Shown piece by piece: positions 1 through 64,000 of a stretch of DNA of 64,000 nt (its first letter is position 1; every line of letters begins with the position of its first letter). Made by a program: the position numbers and the translations under genes. The notes beneath the pieces were generated by a model. The model did not search any database, had not been told where the DNA came from, and was given only the letters and a program-made list of their open reading frames with translations. Origin of the DNA: Agarophyton chilense (taxonomy: Eukaryota > Rhodophyta > Florideophyceae > Gracilariales > Gracilariaceae); NCBI GenBank assembly GCA_030374765.1, contig JARGXX010000033.1, forward strand, positions 434,001 to 498,000, read 5' to 3'.

Positions 1-474
1 GACTAGCCTATACCGTATAGGTAAACGATGGTAGGCGTCGACGCGCGAGAAAGCCTGTGTGGTAGTTGAGAAACAATAAACCAAAAGGTATAGTCGTGGC
101 CCAAGTGATGCCTGACTTTATCAGATAAGAATAGGGGAGGTGCAGTTCCCTATATGCAGTGTACTGCACTCTCCAGATCACCCGGGAGGTGCCAGCAAGG
201 CACGGTCTCTGACCTAGTGTCAGGGACCTGGCCAGCACTGGCTACAGTGCCAGGTGGCCACTCAACTACTGTACTAAAATACGCATAACTACAATTACTA
301 TCACTAACAATTACTCAACCAGAAGGTACATGTCAACACTACACGTGGCTGACAACACCTAGATGTTAGCTCGCCCGGAGCTACGTGGCCGATGATTCTT
401 CGCACCCATCACCTATAAGGTCAGCGTGTTGTATCAGACACCTCAAAGGTTAACCATTCCGCCATTATACGACA
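1..474 (-). repeat. LTR of RE4 family (left-truncated by window edge)
   Basis: The reverse complement of this stretch aligns along its whole length with 42784-43256, the first part of the RE4 5' LTR, with scattered substitutions and small indels. Read on the minus strand it starts with TGTCGTAT at 474, the same TG-initiated terminus as at 42784. It leaves the window before the expected ACA end, so its internal region or solo-LTR status cannot be seen. The two copies are in opposite orientation about 42 kb apart. Confidence 0.75.
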
Positions 475-495
475 TATACATTCATTAGTTAAATT

Positions 496-1455
496 ATGGG
501 TCGTGGCGCACCTTTGACATGTTCTAAAAAGCTGAAAATCATTACATTAGTGGATCAGGGTATGCTTCCAGCAGATATATCCCGAAAACTCAGGCGCAGC
601 CCAAAGACAACCAGGACATTCATCAAAAACCCCGCTATACGGGAAAAAGCGTTCAACCGGCCAATCTAGATCAGTATCCCCGGCCAATAAGCTTTTTATT
701 AAGCGAGAAACATACCGTAACACTTCATCTTGCGAAATAAGTTTCAAAATCTAAATTTGTTTCTATCACGATCTACCATATGGCGTGAAGTCAACCGTCA
801 AAATTTGTTCAAGTACACAAAAATGAGGAAAACGTTTTTCTAAAAGATGATCACAAGAAAATGGAGTGTAATGGTGTGCTTTAAAGGCTTATTGTTTAAC
901 GGAATGGAATATTTTAATCTTTTCTGACCAAAAAAAATTTAACCTTGATCGTCCAGATTGCTATGTATTCTATTGGCATGATCTACGAAAAGAAATGAAA
1001 GAAATTGTGACCAGGCATTCATGAGGCGCATCAGTAATGGTTTGGGAAGGACGATTTGCGAAAGAAGCAACTGATAGGGCTTTTGTTGAAACAAGAATGA
1101 ACTTTGAGAAGTATGTTGAGGTTCTAAAATGCACGGAGAAGAAGTTTTTTTCAGCAAGTTTTTGCACCTGTGCATAAGTATAATTTTATGAAACAGTGGT
1201 TCAATAGTCTACGTATGTCGGTTATGGAATGGCCTGCGCGCTCTCCTGACCTCAATCCTATCTAAAACATTTGGGAAGTTTGGCCCGACTGGATTATGGG
1301 CAAGGAAGGCAATTTGATACTGTTTTTGATCTAAAAAATTGTATCAAAGATTGCTGGGAAAATATTGACTGTAATGCTATCAATCCTTTTATAGAATCAA
1401 TGCCAAAGCGTTGTATAAGTGTTATACAGGCTAAACGAGCAAAAATAAACTACTG
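496..1455 (+). pseudogene. Tc1/mariner-like transposase remnant
   Basis: A Tc1-type cut-and-paste transposase, dead. The ATG at 496 opens a helix-turn-helix segment starting MGRGAPLTCSKKLKI and ends at a stop near 669. Downstream pieces in shifting frames keep the FSDQKKFNLDRPD box, which corresponds to the SDE/LDGPD block around the first catalytic Asp, and the WPARSPDLNPI-NIW block around 1235-1275. In that last block the codon for the third catalytic acid (normally Glu in IEN) is a stop. Several other stops and frame changes are present. It lies between an LTR and RE1. I could not define terminal inverted repeats. A second, less damaged relative lies at 31807-32644. Confidence 0.7.
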
Positions 1456-1692
1456 AACTCGCGTTAGAATAAAAAGGATGCAATAAAGGTTTTGTTTTTG
1501 AAACGGTTTTTTTACTTGAAATTTTTTTAACACTAACTTTTTTAGGTTTAATGTAGCCAAAACGTCAATTTTTGGAAAATTTTCGCGAGGGATATGATTT
1601 TGAAACATACTTTATGCCCAGACCAACTCCGTCGGCGGCGAACAGTATCAATTAGAGTAAAGTACTACCTTCTAATTAATTTCCAGTGTCCG

Positions 1693-2211
1693 TAATGACG
1701 AGTGTAGCGGATTGAGGTTGCACGAAGGTTGAACGAAGGTTTCACGAAGGGTTGAGTGACTGAGGTGACTAGAGAAGAGAGGTAGGCGAGGTTGAGGTAG
1801 AAGAGCAGAGCGAGTTGAGCGGGCGCACCCAAGAATCCGACGACCGATGTCTTTATTCCCTCGTCAGAGGTCCGGCGAGTGCCGGTCCTCCTTTTATCTG
1901 GGACGAAGTCAGGGTGTGACCCGCGAACCTGTAGTCTTCCAAACTATAGTACTCACTCCGTCCGGACTAAAAGTAGAATAACTAGAACGGTTACAGACAG
2001 TACGTAAACATCAATTCAGAAGATATAAGAAACCCTAAGTAGAAAGCATGTACCACAGGATCCAAGGAGAAATGATGCACACCCTTGCCCACTCACAGCT
2101 CGATACTGAAAGGCAGTACGTAACGGTCATTGGACAGCGAGTCAACCTGCTGTCCAGTACAGAACTGTAAAGGATGACTTCACATTGCCAGTACCGCAGG
2201 AACTGTAAACA
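1693..2211 (-). repeat. RE1 3' LTR
   Basis: Direct copy of 6635-7153. Its outer end reads GTCATTA where the 5' copy has GTCAACA. Placing the end there makes the flanking GTCCG a perfect target duplication, and RE3 supports a CAACA terminus for this family. Confidence 0.85.
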
Positions 2212-2252
2212 GCGCCCCATGACGGGTGAGGCGAAAGATGAACACCCGACAG

Positions 2253-5200
2253 TCAAAGTGAATTGGCAATGTTGCGTTTACGCTTGGTCGCTGTCTTGAG
2301 CAAGTCAGCGATGAAGTCAGCGACGAGTTCGGGGACGTCATCGCGATGAGAAGCGGGACTGACCCAATCCATCTCATCCTCGTCAAATCCACGCCACTTG
2401 ACTTGCAGCTCTACTTCTCCAGCCTTACGGCGGAGGTCCTTGAAGAGTTCAACGATGAGAAGCTCTCCCTTCTGGTAAGAGAGGTGGTCCAACACCCCCT
2501 CAGTCACTTCGAAGTCCTTGTTGCGGAAGAACTTTAGTCGACGCCCGTGGACTTGTCGCTTCTCGCCAGTCACCAAGTCCTCGATCACGAAAGTGTACCC
2601 GGATCGGCATTCGGTAACGCGGAAAGCGCCCAGCCACTTGAGCGACGGCTTGCGAGAGCGTTCTTGCTGCATGATGCCACGAAGTACGAAGTCACCTTCA
2701 GCGAGGTTGATGGCGCGAACGTTGGTCTTGCGGTTCTGAGTGCCAACTGCAGACTCACGCTTCTTCTCTGAGCGTTCGGCGACATCTTTATGCATCTCTT
2801 CCAACGATAAAAGCAGCGAGTTGATGTTGACCTGCTGAGCAGTGCGAATGTCCTTGATCGAGTGAACCTTGACCTTACCATGAGCCTTGCGAATGACAGC
2901 CTTGAGCGGAGTATCCTGTGGATGCCCCGTGAAGACAGTCAGTGGGCAGCGGTTGCCCTGGCGATCCAACACTGAGTTGTTCAAGGCGGATTGAACGACC
3001 GGCATGATGCTCGGCCAACAGCTGTGCGGCAGCTGATATTCGGGCAGAATAGCACGAGTCGCTCGGGGAAGTTCCCGATTCACGACTTTGACTGTGCCAT
3101 TCGACCACGTGCAGTATGTCAGGTTGAAGTGGTGATCCGAATACGTCTTCTTCTTGATGAGACGAATCAGCGCGTTCTTGAAGTGTGAGCCACAGTCTGA
3201 TACTCACTGGTTGACAACGCCGAAGGTGGCGAACCAGTCGATGAGGATCTCGGCCACCATCTCAGCGGTAGTATCCTTCGTAGGTGTTAGCCAGACGTAA
3301 GAACTATGGTCGTCCTTGAATACGAGAACGTAGAGGAAGTCATCCTCTCCAGGAGAAATGTAGCAGAAGTCGAAATGCAGGAGCATGTTCGGCAGGACGG
3401 CATGAATAGCATGACCCAAAGGACGTGGAACAATCTTCCCCGACTCGGTGCAGAGACAGAGAAGACATGAACGAACGAAAGACTCCAAATCGTCGGGCAT
3501 GTTCTTTCACTTGAAGTAAGCCTGAATTGTTGCGAGGATGACGCGCCAGCTGCGATGTCCACCGTACCCGGTGTGAGCAGCGACCATGATGCGCATCTTC
3601 ATTAGCTCATCTTCAGCCGGAACCCAAATGATACCCTTGTCGTTCTTCCACAAGCCATCCTTGTTCTTGAAAGCATGAGGCGGCTTGACGTTTGAATCTT
3701 TCTGCGACTTCTCCATATCTGCGAATTTCGGCCAGTCCAGACGTGGATCTATGCCGGGGTTGATCGGAGCCAACATAAGCGACTTGGCGCGACCAACCTT
3801 GGTTGCATCAACGGTGTGCTTGGAGTTGACAGCCCATCTTGTCAGCATGTCAGCCCAAACATTGCGTTCACCAGCGAGATGATCGACGACGTAGCGAAAT
3901 GCACTGAGCTTGATGGCCCAACGCATCAGCTTGCTTGCGGTGTGACGTGCAATTCCCGGATTCCTTACATATGGATCATAGAGGTAGACAAAGTTGGCGT
4001 GACCTGTGAACATGGTAACCTCGCGACCCAGAACCAAGAAATCCAGGCGACACATGGCTTCGACGATTGCGTACCCTTCCTTCTCAGGAACGGACCAGTT
4101 GACAGCTGATCCGGAGAATGCGCCGGACAGGAAACAAAGGGGTTCGTGCCTCTGATCCTCGATGTCCTTGCGTTGATCTTCTTCTGGTACTTGAGGCAAC
4201 ATTGCAGCCCAATGAGTTTCCGATGCATCTTTGAACAAGCAGACGCAGAAATCTTCTTTCGGGTGAGCGAGCTTGGATGGTACTGAACGCCTTCGTTTGA
4301 GATGATGCGGCCGCAGAACTGGACTTCCTTGGCGAACAAGGAAGACTTCTCGGCGTGTACCTTGAGTCCGATTTCCATACAGACTCGAAGATATTCCTCG
4401 ATGTTGTCGAGGAGTTCCTTCTCATTCCTCCCGTAGAATAAGAAGTAGTCGATCCACTACAGCATCCGATCGAAGCGTCCGTCGAACTTGTGTTGGAGTA
4501 CATCTTGAAAGTGGTTGCCAGAATCACTTCCACCTTGGAGAAGGCGGTATGATGAGTAGACACCTAAGGGTTTCTGAATTGACAACATCTCTTGCGACTT
4601 TCCAGGTGCAAGAGGGACTTGCCAGTATCCGTGAGCCATATCGGTTCGACCGAAACAGGTACTGCCAGAAATTTCCTGGAGGTGTGAGTCCAGGTGCGGC
4701 ATTGCTGACTGAATTGGCATAGTCCTTGAATTGGGCCCCCTGAGGTCGACAGTGAAGCGAAGACTGTCTGACATAGGCTTCGGCACTGCCAATGCCGGGC
4801 TTGTCCAGTGCGATGAAGGGTTCTTGTAGATTGCGCCGATACCTTCGAGTTGACGAATGGTATTGGAGATGAAGACCCGCTGCATAGGAGCATACCTTCG
4901 TTGGGGCGAACGGTATGGCTTGGCATTCTCGACAGGAGTAATGACGAGAGGCGGGACATCGGCGGGAGGATCATCACCGAGCTTGATGCGGAAGACGTCG
5001 CGGTACTCTTTGAGGAGAGCTTTGACTCGAATCATTCCTTCCTTGGAGATTCCTTCCATCTCGGCCTCATCGATGATCTTCTTGAACGCCTTCTGGATCG
5101 ACTCTTCGGAGTCCTTCCCAAAGCCTGCGGCTAGGCAATCTGGCAGCTCGATGGGATCATCATCGGCTGCCATGTACGAAAGACCCTGGTACTTCGCAGC

Positions 5201-6568
5201 ATTGGTCTTGAGCTTGTCTGTGTCGATATCGTCGACATGCTTGTCATGGATGATCGAATGGATCCTTTGCAGATGGTCCTTGAGATCGAAACCAATTGCC
5301 TTCAGGAAAGGCCTGCTGAGTAGGATCTCATCCATGTCATTGTCGACCACGAGAAACTCAATGCCACGAACACGAACGGGAACGGTCGAGCCAGGTACGT
5401 AGATGGTGACAGCCAGCTTGACCTTGTGCGACACGGTGAACATCGACTTGTCGGACTTGAACGCTCCTACCAATTCGAGAGTCTCGTCCAGTGATTCGAA
5501 AGCCAATGACGGGTTGGCATTATTCACCTTGTCGAAGACTTGCGTTGTAATAGCACTGAAATCGAAGCCAGAGTCACCGAGGACCGTGTCCAGAACGGTA
5601 TCCTCGAAGCCGACGCGGAAGCGGCCCTCCTCGGCGTTGTGCATATCGAAGTCGGAAGAGGGTTGAGCATGTGTTGACAGCACTTTAGCCCTCTTTGCAT
5701 CCTTCTTCTTGTAATGCTCATCGAAGAGTTCCTTCTTCCGATCGTCCGAAGTGTTCGGACACAAACGGAGCGGATGCTTCCCTTTGCAAGCAGGGTTCAA
5801 GCATTCTTGGGTCCACTCATCAGGGGTCTTGCGTTTCCCCTTCGGATGGTACTTACCCTTGTCGGGATCTCCGTCTTCCTCTTGCTTCTTGCCCTTACGG
5901 GATTTCGGAGGCTGACGAAGTTTGCCGGGCTTGACGCGCTGCCTCGCCGTCTCAGTAAGATTGAGCTCTACAGCGAGGGTAGATACCTCGTTCTTGAAGA
6001 ACTTGATGTCGGCGAGTTGATCTTTGGTCCAGTCACGGCGGCGCATCCTGATGCGCTCCTGCAGTACCGGGTCCTTGACCTTGTTCTCGACTCGGTTGAG
6101 AATGAATTTAGCGAGGTCTTTCTCCCTAAGAACTTCCGATGCGTTGTTCTCATCCAACCCAGTGATGATCTTTACGATGAATTCCATAAAACCACCAGAA
6201 GGATCGTCCCCATTCGCGACGTATGCGACGGACGCCAGAGCAGCGTCGATACGTTCGGAGAGATCCTTCGGAGACTTGGTGGAGGCGTTGTCGAACAAAG
6301 CTTGGACGGACTTTACAGTCGCCTCCTCGACAGAGTTGGCGTCTTGGATCTCACCCATGATACCCAGTGCATGCAACGTTGCAGGACCCAAACAATCCTT
6401 GATAGAGGCGACGTGCATCTGCTCATCATCGTTGCGGTCTTGGCTGATATCGTCGACCTTAGCCTTGAACGCACCATAGTCAACCTCGAACTTGATGAGC
6501 GAAGGTTGGTTCAAGAGCTTCAACAAGGGCGGCTGAACAACAGACACGAGACCATAGTTGGAAGCCAT
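2253..6568 (-). pseudogene. RE1 gag-pol polyprotein, broken (gag, PR, RT, RNase H, IN, chromodomain)
   Basis: Starts at the ATG at 6568. The first 703 codons are open: gag, a CX4CX3HX4C zinc knuckle near 5760-5810, an aspartic protease site reading GDSG near 5580, and the N-terminal half of RT with TDMAHGYWQ. A TAG at 4457 sits where RE3 has CAG, directly before the RT active-site box, which reads WIDY instead of WIDD. Near 4270 the frame changes and about 100 residues linking RT to RNase H are missing relative to RE3. RNase H follows (LFKDASETHW at about 4230), then integrase with TGA stops at 3507 and 3204, both at Trp positions in RE3. The integrase has the first two Asp boxes, but the catalytic Glu position reads GTVKVV. 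The C-terminal chromodomain (LQVKWRGFDEDEMDWV) lies near 2330-2460. A genomic parasite protein, non-functional. Confidence 0.88.
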
Positions 6569-6634
6569 CTTGAACCGGGTTGACCTTCAACAAACAAACC
6601 GCTAAAATTGTTACGATTCGAAATCAAAGCGCTT

Positions 6635-7153
6635 TGTTGACGAGTGTAGCGGATTGAGGTTGCATGAAGGTCGAACGAAGGTTTCACGAAGGGTTGAGTG
6701 ACTGAGGTGACTAGAGAAGAGAGGTAGGCGAGGTTTAGGTAGAAGAGCAGAGCGAGTTGAGCGGGCGCACCCAAGAATCCGACGATCGATGTCTTGATTC
6801 CCTCATCAGAGGTCCGGCGAGTGCCGGTCCTCCTTTTATCTGGGACGAAGTCAGGGTGTGCCCCGCGAACCTGTAGTCATCCAAACTATAGTACTCACTC
6901 CGTCGGGACTAAAAGTAGAATAACTAGAACGGTTACAGACAGTACGTAAACATCAATTCAGAAGATATAAGAAACCCTAAGTAGAAAGCATGTACCACAG
7001 GATCCAAGTAGAAAAGATGCACACCCTTGACCACTCACAGCTCGATACTGAAAGGAAGTACGTAACGGTCATTGGACAGCGAGTCAACCTGCTGTCCAGT
7101 ACAGAACTGTAAAGGATGACTTCACATTGCCAGTACCGCAGGAACTGTAAACA
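6635..7153 (-). repeat. RE1 5' LTR
   Basis: Nearly identical to 1693-2211. On the minus strand it begins TGTTTACAGTTCC at 7153 and ends GTCAACA next to the leader. It should hold the element promoter, but I recognise no clear TATA box. Confidence 0.85.
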
Positions 7154-7158
7154 GTCCG

Positions 7159-8398
7159 CCACGGAGCGTGAAGAAATTAGAACCATTTTAAGAAGACAAG
7201 TCTACAGCTACTTGCTACTCTTCCATCCGATTCTTGAGCAATTTTCAGCGGCAGCTTCTTTGCTCCTGTTCTCAGACGCATTTCGTCCAAGGATGTTAAC
7301 TTTTTGAATACAGGGGAACTATTGTTTACTATGCCGTGGAGATTCATGCGAGTGTGCCGACGGGTCAAATGTTTTGGACTGTAAACCTCTTCCATGCTCT
7401 ACAGCTACAAACCCTTGTAATGAGGCCGAAACTTTTGTAGACAACCGATGTGGAGAATGTGCAGTTGAGTTTTTCACGTCAGGAGGCAGCGTTGCGTGTT
7501 ATACGCCTCCTCCTTTCAATTTGTTTTTGGGCCATTCCTCTCTGCTGTATTCATAGAAATTGGGAAAGAAGGAGTATCTTTGTTTGAAAACGTGAACTAA
7601 GAAAGGTTAAATCTTGAATAGCAATGGTATTGGGAATTTAGAAGAGAAAAGACTTGTTTGGTCTCTACATTAAGTTTCGACTCGCAAACGGTGGCAATCC
7701 GGAAGTCACAGATATCTACATCGTTCTGCACTTACTAGATGCAGAAGGTTGTAGATTGCTTCTTAACAAAACCAAAGGATCTCTATGCGCTGCGTTTGTG
7801 GGTATCAGAGTTATCACAAAGCTCTTTCAAGTTGTTAAAACTTGAATACACCTTTTCAGGATACTTCCAGAGTTCCAAGCACATACTCCTCGTTTCTGCT
7901 CGTGAATGGAACATCATACACATCAGCCGATATGCGTGTAACTTGAATAATATTCTCTTCGGACGCAAGGTGTGGAGCCTAGCGTGTCGCCTTTTCTCAA
8001 GAATAAAGGGAGCCATCCGTGGATTCTGGAAAATTCGCTGTGAACGACGGGCCCAGATAGTATTAGCAGTAAGCACATCATTATTGATGCACTGTCTGCG
8101 CAGAAAGAAATATGGCACGAATTTGCAAGAGGAACTCCAGTCTTCACCACGGCGCGGCAAGCACGGTAGGTACGCAATGATTTTTGACTCAGATATACTC
8201 GAGGCGTTTGGACCAAACGCCTCGAGTATAACGTCGAGCATAAGCACATCACCCTATAACATGAAAGCTTTATGCTGGTTAGCTTTTATGTTTTAAACAT
8301 CTCTATTTCCACTCCGGTATCTAAATTAGAATTAAAGCACAGCACAAATCCTAAAGCCAGGTTATTGCAAGATACTGAATTACAAACCAACCTTACAG
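7159..8398. other. Intergenic, no supported gene
   Basis: Short ORFs here (for example 7783-8247 minus and 7739-8296 plus) overlap each other, show no recognisable motif and have no start context that favours one. The one clear structure is the 37-bp palindrome at 8194-8230, which lies downstream of the MACPF gene stop. Confidence 0.6.
8194..8230. repeat. Perfect 18-bp inverted repeat with a 1-nt spacer
   Basis: The arm TATACTCGAGGCGTTTGG (8194-8211) is followed by a single A and its exact reverse complement (8213-8230). It contains an XhoI-type CTCGAG core in each arm. It lies 169 bp past the stop of the minus-strand MACPF gene, too far for a simple 3' end hairpin but possible. It could equally be the footprint of a foldback element. 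Confidence 0.9.
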
Positions 8399-10144
8399 TT
8401 AAATCGATGTTGGATCAATTCCAAGCACAGTTTCTATATTATTGACATAATGAGCCCCTTCCACTTCAATTCCATAAATCGTGAGATACTGGTTATCGGG
8501 TTCTAAATGATCCTTTGCGTAAGACGAAAAAGTTTTGCCGTCAGCGCTGGGAATAAGATCAACTAACATGTTTCCTAGCCCCCCTCTGGAAACCTTTGCT
8601 CCGCCGCCAACAAAACATGATCCCTGTGTCGCATAGATCGTTCCGGATGGGTGCTGCGCCGGACCAAATCTGGACGATCTCTCGCGCGCGGGAGGGTTTT
8701 GACCTTCTCTAGGTCTCATCCCAATCACATAAGCAATGACGCGCGATGGTACGGTTTGTAAATGACTTTTTGCTGAAGCAATCCATCCAAGAGAATACCC
8801 CTCAGTAGGAGAACTAGTGACCAACAGACTTCCTGGGTGACTCCAAACAGTATTTGCTCCACCGCCTGTCACCATGTATCCAGAGGAACTCGGTAGGAAC
8901 GCTTGAGCTCTAGGATGTGTTGCGTTCGATGATGTTGTCTGTCGGGCGACAACATCCCAAGAGTCGAATGGATCCCACACAGCAACGGCGAACGCTTGAA
9001 TCTTTCCTTTGTCAGATCGCAGATGGTCCTTCGACTGAACAAACCATCCCACCGGGATTCCATTTTCCGAAATCGGATACGATTTAGTCAAGAGCTGTCC
9101 AGAGCCGTAGTACTGTACCTCTGCGCCCCCACTGATCACCTTCCAGCCCCGTGGCACGTAAATTTGAGCCTCTGGATGTGGAATTCTCCCAAATAAGTTT
9201 AGCGACGGGCTTTCGAATCGCTTTAGAATCATAGAGCGCGTACCAAATATTTGCTCGTAGTAATCCTTCACACGCTTCGATTGATTTTCTTTCTGAATCA
9301 GTTCCCATATTGGAATTGCACCCTGAGACAAGAATTGGATAGCTTGAGAGTTAGACTCGGTAGACTGGAACCAGTTTGATTCTGCGTTTTCGCCAACACT
9401 GAACGTCCCACCTTTGACAATAAGACCCAAAACCGACTCCATTCGTTCCCCCAAGCGTTTTTCGACAGTTGTAAGGGAGAATGGGCCTTTTACGAAAGAT
9501 TTGAAACTGGCATCAGCGGCTAGGGAGAATTCGCTCTCCGATGAAAACTTGGATTTCAAAGATGAAGACCAAAGCTCAAGCATTCCCCCGAAGACAAGAC
9601 CAGTGGTGACATGCGTTCCATACGTTGAGAAAATTTGCTGTGGTGTCGCAGAAGAAAGATAGTTTCCAACGTTTGGCAACACAAGTTCTCTAAGAGAAGG
9701 AATTGAAGAGTCCACCACTCGCAAATGACCACGTTGAATGACTGTAGCCTCTCGAGAAAAGAAGTCATCAGAGCCTTTAGTAGTTTCAAACCTGTAGTGC
9801 AAAGCCAAATTTGTTTTGAATCCTAAGAAACCGCCTCCAACTGATATATCTCTTTTCAGAGAGGAAGTAAGCTCATCGAAACCACTTGCGACTCTTTTCT
9901 CTCTGCTAACGTTGTCTAACTCAAGAATGGTAGTTTTCTGACGAACTAGACGTCCATTCTTTTCGACGAGGGGACCGAGATCCAAAACACGGGAATGAAG
10001 CCGAGAGAAGTCAAACGTTCCATCGTAGGGACGAAAGCCAAATCCTACGGTGTCCCATGTGTCCAAAGCGTGTGATGAGGAACAGAAGAGGAGCCAGAAC
10101 TGTATGATAGAAATTGTAAAACATCGATGGGGTGAAAGGGTCAT
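8399..10144 (-). CDS. Secreted MACPF (perforin-like) domain protein with three C-terminal repeats
   Basis: A 581-residue intronless protein starting at the ATG at 10144. Residues 1-27 form a signal peptide (a hydrophobic stretch around IIQFWLLF, likely cleaved before LDTWDT), so it should be exported. Residues about 30-310 form a MACPF domain with the family signature YGTHVTTGLVFGG at 175-187. Members of this family oligomerise and insert beta-hairpins to form membrane pores in immunity, predation and toxins, and some members do not form pores. Residues 333-390, 421-476 and 508-562 are three copies of a module with a GGGA turn, a small-residue loop, an S/AKxHL motif and an I/LxxY/F strand. 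They probably form a three-bladed C-terminal beta domain for target binding, which is inference. No stops, frameshifts or transposon sequence interrupt it, and it anchors the host gene island. The membrane-protein neighbours suggest surface or defence functions, but nothing links them directly. Confidence 0.9.
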   Translation of the reverse strand: MTLSPHRCFTISIIQFWLLFCSSSHALDTWDTVGFGFRPYDGTFDFSRLHSRVLDLGPLVEKNGRLVRQKTTILELDNVSREKRVASGFDELTSSLKRDISVGGGFLGFKTNLALHYRFETTKGSDDFFSREATVIQRGHLRVVDSSIPSLRELVLPNVGNYLSSATPQQIFSTYGTHVTTGLVFGGMLELWSSSLKSKFSSESEFSLAADASFKSFVKGPFSLTTVEKRLGERMESVLGLIVKGGTFSVGENAESNWFQSTESNSQAIQFLSQGAIPIWELIQKENQSKRVKDYYEQIFGTRSMILKRFESPSLNLFGRIPHPEAQIYVPRGWKVISGGAEVQYYGSGQLLTKSYPISENGIPVGWFVQSKDHLRSDKGKIQAFAVAVWDPFDSWDVVARQTTSSNATHPRAQAFLPSSSGYMVTGGGANTVWSHPGSLLVTSSPTEGYSLGWIASAKSHLQTVPSRVIAYVIGMRPREGQNPPARERSSRFGPAQHPSGTIYATQGSCFVGGGAKVSRGGLGNMLVDLIPSADGKTFSSYAKDHLEPDNQYLTIYGIEVEGAHYVNNIETVLGIDPTSI

Positions 10145-10884
10145 GGTGACCTATATCTATGTTTGAAGATCATGGAAGCCGTGGAAATCTGAATGTGGGA
10201 ATGTTAAATAGTGTAAGGTTTCCCTGGGTTGTTGGTTGTGAACGCTTGATGTTGCAAGATGCATGCGATGATATTGGGGTACTGGTGTGTGCCTTTATTG
10301 CTGTAGTCGTTTGCTGGTAGGTAAGGGTTAACGCCAAAATGTCTGATTTGTTTTTGGTCAAGGACAGTGGTAGCGGCGTGTCTGACACGTCCAAAACAAT
10401 TGTCATACTGTTTATTCTAAATGGCGGTTCACGGGGGCTGCAGATTAATATTCGCAGCTTCGGGAATGGCGGCGGTAGCCGCATTTTCTACGAGACACGA
10501 AACAAAAACAAAGAATGTTTCTTCTTCTTCTTCTTTATTGTGGCCAAAAAGAATGGTTGTCACTCTTACTAAACAAATAGTTGAGATATCCTATTATCCT
10601 TACGGCAGAGTAATCACCAATACTACAAGGTAAAGATGCTCACATAATAATCGGAGCCCCTTCACGCCTGACCTACGCAGGACTCTTCCAGCACGTTTTT
10701 CTTCGCGTGTAGTAAGGCTCGAAATTAGTATACAGGCAGCAAAACGTCCTCTTTGATGGTTGCCAAATTGGACCATATAATATACTTTTTTGTTTCTCTC
10801 CGACAAGGTCCTTCTACACCGCTCAAAAAGATCTGTTCTCGCCCTTCTCTCAGCCCTCTACAACTACCTCAGAACGAAGATTCA
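10145..10884. other. Intergenic spacer between divergent genes, with possible LINE 3' tail
   Basis: Holds the upstream regions of the MACPF gene (minus) and the Ser/Gly-rich gene (plus). At 10516-10560 the minus strand ends in an AATAAAGAAGAAG tract like the one at 15670-15705 beside a LINE remnant, so part of this spacer may be an old LINE 3' end. A TATA-like ATATAATATAC lies at 10776-10786, about 100 bp before the ATG at 10885. No other gene is supported. Confidence 0.5.
10774..10786 (+). promoter_or_regulatory. Putative TATA box for the Ser/Gly-rich gene
   Basis: The AT-rich CATATAATATAC stretch lies about 100 bp upstream of the ATG at 10885. This spacing allows a TATA-driven start with a 5' leader of some 70 nt. 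Assigned by position only. Confidence 0.4.
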
Positions 10885-11712
10885 ATGCATTTCCACATCA
10901 TGGAGTCTGCCGTCGAGAGCATCATGATCCCGCGTCTTCTGTTGTTATTTATAGCTGCTGTTCTTCTTGTAGCCGTGAAAGCCGTGTACATAACGTGCGA
11001 AAGCGATTATGTGGAAACTTGCTTTGACGAAGATCAAAACTGCTACAACTGTACGAAAGGGACGTACATACCGTTTCCTCTCCCAACTTCACATGTTATT
11101 CTTCTCACGACCGAAAGGCTTTTCGAAGACGATCCATCCACAGGGTTCTCGGACTCAGGTGGCTCCTCAGAAATCGATGCCAACTCAGATTCTGGCACCT
11201 CTTCAGTCTACAGCAGCACAGCCTCAGCATTTGGCGGCAGCTCGATCTCTGACGGCTTCTCCGACTTTCTTCCTGCCCCAGTCTCGGCTGGTTTTGGAAA
11301 CGTCTCACCATTCTCAGCCTCTGGTGGTTTTCCTAGATTTTCTCATGGCAAGCCTTTTGACGGTTTGTCAGGATTCATGCGACAACAGGCAAACGTAACG
11401 TCACACCCTCCCTTATTCATAGGTCTTGAATGCTCCACCGTCACTCCTATGCTCGATGGCGCTGCTGCGATGTCAGCGACAAGCAGATTTCAGTCGGAGG
11501 GAACCTCAAACCTGTGCAATGCAATCTTTGATTTTGAAGACGAGACATCCTCCGTTATATGTGAGTTATATTCTGAATTTAACAAGCCGCCCCGACGAGG
11601 AATGGTGTGTGTGCCGTCGAAGAAAACAAAAGACTCAAGATCTTCTAATTCTGGGTCCGGAAGACGGTCTAGATCGGGAAGGAAAAGTTATAGAGTTTCT
11701 TGTAGATCTTAA
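10885..11712 (+). CDS. Secreted or membrane-anchored Ser/Gly-rich protein, unknown function
   Basis: Open from 10753, but the ATG at 10885 (275 aa) or at 10900 (270 aa) places a signal sequence or signal anchor (IPRLLLLFIAAVLLVAVKA) right at the N terminus, so I prefer one of these. It is followed by a small Cys cluster (CESDYVETC, then C and NCTKG), then about 100 residues rich in Ser, Gly, Phe and Asp with loose repeats of the type xSGGF/xSDGF, then a Cys-containing segment with single Cys residues near 11,430, 11,516 and 11,555. It ends in a strongly basic SGRRSRSGRKS tail. Potential N-glycosylation sites are present. I recognise no family. It lies in the host island, tail-to-tail with the membrane protein gene at 11843-12994. 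It could be a cell-wall or matrix protein, but that is only suggested by composition. Confidence 0.6.
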   Translation: MHFHIMESAVESIMIPRLLLLFIAAVLLVAVKAVYITCESDYVETCFDEDQNCYNCTKGTYIPFPLPTSHVILLTTERLFEDDPSTGFSDSGGSSEIDANSDSGTSSVYSSTASAFGGSSISDGFSDFLPAPVSAGFGNVSPFSASGGFPRFSHGKPFDGLSGFMRQQANVTSHPPLFIGLECSTVTPMLDGAAAMSATSRFQSEGTSNLCNAIFDFEDETSSVICELYSEFNKPPRRGMVCVPSKKTKDSRSSNSGSGRRSRSGRKSYRVSCRS

Positions 11713-11842
11713 CGTGATAGTATGAAAACAACTGAGCTATATCGATGCTCCGCTCTGGCTTACTATACGATGTATCATATATCTTATACTCCTCTTTTCC
11801 TCAGAGGATGTCGACCAACTTGGTCTGTGCATGATTACATTT

Positions 11843-12994
11843 CTACTGCGTTTGCATCTCCGCCTGTGCTTGGGGAACGTCTGCGAAACATATTGGAGAG
11901 CCTCCATCCAAGCGTACGCGACTTGCACACGACTTCTTCAAATTCGATAAAACGATAAACTGTTTTTCTTCCGAGTCCAAGCAAAAGACCTCTGGGTTCT
12001 CAGCGCCGAGAAGGTGTTCACTAATTACAGTTTTCTGCGCCCAATCCAAAGGATTACTCATGTCAAAGCACATATGAGAACGGAAGAACAAACTCGCCAC
12101 CGCAACCAGGAAGGACAGAGATGATGCAAGTGCCAACGCGTAAATAAATCCCTCGCTTACGGTAGTAGCCTCGATTTGCTTCTTAAAATCACACATGCCC
12201 ACACCATCCACTGTGAACACTTCTCGACGCAAAGTGATGGCAGGAGGAGATGACTCCAACAGCATGGTTGCGGCCCTTCTTGCAAACTCTGTTTCCATTC
12301 CGGTGATATTGAAATAAACATCAGTGTGCCAGACGTGGAGCAAAAGTTTTTCATTAACCACATACGGCACATCGCTTCCAAGAACAGATTCCGTAAATGT
12401 TACCCGTGCTTTATTTTGATAGAAGAATACACAAACTGTTGTTTCATCTTCAGGAAGAGGCTCCGCTAGTTCGGGAAGTTCCACGCACCCTGTAAAGTAG
12501 TCAGTTTCTGGTACGGACTCTTGCGGTGCATTGTCCGTCGAAAAAGAATACAATGGATCCAAGCATTGAGCTACGAAGTCGTTCCCGTCCTGGAACAAAT
12601 ACCCTCCACTTTGTCGTATGGTAGTGCGATTTGCATCGAGACAATGAAGCAAAATGATACTCGACAGAGAGGTTGTGTTTGTGAAACCTTTCTGTCCCCC
12701 ACCTGATGCCAGAAAAGTACAAGGCCTTCTCTCCGATATCTCAACTGTAGTTGGGTCGCTGTAAAAGGAGTTGAATAACTCGATGATGACAAAGATGACG
12801 GTGGCTGCCGCGGCCAGTAGCTTGGTGCGAGTTCGATGGTTCCGCACGTTAATGGTTCTTCGTCGTTGAAGCGTCTTGTTCTCGAACAGACAATTCCAGC
12901 GGAGTGCAGCAAACAGTAGAGCTGTCTCGGAGGTGACGGACATAAACGTGGCGACAAGACTGACGTGTTGGGACTTGAGAGGGATGATCACCAT
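11843..12994 (-). CDS. Three-helix membrane protein, paralog A of a divergent pair
   Basis: A 383-residue intronless protein starting at the ATG at 12994. Hydrophobic segments lie at about 11-31, 59-78 and 282-304. Between the second and third is a domain of about 200 residues with six Cys (92, 118, 144, 170, 188, 268) and NxT/S sites, probably extracellular and disulphide-bonded. Conserved blocks shared with the paralog at 13654-14757 are IPLKSQ-VSL at the N terminus, RTKLL, NSFYSDP, HVWHTDV-F, DG-GMC-F, and DPLDWA-KTVI followed by GAENPE in the C-terminal tail after the third helix. The family is unknown to me and no catalytic motif is visible. The pair is transcribed divergently from a 659-bp spacer, as after a local inverted duplication. 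The C-terminal 25 residues are unlike the paralog. Confidence 0.82.
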   Translation of the reverse strand: MVIIPLKSQHVSLVATFMSVTSETALLFAALRWNCLFENKTLQRRRTINVRNHRTRTKLLAAAATVIFVIIELFNSFYSDPTTVEISERRPCTFLASGGGQKGFTNTTSLSSIILLHCLDANRTTIRQSGGYLFQDGNDFVAQCLDPLYSFSTDNAPQESVPETDYFTGCVELPELAEPLPEDETTVCVFFYQNKARVTFTESVLGSDVPYVVNEKLLLHVWHTDVYFNITGMETEFARRAATMLLESSPPAITLRREVFTVDGVGMCDFKKQIEATTVSEGFIYALALASSLSFLVAVASLFFRSHMCFDMSNPLDWAQKTVISEHLLGAENPEVFCLDSEEKQFIVLSNLKKSCASRVRLDGGSPICFADVPQAQAEMQTQ

Positions 12995-13653
12995 ATCGCC
13001 TTGAAAACTGGGAAACGGCCAGTTTGATTCAAGGGCTTCAGAAAAATAGGCGCGTGGGAGAGGTTGTGCGCACCTATGACACTGTCAACTGTCGATGACA
13101 GCCATCAACCCACGATTACACATCCGGCGGTGGCGTTTGGGGTCTTCGTGTGTGTTTTGATGTGCTCGGGGCCCTGGGTTCAAGTTTCAATGGTGCCTCC
13201 TTCCCAATTCAACCACAGGAACAAATGATGGTGGAAGAAAAGCTTGTGCCGGAGATTAGCGTTGCTGCTTTTGGTAAGGCCAGCGATAAGGGGTCTGTTG
13301 GCATGACTGTAGATTTTCGTAAGTACTGCTACCAAGTGGGAACCAACGTACCCACTCAACAAATTATATCAGCCCACAAAATCATTTCAACTCCAACAAT
13401 AGTGGTTTGCGTTCTGTGAGAGGACCGACGAGAGAAAATGTTATTTTACGATTGTAACTATTATATAAGACCGCATAACATGCCTAGGATTAATTATCAA
13501 AACCTGATTAATGTTGTACGTTGTGGGGCTTGCGTGGCGAACATCTAAATGCTAAAAACGAGCAAAAGACAGCCATACTTTCCGAAGGATGTCAAGTTAA
13601 CGATAGCTAAAACTTTCAAATTCTCAGTTCCTCTCTTCGTCAGCGAGAGAACA
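12995..13653. promoter_or_regulatory. Shared upstream region of the divergent membrane-protein pair
   Basis: 659 bp between the two start codons. A good TATA box, TATATAAGA, lies at 13462-13470, about 185 bp before the rightward ATG. I see no equally clear one for the leftward gene. The small ORF at 13150-13419 has no partner or motif and is probably chance. Confidence 0.5.
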
Positions 13654-14757
13654 ATGATTGTGATACCTCTCAAGTCGCAGTACGTCAGTCTCATCTTCAC
13701 CATCATATCCGGAGCTTCTGAATTGGCTCTGCTGTCTGCCACGCAGCGCTGGAACTGCTTCTACGAGAACAAAAGCCTTCAACAAGGACGAAAGGTCAAC
13801 GTGCGCCACCATCTGACTCGAACCAAGTTGCTGATCGCATGCGCCACTTCAGCTTTCTTCATCATCGAAATCGCCAATTCATTCTACAGCGACCCGATCA
13901 CAATCGAGAGATCGGAGACAAGGCCGTGCAGCTTTCTGGCTTCCGCCGATTTTCGAGCGAACGTTACAAAGGCAACTCTTGAGTTTCACCCGATTTCTCT
14001 TTCATGTCTAGAGGCAAACGAAACTTCGGTGTGGCAGCGTGGCGGGAATCGGTTCGAGACGGACGAAGGGTCGGTCATTCAATGCTCAGAAACGATGTAC
14101 TCGTTCGATCGTGAGATTATGTCGGAGGAACCGATTCCAGACAATTTTGTGGTGGAATGTGTACCCGCTCCCCAACTAAATGTGAAAGAAGAAAACCCGG
14201 AAGCGTGCTCATTTTGGTATCAGAATGGAAATCGCGTTACCTTTTCGGATTTCGTCACAAGGAGCGATCTGGCGAATGTTTTGGACCAATCGGAAAGCAT
14301 TCATGTGTGGCACACGGATGTGGCGTTTGACGTAGCCGGAAGAGAAAGAGAATTGGCATCCAGAGCAGCGTTTCATCTGTCCAGAGGTGAAGCAGACGAC
14401 GTAGGCCTACGTCGCAAGATTTTCTCGCGAGATGGAGACGGTATGTGCGAGTTTACGCAAGAAGTAGACGCCACCGCATTGAATGTGGCGTTCGTGTCCG
14501 TGTTGGTGAGCTTGTGGGTTCTGTGCTTGTTCGTGTTCGTGGTCGGTCTGCTGTTTCAGTCTCGAATTATGTATGACATGAGCGACCCGCTGGACTGGGC
14601 GAGCAAGACGGTGATCGGCAATGGCTTTATAGGCGCGGAGAATCCGGAGGCTTCGAGCGTGGAGCATGACGGGAGACGGTTTGTGGTTTTGAGTAATTCG
14701 AGGGAGGTGAATGGTCGATGGCTGCTTTTGGTACCTTCCCGAAAAGGCTTAAAATAG
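13654..14757 (+). CDS. Three-helix membrane protein, paralog B of a divergent pair
   Basis: The ORF opens at 13549, but the ATG at 13654 (367 aa) is chosen because from there the protein aligns residue for residue with the start of paralog A. It has the same plan: two N-terminal hydrophobic helices, a Cys-containing domain of about 200 residues (the Cys positions matching paralog A are kept, as in RPCSFLAS and MCEF), and a third helix (VLVSLWVLCLFVFVVGLLF). A cytoplasm-side tail follows, with MSDPLDWASKTVIGNGFIG and GAENPEA. The tail motif is the best-conserved part of the pair and may be a partner-binding site, by inference. Divergence from paralog A is substantial, so the duplication is old and both copies are probably maintained by selection. 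The function is unknown. Confidence 0.82.
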   Translation: MIVIPLKSQYVSLIFTIISGASELALLSATQRWNCFYENKSLQQGRKVNVRHHLTRTKLLIACATSAFFIIEIANSFYSDPITIERSETRPCSFLASADFRANVTKATLEFHPISLSCLEANETSVWQRGGNRFETDEGSVIQCSETMYSFDREIMSEEPIPDNFVVECVPAPQLNVKEENPEACSFWYQNGNRVTFSDFVTRSDLANVLDQSESIHVWHTDVAFDVAGRERELASRAAFHLSRGEADDVGLRRKIFSRDGDGMCEFTQEVDATALNVAFVSVLVSLWVLCLFVFVVGLLFQSRIMYDMSDPLDWASKTVIGNGFIGAENPEASSVEHDGRRFVVLSNSREVNGRWLLLVPSRKGLK

Positions 14758-15797
14758 AAAAAGGGTTTGTAGAGATTTGAATATGGTGCAGGAGACATGT
14801 CAATTTGATAAGCTTGCGTCTGTAGATTACGGCAATGAAAGTCCGCATGCTTGGGCGGTGGATCGAGACCACTGCCGGCCGCAGCGCATATTTGTTATGT
14901 CTGTTGTATTCGCTGTACAGTCAGCGAAATTTCTACACCTCAGATGGAAGAATTGCTCTCCTTCCAAAACAAAAACAGATAGAGACGTTATTCAACTTCT
15001 AGCAAATAGGAATACAAATTAGTAACCTGTAGATGTAAAATAAACAACCTCCGACAAATACATACATGGAACAAAAGTTACAAAACAAAACACGAAATTT
15101 ATTAATATCACCTAAGTTTTATAACAGCAAACGCAATAAAACTTGCCCAAAAGCCTGTCAATACCCGGTCATTGCCCCTTTTTTTCTCCACAACACTAAT
15201 TAAAGTTTGAGGAATTGATTGATTAAAATTTTGAATCAATGCATCAGGCAATTGATTCTACACCTGTGGGCGCCATCTAGAGTACGTAACGCGGTGGGCC
15301 GAACTTGACGGTAAAGGTCACTAAATGGGAGTCCCTCGTAAGGGAAAAGGCCCGTAAAGATAGAAGTGATGTGAATTGGCCAAGGGATGAGTAGACCGGG
15401 AGAACATGGAGCAATGTTCTCATCTTGTTTAATAAAAACGAATGAAAACAAGTGGCAAAGAGGCTCAACGCGTAAAATAAAATCTATTTAAACGATACTT
15501 TGAGCGAGACGCCCAACAAAAATAACATCCTTCAAATCTTCTTCAAACGGCACACAACCATAGACTTATGAGCACTAAAACTAAGATTCTCGGCTCCCGG
15601 TAAGACAATCCGGATGTAAAACGATTTCTGCAGCCGTCCCACTTTTGCGTCAACCAGAAGCAAACGTGTGCAATCCTTCTCCTTCTTCTTTTTTATTGCG
15701 GACATCATCTCTTTGGTACAGAGATGACGGATCGCTATCTACTATAGCTAGTTCTCTCTCTGTAGGAAGGCTTAAATCCTTTGTTGCAGTTGTCTTA
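14758..15797. other. Intergenic, no supported gene
   Basis: AT-rich spacer with only short overlapping ORFs. At 15670-15705 the minus strand reads GCAATAAAAAAGAAGAAGG, which probably marks the 3' end of the LINE remnant that follows at higher coordinates. Confidence 0.5.
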
Positions 15798-16260
15798 TCA
15801 ATTTAGATAGTGATAAGGTCTGTTGTTCTCTTTGCGGTGATAAAGTATCCGAGAGGTAGCGTTAGTGAGTGAGCACCGAAAAACTGCGTGTTCGCTGCTC
15901 TTTATGACGTTAGTGCCGCGTTCGCAGCGTAATGGTTTTTGATTGACATAAGAGGCTACCGGATGCAAATCAGCGCTATGCCCAGTGTAAAACTGGGCCA
16001 CTGACAACTCTGATTTTCGAACTGCCGGCTCGCCAGTGAACATTGGACCGCCATCTGGAAAGATTCTCTTGCATCTGTTACTTCTGGCTAGGTTTGCTTT
16101 GACATCGCACATATCCATTCTAATTTCTGCCTGTTTTCAAAGATCCAGGTCCAGGCCTGACTTAGCCAAACCATCAACGAGATCGTTCTGGGGGATGTCA
16201 CAGTGGCTAGGAAATCTTAATATGTAGCGGTTTGCAATCCTTCCAAGGTTTCTCGTGGAG
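15798..16260 (-). pseudogene. Non-LTR retrotransposon (LINE) remnant: RNase H end and C-terminal Zn-finger-like region
   Basis: Read on the minus strand, 16227-16130 gives RFPSHCDIPQNDLVDGLAKSG. This matches the family pattern around the last RNase H motif of LINEs (a PGHCGI-GNE-AD-LAK type segment). The following frame (16118-15798) has FYTGHSADLHPVASYV, a Cys, and EHAVFRC, the usual C-terminal TGH-C-H-C tail. Upstream on the minus strand (to about 16450) only scattered similarity remains, with stops. The 3' end is likely the AAAAAAGAAGAAGG tract near 15690. It is a dead fragment of a copy-and-paste retroelement. Confidence 0.5.
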
Positions 16261-17507
16261 AGCTCCTAATAGCTGGATCTGCTTTCACTCTATGCCCAAT
16301 TTCGCCTTTTAATGGAAAGGTTTGGCGGCACTACTTGAGGCAGCTTCCCGTTCAGCACTAAATGCTGCGTTTAAGTCAGATCTTACCGACCGATACAGGA
16401 TTTACACTATATGCGGGACCCTTCACCAGAGGCAGCACCTTTGGCACAAACAAGAAGTCTCCTGTCTACGCCAGGAGCGCTTCAACCGGTACAGTAGGCT
16501 GATAGGAGGGTGCTCCTTCCAGCGGCAAACGATTCATTGGCCATCTATACGGTCCCAAACACCTCACACTTGTAGTGCAATCCCAGAATTGGAAGAGACC
16601 AAAGGCGTTCGATTCCCTGCTCTATTGAGAATAGTTGGAGAGCTCACTGTACGGATTTGTAGTATTCTCAATATTTGGTTCACGGAAGGTGAAATAATGG
16701 CTAAGTCGTGCTGTTACGGTGGGTTATGGTGCCACTGCACTGCCAAAAATTCCGCCATTTTTTATCCCCTTTTGGAGTGATTCAGCACTTGCAGACCTGT
16801 TTGACACGTGGCATATCACTAATTTGGACAACAGTAATTGTGGATAGTTGTGGGTCGCGGAATGTGTAGAAAGTTCTGCACTGCTGGCACACACGTGTAG
16901 AGTGTGCCAGACGCGACTATAACATCAGCGTCATTACTGTAGCTGACGTCACGGTCCCATTTTCGCCACGCTGTGCATATTTGGCGCAGCGTGATTGGTT
17001 AGTGTGCTGCTCCTGTTGCACGCTAGCGCCTGCTTGACCCCCACGCACGATCACGGTCAGCCCTAGATTGCTGACCGACACGCTAATCGGTATCCCGATG
17101 CGGCAGCGCCCGATGCGCTCGCAACCGATACGCCAGCGATGCGCTGGCTCCGATTTATCGGACCTTCGCCAATGAGACGCCGCCTACAGTTTGCTCTTTC
17201 TTTTTACAATAAATACCATCGCCCGCCTTATACATTCGGCAGCCTTGAACGAAGGAAGTCGGCACACTACCAAACAATCTCTTGGCCTGCTCACGCGCAT
17301 TTGAACCCTCACACCTCTGAGGGTGTTGCCTTCCGCCTACCGCAGGCAACGCCTTTGATTGCCGCAGCCTCTGCGCTTTCGCTAGTACTCATTGTGGTCT
17401 CCGACGTTTGCAATTTTCTTCGACACATATATTCAACTGAACGTTCCGGTGTACTATTCTTCAGAGTCGTGGTGTGCCACAGAAATTTCTATCTGCTCAT
17501 TTTGCGG
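16261..17507. other. Non-coding: degenerate LINE upstream part, then possible LTR/leader of the gag-like element
   Basis: The first few hundred bases are degenerate continuation of the LINE remnant. From about 16800 the sequence could be the LTR and leader of the element whose gag starts at 17508. No second LTR copy is visible in this window, so I cannot delimit it. The open frame from 17139 to 17507 has no recognisable protein features. Confidence 0.4.
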
Positions 17508-18315
17508 ATGAACACGCGCACCAAGGCACGTTTCAGTTCGCCGTTACGCTCACCCCTCCAAACCACGAAGCTTCGAGCCAAAAAACGTCACGAAATAGCC
17601 AACGACGCCCAATTCGCATCTTCGTCCCTGTCTAGAGCTGTCACCATGTTTGCGCCAATCTCAGCACCCATTTTGCGCTCGATCGATCCGGTTAAAGTCG
17701 CCAGATTTCTCAAAGAGCGCGAGCGGTACGAGTTGGAAGTCACTGCAAAGCAGTCTCAGGTGCCCTCGCTTGAAGTTCTTTCTTATAATTCCAGCGTCGA
17801 CCGTTCGTTGCTCCAATCTCTCCACTATATGGGAAAGTTTGAGAAGTTGGCACCAAACGCCCAGTCGTTCAAAGACCTGACAGATGACGTCATCAAAACA
17901 TTCGTAGAGTCATTAGTCAAACGAACGGAATCCGACGCTTTCGATCCAACAATCATCGAATCTGCGCTGAACGGATTTTCGATGCCAAGGAAGATTTTTG
18001 ATCCTGTAGCAAGGATAACCACATACTGCGCAGATTTTCTAGAACGTCTCGAGTCGGTAGGATGTGGCACTTTTCCGGATCAAAACCCCAAGAAATCCGT
18101 TCGCCTCCTCTGTGCCCACCTTCAGCCTGAAGCGCTCAGAAAGGAGATGCGTAAATGACTTGAGTATGACGAGTCTTTGGAGAGCTCCGTTAGGGCATTT
18201 ATCAAGATTTTTACACAAGATGCGATAAATTGTCAAGCCTACGCTGTTAGTAAGGGCTCCGAATCTGGGCCACAGAGAAAGCAGCAGAAAGATTCTCAAG
18301 TTCCTATCACCAAAT
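17508..18315 (+). pseudogene. Retroelement gag-like ORF, cut off by RE2
   Basis: The ATG at 17508 begins a basic N terminus followed by a helical domain with PILRSIDPVKVARFLKERE and ERYELEVTAKQ. This is the style of N-terminal gag-like proteins in algal and oomycete retroelements, recalled rather than searched. The first stop is TGA at 18156-18158, but the same frame then stays open up to the RE2 LTR at 18316, so the coding line ran further before the RE2 boundary removed the rest. It is unlike the gags of RE2, RE5 and RE6 (no coiled coil, no Ser/Asp-rich stretch before the core). The continuation is not found on the other side of RE2. Confidence 0.5.
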
Positions 18316-19227
18316 TGTAGAGCAACGCCCAGTCAGGGGATACTTGAAGATGCAACTCATAGAATGAGGATTGAACCCTCCAAGGGTTATGATTATCATC
18401 CCCTCTAAGGTGTGCTGATGTGGCACTGTTTTCTGGTTATATTTCGCATATAAGGGAAAATTCGGATGGCCCATGGTTGGATTGGCCCCGTGATACACGT
18501 GGCTTAATTTTGGCACCGATTTTCGGATATTTGTAGAACGTTGGACTTTTGGACCCCGACAGTTGGATCTCCACGTGTATGGCCCTGAGCAGGTGTGCAC
18601 TACTGTAGAGTTTAGTTAGTGGGCCCTACTTAGGGAGATGAGATCGGACAGTCCGAAGCTCAGAGTAAATGGTAACCAAGGTTGGTCTTCGATACCTTTA
18701 GAGGTTCTTCGTCGCCATCGTTTCGGCTTTACAACCCGGAACGGGCTCTGGTTAGCAACGCCTGCGTAGGGACACGACTCCACTTGGAGAGTGCCTACGT
18801 TTGGGTTCCGTGCAACCACCCCCTTGGGACCGCTCAGACGACCTGCGTGCACGATACCCCGTGGGGGTTCTGCTTACTTGTTGCGTGCTTTTTGTGTTTC
18901 CTTTCGAGGACAGGTTTTCGCCCCTGTATTGGGTTTCTTTTGTTGTTTTGCCCCTTTTCTGGTTCTCGGGTCCGGTGCCTGTTAGTGCCCGACCCTCGCC
19001 CCGTTTTTCCTCTTCGCCGGATTTCCCCCATTCTTTGGGATACCCATACCCATTCCCGATCCACGGTTTCTACCCCTCACCTCCGTCGGTACTGCCGGAA
19101 TCCCCCGTGGGAGTTACACCCCACACTACGGGTGGAACGGAGGGCTCTGTCTCTGAGTCTGCCTCCCCCAGGGAGCAAGGCTTCGAACACCTTGAGAGCA
19201 CTTCCCGTCGCCGGGTTTTGCTCCACA
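18316..19227 (+). repeat. RE2 5' LTR
   Basis: 912 bp, starting TGTAGAGCAACGCC and ending TGCTCCACA. Matches 27654-28568. Open frames inside it occur in both copies only because the LTRs are duplicates. Confidence 0.93.
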
Positions 19228-19229
19228 AG

Positions 19230-19247
19230 TGGTCTCCCGACTTAGAA
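19230..19247 (+). promoter_or_regulatory. Primer-binding site
   Basis: TGGTCTCCCGACTTAGAA begins two bases after the LTR end. The leading TGG pairs with the CCA end of a tRNA. The same sequence follows the LTRs of RE4 (54596) and RE5 (44272), and with one change RE6 (56426). The predicted primer tRNA has an acceptor 5' strand CTCCCGA and discriminator A. I cannot name its amino acid. Confidence 0.85.
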
Positions 19248-19454
19248 TCCGTTCTCGGACTTTTGAGTTGGTCATCCACGTGTTGGAATATCTCTTGGAA
19301 GAGGAAGCACCGTCGAGAAGATTTGTTGTAGTGGTTCGCTTTGGAAAGGGTGGAATTGGTTTTTATTTTTGTTTTGTGTTACGTCATCCGTTCTCCGGGA
19401 ATCTCGTGATCGAATTTCATCGTTACCCCGAATCGTCGGTGTCGTGTCTGCAGC

Positions 19455-21485
19455 ATGTCGCCGATTACCCGTGGTTCCAGGACTGGATCGAACCGTCAAG
19501 CGGATTCAGTGCCCCCGGCCCCGCCTAGGTCGAGGAGCTCTATTCCCGAAGGTCGGAACGATTCCGGTATCGATCCGGACACTCGGAGAGTACCCTCAGT
19601 GGTTTCAGGTCCTCGAGAGGTCATGGCTGTGGGCCCAGCTCCAGTGGTGGAGACCCTCTCAGCAGCACCCCGGAGTCGGGCCGACCCTGAATTACAGCGC
19701 CTGGAGACTCGAATCGATATCGCCAACGCGGCTCACATCGAGCTCCTTCAGGAGGTTACTACCCTCCGCCTCAAGGTGGAGGACGCCCAGCTGCGGGGAG
19801 TCGCCGATGACCTTCGTACCCTGAGGAGGGATGTGAACTTCCTTTTGGAAAGCTTTGGTACCCCTGGGGTCTTTATCCAGGAGTACCGGAGCCTTGTGGA
19901 GGAACACCGCGTGCAAGCGGAACGCTTCCGAGCTCGGCTGGACACCCTCGAGGCCATTATCCGTATGGACGGAGACGCAGAAGCCTCGAATGATAAACCC
20001 GAAGTTTCGGAAGACGAAGAACACCGCTCCGCTAAACGGGACCGCCGCAAGTCAAAGAAGAGGGTTCACCTCCAAGAGGATTTATCGGATTCCGATCCCA
20101 ATCGCTCGCCATCGAGTTCGTCCTCCGAATCTTCGGATAGTGAAGATGAACGCCGGTCATCCCGGGCGACTCGGTCGAAGGCTACTTACACCTCTCAAGG
20201 GGCAATCCGTACCCGGAAGAAGGGTAGGAAACACCTTGGATTAAGGGAGCTGAAGCCGACGAATCCTCTCTATCGGAAGCTGCTATCGTACCGCTATTAC
20301 CGGTTGGATAACCCTTCGGGAGATCGAACATCCCGCGGAACGGGTAAGGTCAAGGACTACATCAAAAGGCTGAGCATCACCCTACAGAAGAGGGAGTTCA
20401 CAGGAACAGACCCAATTCTGGTGCTCGATTTCCTTGCGAGGTTCGTCCAGGAGGCTGACATCCTCGGTATGAGTGAAGCGCAAGCGTATCTTGCATTACC
20501 CTATTTCTTAAAGGGGATGGCTGAAGACCAGTTCAACTCCGTCCGTGGATCATCCCGAGCCTCGGAAGGAGGAGTCACGTGCTGGCCCGAAGCGGTGCAG
20601 TACCTCTTGAGGTCATACGCTACTGTAAATGCGATTCAGGAAGCAACCCTTGCATTAAGGGATACGCGGCAGAAGCCGATGGAAACCGAAACGGTGTATT
20701 CAACTCGCTTGAATAAAGCGTTTCACCGATGCGGGAATGTATTCCCCGCCTACGAGAGATGCTCCGTGTTTGTGGATGGTTTGGACCCTTCGATAAGGAC
20801 ATTGGTTGCCCGACATCGGGAAGAGAAGCGCAATCTGACCTACTTGGAACTGGTTCAGTACGCCCAGGCTGAAGGGGATACTCTCCGTGCCCGGCAGAAC
20901 CGAAAGAGTCGGCCGACACGTGCACTCCTCGCCGATGGAGGTAACTCGTCTTTGTCACTCGCAGGAGGCCCTGCCTCTGTGGGGGTCAATGATAACATTC
21001 ACTTCATGGGAAGTAACCCCGAATCTATGGGTACGTCTGAGTTGCCGTCGACATCCGCTCCGACTACGGATGAAGACCCTGCGCTCTATACCCAAGGCCG
21101 AAGGGTGCCAGCGGCATCGCTACCTTTTGCGAATACCGCTGCTCGGTTCTCTCGCCCCGGATGGAGGGATACAGCACCACGTCGCGTGGATTCACGTCCA
21201 CAACCGAACCCGGCAGAGCTGATTTGCTATTTGTGTTACCTCCGCGGTCACAAAGCACCAGACTAGACATTTCCCCTGCGGGAGGGTTCACGAATTATCG
21301 CTCACTACGAGGCTCTGACCCCTGAGGAGAAAGCTCGAGTCCCGAGTAGGTCCTATGAGGAACAAAGGATACTCCGAGCTCACCTTGCTGACAGGGATAC
21401 AGAACTTGTACCAGCGAACGGGGAACAACCGGTCCCCTTCGAGGCAGCTGAACCGAATTCGATGAGGTCTGCTTCGAAAAACTAA
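19455..21485 (+). CDS. RE2 Gag (in-frame TAG at the zinc knuckle)
   Basis: The nucleocapsid precursor. The ATG at 19455 follows a 227-nt leader. Layout: disordered Ser/Pro/Arg-rich N terminus, a predicted coiled coil (about residues 75-175), an alternating Asp/Ser and Lys/Arg-rich stretch (about 180-260), then the helical gag core with YLALPYFLKGMAEDQ, CWPEAVQYLLRSYA, YSTRLNKAFHRCG and FVDGLDPSIRTLV. It ends with a CX2CX4HX4C zinc knuckle starting CYLCYLRGHKAPD. The fourth Cys codon is replaced by TAG at 21264-21266. The frame then stays open to TAA at 21483-21485, matching the gag ends of RE5 and RE6. The TAG is therefore either a single inactivating mutation or a readthrough stop. The basic core should bind element RNA and build the particle. 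Confidence 0.85.
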
Positions 21486-21512
21486 ACTTGGGAGTCTCCC
21501 CTGCGGGAGGGG
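21476..21512 (+). promoter_or_regulatory. Gag-Pol -1 frameshift site with downstream hairpin
   Basis: In the gag frame the end reads TCG AAA AAC TAA. Slipping back one base at GAAAAAC puts the ribosome in the frame that is open from 21482 through protease and RT. Eight to nine bases after the slip site lies CTCCC-CTGC-GGGAG, a five-pair stem with a four-base loop. RE5 (46485-46522) and RE6 (58779-58815) have the same layout, and in RE5 one stem pair changes from C-G to T-A. This is good comparative evidence for programmed frameshifting, though efficiency is unknown. Confidence 0.7.
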
Positions 21513-24500
21513 CGTCTTCTAAGCCGGAGTTGAAGACGCCCGAGGCGCTCCAGCTTCGCTCCCCAGCTGTGACTATCCTTTCAAGGAGAACGGCTGACAC
21601 CGACGTTAATTCGGGATACTTTAGTGTCCTTCGTCGCCTGTGGATACGGTCCCGTAATCTCCGTATTCCGGATCGAGTTATGGTAATGGCCAAGCGGAAT
21701 TATAAAGTATTCGCCGACTTCTGCCTGCCCAACCAGTTTATGGTTCGTCAAATATCTGTCCTGGATACAGGAGCCGCTCCAAACTTAATTCATGTTGAAT
21801 TGTTACCCCCGCTGCTCCGGGTCCAAGTTCGTACCGGTCCACGTTTGGATATCACCGATGCAAACAACAACGCGCTACGGACACTGGGTACAATTTCCCT
21901 CATGGTGAGGTTAGGCTCCTATATCGTTCAGCTAGAGTTTATTGTATGCAAGTCACTTGCAGCACCAGTCGTACTGGGTTGTGACTTTTGCGACCGCTTC
22001 GTGGAAGCCATCCGTCCTCGGAATAGAACTGTGGAACTCGAAGACGGGTGTACGATCCCAATCGTTCGTAAACCCTTACAGGGAGCAGCGCGAACACGCG
22101 TTCCTCTCCCTGTCGCGCAGGAATCTGTGAAGAAGGACCCGGTGTCTACACGGGTAAAGGTTGCGAAGTCAGTGGCTATCCCGCCAGAAACCCAGGTTTG
22201 GGTCACAGTTGTTACCAAGCAAATTGGTGTGCATGTGGTACAACCGAACCCGTCTCTGTATACGCGGCGTCAACTCGCCCTTGCGAATGGGGCTGTCTCC
22301 GTGGAACCGGATAAACCTTTCAAGGTTTTGGTAGCCAACTTTGGAAAGACAACGCAGCATTTGGTCAAACACCAGATCCTGGGTTCTGTTCTTCCACACC
22401 TGCATGCGGTCGTACCTACAAAGATCTCTATCGTAGAGGTCCTTGGTGTGGCGGACCCTAAGGAGGGGGAGGACACTGCCGAAATCGCGGAAGACGGTGA
22501 GCATACGACTGCAGCTCCACACGCTGAACACTTTAAACCTCAGAAGGTTACGGCCCCTATCACAGGAGCAGACCAGACGGATCCTGTTCAGGAATTGGAG
22601 AAATGGGATCTCAACCATGTACCCGCATCTCATCGGGAGAAGCTGAGGCACATGCTTCGTGAATTTACCCCCATGTGGGATGGTTCCCTTGGAACTATTA
22701 GGATTACAGAACACCGCATCTACTTGTTACCGAACACTCGGCCTATTGCCCAACACCCTTACAGGGCTGGACAGAAAGCTTGGGAAGAGGAGAAATCTCA
22801 GGTGGAGAAGATGCTTAAAGCGGGCGTAATTGAACCTGCCCAGTCCGCTTGGGCCTCACCAGTGGTGTTAGTTCCGAAACCGGATGGATCGTGGCGTTTC
22901 TGCATCGATTACAGACGCCTGAACGAGGTAACCATTAAGGATGTGTACCCGATCCCTCGGATGGACGAATACATCGACTCCCTTGGGAGCGCTACTGTTT
23001 TCTCTACCCTCGACGCCAATTCGGGCTACTGGCAAGTCCCTATTAGGGAGGAAGATCGAGAAAAAACGGCTTTCGTGTGTCACCAAGGACTTTTCCGATT
23101 CCGGAGGATGCCTTTTGGGTTGACAAATGCCCCCGCAACGTTTCAACGGGCGATAGACATTCTGTTGGCTCCCTTCAAGTGGAGGACGTGTCTAGTGTAT
23201 TTAGACGACATTATTGTCTTCTCCAACAACCTGGATGACCACCTCGAACACGTCAGGGACGTAATGAAAATACTCCGCGACGCGGGAATCACCTTGAAAC
23301 TCAAGAAGTGCGAGTTTTTCACCGATTCGGTTAAGTACCTGGGTCATATCATCCGTCCCGGACAGCTTTCAATCGATGAAGTACGAGTGAAATCCTTGAA
23401 GGAAGCAAAACACCCGAAAACTCAAACGGAGTTGCGATCCTTCTTAGGTCTGTGTAACGTGTATCGCCGATTCGTCCCGAACTTTGCGGATATTGCCACC
23501 CCCCTCAACAGGCTCCTGACGAAGGGACAACCAGTTGAACTGGAACTTTTTGGCGACGCGGAAGCGTCTGCCTTCACGGCATTGGTGAATGCCGTAACAT
23601 CACCGCCAATCTTGGCTCTACCCAATCCTGGGCTCCCTTACAAAGTGGACACCGATGCTAGTGCAAACCAAGTAGGGTGTGCACTGTTCCAATCCTCTGA
23701 GGATGGTGAACGTCACCCTATTGGGTACTGGTCACGTTCCCTGAATGTCCATGAAAGGAACTGCTCGGTCTCTGAGAAAGAATGTTTAGCCGTCGTGTGG
23801 GCCTTAGCTACACTTCGCCCCTATCTGATGGGTACTCGTTTCAAAGTCCATACGGACCACGCATGCTTGCGTTGGCTCCTGGAGATCTCCGAACTCTCGG
23901 GCCGCCTTATGCGCTGGCGTCTCCGACTGTCGGAATTCGACTTTGAGATCCTGTACAAGAAAGGGAAGCTGAACACTCAGGCTGATGCACTATCTCGCTT
24001 GGGAACGGAAACTGAAACTTCGGATACTCCCGAACCTGGGCCCGCTCCCTCAAGGGCCCAGTCAACGAACTCTTACAGAGTTACTCCCCCACCGGAGGTA
24101 ATCAAGCCTCCTGGCTCTCCGCCTGAGGAGGGGGAGGAGGACTTAGTTCCTTCGCAGGACGATGTTTCGGCGTCAGCCAGGCGCCCTAACAGTGAATCTA
24201 GTTCTCACAGTGAGACGGCGAGCCCGACCGAGCCTGCGACAGAGAAGTCACAACCCCAACGTATGGGTAGCAACATCACCGCCGACCCAGCCGAGCACGA
24301 CGTCAGAAAAGATGACGAAAAGCCGCCTAGGGAGAGTCGTGTGGAGAACTCCGCACCCGGAACGCCTACAGAGCCGACGATCACCCGCCGCTGCGGACGA
24401 GACATTGAGTTGTCGCACACTCAAACCCCGCTTTCTCGGGAACGAGCTGTGTCAGCGGACCCGCACGGGGAAGATCTCGACGACAAGGTTGACCAAATTT

Positions 24501-24526
24501 GGCTCTCCGTTATGGAATGGGAATAG
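21482..24526 (+). CDS. RE2 Pol: protease, reverse transcriptase, RNase H (no integrase)
   Basis: Expressed by -1 shift from gag; the first internal ATG candidates lie near 21680. Domains in order: linker with MAKRNYKVFADF, a feature shared by RE5 and RE6; aspartic protease with VLDTGAAPN (about 21760) and the flap-region LGCDFCDRF (21975-22000); RT of the Ty3/Gypsy type with LDANSGYWQVP, MPFGLTNAP and the active site VYLDDIIVFS near 23200; RNase H with DTDAS (23650), EKECLAVVWAL (23780), HTDHACLRWLL and DALSRL (23990). All catalytic residues I can check are present. After RNase H the zinc-binding H2C2 domain, the DDE core and the GPY/F module are missing. The frame instead runs into about 160 residues rich in Pro, Ser, Glu and Thr and stops at 24526. 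It copies element RNA to DNA but would need integrase in trans. Confidence 0.9.
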   Translation, partial: LNLGVSPAGGASSKPELKTPEALQLRSPAVTILSRRTADTDVNSGYFSVLRRLWIRSRNLRIPDRVMVMAKRNYKVFADFCLPNQFMVRQISVLDTGAAPNLIHVELLPPLLRVQVRTGPRLDITDANNNALRTLGTISLMVRLGSYIVQLEFIVCKSLAAPVVLGCDFCDRFVEAIRPRNRTVELEDGCTIPIVRKPLQGAARTRVPLPVAQESVKKDPVSTRVKVAKSVAIPPETQVWVTVVTKQIGVHVVQPNPSLYTRRQLALANGAVSVEPDKPFKVLVANFGKTTQHLVKHQILGSVLPHLHAVVPTKISIVEVLGVADPKEGEDTAEIAEDGEHTTAAPHAEHFKPQKVTAPITGADQTDPVQELEKWDLNHVPASHREKLRHMLREFTPMWDGSLGTIRITEHRIYLLPNTRPIAQHPYRAGQKAWEEEKSQVEKMLKAGVIEPAQSAWASPVVLVPKPDGSWRFCIDYRRLNEVTIKDVYPIPRMDEYIDSLGSATVFSTLDANSGYWQVPIREEDREKTAFVCHQGLFRFRRMPFGLTNAPATFQRAIDILLAPFKWRTCLVYLDDIIVFSNNLDDHLEHVRDVMKILRDAGITLKLKKCEFFTDSVKYLGHIIRPGQLSIDEVRVKSLKEAKHPKTQTELRSFLGLCNVYRRFVPNFADIATPLNRLLTKGQPVELELFGDAEASAFTALVNAVTSPPILALPNPGLPYKVDTDASANQVGCALFQSSEDGERHPIGYWSRSLNVHERNCSVSEKECLAVVWALATLRPYLMGTRFKVHTDHACLRWLLEISELSGRLMRWRLRLSEFDFEILYKKGKLNTQADALSRLGTETETSDTPEPGPAPSRAQSTNSYRVTPPPEVIKPPGSPPEEGEEDLVPSQDDVSASARRPNSESSSHSETASPTEPATEKSQPQRMGSNITADPAEHDVRKDDEKPPRESRVENSAPGTPTEPTITRRCGRDIELSHTQTPLSRERAVSADPHGEDLDDKVDQIWLSVMEWE

Positions 24527-25317
24527 GAACTCCTATGGAGACACTGGAACCCTCAGGAATGGGAAAGAAATGAGTGAGATCCGTCGGGGACAGCTCAAGA
24601 GAGTGCTAGCGCGTGTCGAAAGCGCCACCTCACATGCGCTTGCGGAGTGGCAACCGGCGCCCGCGCATTTATGTGGCACACGTCGAATGGCACCGAGCCA
24701 ATCAAAATGCTCTGACGACCAACCGTCGCGCAAACCGCCTCCGTCGCACGGCGCGTTGCACAAGAGCAACCTTCGTCCCCGTAGCTCGGGTTGACGTTGA
24801 GGTCTTACCCCCCCTGAGATTGGAGACGCTACCGCGTCGCGGTTTCTCAACCGTCACGGAATCTAAGAACACCGTTGTTATCGGGAAGATCTCAGCTTTA
24901 AGAAGAATTCAAAACTGGGCCGGTTTGACTCCGTAGACGGAAGTTACAACGTAGCCCACAGGCCACTCGGCGCCGTTTGGACGAAGTGCTGAGACCCGCT
25001 CGCAACACGGAAAAGAACCCACCGGGGTGTGTATAGACCCTACGTTGACACCCTCAAGGGAACTAGAGCGTTCCAAGATGGAAGAGAAGCCCGAACAGGG
25101 AAAAGTGTACCCGCAGGAATTCGTTATCGATCGCATCGTGCGTCACATCTACACCCCCGAGGGAGAAGTCCGCTACCAAGTCCGATGGTACGGATTCTCG
25201 CCTGATGAGGATACAGTGGAACCCATTGAGCACCTTCCAAGGTCTAAGGTTTTATCCTATCACCGACGCGCTCGAGTAACCTTGCCTCCAAGTCTGGATC
25301 GTGCCCAAGTTGGGTAA
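24527..25317 (+). pseudogene. RE2 pol tail with chromodomain, out of frame
   Basis: Downstream of the pol stop and one frame off, 25110-25265 encodes FVIDRIVRHIYTPEG, YQVRWYGFSPDEDTVEPIEHLP and a closing helix. This is a chromodomain of the kind fused to the integrase C terminus in chromoviruses, where it directs insertion to marked chromatin. The frame ends at the stop at 25317, and there are stops between it and pol (24934-24936, and near 24950). Upstream in the same frame is MRLRSGNRRPRIY. With the integrase gone the chromodomain has nothing to guide unless it is expressed separately, for which no ATG is obvious near 25027. Confidence 0.75.
24637..24667 (+). repeat. 31-bp repeat unit shared with the antisense ORF region
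   Basis: Matches 25864-25894 at 30 of 31 positions (CGCTTGCGGAGTGGCAACCG...). Here it encodes RLRSGNRR in the pol tail. The second copy lies inside the antisense gene, where the minus strand reads AQAPVATPQADS. Confidence 0.85.
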
Positions 25318-25487
25318 GCCACCACGGGAACTGTTGTGGATGGGACCTCGAAGTGAGGAAGATGTTGGACCTCTGAAGAGGAATTGAGGAGAGTATCCCG
25401 AAGAACACGTATTGAGAGGGAATGTCTACTGGCCCTCGGCCTAGCGCCGTTAACCGGGGAACACAGCACCGGTTATTGGGACAGTTT

Positions 25488-25652
25488 ATGATGAAAAAGG
25501 AAAAGAAGACCCACGAAGTGGAGAAGAAGATTAAGAAGAAGATTGGACCCTAGGAAGGGAAGAAGATGAAGACGAAGATGAAGAAGATCCTAAGAAGGAA
25601 GAAGAAAAGAAGTAGAAGTTAAGATCCTAGGAAGGAAGAAGAAAAGAAGTTA
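25488..25652. repeat. Purine-rich spacer between pol and the antisense ORF
   Basis: The plus strand is almost all A and G (GAAGAAGATGAAGAC style) and holds a 37-bp direct repeat (25584-25620 and 25621-25650). RE5 (about 51575-51690) and RE6 (about 62690-62960) have similar purine-rich spacers at the same place, between the converging ORFs. It may help end the two opposing transcripts, which is inference. Confidence 0.6.
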
Positions 25653-25716
25653 TGCAAATATCAGAAGTTTACTATTGTCGCCAAGCTATGGACTCCACAA
25701 TTGCCCGAAGGCGGAA

Positions 25717-27444
25717 CTACGGAAAGCCCGAGGAGGGACCCGCCCCACCGTTGGCATTCTGACCCTGATGGTACGCCGAGGCGAAAGCCAACATCTGGCT
25801 CACATCCGTCATACCCGGGGGAATCGGGATGCCCGCGTTCACGAGGCCTTGTCTCACACTATCCGCTTGCGGAGTGGCAACCGGCGCCTGCGCAAGGGTG
25901 TTCACACCCCACCCGGGGGGAGCAGATGGACCTCCACCGGATGCATTCGCCGCCGCAGCTGAGGTCGTTCCCACTGGTTGGAAGGGTGCAGATGGTTCCA
26001 CACGGAGTACTCCACTAGGAGCTGGCATGTCGTTATCCAACGCTGGATCGTCCAGGTCTACTGGAGGCTCGTACTCGTAATCGTCGGTATAAATGAACCC
26101 CGTCGGGTGTCCCACCGGCATCGGTCGAGGCGAGTCAATCAGCGCCCGTGCTTGCGCCGCGCTGATGCAAACCCCTTCGAAGGGATTGTAATAGACCCAG
26201 TTACCGGCGCCCGGATCGTACCGGCCAGGATACTTGTCTCGCGCGGATCCTTCCCCTGCGGGCTGATTTTCCACTGGAACTCGATCCCATTGGGTGTTGT
26301 CGATCACGTCCAAGATTGGATACAGGTCCTGCACGCTGCTGGCCGAACCCAACGCTGGGACAAGGTCGATCTGACGCATGATGGTCCGTAGCATCGGAGG
26401 AATATACCAGATACGGAAATGGTCATGAGCATCCCAGAGGAGGTGCGCCGCTACGCGGGCTGCCCACTCCGCTGCAACGACGGCCCAGTATCCCGAGTTC
26501 GGGTCGTGCATCAAACGAGACCCGATATAGTAGATGCATGGGGGCAGTTCAGCAAAGCACCCTCGGGGGACCTCGACCTTACTCCACCAAGCTGGAAGGG
26601 GCACGAATCGCCCAACCTTCGCCGTGTTATGGATACGCTCCAGTTCCACGTGAGGATACGGGACAAGGAACCCGAAACGGGAGCGCGAGCGGCGCTCGAA
26701 GCGCACGCGTCGATCGAACCCATACTGGGCAAACTGCCGTTGAAGGTACCTGAATTCTGCCGGAAGGATGGGACGACTCCATTGGAGCATATCTTCTCGG
26801 AGAGGAAAACCCGGTCCGCGGAACTCGGCTTCGGGAAAGGCTGCCAGGTTATCCCCATAGGAGACCTCACCGAACGTGCGGTAATAGGCGACATCGAACC
26901 CGTACTCCGGGGGAACCAGATGGTCAAAGCGTGACCTCTCCAATCGCTGGTAGGCCAGAGCCGCTATCGCTGCGCGCGCCTTGTCCAGGGACTCCCTGCG
27001 ACCGCGGTATAGATACTGAGGCTCTATGGCTACCCGCGCCCTCCAATCGGGAGAACGTACAACCTCGACAGGTAGGCCACCCGGCAATAAGCCGTCCTCC
27101 ACGTAGGAGTCGATGAGCTCATCGTCGCGAACCGCTGTCAGATGGAACCACGGAGCGCGGGAATATATCACCGGATCGGTAAGGGGACTCCACCTTCGAA
27201 AGGATTCGTTTGAGATCCAACCTCTGGAGTTTGCTACCAAGGGCATCGCATGAGCGGAGTTCCACGCCACCGCGGTGATGTCCAAATCCTCCTGAGGATG
27301 TCGGTTGCTCGCCGAGGCGGAAGGTTCGGCACCTGACGGAGCCGCATCCAAACCGGAGAAATATCCACCCTGCTGGGGAGCTTCGTTGTCCGCCGGCGCG
27401 GAGGCCGATGGCCCCGAGAGTGGGTTGAAGACGTATGGGTTCAC
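25717..27444 (-). CDS. Antisense ORF of RE2, conserved novel protein (575 aa)
   Basis: Encoded against the element, convergent with pol. The open frame extends to a TGA at about 27555. The first codon used here is GTG at 27444 (NPYVFNPL), with no ATG before residue 67, so the true start is uncertain and may come from splicing. Layout: disordered Ala/Ser/Pro N terminus with a GGYFSG motif (27-31), a conserved core (95-360), a second block with YPGR, VYYNPFEG and HPTGF-YTDDY (405-455), a low-complexity Pro/Ala/Gly stretch and a short C-terminal helix (SVRQGLVNAGIPIPPGM). Core motifs shared with RE5 and RE6 are RRSRSRFGFLVPY, ELPP-I-YIGS, and AAHLLWDAHDHFRIWY; shared with RE5 only (outside the visible part of RE6) is APWFH-TAV. 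The core has many Arg and aromatic residues and no transmembrane helix or signal peptide, so it is not envelope-like. I recognise no family. Aligned preservation across three LTR families implies selection on the protein. Confidence 0.8.
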   Translation of the reverse strand: MNPYVFNPLSGPSASAPADNEAPQQGGYFSGLDAAPSGAEPSASASNRHPQEDLDITAVAWNSAHAMPLVANSRGWISNESFRRWSPLTDPVIYSRAPWFHLTAVRDDELIDSYVEDGLLPGGLPVEVVRSPDWRARVAIEPQYLYRGRRESLDKARAAIAALAYQRLERSRFDHLVPPEYGFDVAYYRTFGEVSYGDNLAAFPEAEFRGPGFPLREDMLQWSRPILPAEFRYLQRQFAQYGFDRRVRFERRSRSRFGFLVPYPHVELERIHNTAKVGRFVPLPAWWSKVEVPRGCFAELPPCIYYIGSRLMHDPNSGYWAVVAAEWAARVAAHLLWDAHDHFRIWYIPPMLRTIMRQIDLVPALGSASSVQDLYPILDVIDNTQWDRVPVENQPAGEGSARDKYPGRYDPGAGNWVYYNPFEGVCISAAQARALIDSPRPMPVGHPTGFIYTDDYEYEPPVDLDDPALDNDMPAPSGVLRVEPSAPFQPVGTTSAAAANASGGGPSAPPGWGVNTLAQAPVATPQADSVRQGLVNAGIPIPPGMTDVSQMLAFASAYHQGQNANGGAGPSSGFP

Positions 27445-27640
27445 TCCCTTGAGAGGGCTGGTTGAGACTGCTGTTGCGAGAAGTTGCTTATCGCCGAAAG
27501 TCGGAAGAGTAGAAGAAAGTGTACCGATGTGCCGGTTTTGTGGCGATCCTCAGAAGTGGTGAAGGACCCCATTGGGAGAGAAGTATATATGGTGACCGTA
27601 AAGCGAGACACCCGCGGCTCGGAATGTTCTTCCTCGTCTT

Positions 27641-27653
27641 AAGGAGGGGAAGA
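27641..27653 (+). promoter_or_regulatory. Polypurine tract of RE2
   Basis: AAGGAGGGGAAGA directly before the 3' LTR primes plus-strand DNA synthesis in this class of element. A similar GAGGAGGGGGAGGAGG lies inside the pol tail at 24125-24140. Confidence 0.85.
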
Positions 27654-28568
27654 TGTAGAGCAACGCCCAGTTAGGGGACACTTGAAGATGCAACTCAGAG
27701 AATGAGGATTGAACCCTCCGAGGGTTATGACTATGATCCCCTCTAAGTTGTGCTGAGATGGCACTGTTTTCTGGTTAGAGTTCGCCTATGAAGGGAAGAT
27801 TCGGATGGCCCATGGTTGGATTGGCCCCGTGATACACGTGGCTTAATTTTGGCACCGATTTTCGGATATTTCTTAGAACGTTGGACTTTTGGGCCCTGAC
27901 AGTGGGATCTCCACGTTTATGGCCCTGAGCAGGTGTGCACTACTGTAGAGTTTAGTTAGTGGGCCCTACTTAGGGAGATGATATCTGATAGTCCGAAGCT
28001 CAAAGTAAATGGTAACCAAGGTTGGTCTTCGATACCTTTAGAGGTTCTTCGTCGCCATCGTTTCGGCTTTACAACCCGGAACGGGCTCTGGTTAGCAACG
28101 CCTGCGTAGGGACACGACTCCACTTGGAGAGTGCCCACGTTTGGGTTCCGTGCAACCACCCCCTTGGGACCGCTCAGACGACCTGCGTGCACGATACCCC
28201 GTGGGGGTTCTGCTTACTTGTTGCGTGCTTTTTGTGTTTCCTTTCGAGGACAGGTTTTCGCCCCTGTATTGGGTTTCTTTTGTTGTTTCGCCCCTTTTCT
28301 GGTTCTGGGGTCCGGTGCCTGTTAGTGCCCGACCCTCGCCCCGTTTTTCCTCTTCGCCGGATTTCCCCCATTCTTTTGGGATACCCATACCCATTCCCGA
28401 TCCACGGTTTCTACCCCTCACCTCCGTCGGTACTTCCGGAATCCCCCGTGGGAGTTACACCCCACACTACGGGTGGAACGGAGGGCTCTGTCTCTGAGTC
28501 TGCCTCCCCCAGGGAGCAAGGCTTCGAACACCTTGAGAGCACTTCCCGTCGCCGGGTTTTGCTCCACA
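27654..28568 (+). repeat. RE2 3' LTR
   Basis: 915 bp, TGTAGAGC to CTCCACA. A promoter reading leftward would be needed within or near it to transcribe the antisense ORF, whose 5' end lies about 100-210 bp away. Confidence 0.93.
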
Positions 28569-28608
28569 AGTCCTGGGAAGAAACCCCCTTGAAGGGCATT
28601 GCACTTCA
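28569..28608 (-). repeat. 40-bp tip of an RE5-type LTR, abutting RE2
   Basis: Reverse complement of the first 40 bases of the RE5 LTR (43381-43420) with few mismatches. It begins exactly where the RE2 3' LTR ends. The rest of that LTR is absent on both sides, so this junction formed by rearrangement or by insertion plus deletion, not by a simple RE2 insertion. Confidence 0.75.
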
Positions 28609-29329
28609 CGGGGTCCCGATGGTGGCTGGGGGAACGTGGAATAAGGCATCGCGGCGCAGGTTGGAAACGGATGGAAAAATATCCAGGGGCAAGAACAAAA
28701 GAAGTAGGGCGGCCAAGTAATTTATAGTCAAATAGAGTCGATTGTAGTTAGAGAACCTCTGATTTCATTGGACGACCGCCTGCTTTTTCGTGCAATTTGG
28801 ATCACTGATTTGGCAACGCAAGATCATGCCAGCACCTGGGCACCACACATTCGGCGCGCAACGCAAATGCGTTCTCCGTCGAGTAACGCCCACAGATAGA
28901 GACAGGCTGTTCTACACTGGCCGAAAGCCGCACGAGTTCTCGCACAGTTACGGACAGGCTGCCAGGTACCGGACCGGAAGCCGCACGAATTCTCGCGCCG
29001 GCCTTCCTCCAAGTTGTCTATATAAGGCCGACCTCGGTCGGCTCTGACCAACTCTAGTGAAGTCAGCTCGATAAAAGCTGCTCAACCCCCACTTCCACTT
29101 CTTCTCTGGCACCAAAACTGTCTGTTAGCATAGTCTGTGCCTCTCTTACTATCAACTCTCTTCCTTTTCTTTCTTTACTTGGGGTTGGGGCCTCTTTCTA
29201 CCGCGACTGCGCCGACATTTTCAGCAAACCCGTCACTCACGTGGGACTATTTAGCACCTCCTGTTGTTAACAGAACCGTCTGATATGGCGTAAACCTCAC
29301 ACCCTACGGCCATTTGGCATTCATTCAAG
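28609..29329 (+). promoter_or_regulatory. Upstream region of the zinc-finger gene
   Basis: Contains a strong TATA box, TATATAAGG, at 29019-29027, and two 21-bp direct repeats with 19 identities (28923-28943 and 28976-28996, core AAGCCGCACGA-TTCTCGC). These lie about 50-75 bp upstream of the TATA box, a good position for activator sites. The leader then has a pyrimidine-rich stretch and one two-codon upstream ORF (ATGGCGTAA, 29284-29292). No other gene is seen. Confidence 0.55.
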
Positions 29330-29837
29330 AGTAAGTGACTTTCACTTCTCTTTTGGTATTGTGTGCAAGTACTGACTTTTTTTCTTGCATAAAGTGCCAA
29401 CGTCTTCAATTTCTTCGAACGAATATTCAACTTTGCAAGGTTCCGATTCGGAAGTGGAGGCTGTCAGCGTAACCAAGGAAGCCACTCCCCTCACCCACTC
29501 TTTGCCGTCTACCGAACCCCTTAGCAACCCGCGCACCCGTCACATCCTTCGGGTCGTTACTCAGTATCAGAAGCGTCGCCGCCGTCCTCCTTCTCTTAAA
29601 CTCTCCCTCAAGCGCTGTGCCGTTTGTAGCATCAAAGTGCAGAGCCAGCGCCAATTAAAAGTACACAAAGGCGGTCGTAAGCACCAAAACGCACTAAGAC
29701 GGGCTTATTACAGAGACACTGACCTCTGGTGCCGTGTATGCGATATCAAGTTCTCCAAAGCCCACGATCTCCGAGTTCATTATAAAAGTCGTCGTCATCG
29801 TGCCGGCGTCAGGAAGAAGAATAATACTATTTTCTAG
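29330..29837 (+). CDS. Protein with two U1/matrin-type C2H2 zinc fingers (start codon split by an intron)
   Basis: Predicted 147 aa. The open frame has no ATG. A textbook intron lies at 29331-29394: GTAAGT donor, TACTGAC branch site at 29370-29376, pyrimidine run, AAAG acceptor. Splicing joins A at 29330 to TG at 29395-29396, creating ATG followed by PTSSISSNEY in the open frame. The acidic/Ser N terminus leads to a basic RRRR stretch and two fingers of spacing C-x2-C-x12-H-x5-H at residues 75-97 and 113-135. That spacing is typical of double-stranded RNA or snRNP binding fingers (zf-U1, JAZ, matrin), not DNA-binding Kruppel fingers. The tail is basic. A nuclear RNA-binding role is likely by family. 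It could also be a retroelement-encoded protein, since it sits among transposons. Cysteines and histidines are all intact. Confidence 0.6.
29331..29394 (+). other. Predicted 64-nt spliceosomal intron
   Basis: GTAAGT at the 5' end, TACTGAC 18 nt before the 3' AG, and a T-rich tract between. It is the clearest spliceosomal-type intron signal I found in the window. Confidence 0.65.
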
Positions 29838-30394
29838 AACGTTTGCGATATATACACCCAGTCTTTAAATCGTGGTATAGGCCTTAACACATTTTGTTTA
29901 TTACATCACACCTTCATACATTTGCCTCGTTCTGCCACATATATTGGTCATCTTATCATTCACACTCCCTACCCATTACACTCAGTCTTTCTGTCGTCTT
30001 TAATCGACGTCTTTTCTTTGCCCTATCCTGGGCTGGTACTCTCGAGAGCATATCTACTGCTTGTGTCCCCAAACTATATTTGAACGGATATGACGTTTAC
30101 AGATACCACGACTCTTTGGTTTGAATTACAGATGTGGGGCGCATCTATTTATTCGTAGACTAATCACGTGATATCACGGCTCTTCGTATTTGGCCAATCA
30201 TGTACTTCGATTTGCGCGTCGCGTTCACGTTCACTGCTGTTTAGACAGACCCTAAGAGTACGACTCGCGCATTTCTCACTAAATTCCTCTCGCTATTCCG
30301 CGCTACCCACATCCGAAAAGTTCTGATCCCCCCTGGATGGATCTCAACAACGTCCCCCCTACAAACGCCGATCGCTGGCAACTGCACGGAGGAA
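29838..30394. other. Intergenic, no supported gene
   Basis: Contains the 3' region of the zinc-finger gene and the upstream region of the next ORF. Small ORFs (29894-30124, 30337-30519) have no motif. Confidence 0.5.
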
Positions 30395-31205
30395 ATGAAG
30401 CATCACCTCCTCTGCCATGCCATAGCACGGGCGTTCCGCAAAACGGGCAACCGACCCAATCGCTTTGTAATGAACAAAGTGGAGAAAGCGTGGGCTGTAA
30501 TTCAGCTAATTGCTCTTGATGCTCCAATAGAGAAGGTGAAAACATTAGACGCTACTTGCGGCCGTGTTGTCACTAATTTTCAGATCAGGCAACTTCCGAA
30601 TGCTGAGCTCGTAGCTGATCAGAACAAGTATGGCCTTTCATGGAGGAGAGGATACATGGCGCGTATTGCGAGTGAAAATGTTCGTCACGTGGCTAACAGT
30701 ATTAATGAGATGGCGAAGGAGGTGATCGTCGAGACGTCGGCAGTGGGGGGAAGGTGGGGACGATGACCCAATCGCGAAAGCGAGCGGCAAGGACGGCGAC
30801 GCTCAACACCTTCTGGTTCAAGCTGTGCTTGACTACAAGCACCCTTCGTCCGAAAGAATGATGAAGTGTAGGGAGAGTGCAGGGAAGGCTCTGTCTAAGC
30901 TCCAGGAATCCCGCGCGCAGAAACTGAAGCGCAATCGAGAGAGGAAGGCAGCCTTCGAGGCCAACAAGAAGCGCCGTGCGCAGGAAAGGGAGGAAGGGGA
31001 TCGTTGTCGTTCGCCTTCTGAACTGCAGCTGTTGCGGGGGCAGACCCGAATCGCGAATGCTGCCAGTGCAAGCGCCGCCCCGCAGAGACGGCAAAGCGAG
31101 CAGTTCGGGATTCTCTCACTAATCTTTTCGCGAGAGGTGAAAATCTGGAAGCACAAGAGCCCGACACCGCTCGTTTACGTGCCCTCCCAGAAGAGCCGCT
31201 GTTGA
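30395..31205 (+). pseudogene. Unknown basic protein, frameshifted
   Basis: The ATG at 30395 opens 123 codons (MKHHLLCHAIARAFRKTGN; then FVMNKVEKAWAVIQLIALD) to a stop at 30766. A second frame, open past 31100, continues naturally from near the G-rich run at 30743-30760 and gives a Lys/Arg/Glu-rich helical segment (ERMMKCRESAGKALSKLQ, then KRNRERKAAFEANKKRRA), likely a coiled coil or basic nucleic-acid-binding tail. The simplest reading is one protein of about 265 residues broken by a single indel in the G run; a sequencing error there is also possible. I do not recognise it. The GC-rich segment just after it (31215-31310) resembles a transposon end. Confidence 0.4.
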
Positions 31206-31806
31206 TTTATCTTTCTCTGGTTGAGCTCGCGGGACCCTCCGCTCTAGTCGCCTACGGCTCCCTACGCTGCGGGCTTTGCCCTCGCCGCTCCGCGCGCCGC
31301 TCTCACATCACCATAAATCACCCACACTTTATTGTTCTCCTTCCGATTTGGAGTCCAACTAGCGCATGTGCGCCTCCAATTTTGTTTCATACCTCTCTCG
31401 AGATTAGAGTGCATAACCGCGACGCCGGAATAGCCAATTGCACATCATTGCATCCGTGGTGTAGGCTACGGGGAATAGCTCATTCTCAAACCGCCACCGT
31501 CCTAAAAAGAGCCTGTATCGGGTGTCCAGGTATCCAATCCCCCATTCGTTGACCATGCGCTGCTCTCTAATGCAACGATTATGAAGTACGCGATATATTC
31601 AGTTCGAATTTTTGTTGTGTTTGTAGGGCACAACTAACGCTCCATTACCCATGTCCGCCATGCCGTGCTGGATAGTGAATTGAAAGCTACTGGGGTTGCG
31701 GTACAATTTGGAGTTTAGATAGAGGTTTCGATCGCTCTCCGCTCCCTATTCGAGAATCACCAGCCTAATAAAGCGTACATAAAGGTTGCAGAAGACAACT
31801 ATGGCA
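31206..31806. other. Intergenic, no supported gene
   Basis: GC-rich first 100 bp (CGCCTACGGCTCCC, GCCGCTCCGCGCGCCGC), then AT-rich sequence up to the Tc1 gene end. I could not find the Tc1 terminal inverted repeat here. Confidence 0.45.
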
Positions 31807-32644
31807 TTAAACATGTCTCGCCACCCAACCCCAGACATTTTCTATAATACTCAAGTCTGGGCTCTTGGCTGGCCAGTTCAGAACACTAACATTATTGTCC
31901 TGTACCCACGTTTTCATAAAATTTGCACGATGGGTACTAGCCCAATCATGCATAAAAATCCAGTTTTCACCCATTGTCTCAGCAGCATACGGTGAAAGGT
32001 CTTTAGATAAAACATCTATATATGACTTAGCAGTGATAGAGCTGTCAAAAGCCACCATAATTCCAGCACCATGATACGAAATGCAGGCCGAAATCATTAA
32101 AGTTTTTCTGCCTTGTATACGACGCGAAAATTTTTCCGGTGTCTTTTAGAGATCGGGCGAATATGCTGCTAGGCCATCGGGACCATCTAAAACAAACTTC
32201 TTCTCGTCCGAAAGAATAACTTTCTTCCACTGTACTTCTTGCCCACCAGGCTTCTCTTTTGCCGAAGTTAGGCGATTCCTTTTATGAATTTGCTTCATGT
32301 AAATTCCGAAGCTCAACCTTTTATACTTTAGGTATGGCACTTCCTTTCATGTCTGTTGAATCTTTCTTACAGTAATATCCAATTTTTGCGTTTTTAACAT
32401 CGCTTGCACTGCTTTGATGGAATATATTATCTCGAATTATGGTAATGTTAGTAGCTTCTGGAATTTTTCGATTGAGAGGCTTCCACTTCTTCTGTTGAGA
32501 CTTATTCGGGCGCATCATAAATTGTTGTATGGTCTTACGGTGTCGCCCGACTTCTTTCGCGATTGTTTGGTTCCACAGTCCATGCGCTGCATGAGCCCGA
32601 ATATTAGCCTTCTCGAATTCTGTTAAAAGGGATCCTCTCGGCAT
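31807..32644 (-). pseudogene. Tc1/mariner transposase (DD34E type), recently broken
   Basis: Cut-and-paste transposase starting at the ATG at 32644. The N-terminal helix-turn-helix (MPRGSLLTEFEKANI, then NQTIAKEVGRHRKTI) binds the inverted repeats. A frame change follows between about 32340 and 32430. The catalytic domain has ILSDEKKFVLDGPDG (first Asp), IFMHDWASTHRA (second Asp) and WPAKSPDLSIIENVWGW (Glu). There are exactly 34 residues between the second Asp and the Glu, which defines the Tc1-type DD34E group. A stop at 32146 splits the catalytic part. All three acidic residues survive, so this copy died more recently than the one at 496-1455. Confidence 0.8.
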
Positions 32645-33105
32645 TTTGAAGGCTATTTTTATGTTTGGGAGGGATCTACTGATAGAGAAAAAAATTTGAG
32701 GAATTCCATACAGTTTCAGTAGTTCAAGTTCGTGCAAAGCGCGTCAAAATGGTTTGAATCTATCCCTAATGGCATGATATTTCGTAGATGTATATAAATC
32801 TCGTGTAAAGTTTCCCTACAAGAAATATTTTATTTTATTGGAGGTTAATTGGAGTGCAGTTTGACACTTTTGGGGCATTGGGATTCTGTAGTGCGTGCAT
32901 ATTGCTGTCTTGAATGCGTGCCAAAATCTCTAGTATCAGAAACAAGTGAAACGCGCCCCTCGGCCCCTTGCGGCGCGCAGCGCCGCAGCCGAAGCCGGGG
33001 GCATTATTTTGTGAGCTTGCGGGTGAAGTAGCGAGGGAAGGATTGATGCAAGGAATGCAGAACGGTAGCGAGCACAATGACGTTTCAAAGTAACATCGTA
33101 TTCGT
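32645..33105. other. Spacer with a GC-rich hairpin, possible Helitron 3' end
   Basis: At 32970-32986 a seven-pair stem with a three-base loop (GCGGCGC-GCA-GCGCCGC on the plus strand) lies downstream of the minus-strand helicase stop. A CTAG lies at 32930-32933, 36 nt further along the minus strand. Helitrons end in a hairpin about 10-15 nt before CTRR, so the hairpin fits in kind but the spacing does not. No gene is seen. Confidence 0.35.
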
Positions 33106-33668
33106 TTATTGATAGTTGTCTGCACCATGAGGATCGCAGAAATCAATTGCTTCTTGCATGATTGGGTTCGCTAATGGTTTCCCCATTGGGTGAATTAATG
33201 GTGCCTCTAGTGGTGTAGACTTTTCGTCGTGAAGCAGAAGAAGATTGTTTCTTTTCCGAGCCCTGGAGAGCGCTACGTATAGCTCACCGGCGGAGAGAAA
33301 GTTGAAGCGTACGTCTACGGTCATGCGCGAGAGCGTTTGACCTTGTGCTTTGTGCAAGATTGCTGCAAAGGCCGGACGAATCGGAAACTGTCCTCGAATC
33401 ATACTGATCTCGGCAATTTTAAACTGGAGGTTTATTGGATGCTGCAGCCGAGTCACAATTACACTGTCATCTTCTCCAAATCGTGCCACTCGAAGTGTAC
33501 TAATTCCTACGTGCGTAACTATGGACATTTCGCCGTTTAAAAGGTGCGGATGCAAAACTTTGTGAATGATCATAACTGGCACACCAAGTTTGAGATGGAG
33601 TTCGTGATGCGGGACGCCGGTTGGAGCGTCGTTGTGCGAGAGCTCAGGGAGGGTATTATCAGAAATAA
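33106..33668 (-). pseudogene. Helitron helicase, C-terminal third
   Basis: C-terminal end of the Pif1-like superfamily 1B helicase of a Helitron, with its own stop at 33106. Seen: LKLGVPVMIIHKVLHPHLLNG, FAAILHKAQGQTLSRM (helicase motif V/VI region) and ELYVALSRARKRNNLLLL. The upstream part of the same protein continues across the MITE-like insert at 33669-33939, then 33940-34011, then beyond RE3 at 39792 and upward. The helicase would unwind DNA during rolling-circle transposition; this copy cannot. Confidence 0.8.
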
Positions 33669-33939
33669 CCCCTATGAACATCGAACATGGCCCAAATGTG
33701 ACCCAAATGTGGGCGTTTTAATTCAAAAAATTGGAAGAACGTGTAACTAGTAAAGAGAAGTGAATCTTGTTCATCTGGTCGGCCAAAATTCGGCCATATT
33801 TCGCCCATATTTCGGACTGTTCTTCTGGAACCAAACTTGCTCATCTTCACAAGTTACACGTTCTCACAGATTTTTGACCTAAACGCCCACATTTTGGTCA
33901 AATTTCGGCCATATTCGGCCATATTCCCTTTTTATAGGG
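33669..33939. mobile_element. MITE-like insertion in the Helitron helicase
   Basis: About 271 bp with long imperfect terminal inverted repeats (33669-33750 against 33858-33939; shared pieces include CCCTAT, GGCC-AA, AAATGTGGGCGTTT and AGAACGTGTAAC). It interrupts the helicase coding line between FRGEDSQGD and VISDNTLPEL. No ORF. I could not fix a target duplication. Confidence 0.65.
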
Positions 33940-34011
33940 ATCGCCCTGGGAGTCCTCTCCTCGAAATTGTTGGACGCGTGTTGCCGAGAGCAGCTTTATC
34001 ATCGTTCCCGG
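33940..34011 (-). pseudogene. Helitron helicase, small exon-like fragment between two insertions
   Basis: The minus strand encodes TMIKLLSATRVQQFRGEDSQGD. Directly joined across RE3 to the fragment ending LDDEYDTTALAKFPG at 39792, it restores a continuous helicase line. The five bases CCCGG at its right end are the RE3 target duplication. Confidence 0.75.
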
Positions 34012-34287
34012 TGTGGACCAGATCGGACAATCAGAGTGAATCCAACTCATCGCTGGCCGTCTGATCTCAAATGCTTGATGCGTCAAACATGGACGCATAT
34101 TTTTGTAAATATTGTTCATAATGAAGAGCAAATATTTTGAACTATTGTACTGTGCCTACAATAATAGAATACCAGACTGCCACGGCAGTTCAAGGGTATC
34201 CGCAAAGAAGGCGGAACTCATCTTTGGTGCCCATTCTCTGTGTAACGCGAGCGGCGTTTGCGGTCGATGATCTGCGACGAGACAACT
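34012..34287 (+). repeat. RE3 5' LTR, internally deleted
   Basis: Begins TGTGGACCAG and ends GAGACAACT. Compared with the 3' LTR it lacks the segment corresponding to 39088-39651. The breakpoint is at a 4-bp microhomology, CTGT. The missing part probably held the promoter. Confidence 0.85.
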
Positions 34288-34337
34288 AAGGGCCTTGCTT
34301 CTAAAGAGCAGGTCGTTGTCGAATCGTTAATCTCACA

Positions 34338-37300
34338 ATGTCGAGCTACGGGGTAGTTGCTATAGTGACTGCACAGCGACTTGAAAGTCCGACGCAGCCG
34401 AGTATGATCAAGTTCGAAGTCGAGTACGAAGTACAAAGAGTATGTAACAGACATGAACCGCACGCGTTCTGCTGAAGACCAAATCAAACCGGCCATCGTT
34501 CGTCAGTGCATTATACCGGAGATGCGGCACAGCCTCTGTATTTTCGGAGATATTGAAGGCGAGGCCACGGTTGAGGATGCCACAGACGAAGTGGTTAGGA
34601 ACTGGTTCGAGAAAGCACTGAAGACGGCACGGAAGGATATGGAAGAGCGAGTCCAAGCCTCGCTAGACGCAGTGAAGTACAAGACATGCACGGAAGACTT
34701 CAGTGGAGCAGCACGAGAATTAGTAGTCAACATTGTCGTGCACTTGGACTGCAACAATGCTTCTGAAGTAGTCAAAGACGCCGAGATCTGCAAGACCTTG
34801 GTAACTAGACTCATCAATCGTGTAGGACCAGCAGAACTTCGTATTCGCATTTTGAAGGAAAAGACCTACTGGACGGCCGCAGAGAAGTCCAGTATTTCTC
34901 ATTTCATGAAACGTGCCAGTGCACTCGCCGTAGAAGTCCACAACGGTGAAGCAGACAGAGAGAAGTTGAAGAGGATAAATGATCGTGTAGGTGGAAGGTC
35001 ATCCAACGTGGAATCTAAAGAAGAACATGGAAACACGCGTAAGCGTGAGAAACCTAATGGAGACTCCAGAGACAGTCGAAAGCCAAACAGCAATGCATTC
35101 ATATGGAACAAGCCCTGTCCGAACAAGAAATGCGATAAGCTACATCGCATAAGCGACTGTACCACGACTCTCGCCGAAGAGCGAAAGCGATTGTTGGACG
35201 AATTCTATGCTGAAAAGAAGAAGCAAAAATCCATGAAGTCTGCAAGCGTGGGACACAGGAAGCTCAGTGATGGAAGGTACGACGTTCTTCTGGACGAAAA
35301 GATCGCTACGGTGGCACTTGGAGACTACGGATCGGACTTCAGCGCAATTTCGAAAGATATCTGGCGGAAACTAAACTCAGGGAACACTTTTTACGGCGTT
35401 AGTCTACCTCAGACAATCAAGCTCGAGGCAGCGATCAAGAGGACACCAGAAAATTCTATTGTGTTCCTTTCAAAAATGAAGACGACCATGTCTCTCGTCA
35501 TAACGCTTCCGAGAACAAAGATCCCCATCTTGTTGCACGGGATTGAGTTCTTGATTTCAGAATAGCCAATGAACGAGGTGATCTATGGAAGACCATTGCT
35601 CAACGCAATTGGATTCAACCTGGACGAGCATTTGGAACGGATCAGACCAATGATCAACGGAATGTGTGTCAGCCGGATCGGAGTACAAAAAACTAACACC
35701 TTTTGCGGCGTATCATACGAAGACACCGACGACGACCCGATTGAGCCTCCCGAGCACTTGACCGCAGAATTTGGAACAGATCACCCAACGGAGATTGACG
35801 ATGCGCTCCGCACCCTCGAAGATAACGCAAAGAAGAAGGGAATGACGAAAAAAGGCCTATGTGAGTTACACAAAGTCTTGCGACACCAACGTTCTGTGTT
35901 TCGCCTCAATCTCGGACCTGAACCACGAGCGAAGGTAGCCCCACTGTACATCAAGCTGCGCACCAGAGCTAAGCCAATTCGCTGTCCCATAGGTGATACG
36001 CACAGAACCGGAGAGTGTTCATCAACCACACTATCAGACAGCTCGAGAAGATTGGGGCGGTGTACAAAAACCCTGCAGCGCGATGGGCCCGTCGAGCACT
36101 AGCAGTTCCGAAGCCAGGAACAGATAAACTGAGATTCACCGTTGATTTTCGAGCTGTGAATTCCAGGACCGTGCCTATGCAATCTGAAATGCCGCACCTG
36201 GAGTCCAAATTGCAGGAGTGTGGTGGATCGGAAGTGTTCGCCAATATAGACTTCTGCCATAGCTACCGGCAGTTCGGCCTATCGCCTGACTCGCAAGAGC
36301 TAATGTCTATAAAAAAGCCACTCGGTGTGTACTTACCACGCAGGATGCTGCAAGGAGGCACCGACTCCGGGAAACATTTTCAATCGTGTACGCAGGAAAC
36401 GTTCATGGAAGAAGTTCCAAATCTGATTCAATGGATCGACGATTTCCTGCTACACGCCAAGGACGATAGCAACCTGCTGGATTCCATAAGGAAGTTTCTG
36501 ACTGTATGCGAACGGTACGAATTCATGGTGAACCCTAAGAGGAGTAGTCTTTTCCAGAAGAGCGTGAAGTTTTGTGGTCGTATCATGTCCAAAGACGGCG
36601 TACAGTATGACCCTCGATGTTTTCAGGTTCTAATCGATATGAAACCCCCAAAAACTGCGAACGAGCTGCAACAACTTCTCTGTGCAACGAACTGGATGCG
36701 TACGTCTATCCCGGAGTATGCACGTCGAGTGCAGCAGCTTTACGAGCTCATGGAGTCCGCTTACAAGGAGATAGGGTCTCGGAAGACGAGCGCTGTTCGG
36801 AAAATCAGAATATATGAGAGGTGGAATGGAAAACACCAAAGTGTGTTCGAGGATATAAAATGACAGCTCGTCTCAGCTACGAAGCTGTCCTATCCGGAAG
36901 AGAACCATACACTGTGTCTCTTCACCGATGCGTCTGACACCCACTGGGCCGCAATTCTGTCTCAGATCCCGAACCATCAGAGGAAAGAAGATCTCGAAGC
37001 GCAGGAGCACGAACCACTGGCAATCCTATCAGGAGCATTTTGCGGCTCAGCTGAAAACTGGAGCACTCCAGAGAAGGAAGGTTTCCCAATCGTCGAGGCC
37101 ATGGGCATGCTCGACTGTCTCGTATCTGGGAAGACGGTACTGATATTCACAGAGCACGCCAAGCTTGTGAACTTGTACGACCCATATGGAAGAAATCTTG
37201 TGACACCACGACACACAGCGAGCAAACTCATGGGATGGGCAATGAAGCTGGGTGGGTTTCGCTACATAATTCAGCATCTACCCGGCGAGAGCAACGCGTG

Positions 37301-38837
37301 GGCAGTTATGATGACACGTTGGGCAGTGAAAAGCCAAAACAAAGTCAAGATCGCCCACCTGATCTCATGCAAAACCATTCTCGCGGCATCAATAACTCCA
37401 GGGACGAACGAGGAACTGGATTAGCCCAAACTCAGCGATCTCCAAACATCGCAGGACAACAGCGCGTAAAAACCTCCCAACGTATTTAGAAGAGAACTGG
37501 GGCTTCTCCGCAGTACCCAGAACCAGATTTGGATCCCAGGAGATGACCATATGTGTATTTTTCGAGTGATAGGCGCAGCATACACTGGAAGTACAGGGCA
37601 CAGAGCAGCAGAGGCTACGAAGGGGAACATCGAGAGGCACTTTTGGTGGAAAAATATGGACAAGAACATCAAGAATTTCATAAGTACTTTCCTTCACTGC
37701 CTTGCGAGCCAACCCGGGCACATAATACCCAGATCATTCGGATCAGCAATCCACGCGACGAAGCCGAATGAGGTGATTCACTTCGATTTCTGCAGCATCG
37801 GCAGAGGAGAAAATCTCCACAAATATGTACTGATCTTAAAAGGATGATTTATCCGGATACGTCTGGCTCACACTCACTACCGATGCCACGTGTGAGACAA
37901 CTGCAAAAACTTTAATACGGTGGTTTGCAGTATTCGGCACTTCGAAAACCTGGGTGTCTGACCAGGGCAGCCATTTCAAGAGTACTGTAGTGAGAAAGCT
38001 GAAAGAGCAACTCCATACCCAACACCATTTCACGCTGGCCTACGCACCTTGGAGCAACGAAACAGTGGATGTGGTTTGTCGAGAGCTCGCCAGAGCAGCG
38101 CGAGCAATTCTCTCAGAAATCCAGCTACCTTTCCGAGCATGGCCCAGCATAATGCCCATAGTACAATCTGCCTTAAACAACGCACCAATCAAACGTCTAG
38201 GAATGAAATGCCCGCTTGACGTTTTTACAGGAATACAGCAAGACAGCCATTTCTTCGGACTGGTGCGACGCAATGGAGAACTCGAAATCCTATCTCTTAC
38301 CCAAGTTCGTTTCAGGCAGATAAACGAGTTCATCATGTGCAAAGAAGGAATGGAACAGGTGCACAGAAACTTCTTTATTTCTACATCCAGGAAGCAAAAA
38401 TCTGCCATCGACTTCCACAACCGGAAGACAAAAGTACGTCCCATAAATTTTTCCGAAGGTGATTTTGTTCTGAAAGGGTTAGTGCAGAAGAAGAAAAAAC
38501 ACACAAGCTTTCTCTACAATGGATTGGACCGTTCCGTGTCACAGAATGCAAAAGCGAGTACATATTCGAATTCGAACATTTAATATCTCAGAAACGGGAA
38601 ATAGTGCACGGTCGTAAGCTCAAGTTTTTCCGCAACAAGGATTTTGAACTTAGAGAAGAAGTCTATAACCATCTTGCCTACAAAGAAAATGAACTACTAG
38701 TTGTGGAAGAATTTCTAAATATCCGACAGAAAGACGGCAGAACAGAACTCAAAGTGAAATGGAAAGGATTCGAGGACAAAGAAACTGATTGGGTTGATGT
38801 GGAAAGCCTCAAACAGGATGTTCCCGACCTTCTATAG
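34338..38837 (+). pseudogene. RE3 gag-pol polyprotein, broken
   Basis: The ATG at 34338 begins MSSYGVVAIV, matching RE1 gag. Defects in order: a frame change near 34430; TAG at 35563 (after GIEFLISE); a frame change near 36005; TGA near 36861; further stops at 37422 and near 37845; and frame changes in the integrase. Recognisable parts: zinc knuckle CPNKKCDKLHRISDC (35115-35160), protease site reading GDYG (35325), RT with NIDFCHSYRQ and the active box WIDDFLLHA (36430-36460), RNase H with LFTDASDTHWAA (36920), a degenerate zinc-binding domain (about 37560-37720), integrase core with HFDFCS and VSDQGSHF, and the catalytic Glu position reading ETVDVV. The C-terminal chromodomain has LKVKWKGFEDKETDWV (38740-38800). 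It gives the intact RT-RNase H linker missing from RE1. Confidence 0.85.
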
Positions 38838-38945
38838 GAGTATCTGGAAAGCGTCAGAAAGGACAGAACTGCAAAACAAAAACGTCTGGTCAAATTTTTA
38901 TGACCAACTCTACTGAATGCGTTCCGCGATTCGGCCATAGGGGAC

Positions 38946-39786
38946 TGTTGACCAGATCGGACAATCAGAGTGAATCCAACTCACCGCCGGCGTCTGATCT
39001 CAAATGCCTGAAGCGTCAAACATGAACGCATATTTTTGTACATATAGTTTCAAAAAGAAGGGCACATATTTTGAACTATTGTACTGTTGTGGCGTTCGCG
39101 GATGTCAGTGCCATAGTATAATCTCTACGGGGAAGGTTAGTCGGCAACAGCCGAGAGACGCAGCCTCTCTGAGTAAAGTTTTACGACCAAGAATCTAATC
39201 CCCTTCGTTCTTTTTCTTCTCCCCTCTGTTCCCTCGATCCTCCCCTTCTTCCTCTGTTCTCCCCCTTAAGTAGACTACTCTGTCTCTTTCGTGTCTCTTC
39301 TAGACTCTTACGTTTTTGCATTATACCGTTCTCTCGCCACGTCGCTTCCGCCTCTTCCAGGCTGTGTCTGCATTTTCAGCTGCCGCCTATTATCGTGCCT
39401 CTAGTGCTATTCTAGCTCCTCCAATCCGCTTTCTCTGTGCTTCTCTGCATTCGGAGCATCCCATTCTCAAATGCACTCTAAATGCTCTCTATCTGTTCTA
39501 CCTCTGCCCTCCTGCCTTGCTCCTCTCTTCGTTGGCGCCTCATTATCAATTCCATACGACCTCCTGTTCTTGCATTGTTCATGCGTGTACTGGATGCCTC
39601 TGCACGTGCCCTACCTGGCAGTCATTTTTCCTCCTGGAATCTCACAACTGTGCCTACAATAAAAAAAATACCGGACTGCCACGGCAGTCCGGGGGTAACC
39701 GCAAAGAAGGCTGAACTCATCTTTGGTGCCCATTCTCTGTGTAACGCGAGCAGCGCGTGCGGTCGACGATCTGCGACGAGACAACA
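38946..39786 (+). repeat. RE3 3' LTR
   Basis: Full-length 841-bp LTR, TGTTGACCAG to GACAACA. It contains a 10-bp-arm palindrome at 39671-39692 (CCGGACTGCC, AC, then the complement) after an A8 run, a possible 3' processing structure. Confidence 0.85.
39671..39692. repeat. Palindrome in RE3 LTR
   Basis: Two exact 10-bp arms with a 2-nt centre. The 5' LTR copy (around 34173-34193) keeps the inner part but has lost pairing at the outer bases. Confidence 0.8.
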
Positions 39787-39791
39787 CCCGG

Positions 39792-42250
39792 AAACTTTGC
39801 AAGCGCAGTTGTGTCGTATTCATCGTCGAGCTTGTTTGTTTAGGCGATGAGCAAGTTGAACAGCTGTACGTCTTTTCTCTCTCCAGTTTCTTTCCACTTC
39901 CAGATGTGCTTGTATGCCTCCAAGATAGAACCGGTAGAGGCAAGTGGTAAAAAGCGGTGGATGGAAACGTATTGCGTGCAATATTATGCGCCATGGAAGC
40001 AAACTCTGCATCTTGTGCTTGACGTACTTGCTCTGTGAGGTACATGACTCGTATCGGCATCTTTGTCCAGAGGTCACTCTTCCATGGTAGCTCGTTGATG
40101 AGATTGAGGCGAACCCATCACTGGTTTCCGTTTTGATCGGTTCGAATGGCTGAGTGGGGAAAGACAGATAGCAACTGAGAGTAGTCGCCGGAGAAAACGA
40201 TTGTAAGTCCACGAATGAGGGCTTCTCTGCCCCAGGATTGACTCCAGCGCACCGTTAGTCTTTGAGAATGACGTCCATGAATTCGAACAACCTCTTCTCT
40301 AGCATTAAAGCTTCATCTAAGACCAAAAGCTGCACCTCGCGAAGCAGAGCGGCCCGATGTGATCCAGAACCGTAAACCGTACTTTGAGGACGAAGTGGGC
40401 CCCGTAGTGGTGCTACTGTCTTTGTCTACGACACCGGATCCCAACAGACTGTGCAGTTTCCTCTCGTTTTGGTATAGATAGGCTGCAATCCCAATCGTGG
40501 CGCACAATTCTACGAGCATTTCTTGCGCCTGGCACATGTCACGCAGAAGAGATAGCAAGTACGTTTTGCCGGTTCCTGCAGGTGCTTGAATGAAGAACGC
40601 CTTACACGGCGTTGATATTCGGTCGTCGGTCCGTCGCTGCAGGAACCCTTGCAGAATAGAGTCTAATACATGCTGCTGTTGGGCCTTGAGTGATTCATAG
40701 CGATGGTGGAGATTGTTGGACGCGCCACTCACTCTTTCATTGCGGGCGGCAATCGATCGATCCAGTTCTGGGATTCTTGCCCCAGAGAATGCCATTGACT
40801 GCAAGGAAAAAAATTGGTGGTCTTGGAGCATTCTTCCGCCGTGCATATCGGAGATTTGGATGAGTCGACCGTACATCTCTTCCTTTTTCTGTGGCTCTTT
40901 GCGTTCGGTGATATCCTCGCACAGTGGCTCCCAATAATCTGTCGCCATCTTTTCTGGGTCACCTCTTTGCTTATAGAGCGTCACAACGAGCCTACGAAGC
41001 TCAGAAGGGGTGCTGTACACGTGCACGACCTTCTAGAAGGCTAAATTAAACTCGTTACCTTCGCTGTAAACTCCCATTGCGACTGAAGCTTCTTTAAATG
41101 AGTTGAATTCCGTTCCCTCATGCGCACGTGCATCTAGATAAGAGGCGGCGGCCTTGTTCATGAGAATGAGTCGCAAGGAGAACATTTCAACTTCTAAGGG
41201 TTGGACGTGAATGCGAGCCCCTCATCGCTCCTCTGCCTTGCGTTGGACTATAAACATTGGAGGAACGCCAGTATTCTTTGGTACCTGAGAACGATCGCCC
41301 CCGTGCTGTTCAAGCACTCGGGTACAAAGCTTCTTGTACGGTTCGGTTCGCTCATAGTGTTGCAAGTAGTCCTTATGGTGGAACGGAGGCGGGCGCTTGA
41401 GGTAGCGCTCCAGTGTAGAAGAGTGGAGTGGCTGATCCAGCTGATTGGGGTGCCGAAGCAAGACGTTTCGCCCCCCTTCGAGATGGATCATTAACTTCTC
41501 GACAGTGGGACTAATATGCACGTGGCGGAATTCGAAGATTCTCCATGCTGCATTAACAGCCCTAATTACTCGCGCGCATGTAAGTTCGGAAATCGTTGAG
41601 CACTTCGACTGCTGCAGCAGTATCGACTCGCTGTGCTTGCGAAAATTAGCCGTTATGTCCTTCCATAACGTAAACTATTCATCAATTGTCTTGTCTTTCT
41701 CGTGCAACACAGTGTGCTTGCTCGTTTTAACCTGTATGTCATTCCGTAATGTTCGAAGTGAGGCCTCCAATGGAATGGGCTCAGAAGGGCCCATGAGGGC
41801 CAGCTCTTCGCCGCCCAGCGTAGCTTTCGACGGCGAAACTTGATCCATGGATAAAAAGTCAACATGAAACAGCTTCGTCTGTATTGAGTCGGAAGTCGGA
41901 AGCTTTTCTATGAAGTTTTCGCTTCGGCAAAAGACTTCCCACTGAACGGGTGCTCGACCGAGCTAAAGTCTCCGTGAAGAGTTCTACCTGGCGCATATGC
42001 AGTAGAATTCTCTCGAGAGGAAACGGCGTGAGCTGTGACGCGCAAATGCGGGTTCGGCATCTTTATAAACGGTACTTTCGGTCCACTTTCATCCACATAG
42101 ATGCTTTTAGAGGTCTGTGCATCAAGGTGACTATGAAGCTGCGAATCGATAGCAATCCCACAGCAAGAGTGTATATTTCTCTCCCTATCCTTCGACGGAA
42201 AGTCATGGAGTGTAGTTGGAACAATCAACTTTCGAGGATAGGCACCACGC
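39792..42250 (-). pseudogene. Helitron replicase-helicase, N-terminal and central parts
   Basis: Minus-strand coding remnants in several frames. From high to low coordinates: a segment near 42228-41908; HLEGGRNVLLRHPNQLDQPL (about 41490); the typical Helitron helicase run-up with RIHVQPLEVEMFSLRLIL and FNSFKEASVAMGVYSEGN (41200-41060); Walker A QAPAGTGKTYLL (40590-40555); Walker B VLDEALMLEKRL near 40320; FSGDYSQLLSVFP (40200-40160); TEQVRQAQDAEFASMAHNIA (40035-39980); and LDDEYDTTALAKFPG at the RE3 junction. Several stops and frame changes occur. The HUH nuclease (Rep) that nicks DNA should lie further upstream, but there the sequence changes to a Gypsy RT fragment, so Rep is lost. Confidence 0.75.
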
Positions 42251-42376
42251 GGTGACGTGAGCGAAAAAAGTCACCCTGTCCAGCATCCAATAACATTTGT
42301 AAATCAGAAAGTGGCTAAGCAGGGTGCCGTAGAACTGAGGATTTTTCTGTCACGGTTGTGTCCGGTGTTGCGCTTT

Positions 42377-42625
42377 CTAGTCGACACAGAATCTGACGGA
42401 GCGATCTTTCATAGCCGCGAGGACAAGGAGAATTACCCAATCGGATTGGGTACGAGGTGCCGGCTCTATGACATGAGCTTTGCTCATTTTGTCCATCTGG
42501 TCGGCGAAAGTTTTCCTCCCCTTCAGGCCTTTACGGTATGGGTGCTGGAACTGTGGTCTTGCATCATTCTGAAGCTCAATGCGGTGTATAGTGGCTCTGA
42601 TATTTCCCAATCTACCTGACCACAT
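42377..42625 (-). pseudogene. Ty3/Gypsy reverse transcriptase fragment
   Basis: 82 residues with ATIHRIELQNDARPQ, HPYRKGLKGR, VIEPAPRTQSDWV and RSVRFCVD. These cover the segment that normally precedes YRKLN in Gypsy RTs, ending at a stop exactly after CVD. No other part of this element is next to it. It differs from the RTs of RE1-RE6. Confidence 0.65.
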
Positions 42626-42783
42626 GGTCTAGTGTTTCCTGAAGAGATCAATCACCTAGGGCCTATAGGATTCGAATTAAGCGCCTATGGCGACTGTCCC
42701 CTTCTCAGAGTCGACGTCCGCGTTGGAAGTTGTAGTTGAAATTTATACAATTGGGCCTCCATAATGGTTACAGGGGCTGTTAG

Positions 42784-43380
42784 TGTCGTATAGTGGCAGA
42801 AGGTTTGACCTTTGAGGTTGTCAATATCCTACAATGACCTTGTAGGTGATGGGTGCGAGGAATCACCGGCCACGTGGCTCAAAGCGAGCTAACATCTAGA
42901 TGTTGTCAGCCACGTGTAGTGTTGACATGTACCTTCTGGTTGAGTAATTGTTAGTGATAGTAATTGTAAATATGCGTATTTTAGTACAGTAGTTGAGTGG
43001 CCACCTGGCACTGTAGCCAGTGCTGGCCAGGTCTCTGACAATAGGTCAGAGACCGTGCCTTGGTGGCACCTCCCGGGTGATCTGGAGAGTGCAGTCCACT
43101 GCATATAGGGAACTGCACCTTCCCCATCCTAATCTGATAAAGACAGGCATCACTTAGGTCACTACTATACCTTTTGGTTTATTGTTTCTCAACTACCACA
43201 CAGGCTTTCCCGCGCGTTGTCGCCTACCATCTTTTACCTACATGATATAGGCTAGTCGCCCTGCCGTTGCCCCTGCGGGTTTTCATGGTACCCTGTTACC
43301 ATCGAGGTTTACTACGTCTACCTTCTAAGATTGAGCGTCAACACGCTCCCTACGGTTGAGTGTCACTACGCTCCCGAGAC
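42784..43380 (+). repeat. RE4 5' LTR, left part (interrupted by RE5)
   Basis: Starts TGTCGTATAGTGG and is alike in inverted orientation to 1-474. It ends at the RE5 insertion, where GAGAC (43376-43380) matches GAGAG (54552-54556) at four of five bases. The LTR resumes after RE5 and ends ACGACA at 54592. The last 50 bp before RE5 hold two imperfect copies of TTGAG-GTCA--ACGCTCCC. Confidence 0.7.
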
Positions 43381-44268
43381 TGAAGGACAATGCCCTTCAA
43401 GGGGGTTTCTTCGCAGGACTTAGAGGTTTCGCTCGCTTGAGGACTAGCTTGGACTATGACAAGCTATACCGCTATTGCGTGCTGACGGCCGGTTAGGACC
43501 GGAAGTGCACACTGGTGGAACACGTGGACTGAACAGATGCCGACGCTCGAGTGCGAGGCGTGCCACACGTGGCCTGGATTGTACATATTGGTTAGTATTA
43601 TTTAGTCATTTTTAGTATTTATTTAGCTACGCTATCGCTATTTAATGTTTATTTTTCGGGCGCGCGCCCACTGTCAGGGGCCGCGCGCCACACTACTTAG
43701 GAGGTTGAGCACTGCTCCCCAGTAAACACCCTCTTGGGAGAGACCAAGGAGGGAGTCTTGGCTCTGAACTTTTCGCCCTCGGCGCGTCTTCACCGCATAC
43801 TGCGTGAGCGCCCGTTGCACGTTACTTCATCCACCCCTCTTTCGACCAGAGTGCTACCACCACCGTGGGTTCATATTTAATTGCCGACACTTGTCGCAGT
43901 CTCGCCCCTGTGTAGGGTTACGCCCCCGTTTTCCTCTTGTTCTCCTTTTTGGCTCTTGTTAGTGGCCGCCTCACTTACCTCGCTCGTCCACCTCATACGG
44001 GTGTTTCCTCGCTCCTTTTCCGACAATCGCCGTGATACCGCTCCGCCTAGGATTGGTCACACCCCGGACTGTGCCGTGCTCACCTAAACACTCTAGGTAT
44101 ATCCCGCCGGATTGGCATCGGTCTTACACCCGACTCCGTCGTGCCTTTCCAGAGTGGCTCTGTTTCTGTGCTCCGCTGGGACGCGTCTCCTCCGCCTGAG
44201 GCGTGTCCCTCAAGAGAGGAAGATCCCGAACATCTTCGTGGTGTCTCCGCTCCAAGCGTTGTCCTACA
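43381..44268 (+). repeat. RE5 5' LTR
   Basis: 888 bp, TGAAGGACAATGCCC to GTCCTACA. Aligns with 53675-54551 with scattered differences. Confidence 0.88.
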
Positions 44269-44271
44269 AAC

Positions 44272-44289
44272 TGGTCTCCCGACTTAGAA
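44272..44289 (+). promoter_or_regulatory. Primer-binding site of RE5
   Basis: TGGTCTCCCGACTTAGAA, identical to the sites of RE2 and RE4, three bases after the LTR end. Confidence 0.85.
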
Positions 44290-44433
44290 GTTTGAGTCGG
44301 GCACACTCAGTTACAATTAATCGGAAAGAGGACTCACAAATTGAGGTTGATCTTAGTTGCCCTCTTTGAGGAAGTTTCTTGGCCCCACTAGCCGATCGGG
44401 TTTGGATTCTCACGTGTAGCGGATTCTGATCTC

Positions 44434-46494
44434 ATGTCGTCCAAAGACCGTCCTAGGACGCGGAGTCAAACCGGTGCCCAGCAACCCTCGCATCCATCCC
44501 GTATCCCTGTCCGTTCACGGTCTCATACCGGTGGATCGACTGGTGTGCCAGGAGGAAGGACCTCGAGACCTCCTGTCTCTGATTCGACACCCCCAGCAAG
44601 TGGAGCAGGACCGGCGTCTGCCGCCGCCCAGATGCTCTCCCCTGCTAGGGATGTCACTCTCCATCCCAGCTTTGCAGCTGTGGAAGAGCAACTCCGCTCT
44701 ATGCCGTAAGCTCAAGTCATCCTTGTAGAGGAGTTTGATTCCCTTGGCAAGATCGTAAATGACAATGCTACGCAGGATTTTTCTGAGGACCTCCGTGTCC
44801 TCCGTGCGGATGTGAACTCGATTCTAGAGTCCCTTGGTGGACCCTCGGCCTTTGTCAAGGACGTCACGGACAAGTTCTCGCGCGTCCGAAGCCGTCTCGA
44901 GACGTTGGAACAAACCCTAATGTCGGGGAATGATCCGGCCGAGCGGGTTGCAGTATCCCACAAGGGAAACAAGGAAGAGAACCGCCAGGCTCGAAAGAAG
45001 CGAAGTAACACGAATCCCGAACCGTCGGATTCCTCATCCTCGTAGTCCGACTCTTACGATTCATCGGTGGAAGTAGCTCGCCGTGAGCGTTCCTCACGCT
45101 CTAAGCGGTCAACAGCCACCCATGGTGTGATCCGCGCCCGCACAATGGGAAGGAAGCACAAAGGTTTGAAGGAGCTGAAACTGACCAATTCGCTCTTCAA
45201 GACGCTCTTATCATACCAGTACAACCGTTTGGAGGCCTCCTATTTGGATCGTACACCCCGTGGTACGGGAAGAGTGAAGGAGTGCATTACGCGAATGCAG
45301 CTCTCACTACGAAACCAGTTCTTTTCTGGAGGAGACCCAATATTGGTGTTGGATTTCCTGGCACGCTTTGTCGCGGAAGCTGAAATTCTTGGAATGAACG
45401 AGGGATAAGCCTACCTTGCCTTACCGTACTTCTTACGTGGGCTTGCAGAAGACCAGTATCACTCTGTCAGAGGTTCATCAAGCGCCTCCGAAGGAGGGGT
45501 CACATGCCGGCCTGAAGCAGTTCAATACCTCCTGAGGTCATATGCTACTAATTCCGCCATTCAGCAGGCTATAATAGCCCTCCAGGACACTCGCCTACTT
45601 CCAGGCGAGTCGGAAACCGATTATTCGTCGCGCCTTAACAAGGCCTTCCACCGCTGTGGCAATGTTTACCCCGCTGAAGAGCGTTGTACCATGTTTGTCA
45701 ATGGTTTGGACCCGGCGATCCGGACTCTTGTTGCTCGACGTCGAGAAGATAGACCTAAGGCCACGTATTTGGAACTAGTGCAGTTCGCTCGTGCAGAAGG
45801 TGAAGCCCTGCGCGCACGCACTTTTGGCTCCAGGGGTAGGTCTGCAAAAGCGTTGGTGTTACAACCAAGTACCCCGTCAGCTTCGATGATCGACGAACAG
45901 GCCTTTCGAAGGGATTATGATAACGTGCAGCTAGCCCATAGCGACGTTCATTCCATCCCGACAACGGAGTTACCCTCAACCTTGGACGAGTCACAATACA
46001 TGATTGGGGATGACACGCTACTCTATGCGGATAATAGTCGCGTCCGTGCGCCACGCGTCCCCCACGAGAGTGGTAATGTCCGCTTTTCGCGTCCTGGCTG
46101 GCGAGATACCCGCCCCGCGGTGAAGTTCGCGGAGCCTCGCCACCCAACGCCGGCTTCTGGTCTGATTTGTCATCTCTGCTACAAACCAGGCCATACTTCT
46201 TCACAATGTGTGTTGTCTCTCCGAGAATGGGCACAAGTCGTAGTCAATTACGAGGCCCTAGCCCCAGAGGACAAAGCAGCTGGTCCGATTTCATCGTATA
46301 TCCGTGCTCGAACGGATGTTTCACGTCACGTGTCGCTTCCTCGAGCTCGGGTCGTACCTGCACTGGAATCCCGTGTCATCGACGTGGTCGGTCACCCCAC
46401 CGTTTCTGCGGAACCTTCTGGACCTGATGCCCCGGCGTTGCCTGCTCAACGTCCTGAGAAGCCGCCTCCTGCGGAGCAGGCCCAGAAAAACTAA
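44434..46494 (+). pseudogene. RE5 Gag with three nonsense codons
   Basis: One frame from the ATG at 44434 (MSSKDRPRTRSQTG) to TAA at 46492, with in-frame stops at 44707, 45043 and 45406 (the last a CAA-to-TAA type change relative to RE2). There are no frameshifts. It has the same plan as RE2 Gag: Ser/Pro/Arg N terminus, coiled coil, Ser-rich stretch (SDSSSS), gag core with YLALPYFLRGLAEDQ and AVQYLLRSYA, and an intact CX2CX4HX4C zinc knuckle CHLCYKPGHTSSQC at 46170-46210. It packages element RNA when functional. Confidence 0.85.
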
Positions 46495-46522
46495 ATCTGG
46501 GAGTCTCCTCTCAAGGAGGGGC
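46485..46522 (+). promoter_or_regulatory. RE5 Gag-Pol -1 frameshift site and hairpin
   Basis: CAG AAA AAC TAA at the end of gag. Slipping at GAAAAAC enters the pol frame at 46491. The hairpin CTCCT-CTCA-AGGAG follows at the same distance as in RE2, with one compensatory pair change. Pol then meets a TAA at 46527, absent from RE2 and RE6, so this copy would not make full Pol. Confidence 0.65.
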
Positions 46523-48242
46523 GCCCTAAGAGTCGAGGTCGACGGCGGCCGAGGCGTCCAAGCCTCGCGCCAAGGTCAAAATCCCTTCAAGGAAAGAGGC
46601 CGTCAATGACGTGAACTCGGAACACTTTCGTGTTCTGCGTCGTCCGTTGAAACGTGTTTTCAATTACAGGTTCCAGGATAGAGTTCTGGTGATGGCCAAG
46701 AGAAACTACAAGGTCTATGCCGACCATGGCCTTTCACCCCAGTTTATGGTGCGACACCTTACCTTCTTAGACGCCGGTGCCGGTCCGAACTTTGTCGTGG
46801 AGGAAGTACTACCGCCTGCTTTGCAGTCTAGGATCCGCCGCGACCACGTCCCGAAGGTCGTTGATTCGAACAACAAACCCTTGGATACTGTGGGGTTCAT
46901 AGAACTGGTAGTTCGCGTTGGCGCTCACGTGGTGAAACTCGACTTCGTCGTATGTCTGAAATTAGCCGCCCCAGTTATCTTGGGTTGCGACTTTTGCGAC
47001 CGCTTCGGCGAAGCGATCTTCCCCCGCCAACGGCGTGTTGAAATGGAGGATGGGTCGTCTACTCCGATCGTTCGTCGTCCGCTTAGGCGTGCCACGAAGA
47101 AGCATGTCCCGCTACCGGCAGCACAGGAACCCGGACCGGATAACCGTTAATCTAATAAGCTCCGCGTCCCAGCGCCGTTGTGCGTCCCGCCTGAGTCCCA
47201 AATGATGGTGAAAGTAACCTCCCATCAACACGGACTCCGGGTCTTACAATCATTGTCGTCACTGTATGACAGGCACAGCCTCGCAATTGCGAATGGAATC
47301 GTCGATGTGGAGCCAAACCAACCGTTTCACGTGCTGATCGCCAATCTAGGGACTGTACCCCAGTATCTGGTGAGGAACCAAGTGATAGGGTCCGTCATGC
47401 CACACCCCATCGCTATGGTGCCGACAAAGCTGACCGCAGCTGACGTTCTCGGACTCGTTCACTCTAAAAATGGGGACAGCTCGGAACCCGTTTCATCGCC
47501 GGAACCCGGGGTTCACCCTGTAACATCAGGGACGCAGCCCGTTTCAACGAGTGGTGACCGCCCCGATCCAGCCCAAGAACTCGAGGACCTGGATCTCAGC
47601 CACGTCCCGGAGTCATACCGCCATCGATTGCGAGAGATTTTAAGAAACTTCACCACTATGTGGGACGGCTCCCTTGGTGAGATTGCCACTACGGAACACC
47701 GGATTGATTTGCTACCTGACACCCGACCCATATCTCAGCACCCATACCGTGCCGGACCCGCCGCACGCGCGGAGGAAAAGGCACAAGTAGATAAAATGCT
47801 TCTAGTAGGAGTCATTGAACCGGCTCAGTCGCCGTGGGCTTCTGCAGTAGTACTGGCTCCAAAGCAGGATGGTTCCTGGAGGTTTTGCGTCAACTACCGT
47901 CGGTTGAATGCCGTTACCGTCAAGGACGTGTATCCAATCCCAAGAAGGGACGAGTACATTGACTCGCTGGGCGCCGCCACCGTCTTTACAACCCTGGACG
48001 CCAATTGGGGATACTGGCAAGTTCTGGTAAGGAAGCAAGACCAGAATAAAACCGCTTTCGCGTGTCACTCCGGTCTCTACCGTTTCAAACGGAGGCCTTT
48101 TGGTCTTACCAACGCCCCCCCTACTTTCCAGCGAGCCATCGACTTCCTATTGGCCTGCTTCAAAATGAGTACCTGCCTGGTCTACCTGGATGACATAATC
48201 GTCTTCTCAGATAAACTGGACAAACATCTCACTCATGTGAAA

Positions 48243-48358
48243 GATATCATGACCACGCTACGAGATTTGGGTGTCACTCTTAAGTTGAATAAATGTGAGG
48301 GATATCATGACCACGCTACGAGATTTGGGTGTCACTCTTAAGTTGAAGAAATGTGACT
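48243..48358 (+). repeat. 58-bp tandem duplication in RE5 RT
   Basis: Two adjacent copies of a unit starting GATATCATGACCACGC with one or two differences. 58 is not a multiple of three, so it breaks the RT frame just after the YLDD box. Confidence 0.92.
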
Positions 48359-50659
48359 TCTTCACAAACACCGTGACGAATCTCGGCCATTTTATCCGTC
48401 CAGGACGTGTTACAATCGAGGAGACTCGTGTTAAGTCACTCAAAAAGGCTAAAGAACCGCGGACGCAAACCGAGCTTCGTTCCTTTCTGGGACTCGCGAA
48501 CGTCTACAGACGATTCATCCCGCACTTTGCGGACAAAGCTGCACCGTTAAACGCGCTTTTGCGGAAAGGCCAAACACCAAAACTGGACCCCTTAACCCCC
48601 TTTCAAACGGAATCTTTCAACTCTCTTAAGGATTCTGTCGTCTCCGCCCCGATCCTCTCTTTGCCCAGGCCTGGAATGCCCTTCACCGTAGATACGGACG
48701 CCAGCGACTACCAAGTAGGTTGTGCACTGTTTCAAACTGCACCCAATGGAAAAAGACGCCCCGTAGGGTACTGGTCCCGATCGCTCAACGTTCACGAGAA
48801 GAACTACTACGTGTCGAAGAAGGAATGCCTTGCAGTAGTGTGGGCATTACAAACGTTGCGCTCCTATCTCATGGGTAATCATTTCACCGTTTTTACGGAC
48901 CACGCATCACTTCGATGGCTACTCTCCATCTCGGAGCCTTCAGGCCGCTTGATGCGTTGGCGTCTCCGTCTAGCGGAATTTGACTTTGACGTGCAGTACC
49001 GAAAAGGATCGTGCAACACCCAAGCCGATGCTCTCTCCCGCCTGGTCACTACTGGCGAAGCACTACCCGTCAAAGACGATGAGATACCCTGCTTTGCAGT
49101 GACTGGCGACGACGCTACCATCGAGGACGAGGAACGAGACACGGTCTCTTCAGATTCCGGTTCCGAATTGGACGACTTTCTTCTCTCGGAAGATTCCGAG
49201 AAACCCTTACCAGGGAAGTTCGTGCCTATTACTCTAGAGGACATGATACGGGAGCAATTCGCTGACCCGTTCTGCGCGAAGGTCCGCGCTCAACTCAATG
49301 GAGGAGGTACTCTCCCCTTTCAGGTGAATGACGCCGGATACCTTGTACGGACCGTCGGATCGCACCCACAAATCGTGGTACCACATAACCTCCAGTTGAG
49401 AGTATAGCAGATGTCGCTCTACTCCAAACTGAGTGGACACGTCGGGGGACGGAAACTTTACCTCACCCTACGCCGTAACTTCTACTAGCCTGCCATGGCG
49501 ATGAACTGCTACGCAACGGTGCGGTTTTGTAGCGATTGCGCTCGGAACCGTGTCAAACTCCGCCTTCATGCGACGAAGTTGAATCGGTTTCCAGCTCGCA
49601 CTCCATTGGAATTTGTGGCCATCGATAAACTCGGTCCCTTCCTTACCACTAAACGGAATTACAAGTTCTTACTCGTAATTACGGATCGCTTCTCCAAGCT
49701 GGTCCGGACCGTACTGTTAAGGAACATCTCCGCTATGAGCGTGGCTCAAGCCTTCGTCCTACACTGGGTCTTTGTTTACGGCCCACCGGTCAAACTCCTC
49801 TCCGATAACGGGAGACAGTTCGCCTCTCATTTCTTCGAGGATGTGTGTCGCATCTTAGACATTAAGAACCTGTTCACGACCACTTACCACCCCCAAACTA
49901 ATGAGCAGGCCGAACAATTCAACCGGACATTACTTGCGACACTCCGTCTATACGTTGCAGACCACCCCAAAGATTGACACTTGTTCACTGATGCGCTAAC
50001 CTCTGCGTACAATACGCAGGTGCACAGGGCACCTGGATTAACGCCCTTCGAGTTGGTACTAACCCGTACCCCACCGCCCGTGGCGCTGGAACCACAGCCC
50101 ACGCTGGATACCTTTCCGTCACCGACCGCTTACCGCGAAGCGTGGAAAACTTGGCTCACGAAGCTCGTTCCCGCCGCACGGCGTTCAATGGGCCGAGCCC
50201 AGGCCACTTACGAGCGTGACTTTGATACCAAAGCCCATCGCTCGCCGCCACGTCTCGCCCCCGACGGTTATATATTCATCCGCACGGAGTATTAAAACCC
50301 AGAGAAGGAGAAACGCCACAAGCTGTCACCCGTTGCCGACGGCCTTTTTCGGGTTATTTCTGTGGCTCCCGACACTGTCATTGTTGACCTCGCTGGTAAT
50401 CACGAACGCATCCCCCGCGATCGCGCGGTATCGGCTCCTCCGCCGTTAACATTCCAACCTGCTGGTGTGACTGCTCCCGTTGAAACGGATTCATGGACAC
50501 CCTTACCCCAGGCCCACCCGCGTCCCTACGCGTAATCACACCCATCTCGGGGTTTGTCTGACCTTCTGCTACCCGCGGCGCCCAACCCGCATGGAATCGT
50601 GTCGAGCATTCGTCGCTCCTCTCCAGTCCACCCGACGGACACCAACCCCGGTGCATCGT

Positions 50660-50672
50660 CTAAGGAGGGGGA
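50660..50672 (+). other. Internal polypurine-tract copy
   Basis: CTAAGGAGGGGGA here is identical to the tract at 53660-53672 that precedes the 3' LTR. It lies in the pol tail. A second plus-strand start of this type (a central tract) is known in some retroelements and lentiviruses, but here it is only a sequence match. Confidence 0.45.
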
Positions 50673-51574
50673 GGCGCCCGACAGCCGTCGTAGTCCGGTC
50701 GATACCGTCGCTGGAAAAGCCGCACCGTCGCGTGACATTCTTCGCCCATCAGAGGTGCCTGATACCGACGTCCTGCACGACTCGACGCAGTCGCTATCAA
50801 AGCCTTAAACCGCAACTGCGGATAACGCCACCAACACTCGCCGAGGTGTCACCACACGTGCAACACGGAATTCAAATGCGCTCGGCGCACCGCAGTCTGA
50901 TACAGTACGAGTGGACGACGCACCGCCAAGTACCCCGCACAGGGAGACGGATACATCCACGGCGCCGACGCCGGACAGCCAGCCATTGGAACGCTCACGT
51001 GACTACACGGAACCTCGCAGTGGGACAGAGATGTGCAACAATGCGCCACCGCCCCAGCGAATCTCACCGCCGAAGCGAGCTTCACCACGCCGATTAGCGG
51101 AACGACCACCCCGGATACGCGCTGGTGTGGGCCCTCCAACCGGAGTGGGAAGCGCCGAAAAAAACCTGGCACTTGGGGAAAATGAACCGCCGAAGTCGGG
51201 TCGACATTTTACTCAGCCGAGGACTGCCTTGCGCGCTACACGGTCCGACCGGAGCGAAGCTGCCCAAAGGGTGATCACTTCGGTACCCCCTGGCTCAGGA
51301 CGGGTACCACCCGTAAATAGCGACACCGTCATACGGGATGGCCGGGAAGTGTACCGAAAAGAGTTCGTGGTCGGACGTATTTTGTAGCACTCCTATCACC
51401 CAGAGGGGTATATCCAATACTTGGTCCGTTGGTACGGGTACGGCCCCGAATGGGATTCAGACGAACCGATAGAGTACCTACCTCGGCCAAAGGTGGTACA
51501 GTATCATCTTTGTACTATCACGGCTTTGCCGGCTACCGTAGACCGAGCCCAAGTGGGATAAAAAGACACCCGAT

Positions 51575-51690
51575 GGGGATAAAGGAACAGAAGATCTGGA
51601 TAACGACCCTTGGAAGAAAAACAAGATGCACAGAAGACCTGGAGAAGTACACTCAGAAGAAGTGGAAGGGAGGAAAGAAAACAAATACGT
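51575..51690. repeat. Purine-rich spacer of RE5
   Basis: A/G-rich plus strand between the pol stop and the end of the antisense ORF, in the same place as in RE2 and RE6. Confidence 0.5.
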
Positions 51691-51773
51691 CATAGACGGA
51701 AGTAGTTTACTATTTTCTAAGTTGCTGAACAAACTACCGCACAGCGGGATATACTAACCAAGATCGCAAGGGA

Positions 51774-53639
51774 TTAGTTGGAAGAACCCGGATTGCCGTG
51801 CGCGCCAACCGAATCGCTAGCAGAGTTACTCCCGCCGGTCAGGCGTGCCACGAGGGCGTCTCTCATCGCACCGATGTCGCCGCTCGCCGCTTGCGCGTTC
51901 AGTCCAACACCCCGAAGGAACTGGAAGATCACGACCGCCTCTGGGCGTATGGGAACCTCAATAACTTCCGCTTCGTCCGGCAACGCCGCCGCCACTGGAT
52001 TGATGACCGCACCTGCGTGAGTCGCTCCGTGCGCCGGCTGCGCCGTAGTATTGGCACCATCGGGATCTCCAACGTCTTCCATGACCTTGTCGCCACGGTA
52101 TTCACCCTCTTCCTCCGGGAGATCATCACCGCAATAGGCGTACTAGAAGTCATCTGAGTTGACAAACCCCACGGGGTGCCCGTATGGTATGCCTCGCGGA
52201 GCCATCCGGAGTGCCAACGCCTCCGCCTCGAAGATCTCCTGCTGCTCCCATGGGTTAAAGAAGACTAAATCTCCCAACGGCGTGTGACGCCCCGGAGACC
52301 GATCAGCCCCACCGGCCTCTTGACCACGGCCGCTCTGCCGGATAGGCACGACAGCCCAGTCGACACGGCCAATGATGTCGATGAGCTCATGTGCTTCATC
52401 ATCGTTATTGACACCTCCAAGAGGGAGTTGAAGGTCCAGCTGCCGGATGTAACCACGCAAACGCGGAGGAAGATACCACAGTCGATACTGGTCGTAGGCT
52501 TCCCACAAGATGTACGCCGCGGCGCGGACTGCTCATTCGGTTAGGACCACGGACCATAAGCCGGAGTGCGGATCCTCAATGAGGTACGAGCCAAGATATG
52601 AGACGACTGGAGGCAACTCCACGTAACATCCCCGGCACACCTCGACGGAGGACCACCACCCAGGCAGGGGAACGTATCGCCCGAACTGATATAAGGGACT
52701 AATCCGGTTTATCTCCGTGTTCTGATAAGGGACAAGTAACCCAAAGCGGGATCTGCCCCGACGCTCTTCGCGGATGCAGTACTGTAACCACCGACATCGG
52801 GGCTCATGACGAAGGTGACGGAACTCGGCACGAATGATCAGACGGACCCAGCAGATCGCTTCTTGACGCGCACGCGGTTGACTGCGCCATGCGTAAGTTT
52901 CCAACGCCGCAAGGCGGTCACAATAGCCGATCTCACCCTGCGTCCGGTACATCCGTAGGTCGAAGCCGAATTCGTCGGGGATGGGGTATTGGAAGTTCGC
53001 CCGGCTGATCTGTGAGTAACCGATTTGGACAAATATACAATGCGCCTCTTCCGCCGACTCGCGCCTTTGCCGCAGAATCGCGTGAACGGGAACCGCCACA
53101 CGGCGTCGCAAGTCCCACGAAGTGGTGATCAAAGCCGGCAGCTCGCCCGGGAGACGCGCATTGCCATCAGCATACGCGGCCACCAGTTCTTCGTCAAAGA
53201 CCGCTGTCCAATGGAACCACGGAGCTCTCCGGGGAGTCGCCGCATGTTGACGCGGGTTTAACCAGACGAGTTCGTCATAACTGGGCCAGGTGTCCTCTAC
53301 AGGAGTGATATGGCTTGAAGCTTCAACGGGACCCCGGGATCGGCTCGGCGCGATTGACGGGGCACTCCCCCGCGGAAGGAAAGCCGAATGGAAACCGGAG
53401 AAGTAACCCCGGCGGGGATTGTTACCACCGTTCATCGGAAATACTGGTCGCCGAGGTATCGGGATGTGGTCACTGTAAGTTGGCGTACGATGCGGAAGAG
53501 CGCTCGAAGTTCGAGGAGTGGTTACCGCGTTGGTGCGTTTGTCGTTCGGTTGTGCAGCTCTGCCTTCGACAGTCCAGTGGTCGCTGGACGCGTTACGCGG
53601 CTCGCTCTTATGCCAGTTGGACCGTTGCCTCCCCGCCAT
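51774..53639 (-). pseudogene. Antisense ORF of RE5, conserved novel protein (two nonsense codons)
   Basis: A single frame of 621 codons from a good ATG at 53639 (MAGRQRSNWHKSEP) to the stop at 51774, with TGA at 52533 where RE2 has TGG and TAG at 52143 where RE2 has TAC. It aligns with the RE2 protein along the core: RRGYFSG, APWFHWTAV, LPGELP, RRRESAEEA, GFDLRMYRTQGEIGY, AEFRHLR, RRGRSRFGLLVPY, VELPPVVSYLGS, AAAYILWEAYDQYRLWY, SPGRHTPLGDLVFFNPW, HPVGFVNSDDF, and the C-terminal FQFLRGVGLNA helix. The N-terminal 70 residues before GGNNPRRGYFSG are not shared. The ATG lies only 36 bp from the 3' LTR, so transcription must start in that LTR or beyond. The function is unknown. Confidence 0.8.
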
Positions 53640-53659
53640 GTCGACGGCGTGTTCGTCAC

Positions 53660-53674
53660 CTAAGGAGGGGGATA
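53660..53674 (+). promoter_or_regulatory. Polypurine tract of RE5
   Basis: CTAAGGAGGGGGATA directly before the 3' LTR start at 53675. Confidence 0.8.
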
Positions 53675-54551
53675 TGAAGGCGCCTCAACGGGGTTTCTTC
53701 CCAGGACTTGTAGATTTCGCTCGCTTGAGGAATAGGTTGGGCTATGACAAGCTATACCGCTATTGCGTGCTGACGGCCGGTTAGGACCGGAAGTGCACAC
53801 TGGTGGAACACGTGGACTGCATGGATGCTGACGCTCGAGTGCGAGGCGTGCCACACGTGGCCCGGATTGTACCTAATGGTTAGTATTATTTAGTAATTTT
53901 TAGTATTCATTTAGCTACGCTATCGCTATTTATTGTTTATTTTTCGGGCGCGCGCCCACTGTCAGGGGCTGCGCGCCACACTACTTAGGAGGTTGAACAC
54001 TGCTCTCCAGTAAAAACCCTCTTGGGAGAGACCAAGGAGGGAGTCTTGGCTCTGAACTTTTCACCTTCGGCGCGTCCTCACCGCATACTGCGTGAGCGCC
54101 CGTTGAACGTTATATCATCCTCCCCTCTGTCGATCAGAGTGCTACCACCACCGTGGGTTCATATTTAGTCGCCTACACTTGTCGTAGTCTCGCCCCTGTG
54201 TAGGGTTACGCCCCCGTTTTCCTCTTGTTCTCCTTTTTGGCTCTCGTGAGTGGCCGCCTCACTCACCTCGCTCGTCCACCTCAAACGAGTGTTTCCTCGC
54301 TCCTTTTCTGACAATGGCCGTGATACCGCTCTGCCTAAGATTGGTCACACCCCAGACTTTGCCGTGCTCACCTAAACACTCTAGGTATATCCCGCCAGAT
54401 TGGCCTCGGTCTTACACCCGACTCCGTCGTGCCTTTACAGAGTGGCTCTGTTTCTGTGCTCCGCTGGGACGCGTCTCCTCCGCCTGAGGCTCTCAAGAGA
54501 GAAAGATCCCGAACATCTTCGCGTTGTCTCCGCTCCAAGCGTTGTCATACA
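53675..54551 (+). repeat. RE5 3' LTR
   Basis: 877 bp, TGAAGGCGCC to GTCATACA, followed by GAGAG, the probable target duplication. Confidence 0.88.
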
Positions 54552-54592
54552 GAGAGAAGACAGTAGCATACCCCAGAGGTGATTTTACGACA
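54552..54592 (+). repeat. RE4 5' LTR, right end
   Basis: Resumes after RE5 and ends ACGACA, followed by TTT and the primer-binding site. This explains why a primer site lies about 45 bp after the RE5 3' LTR without an LTR of its own directly adjacent. Confidence 0.65.
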
Positions 54593-54595
54593 TTT

Positions 54596-54613
54596 TGGTC
54601 TCCCGACTTAGAA
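54596..54613 (+). promoter_or_regulatory. Primer-binding site of RE4
   Basis: TGGTCTCCCGACTTAGAA, identical to RE2 and RE5. Confidence 0.8.
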
Positions 54614-54740
54614 ATCTTTTTTTAGGTTACATCGTACCTTCAAAGTTCACACGAGATTCTGAGAATGATTGGACGCTCGTATACCTATTTGGTTTCAGGA
54701 TATCCCGCAAAGCAATACAGGATTCCACTATTGGTCACAA

Positions 54741-55797
54741 ATGGAACGACCTAAAAGGAATACGCGTGGTGCGAGCGCCCCACCGAGCCATAAAGGTCTT
54801 GAAGGAGCCCCATCGGCTCAACCGATTCTGGAAAACCCCGAGGAACTGCTCCGGCACCCTCGAGACAAAACCGGAAAGGTATATGGTCCGCCGCCAATGG
54901 AAACGGAACCTCAAAGGTAATTACCAATTGAGTTTGCAGCGGAGGAGCTATGGTCTCCGCTCGAAGAGCGAGCGAAAGCGCTCGTCACCCTCGCGGTCGA
55001 GGATGCATTAACCATAAAGGAGAAGTCGGATACCCGGATGGTTCCGCCCTCAATGGACGTCGATGCATTTACACGTATTGTGGTTGACCGAGCAGCTCAA
55101 GAGCTATCGGAAAGGATACCTGAAATCGTGAAACAGTATCTCTTTACAGATGCTAGGGAGCATGTTTACCGAGCTGTGGAGGACCTTTGGGTTTCCGAGG
55201 GATTCGCAGAATCCCGACCTATACATGTGAACATCGCAAAGCGCATACCACAAGGGTTCCAAATGGGTCATTGCACCCATTCAAAACATTTACCTACTGA
55301 TAGTGAGTACCTACAAGGTCCCAGGCGGAGTCAAGAGGTCCCGAGGAAGGTAGATCATCAAGACATTTACCTGCCACCAATTACAGGTCTCGTTCAAAAG
55401 GATACCCATGGAGGTGGTCCCAAGGACGATTTGTCTGACTCGTTGGATGAGCGACGAAGAAACCGAAAAGGGAAGAAGCGGAGGACGAAGAGGGGAAAGA
55501 TTCGAGAAGATGATTCAGACCCCGACACGTCAGACTCTAGTTCCGATACGAGTACATCGTCGGATGATGACCGTAAAGGTAAGAAGAAAAAGAAAAGAAA
55601 TAGGTCGACGAAGAAGTAGTCGAAAAAGAACCGAAATGGTAAAAAGCGATACAATGAGTCGCCCGACTCTGCGTCGAACACCGAAATAGACCTGGAGGTG
55701 CACCAACCTGTAGTATTCTACTATGTTGGGGAATCCGATAGGTTGGTTTTTCGCGAAGTCGCGGTTGGAACTCATAAGGGAGTGTTATCATCAGCAT
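54741..55797 (+). pseudogene. RE4 Gag N-terminal part, truncated by RE6
   Basis: The ATG at 54741 starts MERPKRNTRGASAPPSH. Stops occur at 54918 and 55617 in an otherwise continuous frame. The N terminus is Ser/Pro/Arg-rich, followed by a helical segment (AFTRIVVDRAAQELSERI, then EIVKQYLFTDAREHVYRAV) and a long Asp/Ser then Lys/Arg stretch (SDSSSDTSTSSDDD, KGKKKKKRN). That order (helix, acidic, basic) matches the first half of the RE2 and RE5 Gags. The capsid core, zinc knuckle and everything after are missing because RE6 starts at about 55798. Confidence 0.7.
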
Positions 55798-56423
55798 TGT
55801 GATATGAAGAGTCATCCCGCATAGGATGCCTAGAGGCAGAATGTCTTAGTGGAACACGTGGCGTCATGGGTCGAGTGGCTTACCACAACGCGCGCATGGT
55901 TGCGACCCTTCCTAGGGAATGCCATATTGGCAACGACGCATGTAGTGGCGATCCACGTGGAGGGCTTTACCACCCTTTGTAGCTAGACGTCCATTAGGGA
56001 CCATACCCATACAGTGGTTTGGCTAAGTGGCTGACCACTGGGTATTATTTATATATTTATTTGGGCACTCACCCTAATACACAGTATATAGTTTACCAGA
56101 GGTGAGCGCCGACTCCAAGTAAAGGAGACAACATGGGCATCATGACTATTCTGGTCCTCGCTTAGGATTCCTTAACCGGAGATCCGGACGAGCTATAATA
56201 GATAGTCAGCCCCCAACCACTTCACGAGCCGTCTCGTACCTACGTTCCATCAACGTTTAATAGTTGCACTGTTCACCCTCGCTGGCGAGTAGTGGCCTTA
56301 CACCCCACTTCCAGCTCGCTGGCGTTGTAGCTCTACCACCCCTTTTCCTTCGCCACAAGCGACCCATCGGCATTCCAAACGCTGTCGCAGGTGTCTGCTC
56401 TCTCCGTTAGAGCGGATACTACA
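55798..56423 (+). repeat. RE6 5' LTR
   Basis: About 626 bp ending GATACTACA, two bases before the primer site. The left boundary is inferred from the end of the RE4 gag frame and a TG start. Confidence 0.65.
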
Positions 56424-56425
56424 AG

Positions 56426-56443
56426 TGGTCTCCCGATTTAGAA
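56426..56443 (+). promoter_or_regulatory. Primer-binding site of RE6
   Basis: TGGTCTCCCGATTTAGAA, one change (C to T) from the RE2/RE4/RE5 site. Confidence 0.8.
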
Positions 56444-56638
56444 CCACTGTGGTCAGCTGCACTGAACAATTCGTTCCTGGAACGTCGAATCGATATCGAT
56501 ACTTGGAAGAAGTGGAATCACTACAGTTATTGTTTATCGAACCACCTCCGGCAAGTGCGGAATTCATCGTGGTTGAACACGTGGTCGAGAAGTCGAAGAC
56601 ACCATTTCTTTCGCACCTGGACTCAGGTTTGGTCTAAG

Positions 56639-58788
56639 ATGCCTAAGACCCGAAGCCAGTCGAGTACTGGTCGCCCCCAGTCCTGCGGGACCACCCCCAA
56701 AATCAAGGCTCGCCTCATCTGTTGAAGCCGGAGAGCGACTGCATCGTCAAGCGATGTCGCGCTCACGCTCGATGAATGATGAACGAGATCTCTCAAATGT
56801 ACCGGCCCCTGTGGCAGCGGCAGTAACGGCCACTACAGAAGCCGTACTTGACCCTGAGCTCGTCGGACCTCAAGAAGAGGATGATTTGCGAAGGTAAGTG
56901 CGTCGTCTCAAGTCTGAGTCAAGCGCTTCGCGTTTGCGCATGGTTGCGTTGGAATCGCAGATTGCTGCTCTTATCGCTGATGTCGAACAATGACGCAGTG
57001 CACATCAAGCACTCGATCGTCAAGACGATGGGAAGCAGGTCTCTGCATCAGTGAAAACACTACGTGAGGATTTGAACCATCTACTGGAGAGAAACCGGAA
57101 TACGCCCGATGCGCTACCCGGCTTAAACGTGGATGTAGAGAAAGACCTCACTTGAGTTAACCCCCGTTTAGAACGCCTGGAGGCGGCAGTTCATTCGCAG
57201 ACGGCTGCTAAACCAGTCGTGCTGGAAGAGGAAGGAGCTCCTCTGAAGGAAGCTCGTTCGAAGAAGTCGAAGTCATGACGTAAGAAGCGGAAGTCCGCAC
57301 GTGATTCGAGTGATGAATCGTCAAGTACGGAGAGTTTCAGATCCTGATGATTCTGATGTTTGAGATACGTCAGAAGAAGACGACAGTGATGATGGTCGTC
57401 GAAGGTCCGGATCTTGGAAGAAAAACACGTCTTCGTGGTTAATGAGAAAAAAATGCTCACCTTACAGAGGATTGAAGGTGCTCCCGTGCACGAGTCCGCT
57501 TTATCGAAAGGTCCTGAATTACAGTTAGTACCGTCTGAAGGTGAAGAGCAAGAAGCGCTTAGGACGCGAAACCGCGAAGGTGAAGGATCACATCAAACGA
57601 TTGAAGATCGGCCTTAATGATTTAACATTTGATGGGAAAACTTCCATTCTCGTTATCGAGTTTCTCACTTGATTCGTTGCCGAAGCAGACACTGTAGAGA
57701 TGATTGAACCACAGGCATTTGTGTATTTACCACACTTCCTGAAGGGTTTTGCTTTAGAGAAATATCGTTCCGTATGCGGATCATTGACAGCTGATGAAGG
57801 CGGCGTTACCTCATGGCCAGAGGCGGTGCAGTATTTGCTGCGCAGTTACGCGACTTCAAACGCGATACGTCAGGCGATCCTGGATCTAAGGGATGTGACC
57901 CAAAAGCCTGAGGAGGGCGAAGCTGAGTACAGCTCAAGGCTCAACAAAGCTTCAGTCCGCTGTGGAAACGTCCATTCGACGGAGGACAAGATTACCTTGT
58001 ACATCGACGGGCTGGACCCGAGCATCAAGTCGTTGGTAGCTCGATATCGAGAGAAGCATGGACGAGTCTCCTTTTTGGAGTTAGTTCAGTTTTCGAAAGC
58101 TGAAGGAGACGCGGCCAGAGCGCGTGGAAGCCCCCGTCGTTCAGTAGCTTTTGGAACCTCAATGGGTAAGGAGAAGATCTCCGCCAGAGTTAATCAGCGC
58201 AGCAAACTGCTACATCTGGAATCTCCAGTGCACTCATGAGATTCGTCGTTGGCACCCAAAGGGAGTGACTCGCATGAGGAGGCGGTCCATTTAATGGAAT
58301 ATACGGACTCTTCTGTACCTACAGTGGATCTCCCACACTCGGAGTCTAAGGACGAGGAAGCCCTAATGGCTATGGAGGGCCGTCGCTCTATTTACCGTCC
58401 CTACAAGGTGCCTCAACAAGGAGGTTTTAAGAACGGGAAATCCGGATGGGTGGATACTCGCACGGCATCCTGTTCACAATTTATGTTGACCAACCGTCGT
58501 GACGGTTTGATATGTTATTCATGTTATGGAAAACACCATTTGAGTGCAGAATGCACGCTTCCTGCAAATGATCTGAGTCGTATCATGACGAATTATGAAG
58601 CAGTCTCAGAAGAGGAAAGGAGCCGCGTACCGGCGGGCATGTATTGGAAAGCCAAAAGTTGGTTTTCTCAGACAACAACGCGCCGGACGGACAAGCCAGT
58701 TGCTCAGAATGCTGAAGTGTTACAACCCGGAACCCCGGTAGGAAGATGCGCCTTTGAGGCGAATAAGCCGGTGCAACCGGAAAACTAA
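56639..58788 (+). pseudogene. RE6 Gag, frameshifted
   Basis: The ATG at 56639 (MPKTRSQSSTGRPQS) is followed by an early stop and several frame changes up to about 57690. From 57700 the core is open: FVYLPHFLKGFALEKYRS, WPEAVQYLLRSYATSNAI, YSSRLNKASVRCGN and YIDGLDPSIKSLV. A TGA at 58237-58239 splits it. The zinc knuckle CYSCYGKHHLSAEC at about 58519-58560 is intact. It ends ENN-type GAA AAC TAA at 58786-58788. Confidence 0.82.
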
Positions 58789-58815
58789 GTGAGGGAGCCC
58801 CTAGGGGGTCGGCAC
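58779..58815 (+). promoter_or_regulatory. RE6 Gag-Pol -1 frameshift site and hairpin
   Basis: CCG GAA AAC TAA: a one-base slip at GGAAAAC enters the pol frame at 58785, which is open to 59426. A short hairpin GCCCC-TA-GGGGG follows at 58797-58808. Same geometry as RE2 and RE5 with a different stem sequence. Confidence 0.6.
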
Positions 58816-61800
58816 CAGTCCATCCCGTAGTGCTGACCAGGAAGAGCTCGCCTCCCTGCTCCCGCGCTTGGAAACCTAAGATTCTCTTGAGGCCTCCCAA
58901 ATTTCCGCCGTACGGAATCAATCCGCCGGACGAAAAGCGAGTACAGTTTGACTGTGAGTTACATCGTCCTTGGAGACGTTATACTTGCCCGTCAAAACGG
59001 GAAAGTTACCTCATGGTAGTGTCTAAAAGAAACTATAAGGTCTATGCCGACATCGGCTCTGACAGGAATCTCTTATCTCGTCGATTGACTATCCTGGACA
59101 CAGTTGCTGGTCCAAACTTTATACGGGAATCAGAGCTCGCTTTTGCTGACTTAGAACGTATTAGATACGGTCCTTTACCGGATATCCGGGATGCCAACAG
59201 AAATGTTTTGAAGAAACTGGGAACAGTTCGACTCGTGGTGCGTTTGGGACGCTTTGTAGTCCTAGTCGACTTCATCGTCTGTAATACGTTAGCTGTACCA
59301 GTGATACTGGGATGTGATTATTGCGACAAGTTTGTCGAAGCCATTCGCCCGCGAAGAAAACTACTGGAACTAGATGATGGATCAATTGTAACAAATGTTT
59401 CGCAAGCCAATGCGTCGTTGCTCTGAAGCACCTCCACTTCCACCATCTATGGAATACGGGAAATCCGGAGGACGTATCCCGCCGAGGATTCGAGTAGCGA
59501 AGAGTGCCATGCTGAAGGCGCAAACCCAAACTTGGGTTCAAGTAAGAACAGAACGACACGGACTCGTCGTAATTCAACCGAATACTCGGATGTACGAATC
59601 CCGTGGATTGCTAGTCGCTAACTGCATTGTTCAGGTTGATCCTGATAGCCCCTTTTGGATACTAGTGAGTAACTTCACCGATAACGATTATCAGATACCG
59701 AAGAATCAGGTTGTTGCAACAGCTTCGCCTCATCCCACAGTGGTGGTCCCTACTCATATTTCTACTGCAGAAGTATTGGGATTAACCAATGTCGGTGACA
59801 CAGACGAAGAACTGCAAACTCCGTCCGGAGATCAATTGCAAATGGCAAAGGATCCAAAGAGCCTGGTCGATGAGCTAGACTTAGCACATGTGTCGGAACA
59901 CTACAGAACGAAGATCAGGTCTATGCTGAAGAAGTATACATCCATGTGGAGTGGAAAACTAGGAGAGATCTCCGCTACAGAACACCACATTGATTTGATC
60001 CCAGGGTCACGACCCATCTCCCAACCGCCCTACAGAGCGGGACCACGAACTCGCCAAGTCGAGGAGGAGAATGTCAGCAAAATGCTGGAAGAAGGAGTAA
60101 TCGAAGCAGCTCAATCTGCTTGAGCCTCACCAGTGGTGCTGGTTCTAAAACCTGATCGTTCTTTACGATTCTGTATCGATTATCGAAAACTGAACGCTGT
60201 TACAGTTCGAGTTACATACCCGTTGCCTCGAATGGACGAATGTATTGACAGCTTAGGAGAACGGAACGTGTTCACCACGTTGGACGCCAATTCTGGCTAT
60301 TGGCAGGTGCCTGTAGCGGAAGAAGACCAAGATAAAACCGCATTTGCGTGTCACGCCGGTCTCTACCCTTTCAAAAGGATGCCCTTTGGCTTAACAAATG
60401 CACTGGCTACTTTCCAGCGTACTCTGGACATCTTTCTCTCAAGATACAATTGGAAGACTTGTTTAGTCTATTTGGACGATGTGATCATTTTTTCCCAGGA
60501 TGTGGAAAGCCATTTACGGCATTTCGAGGAGATCCTCAAAGCACTACAGAGCGCAGGTATCACCTTGAAGTTCAAGAAATGCGAATGGTTCGCTGGCACC
60601 GTCCGGTACTTAGGACATGTGATCAAGCCGGGACAGCTTGCTATTCAAGAGGCACAAACAGCGGCTCTCCGCGAAGTACAACCTTCGTCGACACAGAAGC
60701 AATTGCGTTTGTTCCTCAGCTTGTGCAACGTCTACCGACGATTCGTGCCACGATACTCGCATATAGCGGCACAGCTCAACACAAAGCTGCGTTAAAGACA
60801 ACCAGTACAGCTGGAACAATTCAGACAAGCTGAAGCGGGAGCGTTCGACACTACAAAGATTATTACAGCCGCAGTCTTGGCGCTGCCCATCCCCAACCTG
60901 CCATACTCAGTGGATACCGACTCTAGCGAGTACCAAGTAGGGTGTGCCCTTTTTCAAACACACCCTGATGGTGAACGCAAACCCATTGATTACTGGTCAA
61001 GATCGCTGAACGCAGCTGAGAAGAAGAATTCAGTGTCAGAAAAGGAATGCTTTGCAGTCGTTTGGGCTCTAACCACATTGCGACCGTATCTCCAAGGAGA
61101 ACGTTTTATCCTCAACACGGATCATTCGTCTCTACGATGGTTACTGTCCATTACAGAACCGTCTGGTCGTCTCACACGATGGCGCTTACGCCTTTCTGAA
61201 TTCGATTTCGAAGTGAATTATAAGAAGGGATTGGCCAATGTCCAAGCTGACGGGCTATCGCGACTCAAAACACTGGGCGAAACCCAAGGCAAAATCGATG
61301 AAGAGATACCTTGCTTCTACATAGAGACCCATTCACCATCTTTTGAAGAAGAGGAAAAAGAGACCCTTGGTTATTATTCGGATGCAGACCCGTTCCCTGC
61401 ATTAGCAGACACTGACCCTTCAGTTCAACTCGAGCGATTCTCGTGCACTGAGCTCCTCAATGAGCAACATGCCGATAAGTTTTGTGCGTCGATACGCTCT
61501 CGTCTTAACGGGGGGGGAGGAGCTCCCCTTTTCCCTCGATTCACGAGGAACATTGTTAAGACATGTCGAAAAGCATGATCAAATCGTGATTCCACACGTC
61601 TTGAAGAGTCGAGTACTCCATTTGGCGCACTACAGCAGGCTGTACGGTCATCCAGGAGGAACGAAGTTGTTCATGACTCTAAGAAGATATTTTTACTGGC
61701 CTACTTTGACAATGGACTGCCATGCTACAGTGAGGTTGTGTAACACAAGTGCGAAGAATTGCATGAAGCTTTACAGGAAGCGGAAACCGATGAGGTTATT

Positions 61801-62677
61801 CCAGGCGAAAGCGCCTTTAGAATACGTCAGTATCGACATCCTAGGCGAATTGATTCGCTCAAGGCAAGGTTATCGCTACCTATTGGTAATCACCGACCGC
61901 TTCTCAAAGTATCGGGATATGCTCCGTGGCACGTGCACACCCGTAAGTACAGAAATGGAACCTGAAATCAAGAAAGATGTTTTGGACTTTGGCCCCAAGG
62001 ACTTGGAAACGAGTGCACGCGAAAACGCGCCGTTGCCGCTTCAGGCTGAACCTTCAGGTGAAGCGCCACTTGCTGTTCCGCCGATATCGGCTCCCATCCC
62101 TCGTGGGCAGGAAGAAAAAGAGGTATCGCCTTCTGTCGTGGTGCAAGCACCATCGTCCACCGAACAGCGGTCAGAATCGGATAAACTGAAGGAACTTCAT
62201 CCACGAATGGAATTGAGAAGTAGCAAGAAGTACGCTTCTATGGAACCTGGAAAACAGGAAAGCTCTTTATCTGAGAAAGGTTCTCAAGGAATGAGTACAC
62301 TGCCCCTGCCGGCAGAACGACAGTTAGTCGACGAGCGAACGCTTAACGACGCTGAGACTGCTAACATAGAGACGCTTTGGTCAGCTCTAAGGCATTTCAA
62401 ACCTGTGAACAGGAGTCTTGCGCCAACAGCGAAAGCATTGGGAAACGCTCAGGAATATGTTATGGATCGCATATGTGAACATGGCGAGCATGAAGATACT
62501 AGAGAATTACTGTATCGAGTCCGTTGATACGGTTTTCCTCCAGAAGCGGATACGTGGGAACCTATAGCTCGTATCCCCCGTTCGGAGCTCGTGCGATATC
62601 ATCGACGCATGCGATTAACACTCCCAAGGGAGATCGACTCCTCGATAGTCGGGCTCATGGGCACATCTCATTTCTAA
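58785..62677 (+). pseudogene. RE6 Pol: protease, RT, RNase H, partial integrase, chromodomain
   Basis: Pol opens at the slip site. Linker VVSKRNYKVYAD; protease site reading LDTVAG; LGCDYCDKF. A frame change lies near 59400. TGA at 60121 replaces the TGG of SAWASPVV. RT has LDANSGYWQVP, MPFGLTNALATF and VYLDDVIIFS (60460-60490). A TAA at 60793 comes before RNase H (DTDSSEYQVG, EKECFAVVWAL, TDHSSLRWLL, DGLSRL at 61240). A frame change at the G8 run (61510) leads to the integrase zinc-binding segment (HLAHYSRLYGHPGG; its second Cys is Ser) and the first core strand EYVSIDILGEL to VITDRFSK at about 61910. The rest of the DDE core is deleted: the frame jumps to a Glu/Pro-rich tail and a chromodomain with TGA at 62525 in place of Trp (YRVR-stop-YGFPPEADTWEPI). 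Confidence 0.85.
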
Positions 62678-62791
62678 GTATGGGCTACAAAGGTAGTAAA
62701 AACTCGAAAGGAGAGAAGAAAACAAGAAATCATGTAAAGGAAACGTGAAGACACGCAAGCAAAGGACATTTACTGATTATCACCTATGACA

Positions 62792-62895
62792 AACTCGAGA
62801 AGCGAGAAGAGATGATTGAAGAACTCGAGAAGCGAGAATGGAAGTATGCAACTCGAGAAGCGAGAAGAAGAAGTTAAGAACTCGAGAAGCGAGAA
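62792..62895 (+). repeat. Four copies of a 17-bp unit in the RE6 spacer
   Basis: AACTCGAGAAGCGAGAA occurs at 62792, 62822, 62850 and 62879, separated by 12-13 bp of purine-rich sequence. It lies in the spacer between pol and the antisense ORF, the same place where RE2 has a 37-bp direct repeat. Confidence 0.9.
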
Positions 62896-62998
62896 GAGAT
62901 GAAGAATAGAAGGTAAGAAGGGAACGTGAAGACACGAAGTCACCGGAGTCTTCTTGGTATCAAGATACCACCACAAGAGTGTTGACTAGGAGTCTTTT

Positions 62999-64000
62999 CT
63001 AGGACCATCGACGAGACGTGCGAGCACGCAGGTTCGCAAAAAGCTGTGCGCGATCACCCTCAACTTGGTCCACGGGAAAGCCCGCATCTAAGAGAAACTG
63101 CCTCAGCGGATCCAAGCCTGGATCTTCGACCGGCACTGCACTCGGTTGTTTGGTAAACCCATGAACGTACTCTTGAGCAACTCCCGCCGCTGCGGATTGA
63201 TCGACGGATGTCGCTACGCCTGCCAGCTCTGGCTCGTCTTCGTAACCGAGTTCAGCCTCAGCTCCCGGCCCTTCCTCATACTGTTCCTCTCCGTTCTCGT
63301 ATGGAGTATCATCGTACACGTATCCAGTAAGCTGGTTCGGTGGCATGTCACACGGGTTCTCTCGAAGAAAGCGAGCCTGCTCGGAGATGATCAACTGGCG
63401 CGTCCAGGGGTCGTACCAAACGAAATCTCCAGCACTTGCTGTTCGTCCAGGAGAATGGTCGTGTTGTCTTGCACGAGTTCCGCGAGCGGATTGATCAGCT
63501 AGCACTCCAGACCCATCGACAGTGTCGATCAAATCCACAAGATGGAGGAAGTCTGCATGGTTCGCACGGGATCCCTGGACAAGGGAAAGATCGAGTTCTC
63601 TCGCATACTTTCGCGCTATGGGCGACGTGTACCAAACTCTAAAGGTATCATAAGCATCCCACAGGAGAAAGGCGGCCATCTACGCGATAAAATCGGTATA
63701 AACCACCGTCCGATATCTTGAGAACGGGTCGTTAACCAGCGCGGACCCGATGTAGGTGATCGCCGGTGAGAGCTCCACAGGACAACAACGAGAACTTTCG
63801 ATCGCCGCCCAATGCTCCGGAATACCGATGTAGCGCCCGAAGCGCGCGTTCCGCCGGAGGCGGTCAATCTCGATCATTTGATACGGCACCAAATAGCCCA
63901 AACGTGATTGAGTACGACGTTCCCAACAAAGATAATCTCAATAGGGAATGTCACGCTTTCGAAGGAAGCGCAACTCCGCACGGAGAAGAGGTTGCTGAAA
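62999..64000 (-). pseudogene. Antisense ORF of RE6, conserved novel protein (N terminus outside window)
   Basis: C-terminal 330 or so codons of the same antisense protein as in RE2 and RE5, in one frame with stops at about 63938 and at 63680. Aligning motifs: AELRFLRKRDIPY, SRLGYLVPYQM, FGRYIGIPEHW, VELSPAITYIGSALV, MAAFLLWDAYDTFRVWY, HSPGRTASAGDFVWYDPW, LTGYVYDDTPYENGE. After a Glu-rich stretch comes the short C-terminal helix LRQFLLDAGFPVDQVEGD. The stop at 63680 falls two residues from the site of the RE5 TGA. No membrane helix. The family is unknown. Confidence 0.78.

What the first reader, a model, noticed from the sequence alone, without database searches (positions are those of the whole stretch)
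25717..27552. A conserved antisense gene between pol and 3' LTR in three related chromoviruses
RE2, RE5 and RE6 each carry one long ORF on the opposite strand at the same place: 25717-27552, 51774-53639 and 62999-64000. The three proteins share ordered motifs over about 400 residues (for example RSRFG-LVPY, a WY after LLWDA-D-(F/Y)R, SPGR/YPGR) plus a short C-terminal helix, while LTRs and low-complexity parts have diverged. Conservation in one minus-strand frame across three families is best explained by selection for the protein. Antisense ORFs are known in a few plant LTR elements (such as the Retand group), but I do not recognise this family. It has no transmembrane helix, so it is not an envelope.
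Basis: partly seen in the sequence, partly recalled or inferred. Interest (0 to 1): 0.88.

Follow-up and report, generated by a model that had tools for sequence, protein, structure and literature searches.

The report
Antisense accessory gene in seaweed retrotransposons
Hundreds of copies of a mobile DNA element in a red seaweed carry an extra gene written backwards behind their usual genes; it makes an unknown protein that evolution has preserved, and one defective version of the element has spread without it.

Summary
In a red alga (four database relatives at 85-94% are labelled Agarophyton chilense), chromodomain-bearing Ty3/Gypsy elements RE2, RE5 and RE6 carry a ~610-620-codon antisense gene between pol and the 3' LTR. 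The window copies are damaged (two internal stops each in RE5 and visible RE6); uninterrupted copies exist elsewhere.

It is a real gene. Between families, codon positions 1 and 2 stay 50-58% identical while position 3 (29-33%) is near chance. The frame is far longer than chance. Capped lists give 72, 107 and 150 places. Where a pol match was listed within 8 kb, 29 of 30 (RE2) and 73 of 73 (RE5) aORFs lie tail-to-tail with it.

Pfam, NCBIfam, PHROGs and PDB sequences give no convincing match, and Gag none.

New: an RE2 derivative that lost about codons 75-390 of this gene occurs at 46 places, so the core is not needed in cis.

Antisense ORFs here are a known kind (plant Retand, Grande; fungal Boty). 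Eight searches listed none for red algae. Best reading: a trans-acting, probably nuclear accessory protein. The gene is secure; the function is inferred.

The parts
25717..27549 (-). RE2 antisense ORF (aORF), 610 codons plus stop; damaged copy (family-type start codon out of frame, first ATG gives 509 aa)
18316..19230 (+). RE2 5' LTR (96.8% identical to the 3' LTR; the last aligned base already belongs to the PBS)
19230..19247 (+). RE2 primer binding site, same 18 bases in RE5 (44272) and RE6 (54596); complementary to the 3' end of a tRNA gene with extra inserts (anticodon read by eye as GTA, tRNA-Tyr)
19410..21266 (+). RE2 gag frame (named by position and by similarity to RE5/RE6; no Pfam gag match)
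21452..24526 (+). RE2 pol frame: weak protease match, RT, RNase H; integrase part missing in this copy (present in family copy L061)
24955..25317 (+). RE2 frame with chromodomain (PF00385, 33.9 bits)
27640..27653 (+). RE2 polypurine tract (by position and sequence); the family-type aORF start lies about 70 bases inside it
27654..28571 (+). RE2 3' LTR, begins TG; inferred location of an antisense promoter
   Evidence: promoter is inference
51774..53639 (-). RE5 antisense ORF, 621 codons plus stop, with two internal stops (52533-52535, 52143-52145)
43389..44268 (+). RE5 5' LTR
44272..44289 (+). RE5 primer binding site
49489..49977 (+). RE5 integrase core (PF00665)
51388..51561 (+). RE5 chromodomain remnant (17.0 bits, below Pfam cut-off)
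53661..53670 (+). RE5 polypurine tract motif; 21 bases separate it from the aORF ATG at 53639
53677..54551 (+). RE5 3' LTR (aligned part)
54596..54613 (+). RE6 primer binding site
60124..61578 (+). RE6 RT and RNase H frames
62999..64000 (-). RE6 antisense ORF, C-terminal part with two in-frame stops, cut by the window end

Best explanation
A lineage of chromodomain-bearing Ty3/Gypsy elements in a red alga carries an antisense accessory gene that reads from just inside the polypurine tract back towards pol.

SHOWN: the gene is protein-coding and has been under purifying selection over a span in which third codon positions came close to saturation. It sits in the same place and orientation in three families of this genome. 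It has relatives of 31-48% identity in sequences from other, mostly unnamed sources.

INFERRED: it is transcribed from an antisense promoter in or next to the 3' LTR. It makes a soluble protein with a Trp/Arg-rich core, a probably disordered N-tail and a short C-terminal motif. This protein acts in trans, probably in the nucleus, to help the element, most likely by regulating its transcription or protecting it from silencing. Because it works in trans, an RE2 derivative that lost the core could still multiply on the protein made by other copies.
For: Codon-position identity between families 0.50/0.58/0.33, 0.50/0.54/0.29 and 0.50/0.51/0.32, against composition expectations of 0.25-0.28. The aORF frame gives the best of the six-frame comparisons and has no stops, against 8-29 in each of the other five frames.

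Within-family substitutions also favour this frame: RE2 shared variants omega 0.55, singletons 0.73; RE5 shared 0.82, singletons 0.90; shifted frames 0.98-1.70.

Tail-to-tail with pol at near-constant spacing in 29 of 30 (RE2) and 73 of 73 (RE5) aORFs that had a listed pol match within 8 kb; random control for the RE2 case: mean 0.5, maximum 3.

Relatives outside the window. No transmembrane-like stretch in seven proteins, maximum KD19 1.33. Deletion derivative at 46 places. Analogy: Grande GENE23 is nuclear and TRP28 is predicted to bind DNA (PMC7264820, PMC11963269, parts read).
Against: No transcript, promoter, localisation or binding evidence was available. There is no consistent nuclear localisation signal: C-terminal basic runs occur in P0003 and P0004 only of seven proteins. 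The deletion derivative also fits a gene that is dispensable here. The usual ATG is missing in 3 of 30 RE2 loci (L013, L021, L024) and 2 of 30 RE5 loci (L056, L059). By segment, shared-variant omega ranges 0.13-1.16 in RE2 and 0.46-1.11 in RE5 on small counts, and stop depletion among shared variants rests on 2 and 5 observed stops; one shifted RE2 frame shows a similar stop ratio, 0.33. Loci were ranked by protein similarity, so within-family omega is biased low. The protein diverges faster (36-40% identity) than gag (57-60%) or RT-RH (62-72% RE2 against RE5/RE6; 45-61% by piece RE5 against RE6).
Confidence: 0.5

Rival explanations
1. The antisense gene encodes an enzyme or structural helper (for example a nuclease or a particle component) rather than a regulator.
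For: Columns reported as invariant in the nine-row alignment include R224, E228, E265, E285, R286, R289, E326, E361 and two Trp, which could be catalytic. Bdelloid LTR elements carry enzymatic extra ORFs (PMC5408684, passages seen).
Against: No convincing match to any enzyme family in Pfam, NCBIfam or PHROGs, to PDB sequences or to Gag.
Confidence: 0.25
2. The gene is a past asset now decaying or dispensable in this host: conserved over the long term, but not needed for current amplification.
For: 46 places share one deletion of the core; the two fetched copies with it, L065 and L068, lie beside pol frames of 1542 and 1540 codons. Only 3 of 30 RE5 loci have an uninterrupted full frame. 0 of 8 RT-selected loci L065-L072 have an intact aORF (chosen among RT hits absent from the aORF list, so not a rate).
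Against: 20 of 30 RE2 loci have a frame of 610 codons or more reaching the C-terminus (selected on protein similarity), and within-family replacements are still below expectation.
Confidence: 0.17
3. What matters is the antisense RNA (dsRNA or siRNA control of the sense transcript), with the protein secondary.
For: Antisense transcription in other LTR elements may act through RNA (PMC7264820, part 2).
Against: Conservation follows codon positions, not the DNA as a whole; third positions are near chance.
Confidence: 0.05
4. Chance or shadow ORF without coding function.
For: Long antisense frames occur in GC-rich DNA; plus-strand shadow frames up to 271 codons exist opposite RE6 aORFs, and RE1 has a 289-codon antisense frame opposite gag-pol.
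Against: as above.
Confidence: 0.01

Closest known systems
Antisense additional ORFs between pol and 3' LTR (aORF-3R) of plant LTR retrotransposons: maize Grande gene23, rice RIRE2, Silene Retand ORF4, PvRetro13 (PMC7264820 parts 1-2 of 3 read; PMC11963269 part 1 of 5 and passages read)
   Same: Same place, same orientation, found in many copies and several families, no clear homology to other proteins, no envelope features.
   Different: Here the elements carry a chromodomain and live in a red alga; PMC11963269 (abstract) calls Retand a non-chromovirus lineage, found in Eudicotyledons and Liliopsida. No Transposase_28 (PF04195) match in the eight proteins scanned. Retand elements often have tandem-repeat arrays between pol and 3' LTR; one search lists only one short array there (53042-53082, in RE5).
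Boty of Botrytis cinerea (antisense ORF, as named in PMC7264820; original paper not seen)
   Same: Non-plant element with an antisense ORF between pol and 3' LTR.
HTLV antisense protein HBZ (from the background of PMC11963269)
   Same: Analogy only: antisense gene of a retroelement, nuclear; PMC7264820 notes an antisense promoter in the HTLV 3' LTR.
   Different: No sequence comparison made; the nuclear role here is inferred.

Membership tests
aORF-3R kind (antisense additional ORF between pol and 3' LTR) | Antisense to gag-pol, between pol and 3' LTR | tested here: met
   29 of 30 RE2 and 73 of 73 RE5 aORFs with a listed pol match within 8 kb; the LTR side was checked in the window elements RE2 and RE5 only
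aORF-3R kind (antisense additional ORF between pol and 3' LTR) | Present in most copies of a family | tested here: inconclusive
   Lists are capped; of 114 RT2 places 41 had an aORF in the lists the deletion junction and 63 neither
aORF-3R kind (antisense additional ORF between pol and 3' LTR) | Own antisense transcript | not testable with these tools
   No RNA data held
Plant Retand TRP28 antisense protein | Transposase_28 domain, PF04195 | tested here: not met
   No PF04195 match in five proteins nor in three family copies, at E up to 1. The genome search was also empty, but nothing rang in its controls, so absence from the genome is not shown
Envelope-like third ORF | Sense orientation and transmembrane helix | tested here: not met
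   Antisense; maximum 19-residue hydropathy 1.33 in seven proteins
Gag / capsid relative | Homology to Gag of the same element | tested here: not met
   hhalign probability 0.1% against the RE2 gag frame
Chromovirus (host element) | Chromodomain after integrase | tested here: met
   RE2 window frame 33.9 bits against cut-off 25.1; order integrase then chromodomain in L061, chromodomain there only 16.5 bits, below cut-off
Chromovirus (host element) | RT groups with chromoviruses in a tree | not tested
   No reference RT set used; brown-algal chromodomain Gypsy lineages are reported not to be related to chromoviruses (PMC12477816, passage seen)

The most novel reading that the evidence does not exclude
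A protein family with no known relatives, encoded antisense and acting in trans, forms a helper system: intact RE2 copies supply it, and a core-deleted RE2 derivative multiplies on it as a parasite. The conserved core may be a new fold found only in red algal retroelements.
Probability: 0.3. Interest if true: 0.75.

Novelty: new variant of a known kind. Interest (0 to 1): 0.57.

Why it matters
In the two papers I read, antisense accessory genes of LTR elements are described mainly from flowering plants, and their function is unknown. A second, apparently unrelated family in a red alga would show that such genes are a recurrent solution. This genome also offers a natural deletion series (175 or more undeleted against 46 core-deleted places by two patterns of 29 and 30 bases) with which to ask whether the protein is needed in cis, in trans, or at all.

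Tried and rejected
Led nowhere: viral contigs and genome contigs gave no relative. PDB by sequence gave only chance matches, E 0.29 or worse. PHROGs had one weak row, E 0.51. Pfam had weak rows only, E 0.014 at best, below the cut-off. NCBIfam had none. The sigma-70 promoter scan is for bacteria and was not used as evidence. Rfam found nothing in the window at its gathering scores. ARAGORN missed the tRNA gene with inserts, which Rfam found. An 18S identification of the host failed twice and was dropped.

Rejected: chance ORF, Env, Gag relative, plus-strand gene (see tests). I first thought the whole RE2 family lacked integrase because the window copy does; L061 and RT-bearing frames of 1500 codons and more elsewhere showed otherwise.

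Biases kept in view: L001-L060 were picked by protein similarity. L065-L072 were picked from RT hits whose aORF was not in the list (L071 was in that). The undeleted pattern differed from nearly all listed copies at 3 positions, so 175 is probably an undercount.

Full report
What was claimed and what is there. The minus-strand frame 25717-27549 is real: 610 codons without a stop. The RE5 counterpart (51774-53639) has two in-frame stops, and the RE6 counterpart (62999-64000) has two in its visible part and leaves the window. All three copies in the window are therefore damaged to some degree. In RE2 the start codon seen in most family loci is out of frame with the rest. Uninterrupted copies exist elsewhere in the genome: 20 of 30 RE2 loci have a frame of 610 codons or more reaching the C-terminus, 3 of 30 RE5 loci have a full frame, and one RE6-type locus, L064, has 611 codons.

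Host. The genome holding the window has 79.76 Mb in 135 contigs. Four database relatives at 85-94% identity are labelled Agarophyton chilense. The Rhodoexplorer paper gives G. chilensis as 76.07 Mb in 138 contigs (PMC10388701, passages seen). I take the host to be this species or a close relative; an rRNA check failed.

Element anatomy. RE2: LTRs 18316-19230 and 27654-28571, 96.8% identical; polypurine tract 27640-27653. RE5: LTRs 43389-44268 and 53677-54551, 93.0%. The same 18-base primer site stands in RE2, RE5 and RE6 (positions 19230, 44272, 54596). It is complementary to the 3' end of a tRNA gene with inserts, present at two places; I read its anticodon by eye as GTA. The aORF ATG lies about 20 bases (RE5) to about 70 bases (RE2 family) inside the polypurine tract, so a promoter for it would lie in or at the 3' LTR (inference). 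The RE2 window copy lacks integrase; family copy L061 has RT, RNase H, integrase and a weak chromodomain match in one frame.

It is a gene. Among uninterrupted copies of the three families (L003, L037, L064), codon-position identities are 0.50/0.58/0.33 (RE2-RE5), 0.50/0.54/0.29 (RE2-RE6) and 0.50/0.51/0.32 (RE5-RE6). Composition alone predicts 0.25-0.28, so third positions are near chance and the protein is what is conserved. The aORF frame scores best in a six-frame all-against-all comparison (E 2e-121 to 3e-87). The next best is a plus-strand frame whose third positions coincide with those of the aORF (E 6e-61 at best), and that frame has 21-29 stops. Markov sequences never exceeded 357 open codons.

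Within families, substitutions shared by two or more of 30 copies give omega 0.55 (RE2) and 0.82 (RE5); singletons give 0.73 and 0.90; shifted frames give 0.98-1.70. Stops among shared variants are at 0.36 and 0.29 of expectation, but on only 2 and 5 observed stops, and one shifted RE2 frame shows 0.33. By segment, omega ranges 0.13-1.16 (RE2) and 0.46-1.11 (RE5) on small counts. The loci were chosen for protein similarity, so these values are biased low. The between-family comparison is the stronger evidence.

Copy number and placement. Searches list 72 RE2-type, 107 RE5-type (N-part query) and 150 RE6-type (C-part query) places; all lists are capped and are lower bounds. Of the 72 RE2 aORFs, 30 have a listed RT within 8 kb and 29 of these are tail-to-tail with it. 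Of the 107 RE5 aORFs, 73 have a listed integrase within 8 kb and all 73 are tail-to-tail. Random RT places gave a mean of 0.5 for the RE2 case. RE1 and RE4, whose RT is only about 22-31% identical to that of the aORF group where alignable, carry no such gene in the window; RE1's 289-codon antisense frame lies opposite gag-pol and does not match.

Protein. No match in Pfam, NCBIfam, PHROGs or PDB sequences beyond chance. No relation to Gag. No transmembrane-like stretch in seven proteins. Relatives from other sources: P0002 48%, P0003 and P0004 33%, P0005 31%, P0007 66% over a part, P0011 32% over a part. The alignment (my reading) shows a variable N-tail with a short recurrent GYFxGF-like motif in RE2, RE5 and P0002, a core of about 370 residues rich in conserved W, R and E, a low-complexity linker, and a conserved C-terminal segment of about 30 residues. 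The protein diverges faster (36-40% identity) than gag (57-60%) or RT-RH (62-72% for RE2 against the others; 45-61% by piece for RE5 against RE6).

A derivative without the core. L065 and L068, found through RT, share one deletion of about codons 75-390 with the same junction. The junction occurs at 46 places (38 exact, 8 with one mismatch), with none for the reversed control pattern. A pattern from the undeleted sequence occurs at 175 places (probably an undercount). Ten of the 46 have a listed RE2 RT within 9 kb, all tail-to-tail. P0010, labelled Agarophyton chilense, begins at the first Met after this junction, so I infer it is the ORF of this derivative. The core is thus not required in cis. 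Either the protein works in trans or it is dispensable for current amplification. The six other RT-selected loci also have broken aORFs, but they were picked from RT hits absent from the aORF list.

Comparison. [quoted passage not shown]). In Retand elements, 97% of clusters encode a Transposase_28 protein predicted to bind DNA (PMC11963269, part 1 of 5 and passages read). The present proteins show no Transposase_28 match. Chromoviruses as such are reported from red algae (abstract of PMC3605345 in the listing). Eight literature searches listed no paper whose title or abstract start points to such a gene in red algae; the library lacks most subscription journals.

Verdict. A genuine antisense accessory gene of a protein family I could not match, in a new host group, of a known kind. 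Its role as a trans-acting nuclear regulator is the best guess by analogy and from the deletion derivative, not a demonstration.

Noticed in passing
L065, L068; 46 places in G000: One deletion derivative of the RE2 family lacking about codons 75-390 of the antisense gene has multiplied.
   Followed up: partly
window 19230, 44272, 54596; L073, L074: RE2, RE5 and RE6 share an 18-base primer site matching a tRNA gene (C68, two places) that has two apparent inserts (D-loop and anticodon loop); anticodon read by eye as GTA.
   Followed up: partly
window 8399-10150 (-): Single long frame with a MACPF/perforin domain (E 1.2e-9), between retroelements.
   Followed up: no
window 11843-13084 (-) and 13549-14757 (+): Two frames that look alike and membrane-protein-like by eye, in opposite orientation, apparently an inverted gene pair; no Pfam match.
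   Followed up: no
window 48235-48356: 58-base tandem duplication inside RE5 pol, where its RT frame is split.
   Followed up: no
window 1696-7154 and 34067-39785: RE1 and RE4, a second Gypsy group (related to each other: 31% over 381 residues of the gag part, 61% in RT), without this gene; RE1 has a weak chromodomain match (19.3 bits, below cut-off).
   Followed up: partly
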